47,191 nt of DNA from IMG/VR virus record IMGVR_UViG_3300044957_001125, positions 1 through 47,191 of that record; one strand, 5' to 3'. Positions 1 to 47,191 of the stretch are shown here, one piece after another. This DNA comes from a virus. A program made the translations under genes and the position numbers. The notes under the pieces were generated by a model, which worked only from the letters and a program-made list of their open reading frames with translations, had not been told where the DNA came from and made no database searches. The number at the start of each line of letters is the position of its first letter. Position 1 is the first letter of the stretch.

Positions 1-108
1 TTTATCTAATAATACTGTGAATTTAGGATTTGAAAATTGTGCTTCAAAACCAATTAACATGTTTTCAAGTTGATCTAATTTGTTTTCTACTGGTTGTTTA
101 TATCTCAT
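1..108 (-). CDS. Partial hypothetical protein, N-terminal 36 residues
   Basis: The frame opens with ATG at 108 and runs off the left edge without a stop. The start overlaps the stop of the glutaredoxin gene in an ATGA arrangement, so the two are probably translationally coupled. The visible part is charged and helix-like, beginning MRYKQPVENKLDQLENM. Too little is present to name a function. Confidence 0.6.
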   Translation of the reverse strand, partial: MRYKQPVENKLDQLENMLIGFEAQFSNPKFTVLLDK

Positions 109-410
109 ATATATCTTTTTATAATATTAATTAAGTCTGGTATTGTATCAAATGTAAGTAATTTATCTGATGTCTCCAACTCTGTTTCTGAGATGATAGT
201 AATTACTTTAACTCCCAAATCAATGAATACAATTGGGTATGATTTAGTTTTAAATTTGTCCTCTATTTTATCAGCAAATTCATTAAATTTATAAGCATCA
301 ATATTCTCATAGGTTATCCCTTCAGCGTCTAATTCACTCTTCAACCAATCACAATAATCACAATCATCTAATGTCAATAACCTTATTCCTACTTCACTCT
401 TATTATTCAT
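105..410 (-). CDS. Glutaredoxin-like protein
   Basis: A 101-residue protein with a thioredoxin-fold active site: Cys17-Asp-Tyr-Cys20 after the first strand, followed by a helix, and a likely cis-proline in the SYPIVFID segment. Length fits a single glutaredoxin domain. Members of this family reduce disulfides using glutathione or a thioredoxin reductase; in T4-like phages they often feed ribonucleotide reductase, but no such gene is visible here. It ends in an ATGA overlap with the next gene. A promoter-like element lies about 70 bases upstream. The fold is fairly sure, the substrate unknown. Confidence 0.75.
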   Translation of the reverse strand: MNNKSEVGIRLLTLDDCDYCDWLKSELDAEGITYENIDAYKFNEFADKIEDKFKTKSYPIVFIDLGVKVITIISETELETSDKLLTFDTIPDLINIIKRYI

Positions 411-478
411 AAGTTACTTATTAGTGCTCTAAAAAAAATATGGAAAATTCTCTGGGAGGCCAAATTTTTTTTGATGTT

Positions 479-505
479 TATATATAAATATATAAGAGAG
501 GTGAA
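479..505 (-). promoter_or_regulatory. Putative promoter, TTCACC-N13-TATATATA
   Basis: Read on the minus strand this matches the spacing of the promoter family repeated through the left half of the window, with weaker boxes. The -35 lies in the 3' arm of a nine-pair hairpin at 496..521, which follows the MoxR gene. It would serve the glutaredoxin gene. Confidence 0.4.
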
Positions 506-521
506 CTCACGCTCACCCCTC
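496..521 (-). terminator. Hairpin after the MoxR gene
   Basis: On the minus strand GAGGGGTGA and TCACCTCTC pair over nine positions, with one G-T, around a short loop. The run that follows is AT-rich rather than a pure T tract, so termination is possible but not certain. The 3' arm overlaps a promoter-like -35 box. Confidence 0.45.
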
Positions 522-540
522 AGGCTAATCAACACCAACA

Positions 541-1734
541 TTATTTGGTAATATATTTAACTAATTCTTTATTTAACATCATTAATTTAAATTTACCTGG
601 ATTGCTGTTATAAATAGACTTAATCATATTATAACAAACGTCAGTAGCAAATATTTTTTCAGTAATAATTTTACCAATACGTTCAATTAATGGTTTCTCA
701 ACACTATTATCTTTAGCATAAAACTCTAAATAGTTAGCAACTCTTGTACCTAATGTTGAGGCAATATCTGCACGGTATGCTTTATCTTTACCTACTAGAT
801 TCTTAAGTGTATTCATCACATACTGTTCATCTTGAGTCATGATATTTTCTGGTGAAATCATCTTATCTAACTTATTATTAATGAACATTGTAAACAAAGT
901 ACTAAACTCACTACCAACTGAACCTTCTCCAATCATTTGAATTAATGGCAATTGGTCTTCAAATGATTTAATAGAACTAATACTGTTAAAGAACATACTA
1001 ACACTTCTACTATTAATTTCCTTAGTAACTAGTTCTGGATGCATTAATAAAAAATTAATACAACGACCATCTAACTTATTCTCTTCAGCCCACTTACCCC
1101 AACATTTAAGATCAAATTTTAAATTAACACTAATAAATCTTGTTTTTTGAGCATTGTCAATACTATTAACTAAATAATCTCCATTATCAGGATTACTTGT
1201 TAATACAATATGCCAATCCTTAGGTAACTTCCAACTAATATATTGTTGACGATCAATTAGCTCCATTACAGCTTGAATGAACCTCATATCAGCACGATTC
1301 CAGTCATCCAATAATAGAATACCACCATTTTCTTTACCACTAATCCATTCTGGTGGACAGTAACTCATACGGTTCAAACCTGTAGTTGCATAACCTTCTT
1401 TACGATAGTCCTCAACTGCGTTTTCATCTATCCATACTCTTTCTTTAGTATCTGTCATTTCAAATTGACGAATTGGAAAACCAACCAAGTCACCTATTTC
1501 TTCAATCTGTGCTAGATTCAATTTAATAAAATTCAATCCCAACTCATTAGCAAGTTGAATAATAGAAGATGTTTTACCAATACCTGAATCACCTACTACT
1601 TCAATACTCACCATTGGTTTATTGTTTTCTTGTAGATAACGGTTGTTATCAATAATGTGTTTCAAAAAGTCCTTCAATTCATGGACATTTAATGAAACAG
1701 TTGCATTTGTTTTTGATGTTGATTTCTTAGCCAT
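541..1734 (-). CDS. MoxR-type AAA+ ATPase
   Basis: A 397-residue protein with an AAA+ core: Walker A GDSGIGKT at residues 48-55, Walker B with ILLLDDW near 139-144, and a sensor-1 segment LTSNP near 178-182. The pattern fits the MoxR/dynein-related group, whose members act as chaperones that remodel partners, often with a von Willebrand A (VWA) protein encoded beside them. Exactly such a gene precedes it with a 14-base gap (1749..2990). The C-terminal 150 residues are helical without a motif I recognise. A MoxR plus VWA pair may insert metal or remodel a complex; its target here is unknown. Confidence 0.85.
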   Translation of the reverse strand: MAKKSTSKTNATVSLNVHELKDFLKHIIDNNRYLQENNKPMVSIEVVGDSGIGKTSSIIQLANELGLNFIKLNLAQIEEIGDLVGFPIRQFEMTDTKERVWIDENAVEDYRKEGYATTGLNRMSYCPPEWISGKENGGILLLDDWNRADMRFIQAVMELIDRQQYISWKLPKDWHIVLTSNPDNGDYLVNSIDNAQKTRFISVNLKFDLKCWGKWAEENKLDGRCINFLLMHPELVTKEINSRSVSMFFNSISSIKSFEDQLPLIQMIGEGSVGSEFSTLFTMFINNKLDKMISPENIMTQDEQYVMNTLKNLVGKDKAYRADIASTLGTRVANYLEFYAKDNSVEKPLIERIGKIITEKIFATDVCYNMIKSIYNSNPGKFKLMMLNKELVKYITK

Positions 1735-1748
1735 TGTTATTTATTTTT

Positions 1749-2990
1749 TCATGAATTAATTTGTACTTTAGCACCTGGTAATTCATCATTAATTCTTCTT
1801 CCTGAACAATGAACCCATAATGTTGGTTTGCAAGGTGTCATTCTAGTTGAACATTCACCATCAGTTAGATAAATTAAGTTCTGGTATTTGTCTTTATGAT
1901 CCCACAAATATTCTAATACTGGTTCATAACTTGTACCTCCACGACCAGTTACTTCTTTGGCTTCTTCAGCTTTACCTTTATATTCATAAACACGACCAAT
2001 TGAAGCATCACATTCAATAACAGTTACTTCAGTACCTGTTTTCCATATATGATGAATCTCGCTTAAAAACTCCTTTAAATCATCTTTAGAAACTGATCCT
2101 GATGTGTCAACAGCTACAAGTGTATTTTTTCTTTGTTTAATTTTAAGGGCTGGATTACCATAGAAACGTTTATTTGGTTTACGTCTTGTTTTTTTAGTAA
2201 ATACCTTACTAGCCATACCATTAAAACGTCTTAAATATGTTCTCCAATCAATAACTGGTTCTTCAGAAACATAAAGTGAATCAATCAATTCTTTCAACTC
2301 ACCAGGTACAGTACCTCTTTGTTTCATAACCTGTTCAGCAGTGTCTTTAAGTTGATGTTCAATTTGTTTTTCCATCAATTTCTTTTCTGCCTCATCCATC
2401 CCCTCATATTGCTTCCAAAACTCATGAGATGCTTTAACAGTGACTTTAGTACCATCACCTAATGTTATTTCTCTTACTTCACCATCACCATTAGCATCTT
2501 TCATTGCTTGAACAAACTTAGCTACATCACCATCAGGATTATTTTGTATTTCTTGTTGTAACAACTCATAATACTTTCTAGTACCTGCTTTAACAGGTAA
2601 ATTCATAGCAGCCCAAGGTGCGTTAGTAATTTCTAAACCATCCCAAGTTTTGTCTTTATAAGAGTCTTCAATGTATTGATTAATCTCTAAATCAGCGGCT
2701 ATATTCAATAACTCCTTTTCTGAATATGAATCATACATTTGTAAGTGTTTAAAAGCAATATGTAATAATTCATGTTTTAATACTGCTACTTTAACATTAT
2801 CACTTATTGTTTCCCAAAATTTAGGACTAATAACTAATTTAGTATTGATACCATCTTTAGCAACACAAGCAGTTGAAACAATATCATTTAATTCTTTGTT
2901 TAAACTAATTAGGAACAATCCATAAAATGGTTCCTTAAACATTAATATCTTTGAATGTTTCGCAATATCCGCATGTGTATTATCTATCAT
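1749..2990 (-). CDS. VWA-domain protein with metallopeptidase-like N-terminus (DUF2201 type)
   Basis: The 413-residue protein has two parts. Residues 73-77 read HELLH, a zinc-peptidase-like motif. The C-terminal third is a VWA domain with the metal-site sequence DTSGS at about 295-299 and a later TDGE loop. This layout matches the DUF2201 family, usually encoded beside a MoxR ATPase, as here. The middle 170 residues are helical and charged. Peptidase activity is not assured; these HExxH motifs may only be structural. It is separated by 10 bases from the upstream gene and 14 from the ATPase, so the three are probably cotranscribed. Confidence 0.85.
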   Translation of the reverse strand: MIDNTHADIAKHSKILMFKEPFYGLFLISLNKELNDIVSTACVAKDGINTKLVISPKFWETISDNVKVAVLKHELLHIAFKHLQMYDSYSEKELLNIAADLEINQYIEDSYKDKTWDGLEITNAPWAAMNLPVKAGTRKYYELLQQEIQNNPDGDVAKFVQAMKDANGDGEVREITLGDGTKVTVKASHEFWKQYEGMDEAEKKLMEKQIEHQLKDTAEQVMKQRGTVPGELKELIDSLYVSEEPVIDWRTYLRRFNGMASKVFTKKTRRKPNKRFYGNPALKIKQRKNTLVAVDTSGSVSKDDLKEFLSEIHHIWKTGTEVTVIECDASIGRVYEYKGKAEEAKEVTGRGGTSYEPVLEYLWDHKDKYQNLIYLTDGECSTRMTPCKPTLWVHCSGRRINDELPGAKVQINS

Positions 2991-3000
2991 ATAATTTATT

Positions 3001-4161
3001 TTATATTAATTTAACACTGAGCAAATCTTTCATTTGAGTCTCGGTTGAAAAAACAATATCCACTAATGATTCAGCGGCTGTGTTACTTAATTTGAATTCA
3101 CGGTTAATATTATCCAATAAGAATTTTTTAACAATATCACCTTCTTTTCCTATTTTAAAGTTATTTCTCAACCCAGTACCAAATGTTTTCCAATCACGTT
3201 CCCAATATATACCTTTTGTTCTAAGTAGTTTAAATAGACTCTTTAAGTTAGTATTAGATGATGTATAATAACTAGGTCTAAATTTAGTTGTACTCATCAA
3301 CTTATTTAATAGAAATGATATTGATAGTATTGTTGATTGGTTCAAAACCAAATTAGACATCATTTCAAATCCTAATTTAATATTAGCTGTATCCTTACTA
3401 AATAACATATCATGAAGTGTTTGTAAATATTCCTCATCCAACTCAATTCCCTCTTTATTTAACTCAATAAACAAATCCTCATCAAATACAATTTTTACTC
3501 TACCTGACTTAATAACATCTTTTAATTCATAAAGTATACCTAATAAATTTTTCAATCGTTCATTACGATACAAACTAATAAATGTTCCTTTTATTTGATG
3601 AGTATTATCTTCATATTTAGCAAATTCAGCTGGGTATTTAACTAATGATTTAGGAATATCATTAATTGAATAGTTATCTATCATAGCAACTAAGTTTATA
3701 TCCTTAGTATTATTAACAATATCTAGTATAGATTTTCCTTTATCTTTTAAATTAGGATTAGCCCACTTTTTAATATTGGTTTTTACAAAATCTCCTTTAA
3801 TAAAAGTATACTTATCAAACTTAAATTTTTTAAGTAATTCCATTATATATCCCTTATTAATAATCACAACATCAGCGTGGTTATAACGAGATGTTTTTTT
3901 CAATCTTTTATCCTTAATAAACTCTTTAAGTTTGAAACGTGGTATTTCACTTGCTTTAGAAGCATAAACAATATTTCCTTTATTAACTGTATTTTGAGAT
4001 TGGAGAACTAATTTAAAAACATCTTGAATCTCTTCACTATCAGATTGATTAATAAAATAATAAGCATCACTATCCCAATACTTTGCTATATTCCATTCAA
4101 TACTACTATTATTTTGTGACCAAATTGTACCAACACGTACTTGAAAAATCTTATTTAACAT
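3001..4161 (-). CDS. Hypothetical protein upstream of the VWA/MoxR pair
   Basis: I do not recognise this 386-residue protein. It is soluble, rich in Lys, Asn and Leu, without signal peptide, membrane segment or obvious catalytic motif. The second half is predicted mainly helical. It is packed 10 bases upstream of the VWA gene and in the same direction, so it may be a third component or substrate of the MoxR/VWA pair; that is inference from position only. Confidence 0.75.
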   Translation of the reverse strand: MLNKIFQVRVGTIWSQNNSSIEWNIAKYWDSDAYYFINQSDSEEIQDVFKLVLQSQNTVNKGNIVYASKASEIPRFKLKEFIKDKRLKKTSRYNHADVVIINKGYIMELLKKFKFDKYTFIKGDFVKTNIKKWANPNLKDKGKSILDIVNNTKDINLVAMIDNYSINDIPKSLVKYPAEFAKYEDNTHQIKGTFISLYRNERLKNLLGILYELKDVIKSGRVKIVFDEDLFIELNKEGIELDEEYLQTLHDMLFSKDTANIKLGFEMMSNLVLNQSTILSISFLLNKLMSTTKFRPSYYTSSNTNLKSLFKLLRTKGIYWERDWKTFGTGLRNNFKIGKEGDIVKKFLLDNINREFKLSNTAAESLVDIVFSTETQMKDLLSVKLI

Positions 4162-4183
4162 AACTTTTTATTTTTAAAATATA

Positions 4184-4678
4184 TTAAGAGTTAAGGTTAG
4201 GGACAGTATATTTTTCTCCTAATTTCTCCACAATTCGAATAGCGTCAATTGATTTCATATAAAACATTTCACGATTCTCATTTACACGAACTGCATCTAA
4301 ATGTTCATGAAGTTCTTGTTCTAGTTTATGTGAATTAAAACATTTAAATGAATAAATCGAAATCCATGGAGTCGGAACACCAGTTGCACCTGAAATTTCT
4401 TTTGCTCTAGTGTCTACATCCCTAACAGTCATTCCTATTTTAACCATTCCAGGACATGAAGCATTTACTAAAACATAAACAAATTCAGTTGGTATTAATG
4501 AACCATCTTGAGCAAATGGTGATTCTTGATAATAAGTAACATCTTCCCATCCTTTAAATTCTGGTTCATTACTAGGAGTTAAAGTATAAGCTGTTGCTTT
4601 TGAAATATCTCCATTTAAAATAGGCTTATAATAATGGGCCTGTTCTTCAGTTATACGTTTTATATCTCTAACACTCAT
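4184..4678 (-). CDS. T5orf172-type GIY-YIG domain protein
   Basis: The 164-residue protein carries FVYVLVN, then GMVKIGMT, then DVDTRAKEI at about residues 67-95, with a later LEQELHEHL helix. This is the T5orf172 (Mug113-like) branch of the GIY-YIG nuclease superfamily, common in phages. In this branch the second motif reads VKIG and a downstream Glu is expected to bind metal. The N-terminal 60 residues are extra. Its role (homing, repair or restriction) cannot be read from the sequence. The start overlaps the stop of the small gene at 4675..4839. Confidence 0.75.
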   Translation of the reverse strand: MSVRDIKRITEEQAHYYKPILNGDISKATAYTLTPSNEPEFKGWEDVTYYQESPFAQDGSLIPTEFVYVLVNASCPGMVKIGMTVRDVDTRAKEISGATGVPTPWISIYSFKCFNSHKLEQELHEHLDAVRVNENREMFYMKSIDAIRIVEKLGEKYTVPNLNS

Positions 4679-4839
4679 TCTTTTACTTCTTTAACTAATT
4701 CTCTTGTTTTATCTATTATTTGTTTTACTAATTCATAATTGGCTAAAGCATAAGTTTTACCAAGGAATGTTTTTCCAAACACATAATAAATCTCATTTAA
4801 CTCTTCTAAACTTAACTCGATTTGAATTTTCTTTTCCAT
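4675..4839 (-). CDS. Small hypothetical protein, 54 aa
   Basis: An ATG at 4839 opens a 54-codon frame, charged and helical (starts MEKKIQIELSLEELNEIYY), ending in an ATGA overlap with the GIY-YIG gene. It is supported by a good promoter match at 4857..4883 only 17 bases upstream and by tight coupling at its end. It may be a short helical regulator; no family is recognised. Confidence 0.65.
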   Translation of the reverse strand: MEKKIQIELSLEELNEIYYVFGKTFLGKTYALANYELVKQIIDKTRELVKEVKE

Positions 4840-4856
4840 ATCTTCTTATTTATATA

Positions 4857-4883
4857 TGAATATACTTAATTAATTGAGGTTAA
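4857..4883 (-). promoter_or_regulatory. Promoter, TTAACC-N13-TATATTCA
   Basis: The -35 (4878..4883) lies just downstream of the stop codon of the gene at 4885..5259. The -10 box sits 17 bases upstream of the ATG at 4839. Box sequences and the 13-base spacing match the shared family. Confidence 0.65.
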
Positions 4884-4884
4884 A

Positions 4885-5259
4885 TTAATCATCCAATAAT
4901 CCTTCATCAGTGGTTTCTTGAAGTGCTTCACTTAACAATTGTTTGGCCAGGTGTGTTGTGAATTGATCATGACCACCAATATGCCATTCAATTTGTTCAT
5001 TTGGATGTAGTGATCTGTATTCTTTATAATAGCGAGGACGAGCATATACAGTGAATATATTACTGTCATTCATTTCCATATACCATTCCATGTTTACTTT
5101 ATTAGTACCATCATTCTGTTCATATGCTGGTTCTCCAAGTATATATCTGAGTTGATTTGGTGTGGCGAAAATAACATCTTGATAAAAACTACTACCACTT
5201 ACACAGTTAATATCTTGTAGTGGTTTAAAATTGGTATTCATAACTTCTTTTTTATACAT
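4885..5259 (-). CDS. Hypothetical protein, 124 aa
   Basis: The protein has a mixed strand/helix composition, with aromatic-rich strands (NMEWYMEM, FTVYARPRYYKEY) and an acidic tail ending TTDEGLLDD. A second ATG at codon 7 (MNTNFKPL) is an equally good start. No motif is recognised. It lies 19 bases downstream of the 5279..5503 gene and probably shares its promoter. Confidence 0.65.
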   Translation of the reverse strand: MYKKEVMNTNFKPLQDINCVSGSSFYQDVIFATPNQLRYILGEPAYEQNDGTNKVNMEWYMEMNDSNIFTVYARPRYYKEYRSLHPNEQIEWHIGGHDQFTTHLAKQLLSEALQETTDEGLLDD

Positions 5260-5278
5260 AATCTTTATTTTTAATAAA

Positions 5279-5503
5279 TTAACAACCCATCATTTTTTCA
5301 AGTTCATAGTCAATTCTTACTTGATGGACTCTAAATGAATCATAATTGTTTTTAAACTCTGGCCATTTACTATTATCATTCCAACCATCTGGAAACATAG
5401 GTTTTAAATCCTCATTGGTAACTTTGTTATTCAATAGTTTAATAACTGCGTCAAAATGACGTTTGGGTAATTTACTTAAAATTTCTAATTGCATCTTATT
5501 CAT
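5279..5503 (-). CDS. Hypothetical protein, 74 aa
   Basis: A small soluble, Lys- and Asp-rich protein (starts MNKMQLEILSKLPKRHFDAV) without a recognisable domain. The start at 5503 lies 25 bases after a promoter -10 box, and the leader is A-rich with no Shine-Dalgarno. MQLEIL at codon 4 is an alternative start. Confidence 0.65.
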   Translation of the reverse strand: MNKMQLEILSKLPKRHFDAVIKLLNNKVTNEDLKPMFPDGWNDNSKWPEFKNNYDSFRVHQVRIDYELEKMMGC

Positions 5504-5527
5504 AACTCATATTTTTTATTTATATAT

Positions 5528-5554
5528 TAAATATATGTTAGGGGTTGCAGTCAT
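5528..5554 (-). promoter_or_regulatory. Promoter, ATGACT-N13-TATATTTA
   Basis: The -10 box is perfect and the -35 is a weaker match. The stop codon of the upstream mini-gene (5538..5540) lies in the spacer. The downstream leader contains TATAAATAAAA before the ATG at 5503. Confidence 0.55.
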
Positions 5555-5660
5555 TTCTATTCTGGATAGCCCAAACAATAAAAACTATTAATATCCACCA
5601 AGGCATGATTAATATTAGAGTCATCAAAATCACATAACCTATATTTTTTAATAATTCCAT
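5538..5660 (-). CDS. Single-pass membrane mini-protein, 40 aa
   Basis: ATG at 5660 opens a 40-codon frame: MELLKNIGY, then one long hydrophobic helix with ILMPWWILIVFIVW, then a short polar tail ending NRNDCNP. It has its own well-matched promoter 5 bases upstream (5666..5692). It belongs with the other one-helix proteins of this region. It could be a host-membrane modulator or a lysis accessory; neither is shown. Confidence 0.65.
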   Translation of the reverse strand: MELLKNIGYVILMTLILIMPWWILIVFIVWAIQNRNDCNP

Positions 5661-5665
5661 ATAAT

Positions 5666-5692
5666 TAAAGATACATGGATAGTCCCGGTCAA
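5666..5692 (-). promoter_or_regulatory. Promoter, TTGACC-N13-TATCTTTA
   Basis: Full -35 match and 13-base spacing. The start of the 40-aa membrane protein is 5 bases below the -10 box, so the message would be nearly leaderless. The surrounding sequence resembles those at 7127..7153 and 12932..12958. Confidence 0.7.
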
Positions 5693-5799
5693 TCAAGGGA
5701 TCCTACCCACTTTTATAGGACATTGAAAATCAACATTCTATGAAATAATCAACCCAACAGGGTTACTTGTATATACTTTCCATCGACGAAAAAATCTAT

Positions 5800-5844
5800 A
5801 AAAAAAGAAGAGTTTACCCCTTGTGAAATTAATCACAAAGGGGT
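5800..5844 (-). terminator. Rho-independent terminator candidate
   Basis: On the minus strand CCCCTTTGTGA pairs with TCACAAGGGG around a six-base AT loop (one unpaired T). The T tract starts only about ten bases after the stem (5800..5806), a little far for a classical terminator. Confidence 0.5.
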
Positions 5845-5916
5845 ATTTCTGAAGCTCCATTATGTTTTGGGGGTGTGTATATAGGTATATATATGTCGAT
5901 GTGGTTTATTGTTTAC
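5800..5916 (-). ncRNA. Candidate small RNA
   Basis: A promoter-like element at 5923..5950 and a strong hairpin with a T tract at 5800..5844 bound a transcript of about 117 bases. A 23-codon frame (from an ATG in the -10 region) and a 40-codon frame (5738..5860) also cross here, so a peptide is an alternative. Transcription is inferred only from the two signals. Confidence 0.35.
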
Positions 5917-5922
5917 GATCTC

Positions 5923-5950
5923 TAAACACATATCCTTTTTTTTGGGTCAA
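5923..5950 (-). promoter_or_regulatory. Putative promoter, TTGACC-N14-TGTGTTTA
   Basis: A perfect -35 with a less perfect -10 and one base more spacing than usual. It points into the small-RNA candidate at 5800..5916. A stable hairpin (5955..5983) lies directly upstream. Confidence 0.4.
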
Positions 5951-6034
5951 CCTCTCCCCTCGATGGACCTCAATTATCGGGGGTCCTTTAAAAACAAAGA
6001 TCCTTTAAAAACAAAAATCCTCTAACACACACAT

Positions 6035-6277
6035 CTAATACTCTTCGCCCTCTAACATCCCGTCATCATCAAACAGGTCACCATACATATTATTATCAAT
6101 GTCATGAATTAGGTTTTCCATTTCAGATAATGCCGATTCAAGTTTACTAGTTACATTATGATAACTATCATCTATCAGATCCTGGTTATCGGTTTGTTGT
6201 AGTTCATAGTTTAGATCCTCATATAGTTCTTGTAATTCGGCTTTGATTTCGGCTAGATACTGTGTTAAGTTAGTCAT
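6035..6277 (-). CDS. Acidic coiled-coil protein, 80 aa
   Basis: A strongly acidic protein with heptad-like spacing over residues 5-65 (LAEIKAELQELYEDL, LESALSEMENLIHDI) and an Asp/Glu-rich tail ending GMLEGEEY. Such small acidic proteins in phages can be DNA mimics or inhibitors, but nothing specific is recognised. The A-rich leader carries TATAAATA 13 to 20 bases upstream of the ATG. Confidence 0.65.
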   Translation of the reverse strand: MTNLTQYLAEIKAELQELYEDLNYELQQTDNQDLIDDSYHNVTSKLESALSEMENLIHDIDNNMYGDLFDDDGMLEGEEY

Positions 6278-6379
6278 GTTTAATTTTTATTTATACATAT
6301 AATTAAATTAGGGGGCCTGCCTCAGTAGGCAATTTAAGGCTAACATATGTTAGGTGCACCCCACCCCCATGTATACGCT

Positions 6380-6411
6380 ACAGCGAATGCCCCTCTATAA
6401 GGGGCCGCTGT
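6380..6411 (-). repeat. Large GC-rich hairpin after the AT-hook gene
   Basis: On the minus strand ACAGCG pairs with CGCTGT outside and GCCCCT with AGGGGC inside, loop TATAG: twelve pairs in all. It follows the stop at 6428 but has no T run. Its GC content stands out against the surroundings. A 14-base palindrome CTAACATATGTTAG lies nearby, around 6340. Confidence 0.55.
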
Positions 6412-6427
6412 GTTAATCACTAATTAA

Positions 6428-6661
6428 TTAAGCCTCATTAACATCAGCTGTTGTTGCCAACGCTGCTTGTTTTTGAGCCTTAGTAGCCTTAGCTTTTACC
6501 TCAACAGTAACATTAGTTACTTTCTTAGTACCGGCTGGGCGGCCACGCTTAAGTTCAATACCCTGAGCGCGTTTTGCCTCACGCATAGCAAGTACTGCTT
6601 GACGTTTAGATCCTTCCACAATTGGGCGACCACGTTTTGCTGTTTGTTTTTCACTTGACAT
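6428..6661 (-). CDS. AT-hook DNA-binding protein, 77 aa
   Basis: A very basic, Ala/Lys-rich protein with two AT-hook cores: KRGRP near residues 9-13 and again near 38-42, separated by an Arg/Ala-rich helix. AT hooks insert Arg-Gly-Arg-Pro into the minor groove of AT tracts. In an AT-rich genome this could be a nucleoid-like or transcription-modulating protein. It has a strong promoter (6689..6715) and is followed by a GC-rich hairpin. Similar motifs recur in four other proteins of this window. Confidence 0.7.
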   Translation of the reverse strand: MSSEKQTAKRGRPIVEGSKRQAVLAMREAKRAQGIELKRGRPAGTKKVTNVTVEVKAKATKAQKQAALATTADVNEA

Positions 6662-6688
6662 AACCTTTATTTTATTGTTATTAATACT

Positions 6689-6715
6689 TAAATATAATAT
6701 GTTTTGATCGGTCAG
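6689..6715 (-). promoter_or_regulatory. Promoter, CTGACC-N13-TATATTTA
   Basis: The -35 box contains the TGA stop codon (6712..6714) of the upstream gene, so coding end and promoter are fused. The start of the AT-hook gene is 28 bases downstream of the -10. Confidence 0.7.
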
Positions 6716-6969
6716 GCAAGCTCAATTTCGGCTGGCATCCAAGTACATACATCACATTCTAATTCTTTAAATAAATGATCACCAAGGTGGCCATGTACTA
6801 TTTTTGTATTGATCCAAAACGCGTTACGGTCTAATATTACATCATACGCGGCTTGGTCCTTAACCATAACCATAAAGTAACTAGCTGTTTGTTTATAACC
6901 ACGTTGTGAAAACCAACTAATCACTTCATCCAATCTCATTCTGTTTACTGTTGTGTTCATGTTATTCAT
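6712..6969 (-). CDS. Hypothetical protein, 85 aa
   Basis: A compact mixed alpha/beta protein with two Cys close together near the end (ELECDVCTWMPAEIELA) and the segment VISWFSQRGYKQTASYFMVMV. No family is recognised. The start is ATG at 6969 or ATG at 6960 (codon 4); the second leaves more room after the -10 box at 6978..6985. The stop codon lies within the next promoter. Confidence 0.65.
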   Translation of the reverse strand: MNNMNTTVNRMRLDEVISWFSQRGYKQTASYFMVMVKDQAAYDVILDRNAFWINTKIVHGHLGDHLFKELECDVCTWMPAEIELA

Positions 6970-6977
6970 TTATATAT

Positions 6978-7004
6978 TAAATATAGCATCGGAGCCGTGG
7001 TCAA
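6978..7004 (-). promoter_or_regulatory. Promoter, TTGACC-N13-TATATTTA
   Basis: Perfect boxes. The -35 immediately follows the stop of the 34-aa membrane gene and forms the 3' arm of a bulged hairpin, GTGGTTCAA with TTGACCAC. Confidence 0.7.
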
Positions 7005-7109
7005 TTAAGCTTTGAACCACGTTTCATAGGCAGCCTTCACTACTGCATAACCCAGTACACTTAGAGCGCTAATAACTAAAAATTCTAAAATCGTGATATG
7101 TGTTCCCAT
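7005..7109 (-). CDS. Single-pass membrane mini-protein, 34 aa
   Basis: ATG at 7109 gives MGTHITILEFLVISALSVLG, then YAVVKAAYETWFKA. One hydrophobic helix (residues 5-25) is followed by a short amphipathic tail. It has its own promoter (7127..7153) and its stop abuts the next promoter. This precise framing between signals supports it as a gene despite the length. Confidence 0.65.
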   Translation of the reverse strand: MGTHITILEFLVISALSVLGYAVVKAAYETWFKA

Positions 7110-7126
7110 ATTTTCTTATTATATAA

Positions 7127-7153
7127 TAAAGATAGTGAACATGTCCCGGTCAG
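7127..7153 (-). promoter_or_regulatory. Promoter, CTGACC-N13-TATCTTTA
   Basis: The -10 box is followed by ATATAATAAGAAAAT and the ATG at 7109. The stretch is clearly related to the promoters at 5666..5692 and 12932..12958, which also drive one-helix membrane proteins. Confidence 0.7.
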
Positions 7154-7223
7154 GCAAGCGTATATACTTATATAGAGTCCTGTTGAGTAAGGCTTGGATG
7201 ACCAGTGTAAAAGAAGGGAACCT

Positions 7224-7296
7224 ACCCACATCTACTTAACACCCACATCTAATTATCTTGTCACATACCCATACGCACCTAACGTTACCCATACGC
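7224..7296. repeat. Iteron-like direct repeats
   Basis: ACCCACATCTA occurs at 7224..7234 and 7241..7251, and TACCCATACGC at 7266..7276 and 7286..7296. The two pairs share the core ACCCA and have periods of 17 and 20 bases. They may bind a regulator or mark an origin. A possible short gene (7253..7333) overlaps. Confidence 0.5.
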
Positions 7297-7333
7297 TGCA
7301 TATAAACGTTTTACCCAACATCATGTCATCCAT
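7253..7333 (-). CDS. Possible mini-protein, 26 aa
   Basis: An ATG five bases after the stop of the 7339..7620 gene opens MDDMMLGKTFICSVWVTLGA, then YGYVTR. It has a short hydrophobic stretch. Support is only position and pattern; overlap with the direct repeats may mean it is not coding. Confidence 0.3.
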   Translation of the reverse strand: MDDMMLGKTFICSVWVTLGAYGYVTR

Positions 7334-7338
7334 TACAA

Positions 7339-7620
7339 TTAATTGTCACACACTGTACTTGTTGGTTTAGGCGCCTTATCTTGCATTTTAGGCGCATCTA
7401 CTTGTATTGGAGTTAATGGTTCTCCCGTTGTTGGGTTACCATATATTTGTATATCGTTTTGATCAACCGTACGCACCTCACCTGTATTATAAAATCGTAT
7501 TATGAATTGAGGGTTGCTATGTATACTACCTGCTATTATAAATAATGCAACACCATGGCCAAGTTTTTTTACCTCCACATCAAACGGATTTAATATCTCA
7601 TGTATTGTCTGGATTATCAT
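7339..7620 (-). CDS. Hypothetical protein, 93 aa
   Basis: A beta-rich protein (GVALFIIAGSIHSNPQFIIRF) with a proline-rich end. No motif is recognised. It begins 17 bases downstream of the 45-aa membrane gene and probably belongs to the same transcript as the mini-genes 7637..8284. Confidence 0.6.
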   Translation of the reverse strand: MIIQTIHEILNPFDVEVKKLGHGVALFIIAGSIHSNPQFIIRFYNTGEVRTVDQNDIQIYGNPTTGEPLTPIQVDAPKMQDKAPKPTSTVCDN

Positions 7621-7636
7621 ATTGCTGTGTTTTTTT

Positions 7637-7774
7637 TTATTTATCTATTATTATTCCTATTCCCCATTTTAACCATGCTATATCTATACTTAGATAGTAC
7701 TTTGGTTCATATATAATGCTTATCATAGGTAACACGTACCACATATTGTAGTATATAAATGGTATTAATTTCAT
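7637..7774 (-). CDS. Small membrane-associated protein, 45 aa
   Basis: ATG at 7774 overlaps the stop of the 69-aa membrane gene in ATGA form. The sequence is very rich in Ile, Tyr and Trp, with two short hydrophobic stretches (FIYYNMWYVLPMISIIY and WLKWGIGIII). Coupling to its neighbour suggests the two small membrane proteins act together. Confidence 0.6.
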   Translation of the reverse strand: MKLIPFIYYNMWYVLPMISIIYEPKYYLSIDIAWLKWGIGIIIDK

Positions 7775-7980
7775 TTTGTTTGTTGTTTATAGTACCAATG
7801 AATATGTGCTGTTAGTATTAGCATGTTTACAACTAGTAATGGTATATCATTTTTTAAACCACCATATATAAACCATATTGTAGCACCTATAGCATTTATT
7901 GCTCTAAGCCACCATATGTCTTTAACTGTAAATGATATTACTACCACTGCTGTTGCTATCCATCCTAATATCTCTGTCAT
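7771..7980 (-). CDS. Three-helix membrane protein, SemiSWEET/YgjV-like
   Basis: The 69-residue protein has three hydrophobic helices: about residues 3-19, 26-42 and 46-63. The pattern GWIATAVVVISF, then WFIYGGLKNDIPLLVVNM, resembles the half-transporter fold of SemiSWEET and YgjV-like proteins, in which a dimer of three-helix units moves small sugars. It is slightly shorter than typical (about 85). A sugar carrier would be unusual in a phage; the likeness is by eye only. The stop overlaps the next start. Confidence 0.55.
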   Translation of the reverse strand: MTEILGWIATAVVVISFTVKDIWWLRAINAIGATIWFIYGGLKNDIPLLVVNMLILTAHIHWYYKQQTK

Positions 7981-8011
7981 TTGTTATTGTTTTTTCTAAT
8001 CCCTTATCAGA

Positions 8012-8098
8012 TCAATCATATATGACCTTGTCATCTACTATTTTTATATATGCTGGTTTACCCCATTTGGCTTCATTTTGATGTACTATTGTTGTCAT
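8012..8098 (-). CDS. Possible mini-protein, 28 aa
   Basis: ATG at 8098, six bases after the stop of the 59-aa membrane gene, gives MTTIVHQNEAKWGKPAYIKI, then VDDKVIYD. It is a soluble, strand-like peptide. Position in a tight run of mini-genes favours coding; there is no other support. Confidence 0.4.
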   Translation of the reverse strand: MTTIVHQNEAKWGKPAYIKIVDDKVIYD

Positions 8099-8104
8099 AA
8101 CTGT

Positions 8105-8284
8105 TTATTTATTTTCTATTATACTCAACACTAATTGGTATAACCAATATAACCATCCACCTATCATTATCACTAGTACACCATATCTGGTTTCGTTTGG
8201 ATAATTCATTCCAATATTTATTATACCACCTACACTTAGTATAATTAATAATGTTACTAATATTGCTCTAATTTTGTTATACAT
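8105..8284 (-). CDS. Two-helix membrane protein, 59 aa
   Basis: ATG at 8284 starts MYNKIRAILVTLLIILSVGG, followed by a short loop (NYPNETRY) and a second helix (GVLVIMIGGWLYWLYQLVL). The hairpin topology, length and position fit the group of small phage membrane proteins here. Holin-like function is conceivable but no lysis cassette surrounds it. Confidence 0.65.
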   Translation of the reverse strand: MYNKIRAILVTLLIILSVGGIINIGMNYPNETRYGVLVIMIGGWLYWLYQLVLSIIENK

Positions 8285-8316
8285 ACATTTATGTTTATAT
8301 TAAATATTTTTAAATT

Positions 8317-8862
8317 TTAATCATTCATTAGTCGGTCCAATTCATCTTTTAATGTGTCGGTTGTATATCCTTTATGAAATTTAGTATTTGGATCTAAATT
8401 CTTAATCTGGTTTACTAAATTTATTCTATATTCATTGTTATAGAACTTTTCCTCAATAGCATTAACAAGAAACCACATCTGATTGCTACCTGAAATAGAT
8501 ATTCTTAAATCATAATAAGTCCATTTAGTCTTATAGTCTATTATACTATACCCTTTGGTAAGTCTTCTTTTAAGATTACTTAATGCTCTATTTCTAACTC
8601 TAACAATTGAATTATCATCTCCAAACAAATGTAAAAATCTTAATACAAATCTGGGACACCACCATGGCCTGGCTTTATAATCCATAAAGATAACAAGTGG
8701 CTCCATTGCTTGAAATATTTCTCCACTTTCATTCCATGGTACACTACCTAAGTATTTATACTTTTCATCAAATGTAAATGGAAAAAACACAGCACGAATA
8801 TCACTTAAAGTAATATCCATGGTGTGAATAAATTTACGCTTTTTACCTTTAAAGATTACCAT
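8317..8862 (-). CDS. Hypothetical protein, 181 aa
   Basis: A soluble, aromatic-rich protein. It has a basic N-terminus (KGKKRKF), a segment with paired Trp and one Cys (RPWWCPRFVLRFLHLF) that could be membrane-proximal, and a helical C-terminus. No family is recognised. A promoter lies at 8878..8904 and the start is 16 bases below its -10 box. Confidence 0.65.
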   Translation of the reverse strand: MVIFKGKKRKFIHTMDITLSDIRAVFFPFTFDEKYKYLGSVPWNESGEIFQAMEPLVIFMDYKARPWWCPRFVLRFLHLFGDDNSIVRVRNRALSNLKRRLTKGYSIIDYKTKWTYYDLRISISGSNQMWFLVNAIEEKFYNNEYRINLVNQIKNLDPNTKFHKGYTTDTLKDELDRLMND

Positions 8863-8877
8863 ATTATTTCATTTATA

Positions 8878-8904
8878 TTAATATAAATAAGAGAAAGCGG
8901 TCAA
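8878..8904 (-). promoter_or_regulatory. Promoter, TTGACC-N13-TATATTAA
   Basis: The -35 forms part of the 3' arm of the terminator hairpin at 8896..8922, so one sequence appears to end the HTH transcript and start the next. Confidence 0.65.
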
Positions 8905-8922
8905 CTTAAAAGTTGAACCGCT
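8896..8922 (-). terminator. Terminator hairpin after the HTH gene
   Basis: On the minus strand AGCGGTTCAACTT pairs with AAGTTGACCGCT over about twelve positions (one bulge), followed by TTCTCTTATTT. It begins 37 bases after the stop at 8959 and includes the -35 of the following promoter. Confidence 0.65.
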
Positions 8923-8958
8923 AACCCTTTCATGGCAGTCTTAGAACGTAACCTACAA

Positions 8959-9198
8959 TTAAACAAGTCCAAGGAACTCTTCGTTACGCATACGACGTCT
9001 TGTCAAATTATACATTGCATTTGCAATGATTTGATTAACACGACGCTCACCAGCAAGCACATAATAGATCATACGCTCACTGTAACCAGTTGTGTCAGCA
9101 ATTTTTGTCACATCACCGTTGCGTTGACGGTTCTTGAAAAATGACAACTTGGCTGTGCGGTTCAAGTAATTCGCACGTACTTTAGTTTGAAAACTCAT
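8959..9198 (-). CDS. Helix-turn-helix DNA-binding protein, 79 aa
   Basis: A basic 79-residue protein. Residues 28-55 fit a HTH: GDVTKIADTTGYSERMIYYV, then LAGERRVNQ, with an Arg-rich C-terminus. The pattern is that of small Cro/repressor-like or sigma-region-4-like regulators. GC content is higher than in its neighbours. It is a likely transcription regulator; the operator is unknown. The gene is flanked by a terminator, suggesting its own unit. Its upstream region has a TATATTTA -10 at 9243..9250 but no clear TTGACC box. Confidence 0.75.
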   Translation of the reverse strand: MSFQTKVRANYLNRTAKLSFFKNRQRNGDVTKIADTTGYSERMIYYVLAGERRVNQIIANAMYNLTRRRMRNEEFLGLV

Positions 9199-9275
9199 AA
9201 CTGTGTTTTTTGTTTTAAATTTTAATTACTAATTTTATATATTAAATATAATATCTTATTTTTATGTAGACAAAC

Positions 9276-9605
9276 TTATTTTTTCTTCTTTCTGCTGTTT
9301 GTTTTAATACTATACTCAATTTCATTTTTATCTAACCACTCCATAAATGCATTTGCTAATTTGAATATATCATTACCATTTTTTAAAGCAACATCAACTT
9401 CTTTATCATCCCAGTTAAAATTTATACAAAATGGAGTTGGATCAATTGATGGTTTACTATAAACAACTTGATTACCTGGATTAGGGTTATGATGCCATGT
9501 TGTTGATGTTGTTCCCATAGCTGTATGAATACTTTGACTAATACTAGTATTACTTGTAGTGAATATAATGCCTGAAGTATTATTTGTTATTGTTTTCTTC
9601 GCCAT
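9276..9605 (-). CDS. Hypothetical protein, 109 aa
   Basis: The N-terminal half is Thr/Ser/Asn-rich and probably disordered, the middle acidic (NFNWDDKEVDVALKNGNDIF) and the C-terminus basic, ending KTNSRKKKK. No motif is recognised. Its start overlaps the end of the membrane mini-gene at 9580..9687 by 26 bases. Confidence 0.6.
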   Translation of the reverse strand: MAKKTITNNTSGIIFTTSNTSISQSIHTAMGTTSTTWHHNPNPGNQVVYSKPSIDPTPFCINFNWDDKEVDVALKNGNDIFKLANAFMEWLDKNEIEYSIKTNSRKKKK

Positions 9606-9687
9606 TGTCTTTATCTAATATTAAAAATAAAATTATTCCAAACCATTCAATTAATGGTATTAGTAATATTAAAATACCTTTAATCAT
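9580..9687 (-). CDS. Single-pass membrane mini-protein, 35 aa
   Basis: ATG at 9687 overlaps the stop of the upstream gene (ATGA). The peptide is one hydrophobic helix (MIKGILILLIPLIEWFGIIL) with a polar tail DKDNGEENNNK. It belongs with the other one-helix peptides. Coupling at both ends supports translation. Confidence 0.6.
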   Translation of the reverse strand: MIKGILILLIPLIEWFGIILFLILDKDNGEENNNK

Positions 9688-10085
9688 TTTTTAGATTTTC
9701 TACCTCGTTTTTTAGACTGATTAATTCCAATTGCTTGTTCTCCTTTCTTACTTAATCCATATAAAAATTCTCCTGTTTCATCTATACTTACTTCAAGCAT
9801 ATCTTTATCTACTAACCCATCAAGTATATCACCAACATATAACTCACCTGCTTTATTAAATAAATCAGTTAATTCAACACTATTAAATAGAAATGTCTCT
9901 CGTTTACCAATTATATATTCAGTATAATATTTATCTGCTTCTGTCTCAATTAATTTAGTCAAATAAGTAAGTAGATCAAATGGCATTTGTTGATCTACTG
10001 GTAATGTTCTCTCTATTTCTAATATATTATCAATTACTATTTGAGCATAATCACTCCCTGAATTTATGTTGTTTGGGTCTATCAT
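9684..10085 (-). CDS. Hypothetical protein with basic AT-hook-like tail, 133 aa
   Basis: The body is helical and acidic, with a possible winged-helix-like region (YVGDILDGLVDKDMLEVS followed by GEFLYGLSKKGEQA). The last residues are KKRGRKSKK, an AT-hook-like basic tail. A DNA-binding role is plausible. It overlaps the preceding gene by 35 bases. Confidence 0.65.
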   Translation of the reverse strand: MIDPNNINSGSDYAQIVIDNILEIERTLPVDQQMPFDLLTYLTKLIETEADKYYTEYIIGKRETFLFNSVELTDLFNKAGELYVGDILDGLVDKDMLEVSIDETGEFLYGLSKKGEQAIGINQSKKRGRKSKK

Positions 10086-10353
10086 TTTGTTCTATTTTTT
10101 TCATTTGACGAGCTATTTTCTTTTCTTGTTTTGCTTCTTTAGCTCTTAATTTAAGTGCTTTTTCAGCACCTGTTTTATACTTAATATCTACTTCAATTGG
10201 TCCTTTATCAAATTTCTTCAAATCAAATTTCCATGTTTCAATAGTAAATTCATCCTCATATGTTCTAGTAAATTTAGTTGATTTAGACTCTTGTTCAGTC
10301 AACTCATTAGCTGACTGTCTACCTCGTTTTTTAGGCTCATATTTCCAACTCAT
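10051..10353 (-). CDS. Hypothetical basic protein, 100 aa
   Basis: Lys-rich throughout, with KKRGRQ near the N-terminus (AT-hook-like), a middle strand region (FTIETWKFDLKKFDKG) and a long basic helix at the end (LKLRAKEAKQEKKIARQMKK). Probably nucleic-acid binding by composition. The start overlaps the stop of the 35-aa membrane gene (ATGA), and its end overlaps the next gene. Confidence 0.65.
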   Translation of the reverse strand: MSWKYEPKKRGRQSANELTEQESKSTKFTRTYEDEFTIETWKFDLKKFDKGPIEVDIKYKTGAEKALKLRAKEAKQEKKIARQMKKIEQNDRPKQHKFRE

Positions 10354-10457
10354 AATAAACTTAATATAACTATAGTAATAAAAATTAACACTAAAACAAT
10401 GAGAGCAAATCTTTCACCGCCTCTAATTTGACTTGGTTTTTTACCTTGATTATTCAT
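10350..10457 (-). CDS. Single-pass membrane mini-protein, 35 aa
   Basis: ATG at 10457 starts a basic N-terminus (MNNQGKKPSQIRGGERF) followed by one helix (ALIVLVLIFITIVILSLL). The Lys/Arg-rich end would stay in the cytoplasm. It overlaps both neighbours by a few bases, which supports coupled translation. Confidence 0.65.
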   Translation of the reverse strand: MNNQGKKPSQIRGGERFALIVLVLIFITIVILSLL

Positions 10458-10719
10458 GTCTATATTTTAAACCCCACATTAAATCATACATTGCTGCTTT
10501 TTGTTCTGCTATTTTAGAATGATATTTACATTCTTTTTTAAAAAAATCAATCATCCATTGTCTCCAAATGTTACCTTGTTCTTCAGTCATTGTCCATTGT
10601 GTATACCAATCATCTTTTCTATTAACAATATCTTCATAGCAAGTGTCATAACCAGCTATTTCAAACATTCTGTTTATGACATCTCTTACTACATCTTCAT
10701 CTGTTAATTTTCCCCTCAT
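10450..10719 (-). CDS. Hypothetical protein, 89 aa
   Basis: Soluble and helical, rich in Trp, Asp and Lys (DWYTQWTMTEEQGNIWRQWM). No family is recognised. It overlaps the next gene by 8 bases and the previous by 4. It may be a small adaptor or inhibitor; nothing in the sequence decides. Confidence 0.6.
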   Translation of the reverse strand: MRGKLTDEDVVRDVINRMFEIAGYDTCYEDIVNRKDDWYTQWTMTEEQGNIWRQWMIDFFKKECKYHSKIAEQKAAMYDLMWGLKYRHE

Positions 10720-10934
10720 GCTTCAACTACTACTTCTTTAATTACTGATTTACTTGATGGTACCCATTTTTTAATAGCCAGATTCAATAACTCATGAGCT
10801 TTTTCTTCATCATCTTTAACTAAATCAATTATTTGTTTACTTCCATCTTCATGTTCTAGTCTAACCATATACCAAATATCCATTTGGCCATTTTTGTAAT
10901 CTACTTCTTTTGTCAGTGTGAATTTTTTTGCCAT
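10716..10934 (-). CDS. Hypothetical protein, 72 aa
   Basis: A small beta/alpha protein (VDYKNGQMDIWYMVRLEHED) with a Lys-rich end. Function unknown. It is the first gene after the promoter at 10955..10982 and shares a near-identical leader, AAATAAAAATAAAAGTTATG, with the genes starting at 11902 and 15240. Confidence 0.65.
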   Translation of the reverse strand: MAKKFTLTKEVDYKNGQMDIWYMVRLEHEDGSKQIIDLVKDDEEKAHELLNLAIKKWVPSSKSVIKEVVVEA

Positions 10935-10954
10935 AACTTTTATTTTTATTTATT

Positions 10955-10982
10955 TAAATATATTAATTTTTGTTTGGGTTAA
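10955..10982 (-). promoter_or_regulatory. Promoter, TTAACC-N14-TATATTTA
   Basis: Good boxes with one extra spacer base. The sequence CAAACAAAAA after the -35 also occurs in the promoters at 11917..11943 and, with one change, 15261..15287. Confidence 0.55.
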
Positions 10983-11011
10983 CAAACTTAGTAATTAAAG
11001 AATGGATTTGA

Positions 11012-11902
11012 TTATTGTGTATGTTGGTTATAACTTTCTTCAGTTTCATTCTTTTTCTTATCTGCTTTATTGTTTTCCCATTCATATACCTCATCAATAA
11101 ATGAATCAAATTTCTTTTCTAATACTTCATAATTATAAACACCATCATAATCTTCTCTATATGCTTCAATCTTGTATTTATTTCCTTTCTTACTTAATAC
11201 TTTAAAACCACTAATCCATTTTGTATCATATTGTGAACGACCTATTTGTAATTTAATTGATTTAGCTGTTATATTAATTTTATAGATACATTTAGTTACT
11301 GATCTATTTTCATCTTTATCATAATCCCAATCTAGTCCATATACATCTTTAAATTTCTTAATCTCAAAACCAATTTGTTTCATTGATTCTTTAGCATCAC
11401 CAATTATTTCATATTTGAGATTATTTAGAGCTGATTGTAAATTAGTGAACTCTCTATTTTTATCATCATCATTTTTATCTATTTGTCTACGTCTCTCATA
11501 CCAATCATTAATCCATTTATCCTCAATTGCTTTAAGGTTATTAGCATACACAGATATTAGATTAATAACAACTTTATTTTGGATTTTATCTATTAAATTA
11601 AATGTACCATTATTCCAATTGATATCAACATGTTTAACATCACTTTTATAACTTGATTGTAATATTAGTTCAATATCTTTATACCAACTATTTTTTTTAT
11701 TATCACAAATAGTAATTCTTGATGATTCAATTTCAATATTAATATTATTAATTGGTGTTAATATATTAAAAAATTGTTTTATTTCATTATTTACTTCTTC
11801 AATAGCTGGTGTTGTGACTGTTTTATGGAACAATTTATATTCTTGTTCTTTAATATCTAATTGGCTTTTAAGCACATTATATAAAACTTGTTTTGTGTTC
11901 AT
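11012..11902 (-). CDS. Hypothetical coiled-coil protein, 296 aa
   Basis: Residues 1-60 and 150-185 look like helical coiled coil, with strand-rich segments between (INIEIESSRITICDNKKNSW) and a charged C-terminal tail. There is no signal or membrane segment and no known motif. It follows the RadA-like gene in the direction of transcription, with its own promoter at 11917..11943. Function unknown. Confidence 0.65.
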   Translation of the reverse strand: MNTKQVLYNVLKSQLDIKEQEYKLFHKTVTTPAIEEVNNEIKQFFNILTPINNINIEIESSRITICDNKKNSWYKDIELILQSSYKSDVKHVDINWNNGTFNLIDKIQNKVVINLISVYANNLKAIEDKWINDWYERRRQIDKNDDDKNREFTNLQSALNNLKYEIIGDAKESMKQIGFEIKKFKDVYGLDWDYDKDENRSVTKCIYKINITAKSIKLQIGRSQYDTKWISGFKVLSKKGNKYKIEAYREDYDGVYNYEVLEKKFDSFIDEVYEWENNKADKKKNETEESYNQHTQ

Positions 11903-11916
11903 AACTTTTATTTTTA

Positions 11917-11943
11917 TTAATATAATGTTTTTGTTTGGGTTAA
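11917..11943 (-). promoter_or_regulatory. Promoter, TTAACC-N13-TATATTAA
   Basis: The -35 immediately follows the stop of the RadA-like gene (11944..11946). The leader after the -10 is A-rich, with AATAAAAATAAAAGTTATG at the start. Confidence 0.65.
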
Positions 11944-12759
11944 TTATTCAGCATCTTCATTAACCATTGTTCCATAATATATGTGGTCATTATTCAATTG
12001 GTAACCAAACTTAACATCCACATTACCATTTCTATTCTTGATGAAGTTCATATATGTTCCACCTCCATCACGTTCACTTTCTCTACGCATTTCCATCATC
12101 GCGTCAGTCATATGTTTCAATTTGTTACTACCTACAAACTCACCTGATTTAGTAACTTGTTGAACCAATAAAAACGATGTGTATGCTTCTTTTTTATTTT
12201 CACCTTTATTATTCTTAATACACAAATCAACTAACCATGATTCAGCTTGTTTACGATCCCATTTATTATCATCTCTAACACCCTCAATAATTTCAGCAAT
12301 TGAATCTATCAATATACAATCCCAACCCATATTCATTACTTGTTCAATCACATCTTTAGTATTATATTCTAAATAATCAGACATAAACAATGTTTGAACA
12401 TTACCAAATTGTGGGAATCGTTGTGTGTACTTAAACATTTGTTTTTTACCCATTTCACCAGATATGAACAAACATTTTCTACCACGGTTTTGAACACCAG
12501 CTAAAATATCTAGTAACACAGTTGTTTTACCTACACCTGGATCACCAATACACATTATATTTGTTGCACATGGTATTCCACCTTCATGACTAATCAAATC
12601 ATCAATCAACATACCACTCTTCATAGTGTCCATCATTCTTGGATCAATATCCAAATTATTCAATTTGATGATATTAAAATCAATTTTACTAGGAACAGTT
12701 ACTTGATACTCCATAACCTGATTTTTACGTGGTCTACCTCTTCTTTTACCTGTATTCAT
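11944..12759 (-). CDS. RadA-like RecA-superfamily ATPase with AT-hook N-terminus
   Basis: A 271-residue ATPase. It begins with the AT-hook-like GKRRGRPRK, followed by a linker and a RecA/DnaB-type core: Walker A GDPGVGKT at 72-79, Walker B ILIDS near 149-153, and late KNRNG resembling the KNRFG signature of RadA. It lacks the N-terminal zinc finger and the C-terminal Lon-like domain of bacterial RadA. RadA drives branch migration in recombination; the phage version may act in recombination-dependent replication. The start is set at ATG 12759: the longer frame from TTG 12807 begins inside the promoter's -35 box. Confidence 0.8.
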   Translation of the reverse strand: MNTGKRRGRPRKNQVMEYQVTVPSKIDFNIIKLNNLDIDPRMMDTMKSGMLIDDLISHEGGIPCATNIMCIGDPGVGKTTVLLDILAGVQNRGRKCLFISGEMGKKQMFKYTQRFPQFGNVQTLFMSDYLEYNTKDVIEQVMNMGWDCILIDSIAEIIEGVRDDNKWDRKQAESWLVDLCIKNNKGENKKEAYTSFLLVQQVTKSGEFVGSNKLKHMTDAMMEMRRESERDGGGTYMNFIKNRNGNVDVKFGYQLNNDHIYYGTMVNEDAE

Positions 12760-12780
12760 ATTTGTTTTTTTATTTATATT

Positions 12781-12807
12781 TAAATTTACCAAATCAATTA
12801 TGGTCAA
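12781..12807 (-). promoter_or_regulatory. Promoter, TTGACC-N13-TAAATTTA
   Basis: Full -35 match and a -10 of the form TAnnTTTA. The leader to the ATG at 12759 carries TATAAATAAAA. The element rules out the longer TTG-initiated reading of the RadA-like gene. Confidence 0.7.
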
Positions 12808-12811
12808 TCAA

Positions 12812-12919
12812 TTATTTGAAAATACGGTTAATAATTAACCTAATAATATCAATGACATCTTTGACCACTTCAATCACATTAATCACAATCACTAATATTA
12901 TAAATAACCAAATAATCAT
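12812..12919 (-). CDS. Single-pass membrane mini-protein, 35 aa
   Basis: ATG at 12919 begins MIIWLFIILVIVINVIEVVK, continuing DVIDIIRLIINRIFK. A hydrophobic helix runs into an amphipathic Ile-rich one. It is bounded by its own promoter (12932..12958) and the RadA promoter a few bases after the stop. Confidence 0.65.
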   Translation of the reverse strand: MIIWLFIILVIVINVIEVVKDVIDIIRLIINRIFK

Positions 12920-12931
12920 TTTCTTATATAA

Positions 12932-12958
12932 TAAAGATACATAAATAGTTGTGGTCAG
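12932..12958 (-). promoter_or_regulatory. Promoter, CTGACC-N13-TATCTTTA
   Basis: Near twin of 7127..7153: after the -10 both read TTATATAA and then an A-rich leader to the ATG of a one-helix peptide. Two hairpin repeats lie just upstream (12981..13026). Confidence 0.7.
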
Positions 12959-12980
12959 TCTCATGGATTTCACATTATAA

Positions 12981-13026
12981 GACGTTGATTTTCAACGTTC
13001 TATAGAACATTGATAATTAATGTCCT
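12981..13026. repeat. Two adjacent hairpins, also found near 5715
   Basis: ACGTTGA, TTT, TCAACGT form a perfect stem at 12982..12998. ACATT with AATGT forms a second at about 13007..13023. A related copy, GGACATTGAAAATCAACATT, lies at 5718..5737. No T tract follows. The pair sits between the stop of 13025..13378 and a promoter. Confidence 0.5.
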
Positions 13027-13378
13027 ATAAACAGTTATGTTTTTGTAAAATATTACGTAATTTTGTAATATCGTCTTTTGTGTACTTATCCTGGTTAATT
13101 AGATCACAAATAGTAGCAGCTTGTTTTATATCATGTTCTAGATAAGCAATATGTGATGAATGAACACCAGTTGTTTTATTAATCCAGAAATGTAACTTAT
13201 TCATTAAACATATTTTGGTTGTACCAACCAATTTCCTATTCTCGTTGTGTTGTGATTCTTTATTATCAATACTCTTTCCTAATACACCATTTAAATCAAT
13301 AGAGTATTTTTTAAGGTCTTGCCCTTTCTTGTCTCGGTGCAGTATCTTATCTGCAAATTTTTCAAATGGATTAAACAT
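13025..13378 (-). CDS. Hypothetical protein, 117 aa
   Basis: Basic N-terminal half and an alpha-helical C-terminus (LEHDIKQAATICDLINQ). The middle has HFWINKTTGVHSSHIAYLEH, with three His that could bind metal, but no known motif. Function unknown. Separated by 31 bases from the upstream gene. Confidence 0.6.
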   Translation of the reverse strand: MFNPFEKFADKILHRDKKGQDLKKYSIDLNGVLGKSIDNKESQHNENRKLVGTTKICLMNKLHFWINKTTGVHSSHIAYLEHDIKQAATICDLINQDKYTKDDITKLRNILQKHNCL

Positions 13379-13409
13379 TGGTCCATACAGGGCTTGGTTT
13401 TGTTAAAAA

Positions 13410-13634
13410 TTAGTTTAGTATACTAAACTTTCTATATATAAACTCACTCCAACATAAGCAAACAGCTTCAATTGTTGTTTCTTTATTATCAATTATATTA
13501 TTCTCAATTAGAGCTTCAATTATTTGTTCTGTATGTTTTCTACAATTAACATGATATTGCTCCTGAATACCTTCAGGAACATATTCATTAACATACTTGC
13601 TAATAATTTCTCTAGTTGTATAATCAATAATCAT
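13410..13634 (-). CDS. Hypothetical protein, 74 aa
   Basis: A small helical protein (MIIDYTTREIISKYVNEYVP; later EQIIEALIENNIIDNKE) with two Cys. No family is recognised. A promoter lies at 13651..13677, 16 bases upstream of the ATG. Confidence 0.6.
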   Translation of the reverse strand: MIIDYTTREIISKYVNEYVPEGIQEQYHVNCRKHTEQIIEALIENNIIDNKETTIEAVCLCWSEFIYRKFSILN

Positions 13635-13650
13635 GGTATAAATATTTAAA

Positions 13651-13677
13651 TAAACATAACTAATTAATTAGGGTTAA
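13651..13677 (-). promoter_or_regulatory. Promoter, TTAACC-N13-TATGTTTA
   Basis: The -10 keeps the TAnnTTTA form with a different middle. The 62 bases between it and the next stop (13740) contain no gene that I can see. Confidence 0.6.
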
Positions 13678-13739
13678 AAAATCCCCGTGAGTAGACACAA
13701 ACAGAGATAATAAATAAAAACTAAAAGTATGAACAAAGT

Positions 13740-14120
13740 TTAAGGAGTGTTAGATGAGAAACAATCATAATAACAAACCCATTTATATTTTCTTTCTAAC
13801 TTACTTGCCTCACGTTCCATAGGATGTGATTTGTAAGTATATATTTTATTTAGTTCTTGATATTGTTTTTTAACACTATGAAATCTATAATGAACAAACT
13901 CATGTATTATAGTTGATATAAAACCTAAAATTGTTCTATGATATTTTTTACAAACATGTATTTCATTTTTCCATGGGTCATATAAACCAGCATAATCACC
14001 TTTTTTATGGAATATTAATTTAGGATAAGGACCATTTGTTGAACTAGTACCAAATTGTTTTTTACACCAATCAAATATGATTAGAGCATTTTTTCTTGTT
14101 ATATCATCCTTAGTTAACAT
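13740..14120 (-). CDS. Putative zinc metallopeptidase (HExxH)
   Basis: The 126-residue protein carries IIHEFVHYRFH at about residues 58-68, an HExxH zinc motif in a helix, followed about 25 residues later by HPMEREA, whose Glu could be the third ligand. The layout is that of small SprT/ImmA-like peptidases. The preceding strand (EIHVCKKYHR) fits too. ImmA-type enzymes cleave repressors, SprT types DNA-protein crosslinks; the choice is open. It lies one base after the upstream gene, so the two are coupled. Confidence 0.65.
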   Translation of the reverse strand: MLTKDDITRKNALIIFDWCKKQFGTSSTNGPYPKLIFHKKGDYAGLYDPWKNEIHVCKKYHRTILGFISTIIHEFVHYRFHSVKKQYQELNKIYTYKSHPMEREASKLERKYKWVCYYDCFSSNTP

Positions 14121-14121
14121 A

Positions 14122-14415
14122 TTATAATTTATTTAACATATCTCTAATAACAGCACATTCCTCATACATTTCATTTCTAACAAAAACATTTAAACAAGTA
14201 TTTAATGATGTTTTCCATTGGTTGCGTTCTAGTATAAAATCAATAATGTCACGACTACCTACTTTAGCTGAAAACGCTTTTACTTTTTTACGCTTAACTT
14301 TACTATAAAATGCTTTTTTAATTTGATTATACACCTCAAGAGATAGTGTTAAATCTTTACCTTCAACTTTCTGTTTAAGGTCCCCAACTGACTTAAATTC
14401 AAATACTTTAGCCAT
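14122..14415 (-). CDS. Small protein with UVR-like C-terminus, 97 aa
   Basis: The end reads QWKTSLNTCLNVFVRNEMYE, then ECAVIRDMLNKL, similar to the last 33 residues of the 106-aa protein at 17652..17972 and to the UVR motif of UvrB/UvrC (acidic pair, then IRD). The N-terminal parts differ. The motif mediates coiled-coil contacts in nucleotide excision repair; here it may bind a common partner. Spacing to the next gene is one base. Confidence 0.6.
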   Translation of the reverse strand: MAKVFEFKSVGDLKQKVEGKDLTLSLEVYNQIKKAFYSKVKRKKVKAFSAKVGSRDIIDFILERNQWKTSLNTCLNVFVRNEMYEECAVIRDMLNKL

Positions 14416-14451
14416 GAGTGTTTTAATATAAATATTAAAAAGCTGGGAGTA

Positions 14452-15240
14452 CTATTTAACATACTCCTCAGCTAATTTCCAAAGCGCTTCATTGATCTTA
14501 AGATCCATGCTAAAGTTCTTAATTTTTCTAGCTTTACGAATCCTAGCACCCATAGTATATGAACAGTTACCATTAATCAATTTCTCCTGAACACGGTTGA
14601 ACACAGCCCATAAATTGTTACCTGAGTCTTCAACACGGTCTATTTTCAATAATGTATCAATATCAACCTTAACATTATCACCAAAACGAACCAGTGCTGC
14701 ACCTTTAGCAAATTTCTTTACTTGCCAGTCACTCAATTCAACATTTTGGAACTCATTAATTTTCTTAACCAATCCAGGAAACGCTGCTACAGTTTCAGAT
14801 ACTTTCTGTTGTAGTTCCTTAAATGTATAACCCATATGACGTAGTTTAAAATCACCATAACTACTATCCATAACAACCAATCCATTTGAACATACCAAAC
14901 GGAACAAACCAATTTGGAATTTAAATGAGCTCAAACCATCATGACTATTTGTTAATAGGATTTGTGGATAAACATTATCACCATTAACACCTTCAATCTC
15001 AATATTTGGATTGAAAAATTTAATCATGTGACGTTGATAACCAATTGTATTCTTTTTACGAGCTTTGATTTCAACTGCTTGACATGGTTTCCAACCTAAT
15101 TGAATCATGTCATTAATTACTTGATCTGTTGGAATGTGCACATAGTGTTTACTTAAATTACCTTTGTGCTTACTTTGGAAAACACTTGGAGCGGTTTTTT
15201 TAATGTCCACCATGGACAACTCATTAAATACTTGTTTCAT
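14452..15240 (-). CDS. DUF932-like phage/plasmid protein
   Basis: A 262-residue protein with the segment LTNSHDGLSSFKFQIGLFRL, then VCSNGLVV, near residues 95-125. This is the hallmark of the DUF932 (TIGR03299) family of phage and plasmid proteins of unknown biochemical role. Length matches the family core. The C-terminus is basic. The start at 15240 follows the shared A-rich leader and the promoter at 15261..15287. Confidence 0.75.
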   Translation of the reverse strand: MKQVFNELSMVDIKKTAPSVFQSKHKGNLSKHYVHIPTDQVINDMIQLGWKPCQAVEIKARKKNTIGYQRHMIKFFNPNIEIEGVNGDNVYPQILLTNSHDGLSSFKFQIGLFRLVCSNGLVVMDSSYGDFKLRHMGYTFKELQQKVSETVAAFPGLVKKINEFQNVELSDWQVKKFAKGAALVRFGDNVKVDIDTLLKIDRVEDSGNNLWAVFNRVQEKLINGNCSYTMGARIRKARKIKNFSMDLKINEALWKLAEEYVK

Positions 15241-15260
15241 AACTTTTATTTTTATTTATT

Positions 15261-15287
15261 TAAATATATTATTTTTGCTTGGGTCGA
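15261..15287 (-). promoter_or_regulatory. Promoter, TCGACC-N13-TATATTTA
   Basis: The stop codon of the upstream gene (15269) lies inside the spacer. The leader down to the ATG at 15240 is nearly identical to that of the gene starting at 10934. Confidence 0.65.
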
Positions 15288-15511
15288 TAATGACTAATCC
15301 AAACTTCTTCTTTTTTAGGAGTCATTGCCTGTTGTTCTTTTTGTTTTCGATATTCAATTTTTCTACGACGTTCCAATTCCAACTGTTCAGCAAGTGTTAA
15401 TGAATTAGGATCTCTATCTTCTAAACGTTGTTTTTTAAATTTACGATTAATTTTTTCCGCTTTATTTAACCATCGGTCCTGTTCATCAGCGTAATTTACG
15501 TGTCGTCCCAT
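15269..15511 (-). CDS. Basic helical protein, 80 aa
   Basis: Highly charged, mostly one long helix (LTLAEQLELERRRKIEYRKQ). The sequence DPNSLTL also occurs in the HNH-like protein at 16609..17250. It is probably nucleic-acid binding or structural by composition; no family is recognised. Its promoter is at 15536..15562. Confidence 0.6.
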   Translation of the reverse strand: MGRHVNYADEQDRWLNKAEKINRKFKKQRLEDRDPNSLTLAEQLELERRRKIEYRKQKEQQAMTPKKEEVWISHYRPKQK

Positions 15512-15535
15512 ATTTTTTTAATTTTTATTTATAAT

Positions 15536-15562
15536 TAAATTTAACACAAAAACTCAGGTCAA
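15536..15562 (-). promoter_or_regulatory. Promoter, TTGACC-N13-TAAATTTA
   Basis: Perfect -35 five bases after the stop of the thioredoxin gene (15567). The leader contains TATAAATAAAAA before the ATG at 15511. Confidence 0.65.
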
Positions 15563-15566
15563 CTAA

Positions 15567-15821
15567 TCATGAGCGGTTAATCATTGTGATCAATTCATTA
15601 TATGAACAAACACCTGTTCTTCTATTGATCATAACATTATCACGCTCAAATATAAGTGAAGGAACACTCATGACTCCATATTTAAGAGCTATATCTTTAT
15701 TTTGATCAACATCAATTTTTTGATAATTAACTCCTGTCTCCATCATTGCTTTATCAAATATTGGACCAAACATTTTACATGGGCCACACCAACTAGCTGT
15801 GAAATATTTTATTGTTAACAT
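15567..15821 (-). CDS. Thioredoxin
   Basis: An 84-residue thioredoxin fold with the exact active site Trp-Cys-Gly-Pro-Cys at residues 11-15 and a cis-proline in MSVPSL. It is shorter than bacterial thioredoxins (about 105) but similar to phage forms. It would reduce disulfides, for example of a ribonucleotide reductase or, as in T7, serve as a polymerase factor (not expected for a family B enzyme). The leader contains TATAAATAAATAAA. Confidence 0.85.
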   Translation of the reverse strand: MLTIKYFTASWCGPCKMFGPIFDKAMMETGVNYQKIDVDQNKDIALKYGVMSVPSLIFERDNVMINRRTGVCSYNELITMINRS

Positions 15822-15843
15822 ATTCTTTATTTATTTATAAATA

Positions 15844-16122
15844 TTATTTCCAAAACTGATACCATTTTTTCTTTTTAGGTGGAACACATTGACTAAATGG
15901 ATTATCACCAAACGATACTCTATTATAATATTTTGAAGACATAATATTTAAAAAAACTTCATGATACTTTTCAGGTATTGTATTAAAATCTGCGGTTATT
16001 TTTACATCCAATTCAATTGGTTCTTTTTGTCCATTAATAAGAACTAATGTTTCTCTTAATTGTACATTTTTAGATGTTTGAATTATAAGATTATTTCCGC
16101 CACCAAAAAATATTTCATTCAT
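15844..16122 (-). CDS. Hypothetical protein, 92 aa
   Basis: Strand-rich N-terminus (FFGGGNNLIIQTSKNVQLRE), middle IELDVKITADF and a Pro/Lys/Trp end (PPKKKKWYQFWK). No family is recognised. It sits 14 bases downstream of the SWIM protein gene, so it probably shares the promoter at 16586..16612. Confidence 0.6.
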   Translation of the reverse strand: MNEIFFGGGNNLIIQTSKNVQLRETLVLINGQKEPIELDVKITADFNTIPEKYHEVFLNIMSSKYYNRVSFGDNPFSQCVPPKKKKWYQFWK

Positions 16123-16136
16123 AATATTAATTTAAG

Positions 16137-16568
16137 TTATTTACTTTTGATAACCAAATTTTTCTCTTTAAGTGCTTTAACATGTTTACAATTACCCTTA
16201 CTTCTCCAAAATCCCATACAAGTACATTTGTAAGTATTTTTATTTGGATCATAAGTGGTTTTATATGCACCCATTGAACCTTGGATATGTTCAATTACTT
16301 TTTTTACTTTAGGTTTAATCCATTTAATATCACCATATGTTGTATTTGGATGAACTTCAACCCACATTGGTACTAGATACTTTTTACCATCAGTTGGTGA
16401 AAAAAATATAGTTGGTGGTAGATGATATTCAATTTCATATTTGTGAACATTCACTTTAGCTGTTCTAATACCATCTTGCTTAGGATGAATTGTGAGTGGT
16501 TTTTCTGAATGAACTAATTCAGTTATGGACTGTCCATCATCATAAACAATTTCAACATTGTATAACAT
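16137..16568 (-). CDS. SWIM zinc-finger protein, 143 aa
   Basis: The C-terminal 30 residues hold Cys-Thr-Cys, then after a loop Cys-Lys-His (TCMGFWRSKGNCKHVKAL), the CxC...CxH pattern of SWIM zinc domains, which bind DNA or protein. The first 100 residues are beta-rich with no recognised domain. SWIM domains in bacteria occur beside SNF2 ATPases; none is seen here. The protein may bind DNA in recombination. Confidence 0.7.
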   Translation of the reverse strand: MLYNVEIVYDDGQSITELVHSEKPLTIHPKQDGIRTAKVNVHKYEIEYHLPPTIFFSPTDGKKYLVPMWVEVHPNTTYGDIKWIKPKVKKVIEHIQGSMGAYKTTYDPNKNTYKCTCMGFWRSKGNCKHVKALKEKNLVIKSK

Positions 16569-16585
16569 AACCTTTATTTATTAAT

Positions 16586-16612
16586 TAAATATAGATTATT
16601 AACAGCGGTCAA
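16586..16612 (-). promoter_or_regulatory. Promoter, TTGACC-N13-TATATTTA
   Basis: Perfect match. The TGA stop of the HNH-like gene (16609..16611) is inside the -35 box. The ATG at 16568 lies 18 bases below the -10 box. Confidence 0.7.
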
Positions 16613-17250
16613 GCTTTAGAAATAAACTCTGAACCTGGTTCATTATCAGTATTAATTATATTTAGGTTTTGTAGATGTTCTTTAAAATGATCATCCATTT
16701 CCCAATCTACTTTAGATTGGAATGTAGATGGATTGTAATCTTCTAAATGCTGTATTTGTTTGTCAGTGAATATGTTTCCAACATAAAGAAAATAATGATT
16801 ATAACAAAGTAATTCTAAATTATCTAATGACCAATTTTTCTTATTACCATCTTTAAAATTAAGTATAAGTGGTACTTTATAATCTACTACTCTACGCTCT
16901 TGAAATTGACATTTAGCACAACACTCTTGTAAGTAACTCTCTTGTATTAATCTATTTTTTAATTTTTCAGGTGTGTATGAGTCAATAGGTACTCTACCCT
17001 CAATAACATCCATTAATGCTGGTTCTTTACCTTTATTAGATAAAAACTTAGCTATACCTTTACCTGATTGGTTTTTATGTTTATCAAATAAAGTAAGTGA
17101 ATTAGGATCATTATCATCTACTTTATAATTTTTAGCCCATTTCTTATAATGGATATAACTACATCTTAAAAATCTCGCTCCTGCTCTATTTGATTTAGTC
17201 ATTCTCATAGCACACTCTATATCACTTTTTAATAGTGGTTTAGCTTTCAT
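16609..17250 (-). CDS. HNH-endonuclease-like protein with altered catalytic site
   Basis: A 213-residue protein. The core is CCAKCQF, then PLILNFKDGNKKNWSLDNLE, then LLCYNHYF. The DGN...NSLDNLELLC frame is typical of HNH nucleases, but the usual first His pair is replaced by Leu-Asn, and the final Cys of the second zinc pair by His. It may be inactive or use another residue. The N-terminus (GARFLRCSYIHYKKWAK) is a DNA-binding-like region of phage HNH proteins. The start overlaps the upstream gene by 11 bases. Confidence 0.7.
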   Translation of the reverse strand: MKAKPLLKSDIECAMRMTKSNRAGARFLRCSYIHYKKWAKNYKVDDNDPNSLTLFDKHKNQSGKGIAKFLSNKGKEPALMDVIEGRVPIDSYTPEKLKNRLIQESYLQECCAKCQFQERRVVDYKVPLILNFKDGNKKNWSLDNLELLCYNHYFLYVGNIFTDKQIQHLEDYNPSTFQSKVDWEMDDHFKEHLQNLNIINTDNEPGSEFISKA

Positions 17251-17650
17251 TACTTGTTTTTATATTAACTAATATATTCCAAATATCCTCAGGTGTATCA
17301 CTTGGTACAGTTTTCTCATCAGCATTTCGTAATTCATTAAATGTACCATCTGGATTTATTTTTTCATATAAGTACCAACTTATTAACTCAAATCCTTCTT
17401 TACCAAAATGAAGTAGTATAAGTGAATCAATTATTTGCAAATACATCTCATCATAACTACTAAAATCAAGTTTTAATTCTGTTTGGGTAAGAATAGTTCT
17501 AGTTTGAGATGCTTGTAAAGCCATAATTATATTAATAAACAAATCTTTTTGTTTATCAATATAAGCTTTTTTCTTACGCTTAACTGTAGAAGTTATTTTT
17601 AATAGTTGATCAACAGCTTTCTTAATATCATCATAACTATTTTGTTTCAT
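17240..17650 (-). CDS. Hypothetical protein, 136 aa
   Basis: Helical and basic at the start (DQLLKITSTVKRKKKAYIDK), then an amphipathic helix bundle and an acidic C-terminus. No family is recognised. It is placed one base after the UVR-like protein gene and overlaps the HNH-like gene, so the three form one transcript. Confidence 0.6.
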   Translation of the reverse strand: MKQNSYDDIKKAVDQLLKITSTVKRKKKAYIDKQKDLFINIIMALQASQTRTILTQTELKLDFSSYDEMYLQIIDSLILLHFGKEGFELISWYLYEKINPDGTFNELRNADEKTVPSDTPEDIWNILVNIKTSNES

Positions 17651-17651
17651 A

Positions 17652-17972
17652 TTACTTTATTTTATCCATCAACACTTTTATTTTAGAACACTCTTCATAT
17701 TGCTCTGTTTCAATGAGTCTATCAATACATGTTTGTAAAGCTTGTTTCCATTGGCTTTTATCTAACTCTAGATAATAATCACTTTTAGCTATTTGAAATA
17801 AAATAGCTGTTTTACTTTTAGTATTAATAGCATCTTTAATTCCAGCTATTGTTTCAATATAAACTGCTTTAACAAACATTTCATTTTTACATAAAGCATT
17901 TATATCTGCTTGTCCCTCACCTTTAATGGTTATAACCATAGAGGGTACCTGTCTATTTGATTTTTTAGCCAT
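17652..17972 (-). CDS. Small protein with UVR-like C-terminus, 106 aa
   Basis: The last 33 residues (QWKQALQTCIDRLIETEQYE, then ECSKIKVLMDKIK) match those of the 97-aa protein at 14122..14415, with QWK, TC and YEEC in the same places. The rest differs. Two such proteins suggest duplication or a shared partner. It is the first gene after the glycan cluster, six bases downstream of the glycosyltransferase stop. Confidence 0.6.
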   Translation of the reverse strand: MAKKSNRQVPSMVITIKGEGQADINALCKNEMFVKAVYIETIAGIKDAINTKSKTAILFQIAKSDYYLELDKSQWKQALQTCIDRLIETEQYEECSKIKVLMDKIK

Positions 17973-17978
17973 AGCCTA

Positions 17979-19166
17979 TTATTTGTTATAAATATGGATA
18001 AGTTTATCCTCATATGTGTTCATATAGGCTATAGAAATATTAAATATATCTAATTCAAATTCACCTATTTCTCCTGATTGAGTTATTATTTCTGGGAATT
18101 GGGTTACTGTAATAAATGATTCTTGAGTTAATTTTGTAGCATCAAATTCAATAGTAATATCATTATTAGATGTATTATGTCCTATTAGTTTAATCTTATC
18201 TTTTAAATTAATAATAGTATGAGGTTGTTCTAACTCTAGATATTGTTGTAAAAGCATTTCTATATTATCAATGTATATATTATTACACCATGGTTCTAAA
18301 ATAGCTAATGTTTCTAAATTACAATTATGAACTACAAATCCAATATCATACTTATGAGGTATGATTGGTTTCATAAATGGATCATGTTTAACAAAATGTC
18401 CCCACTTACGAATAAAATTTCTAGATGATTTTAAGTTTTGAGCTTCCCACTCACTACTATTTTTACCTGGTGTTGTTAATGTTGGATTAAATCTACTACC
18501 ACGGCATGTCATATGGTAAACAAATCCTTCCCATGTTTGTATAAACTTAACTTTATTAAGTTGAAAACGATTAAATATGTCACTGTCTTCTTTAGATTGA
18601 GGAGCAAATAAAGGATCATGTCCTCCTATTTTTTGAAAATCAGATCTATAAAAAGCCCAAGGTGCAAAAATGCCTTCAGTTGGTTCTTTTTTTTCCAATG
18701 TGTTAAACCATTCTAAAAATTTAACCTCATTAAATTGTTCTGGCTCAGTAGCTCCCCAATCAATAAATACTTTCTCTGGTCCTGGTGGATGTAATGGGGG
18801 TTCAATCCTAGTTAATGATACTATTGTTTTAGGTTTAATATGCTTTTTAATAGCATCTAAAGCCCCAGGACATAGATACATGTCAGCATGATAAATCATA
18901 GCCACATCATTAGTAGCTACTTCATTGATTAATTTATCATAAAGTATAGTGTGGCCTAATCGAGTTGGTCCTTCATTCCTAATAGCTTTAAAATTAGAAT
19001 CACTAGCCATTTTTTCTTGACACCACTCCCAAGTACCATCATTACTAAAATCATCAGCTACACAAATTTCAACTTCATGGTTATTTTGATTCTTTCTAAT
19101 TGAATTATAAGACCACTTAAGATATTTTAGATTATTTCTACTTGGTTGTATAAAACTTATTTTCAT
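17979..19166 (-). CDS. Family 2-type glycosyltransferase with C-terminal extension
   Basis: A 395-residue protein. Residues 1-210 are a GT-A glycosyltransferase: ISFIQPSRNNLKYLKWSYNS, then EICVADDFSNDGTWEW, a donor-site region YHADMYLCPGALDAI, and later an acceptor region GGHDPLFAPQSKEDSDIF. The Asp in HADM probably stands for the DxD metal site. The last 130 residues are an added strand-rich domain. The start overlaps the upstream epimerase stop. Product sugar unknown; a transfer role in the phage glycan is inferred from the cluster. Confidence 0.8.
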   Translation of the reverse strand: MKISFIQPSRNNLKYLKWSYNSIRKNQNNHEVEICVADDFSNDGTWEWCQEKMASDSNFKAIRNEGPTRLGHTILYDKLINEVATNDVAMIYHADMYLCPGALDAIKKHIKPKTIVSLTRIEPPLHPPGPEKVFIDWGATEPEQFNEVKFLEWFNTLEKKEPTEGIFAPWAFYRSDFQKIGGHDPLFAPQSKEDSDIFNRFQLNKVKFIQTWEGFVYHMTCRGSRFNPTLTTPGKNSSEWEAQNLKSSRNFIRKWGHFVKHDPFMKPIIPHKYDIGFVVHNCNLETLAILEPWCNNIYIDNIEMLLQQYLELEQPHTIINLKDKIKLIGHNTSNNDITIEFDATKLTQESFITVTQFPEIITQSGEIGEFELDIFNISIAYMNTYEDKLIHIYNK

Positions 19167-20056
19167 ATTAAACTTTTTTTATATTGTTCTATCCATTGTT
19201 TCAAATTTCCTTTTGGAGACCATCCAAATGTATTTTGTAATTTACTATTATCAGCTAATGTTTGCATAGGCTCAAGTCGTTGCTCACTATATATAATATT
19301 ATCACTAAACATACTAGCTACCTCATTAATAGAAAAATTACCTCCATTACCTACATTAAACACATCTCCATTTAATTTATCTTCATAATCACCAGCTAAT
19401 ATATTAGCAGCTACAACATCACTAACATATGTGAAATCTCTACACTGGTTACCATCATTTGTTATAGTTAATGGTTTATTATTTTTAAATTGTTCTCCAA
19501 ATATACTAATAACAGTTCTATATGCTCCTGTTAATGGCATTCCTTCACCATACACATTAAAATATCTTAATGACACTGTATCTAATCCATACAATCCACT
19601 ATATAATTTACAATATTGTTCTCCAATATATTTTTGTAATCCATATGGACTTAATGGATTAGTTGAAGCTGTTTCTGGTGTTGGAAATATTTTGGCATTA
19701 CCATAAGCACTACTAGAAGCAGAATATATAACTCGTTTCACACCTACTACTCTACTAGCTTCTAGTACTTGTAATATTCCCTCAACATTAACTTTATTAA
19801 ATGATATTGGATCTTTAATTGATGGTTGTACTCTAGCTAAAGCAGCTGTTAAATAAATATTTGTAACCCCTTGTAATACTGGTTTTAGATCATCATAAAC
19901 AATATCTAATTTATGAAATATAGCTTGTTTATTAATATTTTCAATAACACCTGTATTTAAATTATCTATAACTATAACTTCATCTCCTCTATTAATTAAG
20001 TAATTAACAATATGATGTCCAATAAAACCAGCTCCACCTATAACAGCATGTCTCAT
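19163..20056 (-). CDS. NAD-dependent sugar epimerase/dehydratase (extended SDR)
   Basis: A 297-residue extended SDR enzyme: Gly-rich NAD motif GGAGFIG near the N-terminus, an acid-rich strand (VIVIDNLNTG) and the catalytic YGLQK with its preceding SSS. Length is typical of UDP-glucose 4-epimerases and related dehydratases. A second, related SDR follows (20061..20906), suggesting two successive sugar modifications. The exact reaction (4-epimerase, 4,6-dehydratase or reductase) cannot be fixed by eye. Confidence 0.85.
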   Translation of the reverse strand: MRHAVIGGAGFIGHHIVNYLINRGDEVIVIDNLNTGVIENINKQAIFHKLDIVYDDLKPVLQGVTNIYLTAALARVQPSIKDPISFNKVNVEGILQVLEASRVVGVKRVIYSASSSAYGNAKIFPTPETASTNPLSPYGLQKYIGEQYCKLYSGLYGLDTVSLRYFNVYGEGMPLTGAYRTVISIFGEQFKNNKPLTITNDGNQCRDFTYVSDVVAANILAGDYEDKLNGDVFNVGNGGNFSINEVASMFSDNIIYSEQRLEPMQTLADNSKLQNTFGWSPKGNLKQWIEQYKKSLI

Positions 20057-20060
20057 ATTT

Positions 20061-20906
20061 TTATTTATTTAAATATTCTTTTATATAATCTTCAATATTA
20101 ATTTTAGCTTCCCATCCTAATATTTCTTTAGCTAATGTAACCATACATAATGTAGTTTGAGCTTCACCTGGTTTATTATCTTCATACACTATATTAGTTT
20201 TATATAAGTTAGCTATTTCATTAATAGAGTAATTTTTACCTCTACCTAACTCAAATATATTTCCCCAAGCTTGTTTTTTATCTATTAATATTAAAGCACT
20301 TACTATATCATTTACATGAGTAAAATCTCTACGTTTCTCACCTGTACCATAAATTATAAGTGGTTTTCCTTCTTCATATAATTTTTCCCATTTACCAATT
20401 ACAGTACAATATCCTCCTTCTTTTAAATGATGAGGGCCATACACATTATAAAAACGAGCAATAGATGCCTTTAATCCATAATGTGTTTGAAATAGTTGAA
20501 CAATTTCTTCACTTATATCTTTACTAAATGTATAAGGATTTTTAAACTTACCTGAGTGGTGAGAACTACTACCAGCAAAAACTAATGGAATGTTTTTTTC
20601 AGAACAATATTTAGCTATTTTAAAGGTACCATTAGCATTAGTAGTGAAATAATCATATGGTTCTTTAAATGATGGTTGTATTCTAGCTATAGCTGCTAAA
20701 TGATAGACAACATCAAATTCTCCCCATACTGAGTAATCATCAATATTTCTAATGTCAAATTCAATATATTGAGCTCCTTCTTGATGATTAGATTTTAAAC
20801 CAGTATAATAATTATCAACTGACACTACACTATGTCCTTCTTTTAATAATTGTTTAATTAAATTAGTGCCTACAAAACCAGCACCTCCTGTAACTAATAC
20901 TTTCAT
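20061..20906 (-). CDS. NAD-dependent sugar epimerase/dehydratase (extended SDR)
   Basis: A 281-residue extended SDR: GGAGFVG NAD motif, a VVSVDNYYTG strand and the catalytic Tyr-Lys in PYTFSKD with SSS upstream. It is similar in layout to the epimerase just below but divergent. The start overlaps the upstream gene's stop by four bases. It probably converts one nucleotide-sugar into another for the glycosyltransferases of the cluster. Confidence 0.85.
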   Translation of the reverse strand: MKVLVTGGAGFVGTNLIKQLLKEGHSVVSVDNYYTGLKSNHQEGAQYIEFDIRNIDDYSVWGEFDVVYHLAAIARIQPSFKEPYDYFTTNANGTFKIAKYCSEKNIPLVFAGSSSHHSGKFKNPYTFSKDISEEIVQLFQTHYGLKASIARFYNVYGPHHLKEGGYCTVIGKWEKLYEEGKPLIIYGTGEKRRDFTHVNDIVSALILIDKKQAWGNIFELGRGKNYSINEIANLYKTNIVYEDNKPGEAQTTLCMVTLAKEILGWEAKINIEDYIKEYLNK

Positions 20907-21805
20907 ACTCCAAATTTACTTTTAAATACTTGTTCTGTATATTTGTTTTTATAATTATCAATAGCAGTTTGACTACAGTTATTATAAAATACAGTATCAT
21001 TATTCAATAATTTAATTAATTTTTTTGCTGTAACCAAGTCCCCTACATCAACTGTTAAATCAGGATGACAAATTTCTTGAGTATCTAACCCTTTATACCC
21101 AATACAAGGTATACCTAAGTAAGCACAGTTAAGAGCAAATGTACCAGCAGCATGAGTTCTCATTAGATGAATTCCATATTTAAATTTATTTAACTCATGT
21201 ATCCATTGTTTCCAAGTTAGGTAAGGTAAATGTTGTATTAATTGTTCTTCACCTACTTGTTTTCTACCCATTGATGGAGCAAATACTTTATCAGTTATTT
21301 CACTTGCTACTATATAAGAATCAAATCCACCATACCATGACACAAAATTACCTCCTATAATAACACCCTGTCTTTTTACTTGTTCTAATTCACCTATAGC
21401 ATCTTCAATCATAAGTGAAGACATAACTCTAACATTTGGGTGGTTAGTTAATCCTTGATAATATATTTTATCAGTTTCATTATGAGTAAAAATAATATCA
21501 GCTGAAGTTAAAGTATTATAATACCAAATTTGTTTTGTTAAGTCATAGTCTTGCCAAAACCAATTAGGTCCCTCTTGCATCACAGCTATCTTATTACAGC
21601 TTAACTTTAAATTATCTAAATCAAAATCAGGATTTTTCTTAGGTATAATAACAATTCCTAAATCATATTTCTCAGTAGGTATTTGTTTTATATTATAATG
21701 ATCAGTTTCTAAAGCAACCATCCAAGCAAACTCAGTTCTCATATTTAAATGATTACGAGGTACTTTACCTTCAAATTCCATCTCAGTAAAAAAAGCTACT
21801 TTCAT
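20903..21805 (-). CDS. Putative GT-B glycosyltransferase, 300 aa
   Basis: The protein starts MKVAFFTEMEFEGKVPRN and has a Rossmann-like N-terminal half with NKIAVMQEGPNWFWQDYDL and ADIIFTHNETDKIYY. The C-terminal half holds HLMRTHAAGTFALNCAYLGI and PCIGYKGLDTQE, where GT-B enzymes bind donor nucleotide. I see no definite EX7E motif. It is closest to GT1/GT4 proteins. It overlaps both neighbours by four bases. Confidence 0.65.
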   Translation of the reverse strand: MKVAFFTEMEFEGKVPRNHLNMRTEFAWMVALETDHYNIKQIPTEKYDLGIVIIPKKNPDFDLDNLKLSCNKIAVMQEGPNWFWQDYDLTKQIWYYNTLTSADIIFTHNETDKIYYQGLTNHPNVRVMSSLMIEDAIGELEQVKRQGVIIGGNFVSWYGGFDSYIVASEITDKVFAPSMGRKQVGEEQLIQHLPYLTWKQWIHELNKFKYGIHLMRTHAAGTFALNCAYLGIPCIGYKGLDTQEICHPDLTVDVGDLVTAKKLIKLLNNDTVFYNNCSQTAIDNYKNKYTEQVFKSKFGV

Positions 21806-22410
21806 TTATTTCTTAATATAAAAAAGTGACGTATACCTTTATGACTATGACCTAAATCTTGTAAACTATCATTAGTTAAAACATCTACTAACTCATAATC
21901 AGCACTTACAAACTCAGTAAATTCTTCTAATGTTGAAGCAAACGGATCAATTGGATCAAATACTTTATTACAAACAATACTGTATTCTAAAATACATAAA
22001 CCATCCTTATTTAAACATGACATCCAAGCTTTTAAACAGTCATATGGTTTATATGAGTGATCAATTGAGTTTGAGTATACAATATCAACATTTGATACCC
22101 ATTCATCTTTGACATTATGAAAATCCCATTCAATAGTATTAGGAAAATTAATTGCTGTTGGAGAAATTTCTGTACCTAAAACATTAATATCAACATTTAA
22201 TTTAGCAAAGGATTGCTTAAAATATTGTTGCTCTAAACCTTGTCTTGTACCATGACATAATATAAATTTTGGTGTTTGTAATTTAAATATATAATTACAA
22301 ATCATATCAATTGATACTGGATCAACAAATGAATTTTTTATTTTATTTCTATTACCTCTAATTTGATTATCCTTATATTCTTGATAACTACTATAATTCC
22401 AGATTTTCAT
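21802..22410 (-). CDS. SAM-dependent methyltransferase-like protein, 202 aa
   Basis: A class I methyltransferase fold: FILCHGTRQGLEQQYFKQSF at the first strand (the GxG loop is degenerate), VLGTEISPTA at the second, then WVSNVDIVYSNSIDHSYKPY, a typical motif near the active site. It could methylate a sugar or a nucleotide-sugar in the pathway. It overlaps neighbours at both ends. The atypical SAM loop makes activity uncertain. Confidence 0.6.
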   Translation of the reverse strand: MKIWNYSSYQEYKDNQIRGNRNKIKNSFVDPVSIDMICNYIFKLQTPKFILCHGTRQGLEQQYFKQSFAKLNVDINVLGTEISPTAINFPNTIEWDFHNVKDEWVSNVDIVYSNSIDHSYKPYDCLKAWMSCLNKDGLCILEYSIVCNKVFDPIDPFASTLEEFTEFVSADYELVDVLTNDSLQDLGHSHKGIRHFFILRNK

Positions 22411-23290
22411 ACCTTATATTATTATGCTGTATAGCCTTATTTAAATTACTAAAATATCTACTAGCCTCATCATTATCACAAGTATGTATAAAACCTCTTT
22501 CTCCTTCAATACAATATTTACTAATTCGTTTTGTATTAGAAAACCAACGCACTGAGTTTATAAGATTATTATTGTAAATAAAATTTCTTAAATTACCTGC
22601 TGTTGTATTCCAATCAGTGATATCATTATATTTTGGAGAATTTGTTTTATTAACACGATTAACCTTAATATTATCCATTGGAAATCTATTTTTAGGTAAC
22701 ATGTCAATAAATTCTTTAGTATAAAAACAAAATGACCCACGTGGTGTAAATGCTTTTGGAATTTGTTCTGTATAACCATTATCTAAAAACATCCAATCAT
22801 TTTTATTAGGAACAATTTCTGTTTTAAATTGATGGTTACTTACTCCATACTTACTAGATTCTATAGGTTTAAATAATGTTAACTCAGGATTAAAAATATC
22901 AATAAACAAAGTATTAGATAATATTAAATTATCATCATGTGTTACTAAAAATATATCATAATTAGTATAGTCATAGTCCTCACACCATTGATTAAACACT
23001 TCCATGTCACCAATTGTATTTGGTTTTTCAATATAATTCCATCCTAATTTTTTAATAATATCTATTGTTAATATCTCATTATATAAAGCTGTGTCTAAAT
23101 GTTTAAGTATATCTTCTCCTTTATATAAACGAATTGATTCTTTTTCACTGATGGCATCTATATGTTCTGGGCTACGATGACTTATTGTAAATAAATCAAT
23201 AACATTATCTTGTTTATTTTGATTAGCTAATGCCTTATAGAACTGTGAAGCATAATGCCATCCAGAAGCTATAACTGCTATTTTTTTCAT
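22391..23290 (-). CDS. Putative glycosyltransferase-like protein, 299 aa
   Basis: The start is MKKIAVIASGWHYASQFYKA; near residue 135 YDIFLVTHDDNLILSNTLF could form the DxD-like metal site of a GT-A enzyme. The second half contains TPRGSFCFYTKEFIDMLPKN. Cluster position and the HDD motif suggest sugar transfer. No specific family is recognised. It overlaps the downstream gene by 20 bases. Confidence 0.5.
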   Translation of the reverse strand: MKKIAVIASGWHYASQFYKALANQNKQDNVIDLFTISHRSPEHIDAISEKESIRLYKGEDILKHLDTALYNEILTIDIIKKLGWNYIEKPNTIGDMEVFNQWCEDYDYTNYDIFLVTHDDNLILSNTLFIDIFNPELTLFKPIESSKYGVSNHQFKTEIVPNKNDWMFLDNGYTEQIPKAFTPRGSFCFYTKEFIDMLPKNRFPMDNIKVNRVNKTNSPKYNDITDWNTTAGNLRNFIYNNNLINSVRWFSNTKRISKYCIEGERGFIHTCDNDEASRYFSNLNKAIQHNNIRYENLEL

Positions 23291-23294
23291 CTGT

Positions 23295-23840
23295 TTAAAG
23301 ATTTATTCCTGATAAACTAGGGAACTTATTATTGATTACTTTATAATTAGTGATAGATTGAATTGATTGTATTTTAGTTCTATTATATTTTTCCATCCAA
23401 CTAATACTATCTCTCTCTAATGTTCCTCCTTCAAAAATAATTTTTGAGGTTGGGTACTTATTATACAATGATAATATTGTATCACCATCATTAGATATAT
23501 CTAAATGTATTAAGTCAAATTCTTCATCTTGATTTAACCAATCATTAAAATTAATTTTCTTTAAAGTAACATATTGTTTTAGATTATAATATTTTAAATT
23601 ATATTCTACAATACTTTTATCAGATGCTTTATATGGATATTCTTCAAATAAATCATATCCAATAATTTCTCCAAACCCATTATCTTTAACTGCTTGAGCT
23701 AAACAAATAATTGAATAACCATATAGCAATCCAAAGTCAATAATTTTTTTAGGTTTGCTAGTTATAACTACATCATAGATACTTTTACCTATATTATTAT
23801 CTACATATGAAGAGTAGATATGTTTTGGTTCTATAAACAT
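23295..23840 (-). CDS. SAM-dependent methyltransferase-like protein, 181 aa
   Basis: A class I methyltransferase layout: KKIIDFGLLYGYSIICLAQA (strand 1 and SAM loop), EIIGYDLFEEY (acid at the end of strand 2), DLIHLDISNDGD (strand 4), then KIIFEGGTLERDS. It resembles the Methyltransf_24/CmcI group, which modifies sugars. One base separates it from the aminotransferase gene. Confidence 0.6.
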   Translation of the reverse strand: MFIEPKHIYSSYVDNNIGKSIYDVVITSKPKKIIDFGLLYGYSIICLAQAVKDNGFGEIIGYDLFEEYPYKASDKSIVEYNLKYYNLKQYVTLKKINFNDWLNQDEEFDLIHLDISNDGDTILSLYNKYPTSKIIFEGGTLERDSISWMEKYNRTKIQSIQSITNYKVINNKFPSLSGINL

Positions 23841-23841
23841 A

Positions 23842-25017
23842 TTACCATCCTTGTTTTATACAGTCAACAATATATTCTCTTTGTTCTTCAGTCACCCACC
23901 ATCCAACTGGAATGGATGATAATTTAGGAACTGTTTTGCTTAGATTAGGTAGTAATGATCTATATTCTTTAACACAACTATGAATATCATTACGCTCATG
24001 TACTTGTGAACATGCTATACCTTTCTCAGCCATATAACGTTGAAAATCATTTTTACGCTCTACTAAAATACTATAAATCCAAAATGCTGATTCTCTATCA
24101 CTATGTCGTTTAGGTAAAGTCAAACCATCAATATTTTGTAATTCACTATCATAATAAGCAGCATTTGATTTGTGTTTAAAGACTATATTATTAATACATT
24201 TAAAATTCTCTAAGCCAATAGCTGCATTAATATCATTCATATGAAACTTAAATCCCCACTCTGAAATATCAGCTTCACACCTAAAATCTTTACGATTACC
24301 TTCTCTATCAATACCATACCACCTCAATAGCTTACCTCTTTTATATAATTCATCATGAGGTAAAAATAATAAACCACCATCACCTGAGGTGATATGTTTA
24401 ATAGCTTGTAAACTAAAAGTACAAATGTTACCATGTGTACCAATTAATTTACCTTTATATTTACTGCCCATAGCATGAGCACAATCCTCAATAATAGCTG
24501 GTTTGAAATTATACAACTTATAAGCTTGATTTTGTATTTCAGCTAACCTATCTAAATCAATTGGATAACCACCCCAATGCACTACAAATATAGCTTTAGT
24601 TTTAGGAGTAATTTTTCTAGCTAAATCATCTAGATCCATATTTAATGTATCAGGATCAATATCAACCCATTTAATCTTAAAGTTATTAGCTAGTATAGGC
24701 CAGTTAGTGGCTGTACAAGTTAAAGCTGTAGTCAACACTTCATCACCATTCTGTATTCCAGGCCAATAAGAAGTAGCATAACCATCAAATCCAAGCATAT
24801 GGTTAGATGGTTTTTTAAGCATATGTAATGCTAAATGTTCAGCTGATGTAGCAGCATTAACAGTTAAGATTTTATCATGTCTAAAATATTTTTTTAGATG
24901 CTCCTCAAACTCATCAACCACTGGTCCCTGGCCAATAAAACCACTTTTAAGCACTTGAGTTACTTTCTCAGGAGCTGTATCTGCCATATGTACTTTAAAT
25001 AAAGGTATGTTTTGCAT
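23842..25017 (-). CDS. DegT/DnrJ/EryC1-type sugar aminotransferase
   Basis: A 391-residue PLP enzyme of the sugar aminotransferase family: NAATSAEHLALHML, then IIEDCAHAMGSKYKGKLIG, then TFSLQAIKHITSGDGG, in which the Lys of QAIKH should hold the PLP. Full length for the family. These enzymes add an amino group to 3- or 4-keto nucleotide-sugars, matching the epimerase/dehydratases nearby. It is a strong sign that the cluster makes an amino sugar. Confidence 0.9.
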   Translation of the reverse strand: MQNIPLFKVHMADTAPEKVTQVLKSGFIGQGPVVDEFEEHLKKYFRHDKILTVNAATSAEHLALHMLKKPSNHMLGFDGYATSYWPGIQNGDEVLTTALTCTATNWPILANNFKIKWVDIDPDTLNMDLDDLARKITPKTKAIFVVHWGGYPIDLDRLAEIQNQAYKLYNFKPAIIEDCAHAMGSKYKGKLIGTHGNICTFSLQAIKHITSGDGGLLFLPHDELYKRGKLLRWYGIDREGNRKDFRCEADISEWGFKFHMNDINAAIGLENFKCINNIVFKHKSNAAYYDSELQNIDGLTLPKRHSDRESAFWIYSILVERKNDFQRYMAEKGIACSQVHERNDIHSCVKEYRSLLPNLSKTVPKLSSIPVGWWVTEEQREYIVDCIKQGW

Positions 25018-25053
25018 ATTCTAAATATAATTATTTTTTTATGTTTTACCAAA

Positions 25054-25860
25054 CTATTTGTATAATTCATTATATATACGTTGCATGAAATAAGCTCTAG
25101 TGCGGCCTAACTCATTTTGAGGTATAGCATTAAATTGATAAACCCATCCTGAGTTATATAGATTTGTTAAATCATCTTTCCACCAACATTGTTTAGAGAT
25201 ATATAATAAATTTTTTCTAGCTAAATCCATTACACCATATTCTCTAGGTAATATATTTAATTTAATATTAAATTCTTTACGTAAACAATTTATAAGTGTT
25301 ATATCACTACCTGTTAATAAAGTTTCATATGATTGAATCACTGCTTGTTGATTTTGTAAATACCAACTCATACATTTGGATAAAAATTCTTTATGATCTT
25401 TATTAACAATAACAAATCCAGTTTGAAAAAATTCATAATTAGGTATACAACATTCTTTATTAAAAAACATTTTAGAGTAGCCATTTATAGCTCTTGACAC
25501 CCATTCATAATCACCATCTGTTAATGGACTAGAAAATTTTCTATCTGTCAAATTAAAAAAATTAGGACAGTCTGGATGTACTATTGAGTCTGCATCAACA
25601 ACTAATACTTGATCATATTCAATACCACTATGTACTAAAATATCTAAAACATACCATCGTTGCCATGTTATTAACATTTCAGACTCAGGCATTAGTAGTT
25701 GATCCATAATAACCAACTCACAATTATTTTTTTTACACCACTGCCTCCAAGAATCTATACCAAACTCATATCCATCAGTTCGACCTACTTTACCAATACT
25801 AGATTTACTAGTATATTCTTGCTGTCGTTTAATAAAAGGTATAAAAACTATATTTTTCAT
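25054..25860 (-). CDS. Glycosyltransferase-like protein (GT-A), 268 aa
   Basis: The protein has an N-terminal KNIVFIPFIKRQQEYTSKSS, then a YDQVLVVDADSIVHPDCPNF segment: DAD is the metal-binding DxD of GT-A glycosyltransferases. A later NYEFFQTGFVIVNKDHKEFL matches the acceptor region of GT8-like enzymes. It lacks signal or membrane segments. The gene is three bases downstream of the DUF616-like gene. Confidence 0.7.
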   Translation of the reverse strand: MKNIVFIPFIKRQQEYTSKSSIGKVGRTDGYEFGIDSWRQWCKKNNCELVIMDQLLMPESEMLITWQRWYVLDILVHSGIEYDQVLVVDADSIVHPDCPNFFNLTDRKFSSPLTDGDYEWVSRAINGYSKMFFNKECCIPNYEFFQTGFVIVNKDHKEFLSKCMSWYLQNQQAVIQSYETLLTGSDITLINCLRKEFNIKLNILPREYGVMDLARKNLLYISKQCWWKDDLTNLYNSGWVYQFNAIPQNELGRTRAYFMQRIYNELYK

Positions 25861-25863
25861 TTA

Positions 25864-26586
25864 TTATTTTTTTCCTATATGTTTACCCAGATTTTTAAAA
25901 TACTTATTGTCTCTTGAGTCTCCAGGTATATATTCAAATTTTAAATTATTTTTCCAAGCGCAATAGTTAAAACTTAATTGGTCACGTTTAGAATTATATG
26001 AAATTTCTTCCCACCAACTTTCCATTGTTTGAATACAATCATATTCATTATGTCTACGTACTATAACCATACCTGTTATTAAACCATTATTCTTAGGATA
26101 ACCAGCATACTGATATTTTTCAATTTGTTTTGATATAATATCAGGATTATCTTTATAAGCTAATATTCCTCGTTCTGGATTTTTCTGATAGTTTATTTTT
26201 CCAATTTGAATAATATGAGATGCTTCATCATATAAACAATTTCTTGGATCTAAAATATTATTAGCGTGACTAAAAAAAGCTACATTAGATGACTTTAAAA
26301 CTAACTCTATTAATTCATTTGGATCAGACTGTAATAACATATTACCATCTATCCAAATACTATACTCATATTCTTTTAAATACCTATGAGGTAATACTTT
26401 AAATTTTTTAGCATTTCTATTAGAGTCATTATAAATAATAGGAACTTTTTTTATATTCCAAATATCAGATTTATAATCTGAATCAGTGAAACAAATAAAA
26501 TCACAATTAGATGGCTTAACTAATGGATTTGTGAGTGGATCATATTGACCAAATATTGATGTATATATAGCTATTTTACTTGACAT
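25864..26586 (-). CDS. DUF616/TOD1-type glycosyltransferase, 240 aa
   Basis: The start IAIYTSIFGQYDPLTNPL, then CDFICFTDSDYKSDIWNIKK, is the recognisable signature of the DUF616 (TOD1/MUCI70) family, and YEYSIWIDGNMLL carries the Asp-Gly-Asn motif of the donor site. Homologous proteins are proposed glycosyltransferases. The start overlaps the upstream gene by 16 bases. Confidence 0.75.
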   Translation of the reverse strand: MSSKIAIYTSIFGQYDPLTNPLVKPSNCDFICFTDSDYKSDIWNIKKVPIIYNDSNRNAKKFKVLPHRYLKEYEYSIWIDGNMLLQSDPNELIELVLKSSNVAFFSHANNILDPRNCLYDEASHIIQIGKINYQKNPERGILAYKDNPDIISKQIEKYQYAGYPKNNGLITGMVIVRRHNEYDCIQTMESWWEEISYNSKRDQLSFNYCAWKNNLKFEYIPGDSRDNKYFKNLGKHIGKK

Positions 26587-28004
26587 ATAATACCTTCATA
26601 ATGTTTCAAAATCTTATTTTGTGTTTTTGGTATAATAGTACCAGCATGATGTCCTATATACTCTAACACAACTAATTGACCAGTGTTTATAAATTCATCA
26701 ATTGCTTGTTTGATGTCTGGAAATAATCCATAGTCATCAAACACTAATATTGGTTTATTACATAATTCTATAACATTTAAAATATCTTGTTTAACATGTT
26801 GATATGTGTGTATACAGTCAATTAGTACTATATCGTGATGACCAAAATCCCATTTTTTATTATACACATCAGCTACTACATAATTTATATTATCACATTC
26901 ATGATTAACATTAATTTTTGAAAACTCATGTCGTTCAGGTAAAACATCTATAGCTGTAACTGACTTAAATAAATTACTTAATATCCTAGTTGTATATCCA
27001 GTTGATGATCCTACTTCTAATGCTGTTAAATTTTTATACTTATCTTTATTAAAGAAATCAATTAACTCTGATTTAAATTTTAAGGATGTAGTTGTTTTAG
27101 ATTCCCATTTATCAGGAACATTTTTTAATAATTTAACCTTTAATGGATCAAACACTAGTGTTTCACCATCAATAATATTAGATGATATTGGAAATTGTCT
27201 TTGTAACTCTATTACTTTTGAGTATCTAACAACTAATTGAGTTATGCCTGCTTGATTACCTATATTAACTTTAGCTTTAGTTTTAATATATAGTTGTATC
27301 TGAGTATCAATATTTCTCATATTCAATACCTGATTGATAAAATTAAATCGGGTCATTGATAATGGATCTTTGGTCCAGTAGAAATAAGGTAAATTATATT
27401 TTTTTAACTCATCAATTAGAATATTATCAGATTCATAATTATATCTATTAGATAATAATAAACAACCAAAGTCTTGATCACCAACATGTTGTTTAATTAT
27501 AGTGTCACCTATTTCTTTTTCTTGTTCTGAAAAATATAACTCAGGCTGTATATCATTAATTTCATTAAATTGCCAAAATTGTAAAATTTGTTTTAATAAT
27601 GGCTCATTTACTTCATCATAAATTCTAAAATGATCATTATACACTTCACCTTCAAATGAGTCAATAAATCCATCAACATAAGGATTATTATCAAATATAG
27701 TATGAACAACTTGAAATGGATCTGACCATGATGACCAATTTTTTTCTAAATGGCCAAACAGTTGTTGAAGTAATTTTGGTGATGGGATCCATACTTTACA
27801 GTCAGGATATTTTTCTTTTAATTTTCTAGGCATAGCTGAGATGATACCCCAGTCACCTAATCCAAAACATGTTCTTAAAATTATAAAGTTTTTATTATTT
27901 AAATAATCATCAGGTATATAAGATGGATCATTAATAGAAAAACCTAATTTATCTACTTCATCAATACTATATAATTTATTATTATATGTTCTCCAAAAAA
28001 TCAT
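26571..28004 (-). CDS. Fusion of GT9-like glycosyltransferase and class I methyltransferase
   Basis: A 477-residue two-domain protein. Residues about 40-290 are GT9/heptosyltransferase-like: FIILRTCFGLGDWGIISAMP, a mid segment with FGCLLLSNRYNY and KVNIGNQAGITQLVVRYSKV. Residues about 310-465 are a methyltransferase: LTALEVGSSTGYTTRILSNL, SVTAIDVLPERHEF, then HHDIVLIDCIHTYQHVKQDI. The fusion suggests one polypeptide adds a sugar and methylates it, or caps chain growth. It has tight overlaps on both sides. Confidence 0.8.
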   Translation of the reverse strand: MIFWRTYNNKLYSIDEVDKLGFSINDPSYIPDDYLNNKNFIILRTCFGLGDWGIISAMPRKLKEKYPDCKVWIPSPKLLQQLFGHLEKNWSSWSDPFQVVHTIFDNNPYVDGFIDSFEGEVYNDHFRIYDEVNEPLLKQILQFWQFNEINDIQPELYFSEQEKEIGDTIIKQHVGDQDFGCLLLSNRYNYESDNILIDELKKYNLPYFYWTKDPLSMTRFNFINQVLNMRNIDTQIQLYIKTKAKVNIGNQAGITQLVVRYSKVIELQRQFPISSNIIDGETLVFDPLKVKLLKNVPDKWESKTTTSLKFKSELIDFFNKDKYKNLTALEVGSSTGYTTRILSNLFKSVTAIDVLPERHEFSKINVNHECDNINYVVADVYNKKWDFGHHDIVLIDCIHTYQHVKQDILNVIELCNKPILVFDDYGLFPDIKQAIDEFINTGQLVVLEYIGHHAGTIIPKTQNKILKHYEGIICQVK

Positions 28005-28831
28005 TTGCTTATAGCTCTACCTTTCATTTGTTTCCAATCTTGTTCTGGTCTAACTTCTAGATTTGTTTTCCAAGCTGCTTCTAAAATATGCATAGGTGTA
28101 TTTAATTCTTTACCTAGTGTTATAAGAGCATTTATATCTTTAGGAAAACAAGTACCTCCAAACCCTAATTTACCATCATGTCCTGGTACATGCAAGTGTG
28201 AATCACCTACTCTACCATCTGAAGCAAACCCATGTTTAGCTGTTTCCCAATCAATACCTAATACCTTAGACATTCTATAAAATTCATTCATTATACTTAC
28301 TTTAGTAGCAAAGAAAGTATTATTCATATATTTAATAAACTCAGCTGTAGTTGAGTCAGTATGAATATAATGTCTATTTGCAAATCGTTGACTGAATAAT
28401 TGTTCTACTTTATCAGTTAAATGTTTTTCACCTCCAAATATAACTCTAGCTTGACTTAAGATGTCTAATTTAGCAGTTCGTTCAGTTAAAAACTCAGGAC
28501 AAAACACTATATTAAAATTATATTTGTCTTTCAATTGTTTTGTGGTACCTGGTAATATAGTTGATTTTAAAATAAAAATAGCTTCTGTATTATGTAACCC
28601 TATATTACTAAAGAAATTTTCAACATATGATAAGTCCTGTTCACCATTTTCTCTCATTGGTGTTGGTAAACATACAAATATAAAATCTTGAGATAATACT
28701 TCAAGTAATGTGTGTGTTGATTTAAGAGGATCAACATCAAATACTTTCATATCTGTTGTAGGAGAAAAAGCAAATATTTGAGCTTCACCTACAAAACCAT
28801 TTCCAACAACACCTACTTTAAATTTGTTCAT
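28001..28831 (-). CDS. UDP-glucose/GDP-mannose dehydrogenase family protein, C-terminally short
   Basis: NAD motif GVVGNGFVG near residue 5, FVCLPTPM, then VFCPEFLTERTA, KYMNNTFFATKVSIMNEFYR and GFGGTCFPKDINALI with the catalytic Cys. All key motifs of nucleotide-sugar dehydrogenases up to the active-site Cys are present. The chain stops at 276 residues against about 390-450, so the C-terminal UDP-binding domain is missing. The start is set at ATG 28831; the frame upstream opens only from a TTG in the preceding gene. It may make a uronic acid or be reduced to a binding role. Confidence 0.8.
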   Translation of the reverse strand: MNKFKVGVVGNGFVGEAQIFAFSPTTDMKVFDVDPLKSTHTLLEVLSQDFIFVCLPTPMRENGEQDLSYVENFFSNIGLHNTEAIFILKSTILPGTTKQLKDKYNFNIVFCPEFLTERTAKLDILSQARVIFGGEKHLTDKVEQLFSQRFANRHYIHTDSTTAEFIKYMNNTFFATKVSIMNEFYRMSKVLGIDWETAKHGFASDGRVGDSHLHVPGHDGKLGFGGTCFPKDINALITLGKELNTPMHILEAAWKTNLEVRPEQDWKQMKGRAISK

Positions 28832-29444
28832 AAAACTTATTTTGTTTTTCTTGTCTTTCAATTGTTTTAGGATGTATTAATTCGTATCCTTTAGGTAAAT
28901 TAGCTATTGTTTTCCATCCAGATAATCTTTCATGTACTTTATTTTTCCATTGAATATCTTTTTTATTAGTACAAATACGAGTTTGATAATCTGGGTAGTT
29001 AACCCAACCATTATCATCTACAAACCATCTCCATTTATCAATATGAACACGAGTTAATCCTTTAACTGTATTAATACGAGGTAAAGCTATAACATCAACT
29101 AAACCTTTATTCATATCCAATATATTATGAATGTTTTCAGCTAATCCATCACTTAAGTATTCATCAGCATCAATAAAGAATATCCAATCACGTGTACAAT
29201 GATCTTTAACATTGTTTTTAAATGATGCAAAGTCACCATTTAATGAGGATGATATTCTATGATATTCAAATTTTTGACTAACATTATATTTACCAGCTAC
29301 TTTTTTCACCTTGTCTATAGCTGTATTATCTAGTTGAACCATTATTTCATCTCCTGGTTTAATAATAGTTACTAATTGATCTAATAAGCGTTCTAATTCA
29401 ATATATTCATTCCATGCTGTAATAGCAAAACTAATAGTAGTCAT
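28818..29444 (-). CDS. Family 2 glycosyltransferase, 208 aa
   Basis: A GT-A enzyme: TISFAITAWNEYIELERLLD, later WIFFIDADEYLSDGLAENIH, with the Asp-Ala-Asp metal site, and a short C-terminal part (WKNKVHERLSGWKT) with the HE typical of family 2 members. It is near the lower length limit for a complete domain. The stop overlaps the dehydrogenase start by 14 bases. Confidence 0.8.
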   Translation of the reverse strand: MTTISFAITAWNEYIELERLLDQLVTIIKPGDEIMVQLDNTAIDKVKKVAGKYNVSQKFEYHRISSSLNGDFASFKNNVKDHCTRDWIFFIDADEYLSDGLAENIHNILDMNKGLVDVIALPRINTVKGLTRVHIDKWRWFVDDNGWVNYPDYQTRICTNKKDIQWKNKVHERLSGWKTIANLPKGYELIHPKTIERQEKQNKFYEQI

Positions 29445-29453
29445 AACTTAATT

Positions 29454-29882
29454 TTAAATTAAACCAATATAATGACAAGCCTCATCAAATTGGTCTTTAG
29501 TAAATGTTTTTAATGTTTTAGGATCTGATTTATGAGTTGCATCTTTAAGTTTTTCTTTTTCTTCATCTGTTGTTTCTATAGCTTTAATACCTGCCCAACC
29601 CCAAGTATCTTTATTAGTACCATTTACAAACACAGTACCTTTATCCTGAATATTAATAACTGTTGGATACCAAACATGTTTATCAGTATCAATAAACTTA
29701 ATATCTTTATATAACTCAGGCATTACTTCTTCTGTTTGAGTCACTAACTCACTTCCTTCAATCATTAATTCGTTAGTTGTATATCCACAACTCATACAAC
29801 TCCAAATTGATATACCTTGTTGTTTATGTTCATAACAAGCATCTGATCCACAGTGAGCACATGTTACTAATTTATCATTCAT
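29454..29882 (-). CDS. Zinc-ribbon protein, 142 aa
   Basis: The N-terminus has two Cys pairs: VTCAHCGSDAC and SCMSCGYTT (first and last pair about 24 residues apart), a typical zinc ribbon. The remaining 100 residues are soluble and acidic. Similar small zinc-ribbon proteins are common in T4-like marine phages, function unknown. A related ribbon occurs at 35061..35303. The start overlaps the stop of the 43-aa gene. Confidence 0.65.
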   Translation of the reverse strand: MNDKLVTCAHCGSDACYEHKQQGISIWSCMSCGYTTNELMIEGSELVTQTEEVMPELYKDIKFIDTDKHVWYPTVINIQDKGTVFVNGTNKDTWGWAGIKAIETTDEEKEKLKDATHKSDPKTLKTFTKDQFDEACHYIGLI

Positions 29883-30006
29883 TGTTTTCTAATTTTACTG
29901 TTTTTAATACTTCTTTTAATTCATCCCATCCAGCAGGTGTTAAATTAAAATTATCACTACCTGCTACAAATCCTCTAAACCATATAATAAAATCTCTACT
30001 TGTCAT
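29875..30006 (-). CDS. Small hypothetical protein, 43 aa
   Basis: ATG at 30006 overlaps the stop of the glycosyltransferase gene by one base. The frame reads MTSRDFIIWFRGFVAGSDNF, then NLTPAGWDELKEVLKTV, and ends in an overlap with the zinc-ribbon gene. The WxxLKEVLxTV end resembles small phage proteins of unknown role in many dsDNA phages. Confidence 0.65.
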   Translation of the reverse strand: MTSRDFIIWFRGFVAGSDNFNLTPAGWDELKEVLKTVKLENNE

Positions 30007-31337
30007 CACTCTATTTTTTTAAGTTTAGGTAAATTAAGTTTAGGTAATTCATCATTATTTACTTTTTTTAGAGAGGGTAATTTAAGTTCAACTTGTTTAG
30101 GTACTTTTGATTCTAAAATATTATCTAATATCTCAGCCATTTTATTAAATGAATAATTTGTTTTAGCAAAATGTGTTTGACGTTTAGATTTTTCTAAATG
30201 TTTATTATAATCATTATAAACTGATTTAAATGCATCAGCCACTTCTTCATCATTAGGTGTAAACCACTGTGACTCAGCTAATATCATATTTTTAGCTTGA
30301 GCTGATTTATGAACTGGAGTTAAAGTACCATTCACTAAAACATTATATTCTGGGTGTAAGAAATCAATATGTCCACTCCAGTTACTAGCTATAATGGGTT
30401 TTTTAGTTAAACTAAATTCAAGTAATGGTCTTCCAAATCCTTCACCTTTAGTTAATGACACCATTGCTTTTATTTTACCATGGTTATATAAATCATTCAT
30501 ATCCTTATTCTCTAGATCACCATGTAACAAGTATATGTTTGGTAAAGTACCTTTAACAGTTTGTCTAACAGCATCTATTTTTTTAAGTATCTCATCTCTA
30601 TCCATTATAGAGTTAGTCACTTGAGAGGTCTTTAAAATCAAACCTGGTTTAGTTCCTTTTTTGTTCTTGAATGTTTCTAAAAATGCTTTAATTAAGTAGC
30701 CAACATTTTTTCTATCTTCATTAATATCACCCTGCAACCAATGTCCAACAAATAAAAAGTTAAAATCCTCTTCAATATCATCTAATGATGTTACTAACTC
30801 AGTATCTTCTAAATCATTATCATCAACATGGAAATATTCATTTAAATTAACTCCTTCAAATAAAACTTCTACTGGTTTTTCTAATTTAATCATTCCTTTA
30901 AGCTGATTGTTTTGCTTATTTCTTTTTTCAAATGAATTTGTTTCAAATACTCTTTTAGCATGATTAGATGATACTAATGTTAAATTCATTCTATTAATAC
31001 CTTCAATCCAGCTTGGATCACAAACAGTAGTTTCAATACCGGCGGTGATACCAATATTAAATTTACCTACTGCTTGAAATTCATTTGGTACTGTAATCTG
31101 AATCCAAATATCTGGTTGTTGAGGTAATTGAGGTTGTTTCCAAATTAAATCATGCAGTTTTTTATCTTCTAGGTTATTTAAATTTAAGGCATTCCATGCT
31201 GTATTTCCCCAACGTTGAGATATGACTTTAATGTTATACTTATCATATTTTAAAAGTGCTTTAACTATGTCTCTAGCTCTAGCTCCATACCCAGACATTG
31301 TCTCAATAGGACAACTTATAACTAATAATGGTTTCAT
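30006..31337 (-). CDS. GT-B glycosyltransferase (GT4-like), 443 aa
   Basis: A GT-B protein: PLLVISCPIETMSGYGARAR at the N-terminus, FLFVGHWLQGDINEDRKNVG at the second Rossmann start, and GEGFGRPLLEFSLTKKPIIA, the EX7E-like donor site of GT4 (here GEGFGRPLLE). A Lys-rich tail follows. The start is placed at ATG 31337; the longer frame begins with a TTG. Six bases separate it from the upstream GT gene. Confidence 0.85.
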   Translation of the reverse strand: MKPLLVISCPIETMSGYGARARDIVKALLKYDKYNIKVISQRWGNTAWNALNLNNLEDKKLHDLIWKQPQLPQQPDIWIQITVPNEFQAVGKFNIGITAGIETTVCDPSWIEGINRMNLTLVSSNHAKRVFETNSFEKRNKQNNQLKGMIKLEKPVEVLFEGVNLNEYFHVDDNDLEDTELVTSLDDIEEDFNFLFVGHWLQGDINEDRKNVGYLIKAFLETFKNKKGTKPGLILKTSQVTNSIMDRDEILKKIDAVRQTVKGTLPNIYLLHGDLENKDMNDLYNHGKIKAMVSLTKGEGFGRPLLEFSLTKKPIIASNWSGHIDFLHPEYNVLVNGTLTPVHKSAQAKNMILAESQWFTPNDEEVADAFKSVYNDYNKHLEKSKRQTHFAKTNYSFNKMAEILDNILESKVPKQVELKLPSLKKVNNDELPKLNLPKLKKIE

Positions 31338-31342
31338 AACTA

Positions 31343-32773
31343 TCAATAAACTAATTTATGACGAATATGTTTTTTTTTAAGTGGTTCAATTTTAATTAAT
31401 TCAAATTTATATCTTGGTTTCCAGTTAGCCAAAACTTCATTAATATGTTTTATAACATTTTTACTCATATTTTCAGCTGACATCATAGCTTCATTTGAGG
31501 TTACCCATTCACGAGCTAATTTACCTCTACACTTACGCTCCTCATCTCCCATTTCATATATTTTCATAATAGCATCTGCTGCGTCTCTAAAATCAGCTCT
31601 ATCATCATAGATATAAGGAGTTGGAACTGAACCTTGGATACTTATGTTACTTGGAAATACTGGTATAGCCCAATCACCACATTGTTTATACTTGCCAAAA
31701 TGGTTAGAACAAAAATCAGCATCAAAATTAATCCACTTACCATTCTCATCTACAAAACGCATTTGGTCTTGCATACCACCAGTCACATTAGCAATAATTG
31801 GTTTACCACACATCATTGCCTCAGTTAATGATAGTCCCCATCCTTCATTTGATGTTAATAATATACAAGCATCACTAATATTATAAATTAAATTAAGATC
31901 TTGAGATGATATTCTTGAATCTGAAAAATAAATTTGATTATACTGTTCATCTGTAAATAACATATCACGTACAGCATATAAGTCAGTTCCATTATCATCA
32001 ATAGGCTGTGTGTGTAAAATTAAAGCACATTTATTAGCTTTTTCTTTTGGTAATTTATCTAAAAATACCTTAAACGCAGCCATTGTGTCAGGTATTTGCT
32101 TACGTCTAATATTTCTAGAGTTAAACATTAAAATAAAGTCATATTGTTTATCACCAAATAATTTTTTCTTAACCTTATTTAGTTTAGAAGTATCATCAAT
32201 TGGGAAAAATATTTTCTCATTAATACCATGTGGTACATAACTTAATACTTTATTTTTAGCTTTATCACCTAACACTAATTTATTTATGTTAAATGTTTGT
32301 TTTGATATAGCCATTAACCCATCACATGACTCATAATATGATTCATTATATAATGGAGCTGGATAATTATCCCAAATATTAAGGTAAATAATAGGTATTC
32401 TTCTCCTAATTTCATTTTCAATTTGAAATAACCAAATCCAATATCTTGGGTCTGTAAACATCATTAATGCATCTGGCTTTTCAAAATCTAACATCTGTCT
32501 GATATACTGAGCATCTCCATACCCACTAATTGGATATAGAATAATATTAGCATCATCAATACCAGCATGTTTGTTAGTATCAGCATTTAAATCAAAGCGT
32601 TTGCCTTGATCTGGATGGTTAATAGCACCTCCAATATTAACCCAATTGTAATGATGTGCTGTACCTAATACAATTTCTCTAGCCATTGTGCTAATACCAG
32701 ATGTCATTCTGATATCATCACATAATAATAAGACTTTTTTCCTTTGTGCCTGAGGTAAATAACCTTCTTTCAT
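31343..32773 (-). CDS. GT-B glycosyltransferase (GT4-like), 476 aa
   Basis: N-terminal KVLLLCDDIRMTSGISTMAR (Rossmann with the SG acceptor loop), LMFTDPRYWIWLF, MFNSRNIRRKQIPDTMAAFK at domain two, and SNEGWGLSLTEAMMCGKPII, the EX7E donor-site motif. Length and motifs fit GT4. It is first in the glycan transcript; 20 bases upstream lies the stop of a small RHH-like gene. Confidence 0.85.
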   Translation of the reverse strand: MKEGYLPQAQRKKVLLLCDDIRMTSGISTMAREIVLGTAHHYNWVNIGGAINHPDQGKRFDLNADTNKHAGIDDANIILYPISGYGDAQYIRQMLDFEKPDALMMFTDPRYWIWLFQIENEIRRRIPIIYLNIWDNYPAPLYNESYYESCDGLMAISKQTFNINKLVLGDKAKNKVLSYVPHGINEKIFFPIDDTSKLNKVKKKLFGDKQYDFILMFNSRNIRRKQIPDTMAAFKVFLDKLPKEKANKCALILHTQPIDDNGTDLYAVRDMLFTDEQYNQIYFSDSRISSQDLNLIYNISDACILLTSNEGWGLSLTEAMMCGKPIIANVTGGMQDQMRFVDENGKWINFDADFCSNHFGKYKQCGDWAIPVFPSNISIQGSVPTPYIYDDRADFRDAADAIMKIYEMGDEERKCRGKLAREWVTSNEAMMSAENMSKNVIKHINEVLANWKPRYKFELIKIEPLKKKHIRHKLVY

Positions 32774-32793
32774 AGCACTATTTAGACTAAATT

Positions 32794-32994
32794 TTAAGAT
32801 TGTTTACTACCTGATAATGATAAATTTAAATGACTATGAAGTTTTTTTCTGTAATCATTGTCAGTTAAATACAAATGAATACTTCTATCAACTAATTTTT
32901 GAAGTGAAAACTTTGTTCTAACACATAACACTTTAAACTCATCAAATAATGTCTCATTAACCTTAACACTAGTTAATTTACTTTTATCCGCCAT
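32794..32994 (-). CDS. Ribbon-helix-helix-like protein, 66 aa
   Basis: A short protein with strand TSVKVNETLFDEFKVLCV, helix TKFSLQKLVDRSIHLYL and a basic tail. This strand-helix-helix order matches Arc/MetJ-like ribbon-helix-helix regulators, which bind DNA as dimers. It stands directly upstream of the glycan cluster and could control it; that is inference. Confidence 0.6.
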   Translation of the reverse strand: MADKSKLTSVKVNETLFDEFKVLCVRTKFSLQKLVDRSIHLYLTDNDYRKKLHSHLNLSLSGSKQS

Positions 32995-33029
32995 ATATTA
33001 TATTTTATGTATATAAATATATATGGAGA

Positions 33030-33971
33030 TTATAAAGCGACATTCTTATCACAGAGTTCTTTATTATTATTGAATGGACAATAGGTACAAGAATCTTTAC
33101 CTACTATTTTAGAATACTCTTTGATAACATGTTTACCATCATTATCAAAACACTCATTCAAAAACATACTAAACTTTTCAGCTGCTTGTTTACGTTTAAT
33201 TTTACCACTAGCTGGTCTAAATGAAGTAATATAAGGTATAGCAAAAGCATCATTGTCCCATATCTTTCTCTTTAATATAAAAAATTCAACTTCAATTTTA
33301 TCAATATCAATGTTATATTGTTTAGCAAAATATTCTTTATAAAGTAATATTTGAGCTAGTTTAATATCATCTTTTTTATCTTTATCTCTCCATCCTGATC
33401 TAGATGTTTTAATATCATAGATATAAACTTTATCTAAATCCTTATCATATAAAACAAAGTCAATATAACCTTTCAGAAATACATTTTTAGATAAACCAAC
33501 CATCAAAGGCATTTCAATACCTAATAACACTGTATTACGAGTAGTGAAGAATTGACCACGGTGTTTTTTAAACCACTCAAGTATATTGACTCCATCCTCA
33601 TAAAACTCTCTCATTTCATCTGGATTAGAGAAATGTTGTTTAGCAGCTTCAAATTGTTCCTTATAAACAGCTCTAAAACGCTCGTTAAACATTCCTACTA
33701 TATCTTCTCTATCAGCAGCCGCTCCACTTTGTTCATACATTACCTTAAGATAATATTGCATTGTTTCATGAATAGCAGTTCCAAATATAGTATGAATTGA
33801 GGCTGAGTATGGAGCTAAATTCTTAACATAGGCTAAATACCATTGGTGAGGACATTTACGCCATATTAAGTATTGAGAGTATGATACTGTTGATTGGTAT
33901 CTATAATCAACTTCTTTAAGTTGATGTGTTTTTATTTTAAGTTCAATTTCTGTTAGCTTACTTTTTGCCAT
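33030..33971 (-). CDS. PD-(D/E)XK nuclease, RecB/Cas4-like
   Basis: A 313-residue protein. RKCPHQWYLAYVKNL, then HTIFGTAIHETMQYYL, then FLKGYIDFVLYDKD, VYIYDIKTSRSGW and a C-terminal CTYCPFNNNKELC. The order H, D, (D/E)xK and a Cys cluster fits the Cas4/AddB-type nuclease fold, which may carry a 4Fe-4S cluster. A role in processing ends for recombination or replication is likely. The start overlaps the upstream gene by 14 bases. Confidence 0.8.
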   Translation of the reverse strand: MAKSKLTEIELKIKTHQLKEVDYRYQSTVSYSQYLIWRKCPHQWYLAYVKNLAPYSASIHTIFGTAIHETMQYYLKVMYEQSGAAADREDIVGMFNERFRAVYKEQFEAAKQHFSNPDEMREFYEDGVNILEWFKKHRGQFFTTRNTVLLGIEMPLMVGLSKNVFLKGYIDFVLYDKDLDKVYIYDIKTSRSGWRDKDKKDDIKLAQILLYKEYFAKQYNIDIDKIEVEFFILKRKIWDNDAFAIPYITSFRPASGKIKRKQAAEKFSMFLNECFDNDGKHVIKEYSKIVGKDSCTYCPFNNNKELCDKNVAL

Positions 33972-34308
33972 ATATCTCTCTTATCTTAGCTCCCAGCTCC
34001 ATATTGTTAGAATATTGTTCAATTAGATTTTGTATATCAGGAATAATTGATTGTTCTTTTTTAATATATTGAGCAGCATCTAATAATTCTTCATATAGAT
34101 GATTCATATAATTATCCTTATTATTCTCACCTAATGTTGTGTTATATTTTTTATAACCACATTCAGCTCTAGCTTTTAAATCTTCAATTACTTGATTTGT
34201 GATATTGTCTTTAGTGTGTTTCATACGACTTTGTTCCATTAATATTTCTCGTTCACGTTCCATCATAATCATGTATTCGCGATATGATTTTGAATCTGAT
34301 ATATGCAT
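33958..34308 (-). CDS. MazG-like helical protein candidate, 116 aa
   Basis: A helical protein with ECGYKKYNTTLGENNKDNYM and MNHLYEELLDAAQYIKKEQS. The YEExxD pattern resembles the Glu/Asp motif of all-alpha NTP pyrophosphohydrolases, often seen in phages, but only half the typical motifs are clear. If real it would clear altered nucleotides. A promoter candidate is at 34313..34339. Confidence 0.45.
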   Translation of the reverse strand: MHISDSKSYREYMIMMEREREILMEQSRMKHTKDNITNQVIEDLKARAECGYKKYNTTLGENNKDNYMNHLYEELLDAAQYIKKEQSIIPDIQNLIEQYSNNMELGAKIREIYGKK

Positions 34309-34312
34309 AACC

Positions 34313-34339
34313 TAAATTTAAATGACTTAATTGGGACAG
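34313..34339 (-). promoter_or_regulatory. Putative promoter, CTGTCC-N13-TAAATTTA
   Basis: Correct spacing and -10 form, weaker -35. Only four bases separate the -10 from the ATG at 34308, so the message would be leaderless. Confidence 0.45.
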
Positions 34340-34355
34340 CCAAGTGGGTTAATTA

Positions 34356-34670
34356 TTAATTATTATAACTGATTGTATTATTGTTTTTATCCACTTTTGA
34401 AACATAGTCACGTTCAATTGTATTAGCAAATTTATCAAATCGTGAATCAGTGTAACTAAAGTTATCATCAACTCTATGATTGACAATATCAATTGCTTCA
34501 TCTAATTTACGTTCAATTGAGTTATAACGTTCTTCAATTTCTCTCCATTGAACTTGGTTTTCATTTTCTAATAACTTGACCCTCTTTAGTGATCCAATGA
34601 TACTAACTGTGAGCCAAACTAGTACCCCAACCGCAACTGCAGCCAAAGCACCTAATGTAAATGTAATCAT
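34356..34670 (-). CDS. Membrane-anchored coiled-coil protein, 104 aa
   Basis: An N-terminal transmembrane helix (LGALAAVAVGVLVWLTVSII) is followed by a long heptad-like helix (VKLLENENQVQWREIEERYN) to residue 90. The topology is that of a signal-anchor protein with a coiled coil in the cytoplasm or periplasm, a form often seen in spanins and superinfection factors. The start overlaps the stop of the clamp-loader gene. Confidence 0.65.
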   Translation of the reverse strand: MITFTLGALAAVAVGVLVWLTVSIIGSLKRVKLLENENQVQWREIEERYNSIERKLDEAIDIVNHRVDDNFSYTDSRFDKFANTIERDYVSKVDKNNNTISYNN

Positions 34671-35074
34671 GATTTTTTTCTCCTTTTTTTATTTGTACCT
34701 GACTGTCCCAAGTTAAGCACATTTTTAATATTGTTAATATCTACTATACTAATATATTCTTTTGCTTCACGAGTACTATATTGGTAGTACTCAGCTATTG
34801 CTTTAATTGTTTCTAGATCATCCTTAGCACTTGCTTTAATATATCTAAAAAATGCTTTTTGTTTAGGTAATAATTCACAATAAAATTGATATACCTTTCT
34901 TTTAGGACAATCTGGATAGCGTTGAATTAAATTAACAGCATCAATATAATTTGAATTCATACTAATGAATCTATGAATCATATAAGTATTAAACTCAGCC
35001 TTATCTTCATCTGTAAATGTAGTCCACAGACGTTTATGATATGTTATTTCATTTAACCAATCAAATAGATTCAC
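34667..35074 (-). CDS. Clamp-loader small subunit, gp62-like
   Basis: A 135-residue protein: NLFDWLNEITYHKRLWTTFT, then FNTYMIHRFISMNSNYIDAV, then VYQFYCELLPKQKAFFRYIK. This matches the short gp62-type subunit of T4-like cyanophages in layout. It works with the gp44-like ATPase encoded just upstream (35300..36184) to load the sliding clamp. The start is GTG at 35074, overlapping the zinc-ribbon gene by 14 bases. Confidence 0.75.
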   Translation of the reverse strand: MNLFDWLNEITYHKRLWTTFTDEDKAEFNTYMIHRFISMNSNYIDAVNLIQRYPDCPKRKVYQFYCELLPKQKAFFRYIKASAKDDLETIKAIAEYYQYSTREAKEYISIVDINNIKNVLNLGQSGTNKKRRKKS

Positions 35075-35303
35075 TATTTTTATTTTTTAATGGTTCAGGT
35101 AAAAATTCCTCATTAACATATCCACACGCTGCGCAATTAAATACAGGTAGCGGAATAAGAGCATCTTGGGTTGTACCAGTTAAGAATTTAGATGCTTTTC
35201 TAAGCATTAGTCCTTCTTGAAATACCTTACTACCACATTTGTCACAAACCACTTCTTGTGTTTTAGTTAAATCAATGTTTAACCTTGGTTGTTCTTGATT
35301 CAT
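35061..35303 (-). CDS. Zinc-ribbon protein, 80 aa
   Basis: Two Cys pairs, VCDKCGS near residue 18 and NCAACGY near 56, with short strands between and an acidic tail. A zinc ribbon is clear. It lies between the two clamp-loader genes and overlaps both, so it is probably made with them; a role at the replication fork or as a transcription factor is possible. Confidence 0.65.
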   Translation of the reverse strand: MNQEQPRLNIDLTKTQEVVCDKCGSKVFQEGLMLRKASKFLTGTTQDALIPLPVFNCAACGYVNEEFLPEPLKNKNSESI

Positions 35304-36184
35304 AAATTTAAAAGTTTAGCTACACAACCCATAAAGCAAATTTCTTTATCAGGTATAGTAGTTGAGTGAAACATATATTCCTCTATAACTATTGTTGACT
35401 CTGGAGATGAATAATGATCATATAATGATTTATATAAACCAGTAAAATCATTTATATTGTTATTAGCTATAATTTGTCTAATATTATTGAATGCTATTTT
35501 CTTTTTAGATTTAAGTTCATTAATCACTTGTTCAATATAATTACTATCTATTACTTCACTTAATGTTAACTTACCTTTAACTGAATTGCTTTGTAATATA
35601 TTAATTGCTCGTCTTAAATCAGGATAAGTTTTTTTAACAACAGTAACTATGTCTTGCTTATCATATTTAATACCCTCAGTATCAAGTATACTAACCAAAT
35701 GTTTAGCTATAAGTTTAATATCAGCTGTTGCTAAATGAAAACTAGTTAATCGTGATTGTAAAGCATCAATAATACGTTCTACATAGTTGCAAGTGAAAAT
35801 AAATCTAGTATTTAAACTAAATGTCTCAATAATATTTCTAAGTGCTGCTTGAGCATTTATAGTCAAGAAATCAGCTTCATCTAATATAACCACTTTAAGT
35901 GGTTTAAATGTAGTCCCTGAAGCAAATTGTTTTACTTTATCTCTAATTACATCAATACCATTCTCATCAGAACAATTTAGATATAAAAAGTCACAATTAA
36001 TATTTTTAACTACTAATTTAGCAGCAGTTGTTTTACCTGTACCTGGTGGACCATAAAGTAATAAATTGGGAAAATTATTTTTCTCAATCCATTCACCTAA
36101 TGATTCAGTAAACACTTCATTTCCTAGATAACCTTTTAATGTATCAGGTCTGTATCGTTCCACCCATAAACTATGTTTACTCAT
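35300..36184 (-). CDS. Clamp-loader large subunit (gp44/RFC-small-like ATPase)
   Basis: AAA+ clamp loader: an N-terminal LWVERYRPDTLKGYLG box, Walker A GPPGTGKT at 45-52, Walker B VVILDEADFL, the SRLTSF arginine-finger region (SRC-like) and a C-terminal collar domain. The 294-residue length agrees with T4 gp44 (about 319) and archaeal RFC small subunit. It loads the gp45-like clamp (44584..45315). Confidence 0.85.
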   Translation of the reverse strand: MSKHSLWVERYRPDTLKGYLGNEVFTESLGEWIEKNNFPNLLLYGPPGTGKTTAAKLVVKNINCDFLYLNCSDENGIDVIRDKVKQFASGTTFKPLKVVILDEADFLTINAQAALRNIIETFSLNTRFIFTCNYVERIIDALQSRLTSFHLATADIKLIAKHLVSILDTEGIKYDKQDIVTVVKKTYPDLRRAINILQSNSVKGKLTLSEVIDSNYIEQVINELKSKKKIAFNNIRQIIANNNINDFTGLYKSLYDHYSSPESTIVIEEYMFHSTTIPDKEICFMGCVAKLLNL

Positions 36185-36381
36185 ATATAATCCATTATTA
36201 ATTCTTCATCCCAACACATGTATTGTAATGTTTTAAATTTAGCTTCATCATCTAATGGTTTAGCCTCATTATAATCATCACACCATACTAATTGGCCACC
36301 ATACATCAATCCACTAAAATACTCTAGTTTAGAGTTCATAACAATAAACCATTTACATTTTGGTTCTTTTTTACCTGTCAT
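36181..36381 (-). CDS. Hypothetical protein, 66 aa
   Basis: A small Lys/Trp-rich protein (KEPKCKWFIVMNSKLEYFSG, then GQLVWCDDYNEAKPLDDEAK). Its two Cys are far apart. No family is recognised. The stop overlaps the clamp-loader start and the start is three bases from the phosphatase stop. Confidence 0.6.
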   Translation of the reverse strand: MTGKKEPKCKWFIVMNSKLEYFSGLMYGGQLVWCDDYNEAKPLDDEAKFKTLQYMCWDEELIMDYI

Positions 36382-36384
36382 AAA

Positions 36385-37140
36385 TTATCTTGTTGTTCCA
36401 ATAATAAGTTTATTATCCTGGATTGCCAAATATTCTTTTGTTGTTTCTTGACAATCAATAAGATAATATCTACCACCAGCTGATTTTTGAGAGCCTTCTA
36501 AATCAAGTTTTTTAACTTGAGTATGTCCAATTACTTGGATTACTTGTTTACGTAATGTATCTTTGTTAGCAGCCATTAATGAACGAGGTCTAATCCATAT
36601 TGGAGATTGTTCTTCATTATCACCATATGGATCTAGGTAACTCATTTTCTTTATACTAACTGCTTCTCCAAAACCAAATGTTAGTGGTTTATACTTAAAT
36701 AATTCATTAATTTGTTCTACTATTGTTTCTACTTTCCATCCATCACTACCAAATACACTATCCATAAATTTACTACTAACACCAGCATGTGAAAACAAAT
36801 ACTCATCAAACTGATAAGCCATTTGTAGATGCCCTCTATTAGCATCAATTGTTGGTTCAATCTGATGTTTAAATATTCTTTGATAACCAGATGTACCTGT
36901 ATCTCCTATTTCAGGAAAATAATGATAGTCATGGTTACCAATAAGCATAATGACTTCCTTATCAGTTGTTTTTTTAAACTCAATAATGTCAAGGAAATTG
37001 TTTAATTGTTCTTCTCCCTTAATATCAAATGAATCAAAGTAATCACCAATGAAGATAAATCTATCAGCATCTTGTTCTTGATTAACAATTAATTTCCATA
37101 GTGAGCGTCCGTGAACATCTCCAATTGCTACTATTTTCAT
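36385..37140 (-). CDS. Calcineurin-like metallophosphatase
   Basis: The signature motifs of metallophosphoesterases are in order: GDVHG near residue 8, GDYFDS near 32, GNHDYHY near 68, and FSHAG then GHTQ later. Length (251) fits phage protein phosphatases such as lambda PP. It may act on host phosphoproteins, nucleotides or phosphosugars. It overlaps the nucleotidyltransferase-like gene by four bases. Confidence 0.85.
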   Translation of the reverse strand: MKIVAIGDVHGRSLWKLIVNQEQDADRFIFIGDYFDSFDIKGEEQLNNFLDIIEFKKTTDKEVIMLIGNHDYHYFPEIGDTGTSGYQRIFKHQIEPTIDANRGHLQMAYQFDEYLFSHAGVSSKFMDSVFGSDGWKVETIVEQINELFKYKPLTFGFGEAVSIKKMSYLDPYGDNEEQSPIWIRPRSLMAANKDTLRKQVIQVIGHTQVKKLDLEGSQKSAGGRYYLIDCQETTKEYLAIQDNKLIIGTTR

Positions 37141-37994
37141 AATTTTATTTTATCTACTAACTTTATTCCTTTAATAAAATTCTCATGTTCTTTTTCCATT
37201 GTTAAAGTGAAGGGATCAAGTGTTTCTTTAAATACTTTTTCAAAAAAGTTCTCCATATTATAAGCTCTTTTATCAACTAATTCTCTTATTTTAAGAATTT
37301 TATCTTTATTACCCTCAACATTAACATTATGTTCATGAACATGAGATATCATTTTATAAATAGCTCTAATTTTAAGATAATATTGTTTAGCATCTCTCAT
37401 AAACTCACTCATACACTCCCAATACTTAAATGTTGTAGATCCTCTTTGGTCTAGAGCATATCTCATTCTATAACTGTAAGTAATACTTGGATGTACTAGA
37501 TGAATTGGAAAATCATCATACCATATTTCAATAATGTCTTTTTTCCTAAGTATTTCATCATTGAATATATCTATTTTAATTTTAGCTGATCTATTGAGTG
37601 TATTATCTAGTACTGACACACTAACCTCCCAATGTTTACTAAATTGCCATAAGTGAGCATTTGGATCAAATTCTTTTTTATCTGGTTTATAATCATATTT
37701 TTCTTCATATGATGTAAAAAAACCAAAGAAATTTTTAATTGTGATAAATTCTTCCTCAGTGAATGCTGATGTTAAACCAATATCAAAATCACCTACTTTA
37801 TCTAATGGTTCAAAACCAAGTAACTTAAGTGATAAGCTACCAGTCAAAACAAACTTATCATTCATAGCCAATAGAGGTAATAGGTATTTGTCAAACGCTT
37901 CTCTATTATCTTTATCTAATGATTTAAGTAAATTATCTTTAAACTTAAGCCTCATTATCCCAGTGGTGGGATTGATATCATAAACTATATTCAT
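37137..37994 (-). CDS. Nucleotidyltransferase-fold protein
   Basis: A 285-residue protein with LTGSLSLKLLGFEP, then KVGDFDIGLTSAF: GS at the first helix and DxD at the second strand are the signature of the nucleotidyltransferase (pol beta) fold, as in MNT/AbiEii proteins. A third acid may lie in KIKIDIFNDE. The long C-terminal part is helical. The enzyme could add a nucleotide to a protein, RNA or antibiotic. The overlap with a phosphatase gene invites a cyclic on/off pair idea, which is inference only. Confidence 0.65.
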   Translation of the reverse strand: MNIVYDINPTTGIMRLKFKDNLLKSLDKDNREAFDKYLLPLLAMNDKFVLTGSLSLKLLGFEPLDKVGDFDIGLTSAFTEEEFITIKNFFGFFTSYEEKYDYKPDKKEFDPNAHLWQFSKHWEVSVSVLDNTLNRSAKIKIDIFNDEILRKKDIIEIWYDDFPIHLVHPSITYSYRMRYALDQRGSTTFKYWECMSEFMRDAKQYYLKIRAIYKMISHVHEHNVNVEGNKDKILKIRELVDKRAYNMENFFEKVFKETLDPFTLTMEKEHENFIKGIKLVDKIKL

Positions 37995-38016
37995 AACCTT
38001 ATTTTATTTAAATATA

Positions 38017-38439
38017 CTAAAGTCTTCCAGCACCCTTATAACTTCTGTTATAAGGATAACTATTCAGATCACTTATGATCACTCCCTCTCTTCTATTTGA
38101 AGCGTGAACAAATTTATTTCTACCAATGAATATTCCACAATGCCATCCTGATAGTGATAAACTACTATTAAAAAATACTATATCACCTACTTTTAAACTA
38201 GGTTTAGATATTCGTTTTGTTTGTCTCCATTGTTTCCATGCTACATTTTCTAATTGTTTATCATAAACTTCTTTATATAAACGTTTAGTGAATTGAGAAC
38301 AATCAATTCCTGTTTTAGAATTGCCTCCTAAACGATAAGGTACATTTAACCATTCATTAACAAAATTATCTAATGATTTAATTTGTCCATAACTAATTGT
38401 AGACAGACTTAAAAATAATACTAATAATATTTTTTTCAT
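38017..38439 (-). CDS. NlpC/P60 cell-wall peptidase, secreted
   Basis: N-terminal signal peptide (MKKILLVLFLSLSTISYG), then the NlpC/P60 triad: Cys in GIDCSQF (about residue 47), His in GWHCGIFIG and a third His in KFVHAS. Length (140) is one catalytic domain. These enzymes cut peptidoglycan stem peptides between D-Glu and diaminopimelate. With a signal peptide it would act in the periplasm during lysis. Confidence 0.85.
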   Translation of the reverse strand: MKKILLVLFLSLSTISYGQIKSLDNFVNEWLNVPYRLGGNSKTGIDCSQFTKRLYKEVYDKQLENVAWKQWRQTKRISKPSLKVGDIVFFNSSLSLSGWHCGIFIGRNKFVHASNRREGVIISDLNSYPYNRSYKGAGRL

Positions 38440-38449
38440 TGGTTATGCT

Positions 38450-38665
38450 TTAATAATTAAAAAATTTACTTATAACTTGTTGTTCACTTTTTGTTCTTGG
38501 TTTAGCCTTAGGTTTTTCTTTTATTTTAGCTTTACGACCTCTAGGTTTACCTTGATATTCATTTTCATCAACTGTATCCCAATTCCAATTAGCTACTTTT
38601 TTTCGAAATGCTTCTCGCGCTCGTTCTATACTACTATTGTCTTTGGGATATACTGGTTGGTTCAT
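38450..38665 (-). CDS. Basic protein with AT-hook-like motif, 71 aa
   Basis: Starts MNQPVYPKDNSSIERAREAF; the middle is GKPRGRKAKIKEKPKAKPR, a Lys/Arg/Pro-rich patch with PRGRK like an AT hook; the tail is SEQQVISKFFNY. Probably DNA-binding by charge. The start follows a putative promoter at 38670..38696. Confidence 0.6.
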   Translation of the reverse strand: MNQPVYPKDNSSIERAREAFRKKVANWNWDTVDENEYQGKPRGRKAKIKEKPKAKPRTKSEQQVISKFFNY

Positions 38666-38669
38666 ATTA

Positions 38670-38696
38670 TGAATATGGTATAATAATTGAGGTTAA
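38670..38696 (-). promoter_or_regulatory. Putative promoter, TTAACC-N13-CATATTCA
   Basis: The stop codon (TAA) of the 52-aa membrane gene lies in the -35 box. The -10 is weaker, with C in the first position. Confidence 0.4.
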
Positions 38697-38851
38697 AAAT
38701 CTCCTTCTGAATGGATTTTATTATCATCCCAATTTAACCAATCTTCACCTTTATAATCAGGATGATTTTTTTTCATATTATCTATTCCTCTAACCCACAA
38801 TATAGCTATATATATAACTATTATAAGTGTAATAATTATTCCTACTACCAT
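38693..38851 (-). CDS. Membrane mini-protein with acidic tail, 52 aa
   Basis: ATG at 38851 starts MVVGIIITLIIVIYIAILWV, one helix, followed by RGIDNMKKNHPDYKGEDWLN and an acidic tail. N-out/C-in or the reverse cannot be decided. It is the cleanest of the short genes at this end; the stop is in the next promoter's -35. Confidence 0.7.
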   Translation of the reverse strand: MVVGIIITLIIVIYIAILWVRGIDNMKKNHPDYKGEDWLNWDDNKIHSEGDF

Positions 38852-38957
38852 ATGATTTGTCTAATTCTCCATATAACTTTAATTTAATAAAAATTTCTTG
38901 GGTTGCCTAATTTGAGGAATGAGACATGTTCACATCTCCAAGTATACAATTTTTTTA

Positions 38958-39200
38958 TTATTCATTACCTTTTCTCTTATTGATAAATTTATCCACAGAG
39001 GCAATTCCAAAAGCACCTAATACAATTATCATAAATCCATTAAATACAAACTCATGAATAGGCATATTTTTACCTATTATACCTGTTATTATATCAGCGA
39101 TTAAGGTTATTACCATCATTAAAAAGGCTGTAAATCCAACTACTGACTTTTCATTAATTGAATTTGAATCATCAAATAGATTTTTAAAGAATTGTTTCAT
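38958..39200 (-). CDS. Two-helix membrane protein, 80 aa
   Basis: Starts MKQFFKNLFDDSNSINEKSV, then a helix VGFTAFLMMVITLIADIITG and a second, HEFVFNGFMIIVLGAFGIAS, with a basic tail KFINKRKGNE. The layout resembles class II holins, and a secreted peptidase (38017..38439) lies downstream, but its role is not proved. The start is ATG 39200; the frame extends upstream only from a TTG. Confidence 0.65.
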   Translation of the reverse strand: MKQFFKNLFDDSNSINEKSVVGFTAFLMMVITLIADIITGIIGKNMPIHEFVFNGFMIIVLGAFGIASVDKFINKRKGNE

Positions 39201-39219
39201 ATTTTTAGTTTTTATCAAT

Positions 39220-39246
39220 AATAAATATGAAAAAAAAGCGGTTCAA
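39220..39246 (-). promoter_or_regulatory. Promoter, TTGAAC-N13-TATTTATT
   Basis: The spacing fits the family but the boxes are one or two bases off. The -35 is the 3' arm of the terminator that ends the tmRNA, so termination and initiation share bases. Confidence 0.5.
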
Positions 39247-39256
39247 TATGAACTGC
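39230..39256 (-). terminator. Rho-independent terminator after the tmRNA
   Basis: On the minus strand GCAGTTCA pairs with TGAACCGC (one G-T) around a TAT loop, followed by eight T. This is the best terminator in the window and lies 15 bases after the tmRNA end. Confidence 0.8.
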
Positions 39257-39270
39257 TATAATTTATTTTG

Positions 39271-39676
39271 TGGAGGTGAGGAGATTCGAACTCCTGTCTT
39301 TATATGGAACAATAACACTAACGTTTCACATGCTTAGATCTGCAAGCTGATCAGTAATTGGGAACGTCAGTTTTGGTTGACGTCGGCTCCACCACCTTAT
39401 TTTACTATAAACAAGGAAATTCATGGTTCACAATATGTGTCCAAAACGCCGTCTCTTTAGTGTACGACTCACTGCTGTTCTGTTGCAAGGCTATCAGCTG
39501 CCCCTATGCTTACTTAAGCCGCATACGCGTACTCTTCAGCGCCTACAAACGCTACTAAGTCGTCGAAGGTCATTGTTGACATTTCGTCATTTATTGTTTA
39601 GTATCTTCTAAGGCAGTATACTCAAATGCCTGCATGTAGTGGTACCTTCACATATAAATCAATTCCAGTCACCCCC
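39271..39676 (-). ncRNA. ssrA: Transfer-messenger RNA with long tag frame
   Basis: The 5' end GGGGGTGACTGG and the 3' end CACCTCCA form a seven-pair acceptor stem; pair three is G-U, the alanine identity element. The T arm AGGAG, TTCGAAT, CTCCT and the conserved CTAAGCATGT before the 3' end fit tmRNA. CCA is not encoded. The tag frame resumes with ATA (39594) followed by Asn-Asp-Glu, as in E. coli, and ends Glu-Glu-Tyr-Ala-Tyr-Ala-Ala at a TAA (39514..39516). It has 26 codons, far more than the usual 8 to 12. tmRNA frees stalled ribosomes and marks the nascent chain for proteolysis. The middle section of the tag (Met-Ser-Thr-Met-Thr-Phe-Asp-Asp-Leu-Val) is unusual. Confidence 0.93.
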
Positions 39677-39693
39677 ATAAATTCAAAGAACTT

Positions 39694-39723
39694 AAAAATG
39701 AAGCCATAATATTAGTAGCTTCA
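39694..39723 (-). terminator. Terminator-like hairpin after the lipoprotein gene
   Basis: On the minus strand TGAAGC and GCTTCA pair around a 13-base AT-rich loop, followed by TTTTTAAG. It lies 24 bases after the lipoprotein stop and just upstream of the tmRNA. Confidence 0.6.
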
Positions 39724-39746
39724 ATTAAGTTTTACTAAGTATAAAA

Positions 39747-39923
39747 TTACTTAGCTTCAACAGTAGGTGTAGAAGCAATAGTGTCAACAGCAGCAGCTGT
39801 AGTAACTATGGCTACAGTAGAATCAACAGCAGTTGAATCAACAGTTGTAGCGGCTCCTTCACTTGAGTTGTTACAAGCGGCAAATGTAATCACAGCTGCA
39901 ATTGCAAACAATACTTTTTTCAT
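39747..39923 (-). CDS. Small lipoprotein, 58 aa
   Basis: Starts MKKVLFAIAAVITFAAC: a classic lipoprotein signal with the lipobox TFAAC and cleavage before Cys17. The mature part is NNSSEGAATTVDSTAVDSTV and further Thr/Ala/Val repeats, without a fold. Bacteroidetes genomes carry many such short proteins. It would be anchored in the outer membrane and could block phage re-entry or modulate the surface. It lies between tRNA-Leu and tmRNA. A TATATTTA box lies upstream, next to the end of the tRNA. Confidence 0.75.
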   Translation of the reverse strand: MKKVLFAIAAVITFAACNNSSEGAATTVDSTAVDSTVAIVTTAAAVDTIASTPTVEAK

Positions 39924-39958
39924 GTTTCCTGTTTTAATTGTTAATAATAAATATATTG

Positions 39959-40045
39959 TACCTCAGGCCGGAGTCGAACCGGCACGGACGTTTTCTGTCC
40001 AAAGGATTTTAAGTCCTTCGTGGCTACCAATTACACCACCGAGGT
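39959..40045 (-). tRNA. tRNA-Leu (anticodon UAA)
   Basis: An 87-base tRNA on the minus strand: acceptor ACCTCGG with CCTGAGGT (one G-T), anticodon loop CTTAAAA with TAA in the middle, a long variable arm (GGACAGAAAACGTCC) typical of class II, and a perfect T arm GCCGG, TTCGACT, CCGGC. CCA is not encoded. It reads UUA, the Leu codon favoured by AT-rich genes, so it could support phage translation. Confidence 0.93.
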
Positions 40046-40048
40046 AAC

Positions 40049-40483
40049 TTATAATATGTAAAGTTTAGCTTTATGAAACTTAGTATGCTTATCCATTGGA
40101 TTGATTAAAATATCAACCTTATGTTTCCACCTACTATGCATCAAATCTCTAACTACATATACTCCACTTAGCTTTCCAATTCCGGTAATTCTTACCTTGT
40201 CTCCAAATCTAAGTTTCTTTTTTAAATCTCTACTCACAGCTATTATCCTATGCTTTTTAGGATTCGTTCTACTTACTTCAAATCCACTAGCCGTTATGGT
40301 TGGTGAACTATCCGTTTCTGATTCATTTATAGTATACGTTGTTACCGTTACTATAAATGGATTTTGCCTCTTTACAACAACCTTATCTTTATTATCAATC
40401 TCAAACTTCTTACCATCAAATTTACTAACACTTGTTAGCATTATTATAAAGATACAAAATAAAGTTCTGATTAATATATTCAT
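40049..40483 (-). CDS. 3D-domain (Asp-box) secreted protein
   Basis: A signal-peptide or anchor start (LIRTLFCIFIIMLTSVS), then a strand-rich domain: VTTYTINESETDSSPTITAS, IIAVSRDL, FGDKVRITGIGKLSGVYVVR, DLMHSRWKHKVDIL. The Asp in TDSS, VRDL and VDIL are the three of the 3D domain, a double-psi barrel found in MltA-type lytic enzymes and related proteins. Length 144. It may cut or bind peptidoglycan at lysis. The stop is four bases from the tRNA-Leu. Confidence 0.75.
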   Translation of the reverse strand: MNILIRTLFCIFIIMLTSVSKFDGKKFEIDNKDKVVVKRQNPFIVTVTTYTINESETDSSPTITASGFEVSRTNPKKHRIIAVSRDLKKKLRFGDKVRITGIGKLSGVYVVRDLMHSRWKHKVDILINPMDKHTKFHKAKLYIL

Positions 40484-40504
40484 AATTTATTTTCTTCTAT
40501 ATGT

Positions 40505-40556
40505 ATACCTAAGGCTGGAGTCAAACTGGCATGAGCATTACTGCTCAAATTAGGTA
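40505..40556 (-). pseudogene. tRNA-like mini element lacking D and anticodon arms
   Basis: The minus strand reads TACCTAA, a perfect hairpin GAGCA, GTAA, TGCTC, then a T-arm-like part (GCCAG, TTTGACT, CCAGC) and TTAGGTA, pairing perfectly with the first seven bases. The T arm matches tRNA-Leu at 39959..40045 with transitions only (C to T, G to A). The hairpin fits a class II variable arm. No anticodon. It is either a deletion derivative of a leucine tRNA or a minimal tRNA-shaped RNA. Confidence 0.4.
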
Positions 40557-40716
40557 TGCTGTAAGGGTTAGACTTGAACCAACACACGGTGATTCGGTAA
40601 ATAACAACATAGCGCGCTACGTGGTCAACCCATATTACTTACCTGTTTCGAACTCCGCGCCCACAAGACGAGTGGGAGTGTCTACCATAGCCTAGGCTAC
40701 TTTTCACCACCTTACA
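40557..40716 (-). pseudogene. tRNA-like remnant with 157-base body between matching ends
   Basis: The two ends TGTAAGG (40716) and CCTTACA (40560) form a perfect seven-pair acceptor-like stem, and the 3' part holds a T arm (GTTGG, TTCAAGT, CTAAC). Between them lie a D-arm-like part (GTAGCCTAGGCTATGGTAGAC), a perfect anticodon-like hairpin CCCAC, TCGTCTT, GTGGG, and a 5' half T arm (GCGGAGTTCGAAA). Nine- and six-pair stems fill the rest. It may be two tRNA wrecks fused, an interrupted tRNA or a structured RNA. The first seven bases overlap the stop of the gene at 40712. Confidence 0.4.
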
Positions 40717-40948
40717 ATCTTTTTTTAACTCCATGCCGTCTTGCTTCTTCTGCTTCTTTATACACTTTAACCCAAGTTAAAAATATACCAACAGGAGCAA
40801 GTATCCAACACATAATTAATAAAGCAATTATATCTAAACCAGGGGTTATTCCTAATCCACCTGTCATTACATCTCGCTTCCAGTTTCTTGCTTGCATTAT
40901 TATGCAATATAGAAGAGTTAATAAATAATAATAACCAAATACTTCCAT
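40712..40948 (-). CDS. Small two-helix membrane protein, 78 aa
   Basis: Starts MEVFGYYYLLTLLYCIIMQA (helix), then a basic loop RNWKRDVMTG and a second helix IIALLIMCWILAPVGIFLTW, then a charged tail (KVYKEAEEARRHGVKKRL). No family is recognised. Another frame (40767..40973) overlaps but lacks protein-like composition. The stop overlaps the tRNA-like remnant. Confidence 0.6.
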   Translation of the reverse strand: MEVFGYYYLLTLLYCIIMQARNWKRDVMTGGLGITPGLDIIALLIMCWILAPVGIFLTWVKVYKEAEEARRHGVKKRL

Positions 40949-40981
40949 AAATTTTATTCACGTAAATATACAATCTTCATT

Positions 40982-41281
40982 TTACTTATCCTCTTTTTTT
41001 TTAAAGAACATTTGATATATTTTTTGCCTATAATTTTCAAAATGTTTCATTGCTACCCACTTTCCAACTACACTTCCCATTATGTAAACTATAATTACAG
41101 ACCAATTTCCTTTAAATAAATTATCAATAGCAAAGTAAACTGATCCTAAAGATACTAAATTAATCCAAATTGAATTTAGCATTAACTCATTTACTTTGTT
41201 TTCATAGGTATATTTTATCTCCATTGTTTTGAAGATATTAAACATAACCTGAAATAAAAACACTAATATATAAACTTCCAT
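40982..41281 (-). CDS. DUF5698-like membrane protein, 99 aa
   Basis: Three hydrophobic segments: about residues 2-16, 38-56 and 60-77, with a charged tail. The pattern resembles the DUF5698/YebE (UPF0316) N-terminal membrane unit, where a helix, a basic loop and two more helices follow the same spacing. The start codon lies a few bases after the tRNA-like remnant at 41284, so the ATG at 41281 is nearly in that RNA; MEIKYTYENK at codon 20 is an alternative. Confidence 0.5.
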   Translation of the reverse strand: MEVYILVFLFQVMFNIFKTMEIKYTYENKVNELMLNSIWINLVSLGSVYFAIDNLFKGNWSVIIVYIMGSVVGKWVAMKHFENYRQKIYQMFFKKKEDK

Positions 41282-41283
41282 TT

Positions 41284-41378
41284 TGCTGACCCTACTGGAA
41301 TCAAACCAATGGCATGGCTTTTTTTCCCCATACTTGTAACAGCGTGAGTACTGAAGCTTGCTCTAACCTACTGATTAA
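41284..41378 (-). pseudogene. tRNA remnant lacking its 5' acceptor strand
   Basis: The minus strand holds a D-loop-like CAGTAGGTTAGAGC, then a loop region and a good T arm (ATTGG, TTTGATT, CCAGT) with AGGGTCA as the 3' acceptor strand and G as discriminator. No matching TGACCCT is seen upstream. The D-loop part overlaps the stop of the ADP-ribosyltransferase-like gene, as if that gene had replaced the tRNA's 5' part. Confidence 0.35.
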
Positions 41379-41862
41379 ATAAAGGTGCTTTAATTGTGAT
41401 TGCATATGGAGGTACTGTATCTAAATAGACAATTTCATCGGAACGTTGGTAATACTCATTTCTAGATATTTTTTCGCCATTTTGTACTCTTATCAATAAA
41501 TCAGCTGGTATTTCAATACCTATTGAAAACAGTTTTGGATCTAGTTTATTGCCATCTATTTGCAGTACTACACCTTCGCGCTCATACTTTCTAGGCAACA
41601 TATGTATATCTACTATAGCTCCAGGATCGTCAATTGATGATAGCCAAACACCCGCAAACGACTCACCTTTAATCTTACCACCATGTGTTGATGCTTTTGG
41701 TATTGATGGTTTCAATCCTTCGCGAAGAACTTTATCCAAATTAGATTGCAATACCAAATGATATAAAGGCTGTGAAATATCAAAATTTTCATTAGATTGA
41801 ATAGATTGTATATAATCTAATCCTGTCAAAGTTTCTTTCAATAAATCAATTAATCGTATCAT
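41368..41862 (-). CDS. ADP-ribosyltransferase-fold candidate, 164 aa
   Basis: The protein starts MIRLIDLLKETLTG. LYHLVLQSNLDKVLREGLKP, then FAGVWLSSIDDP, then IVYLDTVPPYAITI match the layout of small ADP-ribosyltransferase or Tpt1/DarT-type folds: a His-containing strand, a WLSS strand and a late VPP. Such enzymes modify proteins, DNA or RNA. Lying between GroEL and tRNA remnants, it may act on host or phage RNA or proteins; that is conjecture. The catalytic set is not fully visible. Confidence 0.5.
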   Translation of the reverse strand: MIRLIDLLKETLTGLDYIQSIQSNENFDISQPLYHLVLQSNLDKVLREGLKPSIPKASTHGGKIKGESFAGVWLSSIDDPGAIVDIHMLPRKYEREGVVLQIDGNKLDPKLFSIGIEIPADLLIRVQNGEKISRNEYYQRSDEIVYLDTVPPYAITIKAPLFNQ

Positions 41863-41882
41863 ACTAATAAATACCCATCAAT

Positions 41883-43520
41883 TTAATACCCTAATTCAGG
41901 TCCAAAATTATCTTCTTTTTTCTTATCTGTTGGTTCTTCATGAACAACAGTTTCAGTTGTTAATATTGTACCTGCCACAGCAGCTGCGTTTTCAATTGCT
42001 AAACGAGTTACTTTAGTTGGATCTAAAATACCTTCATCTTCCATATTAACAAATGTTTCTGATTTTAAATCATAACCAAACCAAGTACCATTTAACTTAC
42101 CTAGTTCATACATATACCAAGTTGGATTATTTAATCCAGCATTGTCTAAAATTTGAATAAAAGGTGAAGATAAAGCAGAGTAGACAATTTTTTTACCAAT
42201 ATTAAAGTCAACACTATCATCCATTGATTCATTTATAGCTTCTCTAGCATATAATAAAGCGGCACCACCACCTGGTAATACACCTTCTTCAATAGCAGCA
42301 CGAGTAGCAAATAAAGCATCTTCTACTCTATCTTTATATTCTTTTAACTCAATTTCATTATTACCACCAACATTAATAATAGCAACTCCACCTACAAGTT
42401 TACCTAAACGTTCTTGTAATTTTTCTTTTTCAAAGAATGATTGTGCTTGATCAATTTGTGTTTTAATTTCTTCAGCTCTAGCTGTGATTGCTTCTTCAGT
42501 ACCTTTACCATCAATAACAGTTGTTTTTTCTTTACCCACAGTCACTGTTCTAGCTTTACCTAAATAGGCTGATAATTGAGCTACATTTAACTTATCTAGC
42601 TTTAATCCTTTTTCTTTACTAATAACTTGACCACCAGTAACAATAGCTAAATCTTCTAATAACAATGTTCTACGCTCACCAAAATCAGGTGCTTTAACAG
42701 CTACCGCTCTAACAATACCTCTCATTTTATTAACAATAAGTGTTGCTAATGCTTCACCATCAATATCTTCAGCCACAATTAATAATGATTTATTTTCACT
42801 ATTAACTTTTTGAAGTACATTCAATAACTCAGCAGCTGTATTAATACAACCATCATAAATTAAAATATATGGATCATCAAGCACAGCTTGCATTGTATTA
42901 TTGTTAGTAACAAAATAAGGTGATTTATAACCTCTATCAAACTGAATGCCTTCAACTACTTCAAGTGTTGTTTCACCTGTTTTACTTTCTTCAATAGCAA
43001 CTACTCCATCACGACCTACTTTTTCTAAAGCAGTAGCAATCAAATTACCTGTGAACTCATCATTGTTAGATGAAATTGTAGCTACTTGTTTTAGTTGTTC
43101 TTCAGATGAAATATCTTTACTGTTTTGTTTAAGTGCTTTGACTACTTGTTTAACAGCTTTATCAATACCTTTTTTAATTTCAATAGCATTTGCTCCAGCT
43201 CTAACTTTACTCAAGCCTTCTTTAACCATAGTGTTAGCCAAAAGAGTAGTAGTGGTAGTACCATCTCCAGCTGTGTTGGCTGAACGTATAGCAGCTTGTT
43301 TAACAATTTCAGCACCAATATTTTCAATTGGATCTTTAAGTTTGATTGATTTTGCAACTGTGACTCCATCTTTAGTTGATTGAGGTAATTCATTTTCTTT
43401 TTCAATAATAACATTACGGCCAAATGGACCTAATGTTGTGATAACGGCTTTAGATAACTTATCTACTCCATTAGCAAGTTTCTGTCTCGCTTCTGTGTTA
43501 TAAATTATAATTTTACTCAT
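41883..43520 (-). CDS. groEL: Chaperonin GroEL
   Basis: A 545-residue group I chaperonin. Signatures: TLGPFGRNVIIEKENELPQS, DGVTVAKSI, AGDGTTTTTLLA (nucleotide loop), DALFATRAAIEEGVLPGGGA (ATP hydrolysis Asp region). The length equals that of bacterial GroEL, but the C-terminus is charged (DKKKEDNFGPELGY) rather than the Gly-Gly-Met repeats. Together with a GroES gene (overlap 8 bases) it should form an own folding machine, perhaps for a capsid protein the host system does not fold. Confidence 0.95.
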   Translation of the reverse strand: MSKIIIYNTEARQKLANGVDKLSKAVITTLGPFGRNVIIEKENELPQSTKDGVTVAKSIKLKDPIENIGAEIVKQAAIRSANTAGDGTTTTTLLANTMVKEGLSKVRAGANAIEIKKGIDKAVKQVVKALKQNSKDISSEEQLKQVATISSNNDEFTGNLIATALEKVGRDGVVAIEESKTGETTLEVVEGIQFDRGYKSPYFVTNNNTMQAVLDDPYILIYDGCINTAAELLNVLQKVNSENKSLLIVAEDIDGEALATLIVNKMRGIVRAVAVKAPDFGERRTLLLEDLAIVTGGQVISKEKGLKLDKLNVAQLSAYLGKARTVTVGKEKTTVIDGKGTEEAITARAEEIKTQIDQAQSFFEKEKLQERLGKLVGGVAIINVGGNNEIELKEYKDRVEDALFATRAAIEEGVLPGGGAALLYAREAINESMDDSVDFNIGKKIVYSALSSPFIQILDNAGLNNPTWYMYELGKLNGTWFGYDLKSETFVNMEDEGILDPTKVTRLAIENAAAVAGTILTTETVVHEEPTDKKKEDNFGPELGY

Positions 43521-43803
43521 AAATTGATAAAATTTCTGATTCTTTGGTCACAATATAATCTTCTCCATCTACAGTGATTTTAACTGATCCCATTTTAGGA
43601 ACAAGTACTTTTTGGCCTGGTTTTAATTGAGATAAGACACTTTCACCTTTATGCCAGTTGTAAGTATTACTAATAGCAATTACTTCTCCAATTTCAGGTT
43701 TTTCCTTACCCATATCTGGAATAACAATATTTCCAATCATTTGTTCTTCATTATCAATTGGCTTGATTATAATATGACCATTGATAGGTTCTAATTTACT
43801 CAT
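43513..43803 (-). CDS. groES: Co-chaperonin GroES
   Basis: A 96-residue GroES: IKPIDNEEQMIGNIVIPD, then GEVIAISNTY, then LKPGQKVLVPKMGSVKITVD, then GEDYIVTKESEIL. The mobile loop carries MIGNIVIP, consistent with GroEL binding. The start is set at ATG 43803; the frame upstream opens only from a TTG and would add 15 residues not seen in GroES. The stop overlaps groEL's start. Confidence 0.93.
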   Translation of the reverse strand: MSKLEPINGHIIIKPIDNEEQMIGNIVIPDMGKEKPEIGEVIAISNTYNWHKGESVLSQLKPGQKVLVPKMGSVKITVDGEDYIVTKESEILSIYE

Positions 43804-43825
43804 ATTCTTTATTTTATTAAATATA

Positions 43826-44032
43826 TTAATTTTTTGGCTTGAATCCAAGTATTTTAGCTTCTTCTATTTCATCTAGAAAAAATAAATAACCTTCCTTTCT
43901 TAATACTTTATCAGCACCTAACCACTGCATTAATAAATCAAGATTATCACCTGTATACTTAGGATCATCAAGTATACGTCTAATTAGAATATAAGCTTTG
44001 TCTTGAAAATAAATTATTTGTTTTGAAATCAT
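43826..44032 (-). CDS. Hypothetical protein, 68 aa
   Basis: A small protein (MISKQIIYFQDKAYILIRRI; NLDLLMQWLGADKVLRKEGY) with amphipathic helices. It sits between hsp20 and groES, and may be part of the chaperone transcript. No family is recognised. Confidence 0.6.
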   Translation of the reverse strand: MISKQIIYFQDKAYILIRRILDDPKYTGDNLDLLMQWLGADKVLRKEGYLFFLDEIEEAKILGFKPKN

Positions 44033-44043
44033 AACTGAGATTT

Positions 44044-44555
44044 GGTAGGTCTCATTTTAATTATCCTTTAAGGATTTGTTTTTTATTTACTTTAATTTCT
44101 ACTTTCCTTGGAGCCTGTTCAGCTGAATAAGGAACATCAATAATAAGTAAACCTTTATCTAATACTGCTTCTAAATTACGCAAATCAAATTTAGATGCTA
44201 CTTTCCAAGCCAAGTCAAATGAGCGACGGGCAATACCTTTTTGAATGTATTGATGTGTATCATGCTCTGGACGTTCATGTTTGATACGTAATGTATCACC
44301 TTCTACTTGGATGTCTAAATCTAATTCTGTAAGACCTACTACTGCAAGTTCAAATCGTAACCCAGTTTCTATTTCATAAATGTCAACTGGATAGCTGATT
44401 TTTTGATTGATTGTGTTAAAATTTGAGTTCGTGTCAAAAAAATTCTTCCACACGATGTCAAACGGGTCAATACCCCAATGTGTTAATTGTGTCATAATAT
44501 TTGTTTTTGTGCCCCCTAAGGTGGCGGTTAATTAATACATAACTTGAGACCTACC
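44044..44555. repeat. 11-base inverted repeat flanking hsp20
   Basis: GGTAGGTCTCA occurs at 44044..44054 and its reverse complement TGAGACCTACC at 44545..44555. They bracket the hsp20 gene. Nothing else in the region shows this exact pairing. The copies could be operators or fossil ends of an insertion. Confidence 0.4.
44061..44495 (-). CDS. Small heat-shock protein Hsp20
   Basis: A 144-residue alpha-crystallin-type chaperone. The core runs PVDIYEIETGLRFELAVVGL, LDIQVEGDTLRIKHERPEHD, ARRSFDLAWKVASKFDLRNL and KGLLIIDVPYS; the GLLIIDVP segment matches the signature GxLxIxxP of the family. The N-terminus is WGIDPFDIVWKNFF, and the C-terminal tail is basic. It holds unfolded proteins for GroEL. 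T4-like marine phages often carry Hsp20; here it joins GroEL/ES in one unit. Confidence 0.9.
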   Translation of the reverse strand: MTQLTHWGIDPFDIVWKNFFDTNSNFNTINQKISYPVDIYEIETGLRFELAVVGLTELDLDIQVEGDTLRIKHERPEHDTHQYIQKGIARRSFDLAWKVASKFDLRNLEAVLDKGLLIIDVPYSAEQAPRKVEIKVNKKQILKG

Positions 44556-44583
44556 TGTATCTCAATTTGTGTATATAAATATA

Positions 44584-45315
44584 TTATTGAGTAGAAAGAC
44601 GAACCAAGTGATAAGTAGATTCTATACTTCCTTCTACAAATGATATTTTCATTAATCCCTCATTACTAATTTGAATAGTACCACTATCAGCCTTTTCATT
44701 TGCTTTTAACAACTCCATCATCACATCAGCTGGAAATGGTGTTTCATTTAACCCAAACATTGATTCACATATGGCTTTAAACTTAATTTTATTAGCATAA
44801 CTATTACCATCACCAATAGTCACTAATAAACTTGTCTCATCATCTTTAGTTTCTGTTTGTACAGTAAACTGTTTAACATCACCTAATGCTTTTTTAGCAT
44901 TAGTAAACATAGCAATAAAGTTAGGTTCAATTTCTGATGTAGCATCATAATTAGTTGGTTCATTAATATTTGGCACTGATTCAATCAACATTAAATCAGA
45001 TAAATAATAGTTTAGGTCATATTGATTATCAGCTAATGTTAGTTCAATTGGTGTACCATATGGACTTTTAACTAAACCTAAAACCACTGTACTATCCATT
45101 ATCTTAACTAACTTATTAAATTGACTAGTATTATATATACCTAAGTCAGCGTCTTCTAAATTAAAATTAGGGCTAGTAACTTTACCAACTAAATTCTTCA
45201 TTGGTGTAATAAAGTCAACAGTTATGTTTTTATCTTTAACTACCCACTTAACTGACTCAACAATACCATTTAGATGATATTTGTCAATAACCAATGTTAA
45301 TGTTTGTTTTTGCAT
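44584..45315 (-). CDS. Sliding clamp (gp45-like)
   Basis: A 243-residue protein, close to T4 gp45 (228). It has no local motif, but the late segments FPADVMMELLKANEKADSGT and IQISNEGLMKISFVEG, the first TLVIDKYHLNGIVESVKWVV, and the position beside the polymerase support a processivity clamp. It would be loaded by the gp44/gp62-like pair at 35 kb. It follows the polymerase gene by 21 bases. Confidence 0.75.
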   Translation of the reverse strand: MQKQTLTLVIDKYHLNGIVESVKWVVKDKNITVDFITPMKNLVGKVTSPNFNLEDADLGIYNTSQFNKLVKIMDSTVVLGLVKSPYGTPIELTLADNQYDLNYYLSDLMLIESVPNINEPTNYDATSEIEPNFIAMFTNAKKALGDVKQFTVQTETKDDETSLLVTIGDGNSYANKIKFKAICESMFGLNETPFPADVMMELLKANEKADSGTIQISNEGLMKISFVEGSIESTYHLVRLSTQ

Positions 45316-45336
45316 ATATTAAATATAATATCTTTT

Positions 45337-47184
45337 TTAGAATGAGAAAAATTTATTTATATAAGCATTAAGAGAAGGAAATGACCATTTCAAATCATTA
45401 TATATACCTTGTAATTTATTTAATAATATTGAGTTAAATCCCTCTTCCTTATCAACAAATTTCTCTATAAACTCATTTATGAACTCTGGGTCATTACCTG
45501 TGAAACCTAATACTTCAATTTTATATGGGTTGTCCTTTAATTGAACATAATACATCTTATCACCTTCAGTAAAACATGAATATTTTTTATCTAGTTTTTT
45601 AAAGCGTAATAAGTCATTATAGTAAATAGCTGCTTTAGTATTAATAGGACATTTTTTTTCTAGTTTAGAAAATATTTGTCCTGATGATGGAGCTGAGGCT
45701 ATATATGTTCTAATGTTCCTAACACCAGTTGGTTTAGCTATACTTTTATAAGGTAAAGCAGCTAATGTGTTTTTAAAGTCAATAATTTTTTTATCAATGT
45801 CTTTTTTAGCTTTACCATACATGATATCAAGTAATATTTCCTCTCCAAACTTACAATATAATGGAGTCATATTTGACTTCATCACATCCATACCTTTAAT
45901 ATCTAATTCTTCAGTTGGTACACCTTCTTTATTAACAATAAATTGAGCATATCTTCTTTTACCAGCAAAATAACCTCGTTCAAGCACAACCTCTTGTTTC
46001 AATTCAAAATACTCATTATCAACATTAAATAATGACTTACATAGATTTTGTAAGAATGGAGATGTTTTATCTTGATATTCTTTAGTTATTTCAAGTGCTA
46101 CAGGTACTACTTGTTCTCTATTATTAATATCAACATCTGGTTTACGTTTTCTAATTAAGTCTTTTAGTTCAAAAAACAAACTATCTGTGTCAGCGGTAAT
46201 CACATAATCTCTTTCAACACCTAATTCTTTACTAACCTTACTATTTACAAAATTAATACTTTCTTGGTCTAAGCGTTGGCCTGTAAGTGTGATGGCTTTA
46301 CTAATAAACAAATTACCATCTGAATATCTCCAACTATTAATTGCAAATACACCATATACATCATTCAATTTAATTTTAAAGGCATGTTGTCTCTTATTAT
46401 AAAATTCTCCTAGTACTGGATCTTTTTTAACTTTATAAGCTTCCTTCATTAGGTCCTTATATTGTTTTCTCTTATTGAACCAGTCATTTAATATTTCTAC
46501 TACAATACTTGACTTATCTCTTCTAAATAAAGTACCATTAGCAGATATGATTAATTTATTTTTTTCAATTAGTTCAATTAATTCTTTAGCTTTAATATTA
46601 CTTACCTTTACTTTTCTGTCTGGTGTTACTTTTTCAATAATAATATCAGTATCTGGTTCTAATTCTTTTAAATCACCTAATCCCCATTTATTATCATATT
46701 TATCCCTATTTTGTATTCTACCAACTAATGTTTCTATACCCATATTCAAATTACGGATAATAGATGGATACAGTGAAGTAAAGTCTAAATCAGATACCCA
46801 CTCATATAATCCAGGTATTGGATCTTTAAGATAACCACCAGCATATTCTTCATTCTCTTCTTTTAATGCTGGGTTATAAGTAGTTGGTTTATTGGGTGAA
46901 ACTATGTCTTTTCGTTTCAAATATGTTAGAATAGCACCTTCATTTAATGCTGTTGAGTAATAAATGTTTTCATATGGTACATGACATAAATGACAAATGT
47001 TAACTGTTAAATCTATAAACTGTAGTTTCTTATCTAACTCAATCAATATTTCAATATCACGTAAGTTATACTCTATAAACTTATTAACATCTTCTTTAAA
47101 TAATTTATCAAGTGAACCTTCATATTCAATTTTATTTAGATTAGCATATTTTTCTCCTATATCACCTAACTTATAAGACAGTTC
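45337..47184 (-). CDS. Family B DNA polymerase, incomplete N-terminus
   Basis: The frame holds polymerase motif A (DFTSLYPSIIRNLNMG), motif B (KIKLNDVYGVFA) and motif C (ADTDSLFFEL), plus the last exonuclease motif (IEYNLRDIEIL). The last residues, NAYINKFFSF, resemble the clamp-binding tail of T4 gp43. The open frame begins after a TAA at 47185..47187 and has no ATG until after motif A; yet the first codons (ELSYKLGDIGEKY) already belong to the exonuclease domain. So the 5' part must lie beyond the window, split by a frameshift, an intron or an error. Confidence 0.88.
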   Translation of the reverse strand, partial: ELSYKLGDIGEKYANLNKIEYEGSLDKLFKEDVNKFIEYNLRDIEILIELDKKLQFIDLTVNICHLCHVPYENIYYSTALNEGAILTYLKRKDIVSPNKPTTYNPALKEENEEYAGGYLKDPIPGLYEWVSDLDFTSLYPSIIRNLNMGIETLVGRIQNRDKYDNKWGLGDLKELEPDTDIIIEKVTPDRKVKVSNIKAKELIELIEKNKLIISANGTLFRRDKSSIVVEILNDWFNKRKQYKDLMKEAYKVKKDPVLGEFYNKRQHAFKIKLNDVYGVFAINSWRYSDGNLFISKAITLTGQRLDQESINFVNSKVSKELGVERDYVITADTDSLFFELKDLIRKRKPDVDINNREQVVPVALEITKEYQDKTSPFLQNLCKSLFNVDNEYFELKQEVVLERGYFAGKRRYAQFIVNKEGVPTEELDIKGMDVMKSNMTPLYCKFGEEILLDIMYGKAKKDIDKKIIDFKNTLAALPYKSIAKPTGVRNIRTYIASAPSSGQIFSKLEKKCPINTKAAIYYNDLLRFKKLDKKYSCFTEGDKMYYVQLKDNPYKIEVLGFTGNDPEFINEFIEKFVDKEEGFNSILLNKLQGIYNDLKWSFPSLNAYINKFFSF

Positions 47185-47191
47185 TTATTTC

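Follow-up and report, generated by a model that had tools for sequence, protein, structure and literature searches.

A tmRNA gene in a lysis-like neighborhood

The window, i.e., the whole 47,191-nucleotide stretch of viral DNA analyzed here, encodes a one-piece tmRNA (ssrA) at 39270..39676 on the minus strand, a strand that the preliminary description of this locus had not given. Two programs converge on the gene: ARAGORN places it at 39676-39270, and a covariance-model search matches the full Rfam RF00023 model (positions 1-374) at 56.6 bits (E 1.2e-19; gathering score 47). The acceptor stem, GGGGGUG/CACCUCC as read off the Rfam alignment, carries the G3-U70 wobble that specifies alanine identity; the phage tmRNA and the alanine G-U pair proposed earlier therefore both stand. 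By every feature tested, this RNA is a member of the tmRNA family; it is the tag that differs, in length and in content.

Three neighbors of the tmRNA are encoded on the same strand: a tRNA-Leu(UAA) adjoins it (39958..40045, minus strand; ARAGORN and Rfam), a small lipoprotein-like gene recognized from its sequence lies directly upstream (39747..39923, minus strand), and a gene cluster for a small membrane protein, holin-like in appearance, supplies the gene directly downstream (38958..39218, minus strand). The holin-like cluster is found in 19/25 loci, the window included, and its window member has no Pfam or PHROG match; the lipoprotein-like cluster is found near the tmRNA in 18/25 loci, a count in which the clustering did not pick up the window copy. 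With an NlpC/P60 gene also nearby in the window, these surroundings look like a lysis region. Farther upstream, at a distance of a few kb, a block encoding GroEL, GroES, and HSP20 (41883-44495) is common to close relatives. Elsewhere in the window (17979-31346), the open reading frames suggest an extended series of genes for glycosyltransferases, NDP-sugar epimerases, and aminotransferase-like proteins, an unusual amount for a 47 kb piece of phage DNA.

What kind of phage is this? The group is uncultured and T4-like and probably has Bacteroidota hosts, as suggested by a short match to Flavobacterium phages and by the style of the tmRNA. By DNA polymerase, the nearest isolate is Microcystis phage Mel-JY01 (37% identity), in which no full tmRNA match was found.

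Limits of the tag reading frame

Where the tag starts in E. coli depends on U85 and, above all, on A86, which occupy -5/-4 relative to the resume codon; A86 is almost universally conserved, and the system tolerates U85C (PMC2481249). Their equivalents in the window are the U-A at 39592..39593 (minus strand), which stand at -5/-4 of a GAC codon. Among relatives of this tmRNA, A is present at -4 in 63/63 distinct DNA variants, with U or C at -5; it is kept in L177 and L182, in which CAGTAAAT stands before GAC. The codons preceding GAC are free to vary (ATA/ACA, AAT/ACT). Because of this context, its constancy at -4, and the variability upstream, the tag is taken to start at GAC and to comprise 24 codons, DEMSTMTFDDLVAFVGAEEYAYAA (39588-39517, minus strand), followed by a TAA stop (39516-39514); the complete frame (39514..39588, minus strand) corresponds to ARAGORN coding part 89-163 and is backed by peptide conservation in 41 distinct relatives. 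The preliminary description had resumption at ATA and a 26-codon tag beginning Ile-Asn. ATA has no U-A context at -5/-4, the ATA AAT codons lie upstream of the resume point marked by the U-A at 39593-39592, and these three claims have to be given up. The resume codon itself is not fixed: some relatives have GCA, GCT, GTA, or AAC instead of GAC.

The remainder of the earlier frame holds. It is open through an insert, here about 15 codons long, and it ends as predicted in Tyr-Ala-Tyr-Ala-Ala, with YAYAA followed by TAA; within the long tag, STMTFDDLVAFVGA precedes EEYAYAA. The latter (39517..39537, minus strand) is an ordinary hydrophobic, degron-like C-terminal end. The corresponding ends in relatives are YALAA, YAVAA, and YAYAA, rarely ATFA or YQMAA, so that a degron-like end is kept in nearly all of them.

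RNA folding places the stop codon in the loop of a P5-like hairpin, TATGC-GGCTTAAGTAA-GCATA (39505..39525, minus strand). In relatives whose tags are of the DYA type, the stem is formed differently, by pairing of the Asp and stop codons, and the 3' bases of the two covary (GAC with TAG in 15, GAT with TAA in 10, GAT with TAG, a G-U pair, in 7, and GAC with TAA in 0); this covariation assigns the stop to the stem and determines where the frame ends. A general rule that the stop always occupies the loop was rejected (2/61 by simple folding; stop in the stem in the DYA type). Also rejected was an independent small ORF starting from the ATG of the tag, because this codon is replaced by TTA or TTG in many relatives. 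Automated annotation conceals long tags: in many of the relatives' loci, ARAGORN shortened the tag or missed the gene altogether.

Conservation of the insert

IMG/VR relatives were gathered through the neighboring GroEL gene and a tag profile. A relative of the tag was recognized in at least 193 IMG/VR stretches, and 80 of these were retained. Overall, the analysis extracted 41 different tag peptides, encoded by 63 DNA variants; almost all have 23-26 residues, with a near-constant core, and the relatives show neither short tags nor frame breaks in the insert. The common motif is E-[M/L]-S-x-[M/F/W]-[T/N]-[F/Y]-x5-F-[V/I]-G-A, and the first 15-17 residues follow (D/V)E(M/L)S-x-(M/F/W)(T/N)(F/Y)xDxMxF(V/I)GA. 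In the window, the insert is MSTMTFDDLVAFVGA (39538..39582, minus strand). Since this search had picked loci by their tags, a second one was keyed on the 3' tRNA-like half of the gene, away from the tag: 40 of the 41 stretches that it returned include the tag region, and all 40/40 have the insert, some in divergent forms (AEELSSFTFEDAMSFVGADYAVAA, NNVELSTWNFEDAMAFVGADLAIAA), although a 3'-end pattern derived from this phage clade detects near relatives only, so that more distant phage tmRNAs would escape it.

Several relatives are peculiar in other ways. L204 (4148-4267) has an intact insert and a changed tag end that stops at DYE, and L166 (1501-1820; one gene with L045 and L181) an intact insert and a chimeric run-on end; each may be a real variant or an assembly error. 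In L148 and L150 (both 10289-10512), the tmRNA gene is split by group I introns (about 97 bits) that lie in the T-loop after GTGGGTT, and the exon of L150 can be seen to continue with CGAATCCCAC; both split genes escaped ARAGORN. T-loop introns are known from bacterial tmRNA (PMC11915505), whereas these lie inside phage long-tag tmRNAs. Finally, in one lineage (L095-L133, tag DEMSTMTFDSMMEFIGASEYAYAA), 16/39 contigs end at most 350 bases after the tag, in or just after the tmRNA, which suggests a repeat or recombination point there.

Is it the peptide that is conserved? For the tag frame, 32 different cores of 16 codons give a pN/pS of 0.19, vs 1.42 and 3.33 in the other frames; the two other frames contain stops in 72/79 and 36/79 sequences. 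When changes are counted by parsimony on a tree of the flanking tmRNA sequence, codon positions 1/2/3 have 70/24/164, and 77/196 codon changes alter the amino acid. That an RNA element rather than a peptide is being conserved is extremely improbable: tmRNA is a structured RNA and the region after the insert does pair with the stop codon, with covariation, but changes at third codon positions outnumber those at second positions about sevenfold and the length variants of the tag differ by whole codons. The pN/pS values, the codon-position pattern, and the whole-codon indels all point to a translated peptide and argue against a spacer, a pure RNA element, or a short tag; judged from the sequences, translation of the long tag appears well supported. 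The conservation of the insert is beyond chance, as it recurs in at least 193 viral stretches and is maintained at the peptide level.

A short true tag, with resumption at a GCx codon after the insert (e.g., ANEYALAA) and the insert serving as an untranslated spacer, would agree with ARAGORN, which gives ANEYALAA, AEEYAYAA, ADEYAYAA, ANEYAVAA, and ADYALAA in several loci, and with the GTAGGC ahead of GCx in many sequences, which places a U-A at -5/-4 there also. However, A is found at the internal -4 position in 37/62 variants and is absent from 25/62 (GTT, ATT, ATC), against 63/63 at the upstream site, and selection on the peptide is unexpected for a spacer; we regard internal resumption as very improbable.

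Outside these phages, the insert was sought in vain. The tag motif occurs in none of 50,697 isolate phage records; among 84,980 bacterial and archaeal species genomes, it produced 27 pattern matches, of which 0 were confirmed, and a degenerate DNA pattern of the tag found none in 396 Bacteroidota genomes. A tmRNA blast against isolate phages returned merely short chance or tRNA-like matches, and the tag profile run against all ORFs of the analyzed phage loci found nothing significant in other proteins. In fifty bacterial tmRNAs sampled from the breadth of Bacteroidota, the tag is 9-10 residues long, except for one that ARAGORN calls at 15. Two stray hits were discarded, a single PDB match to the tag profile (E 1.4, chance) and a second tmRNA-like match in a bacterial genome (L390 in G170), a weakly scoring copy with an ordinary GENNYALAA tag. 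One phage clade alone has the insert, and the searched host genomes lack it.

A proposed two-part tag and its known counterparts

What could the extra residues do? Their substitutions follow a helix-cap pattern, with M/F/W at N', T/N at N-cap, D/S at N3, and either Ala or a hydrophobic side chain at N4 (L, M, V, A), and an invariant Gly closes the span. The pattern is consistent with the capping box and hydrophobic staple of an N-capped helix, predicted to be amphipathic. AlphaFold, applied to a relative with 13 aligned sequences, predicts a helix on FDDLMAFV, after the capping T and before the G, with moderate confidence (mean pLDDT 75.5); the 33-residue model includes untranslated upstream residues, so only its local helix feature is used. 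Together, the substitutions and the modeled helix lend support, short of proof of binding, to a docking helix.

The reading that we favor, and consider somewhat probable, is that a standard trans-translation tag has been built in two parts, a conserved docking helix followed by an ordinary hydrophobic C-terminal degron. SmpB was found in none of 15 phage records and must come from the host; the phage tmRNA would work with host SmpB and the host ribosome. We infer that it is charged and used in infected cells: on a stalled ribosome, it would give alanine, translation would resume at GAC, and the bipartite tag would be added. The first 15-17 residues would then form a short N-capped amphipathic helix that offers a binding surface to a partner, whether an adaptor, a domain of an unfoldase, or some other delivery factor, while the last 5-7 residues (YA-x-AA) would make up the customary hydrophobic end that a ClpX-type unfoldase recognizes.

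The preliminary description had suggested that a long tag could carry a second signal. The conservation pattern and the predicted capped helix fit this idea; a partner did not emerge from the phage records searched, in which a Clp-type AAA_2 unfoldase is absent from 30, and SspB and Lon each from the nine largest. A ClpP-family protein is encoded in 4/15 records, and in three of these a copy of its gene and the tmRNA are about 4 kb apart (L328, L329, L330, and L332, from records G042, G038, and G040); none was found among the annotated ORFs of the 47 kb window, itself a genome piece. A partner of host origin or an unrecognized phage protein is more likely than a known phage-encoded adaptor.

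Might the tag, rather than speed the degradation of stalled products, instead put them to use for the phage, by sequestering them, associating them with a membrane or the virion, or inactivating them? An insert that is phage-restricted in our searches, more constant than the degron end, and encoded amid genes resembling a lysis region would suit such a role, but the degron-like end is kept and the searched phage records yielded no partner; we think it quite unlikely. An unlikely possibility, too, is that the extra residues are a degron for another protease (e.g., Lon or host FtsH) and not a docking helix. The precedent is Mesoplasma florum, in which a long ssrA tag is read by Lon (Gur and Sauer, reviewed in PMC8138137), and the insert has many F, L, M, and V residues; but M. 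florum is without ClpXP while the phage tags keep a ClpX-type C-terminus in nearly all members, the nine largest phage records lack Lon, and constraints of the capping type go beyond what bulk hydrophobicity would demand in specificity.

Returning to the two-part tag, the pattern of conservation makes it very likely that the extra stretch has a job beyond ordinary degradation. A stronger version, in which the insert is a dedicated docking helix through which the phage, using a phage-encoded or recruited partner, controls what becomes of proteins coming off stalled ribosomes, is possible yet doubtful; if true, it would amount to viral reprogramming of trans-translation and not a copy of a host function. 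Either way, a clade-confined insert conserved as a peptide is a direct handle on why phages carry tmRNA, one that can be deleted or swapped. Proposed reasons include keeping the hijacked machinery running and degrading host proteins (PMC9004378).

How does this RNA compare with known tmRNAs? With standard one-piece tmRNAs, e.g., those of Bacteroidota with GENNYALAA or ANDYSYAMAA tags, it shares the tRNA-like domain with G3-U70, the U/C-A before the resume codon, the stop at a hairpin, and the hydrophobic C-terminus; yet their tags have 9-10 residues, whereas the phage tags have 23-26 and a conserved, predicted-helical insert. The M. florum tag is likewise unusually long, with extra information ahead of its C-terminus, but belongs to the cellular system of a ClpXP-less mollicute, whereas the phage tag is phage-borne and has a ClpX-type end. 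To our knowledge, the two tags are unrelated in sequence. The E. coli ssrA tag, with its SspB and ClpX sites, has the outline proposed here, with docking upstream and unfoldase recognition at the C-terminus; the phage docking part is longer, predicted to be helical, and different in sequence, and no SspB was found in nine phage records. Other phages encode tmRNAs, among them mycobacteriophages Bxz1 and others, phage G, and Melnitz (PMC4131195, PMC9004378); in the available portions of these reports, ssrA is likewise phage-borne, a phage SmpB is not part of the description, and no long conserved insert is described, and Melnitz ssrA is two-piece while that of the window is one-piece. Among 97,179 tmRNAs, the commonest tag length is 10 residues (PMC11915505). 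In the open-access literature, we found no account of a conserved helical tag insert shared by a phage clade. Long tmRNA tags and phage tmRNAs were already known; what is new, within that literature, is a conserved insert in the tag of a phage clade.
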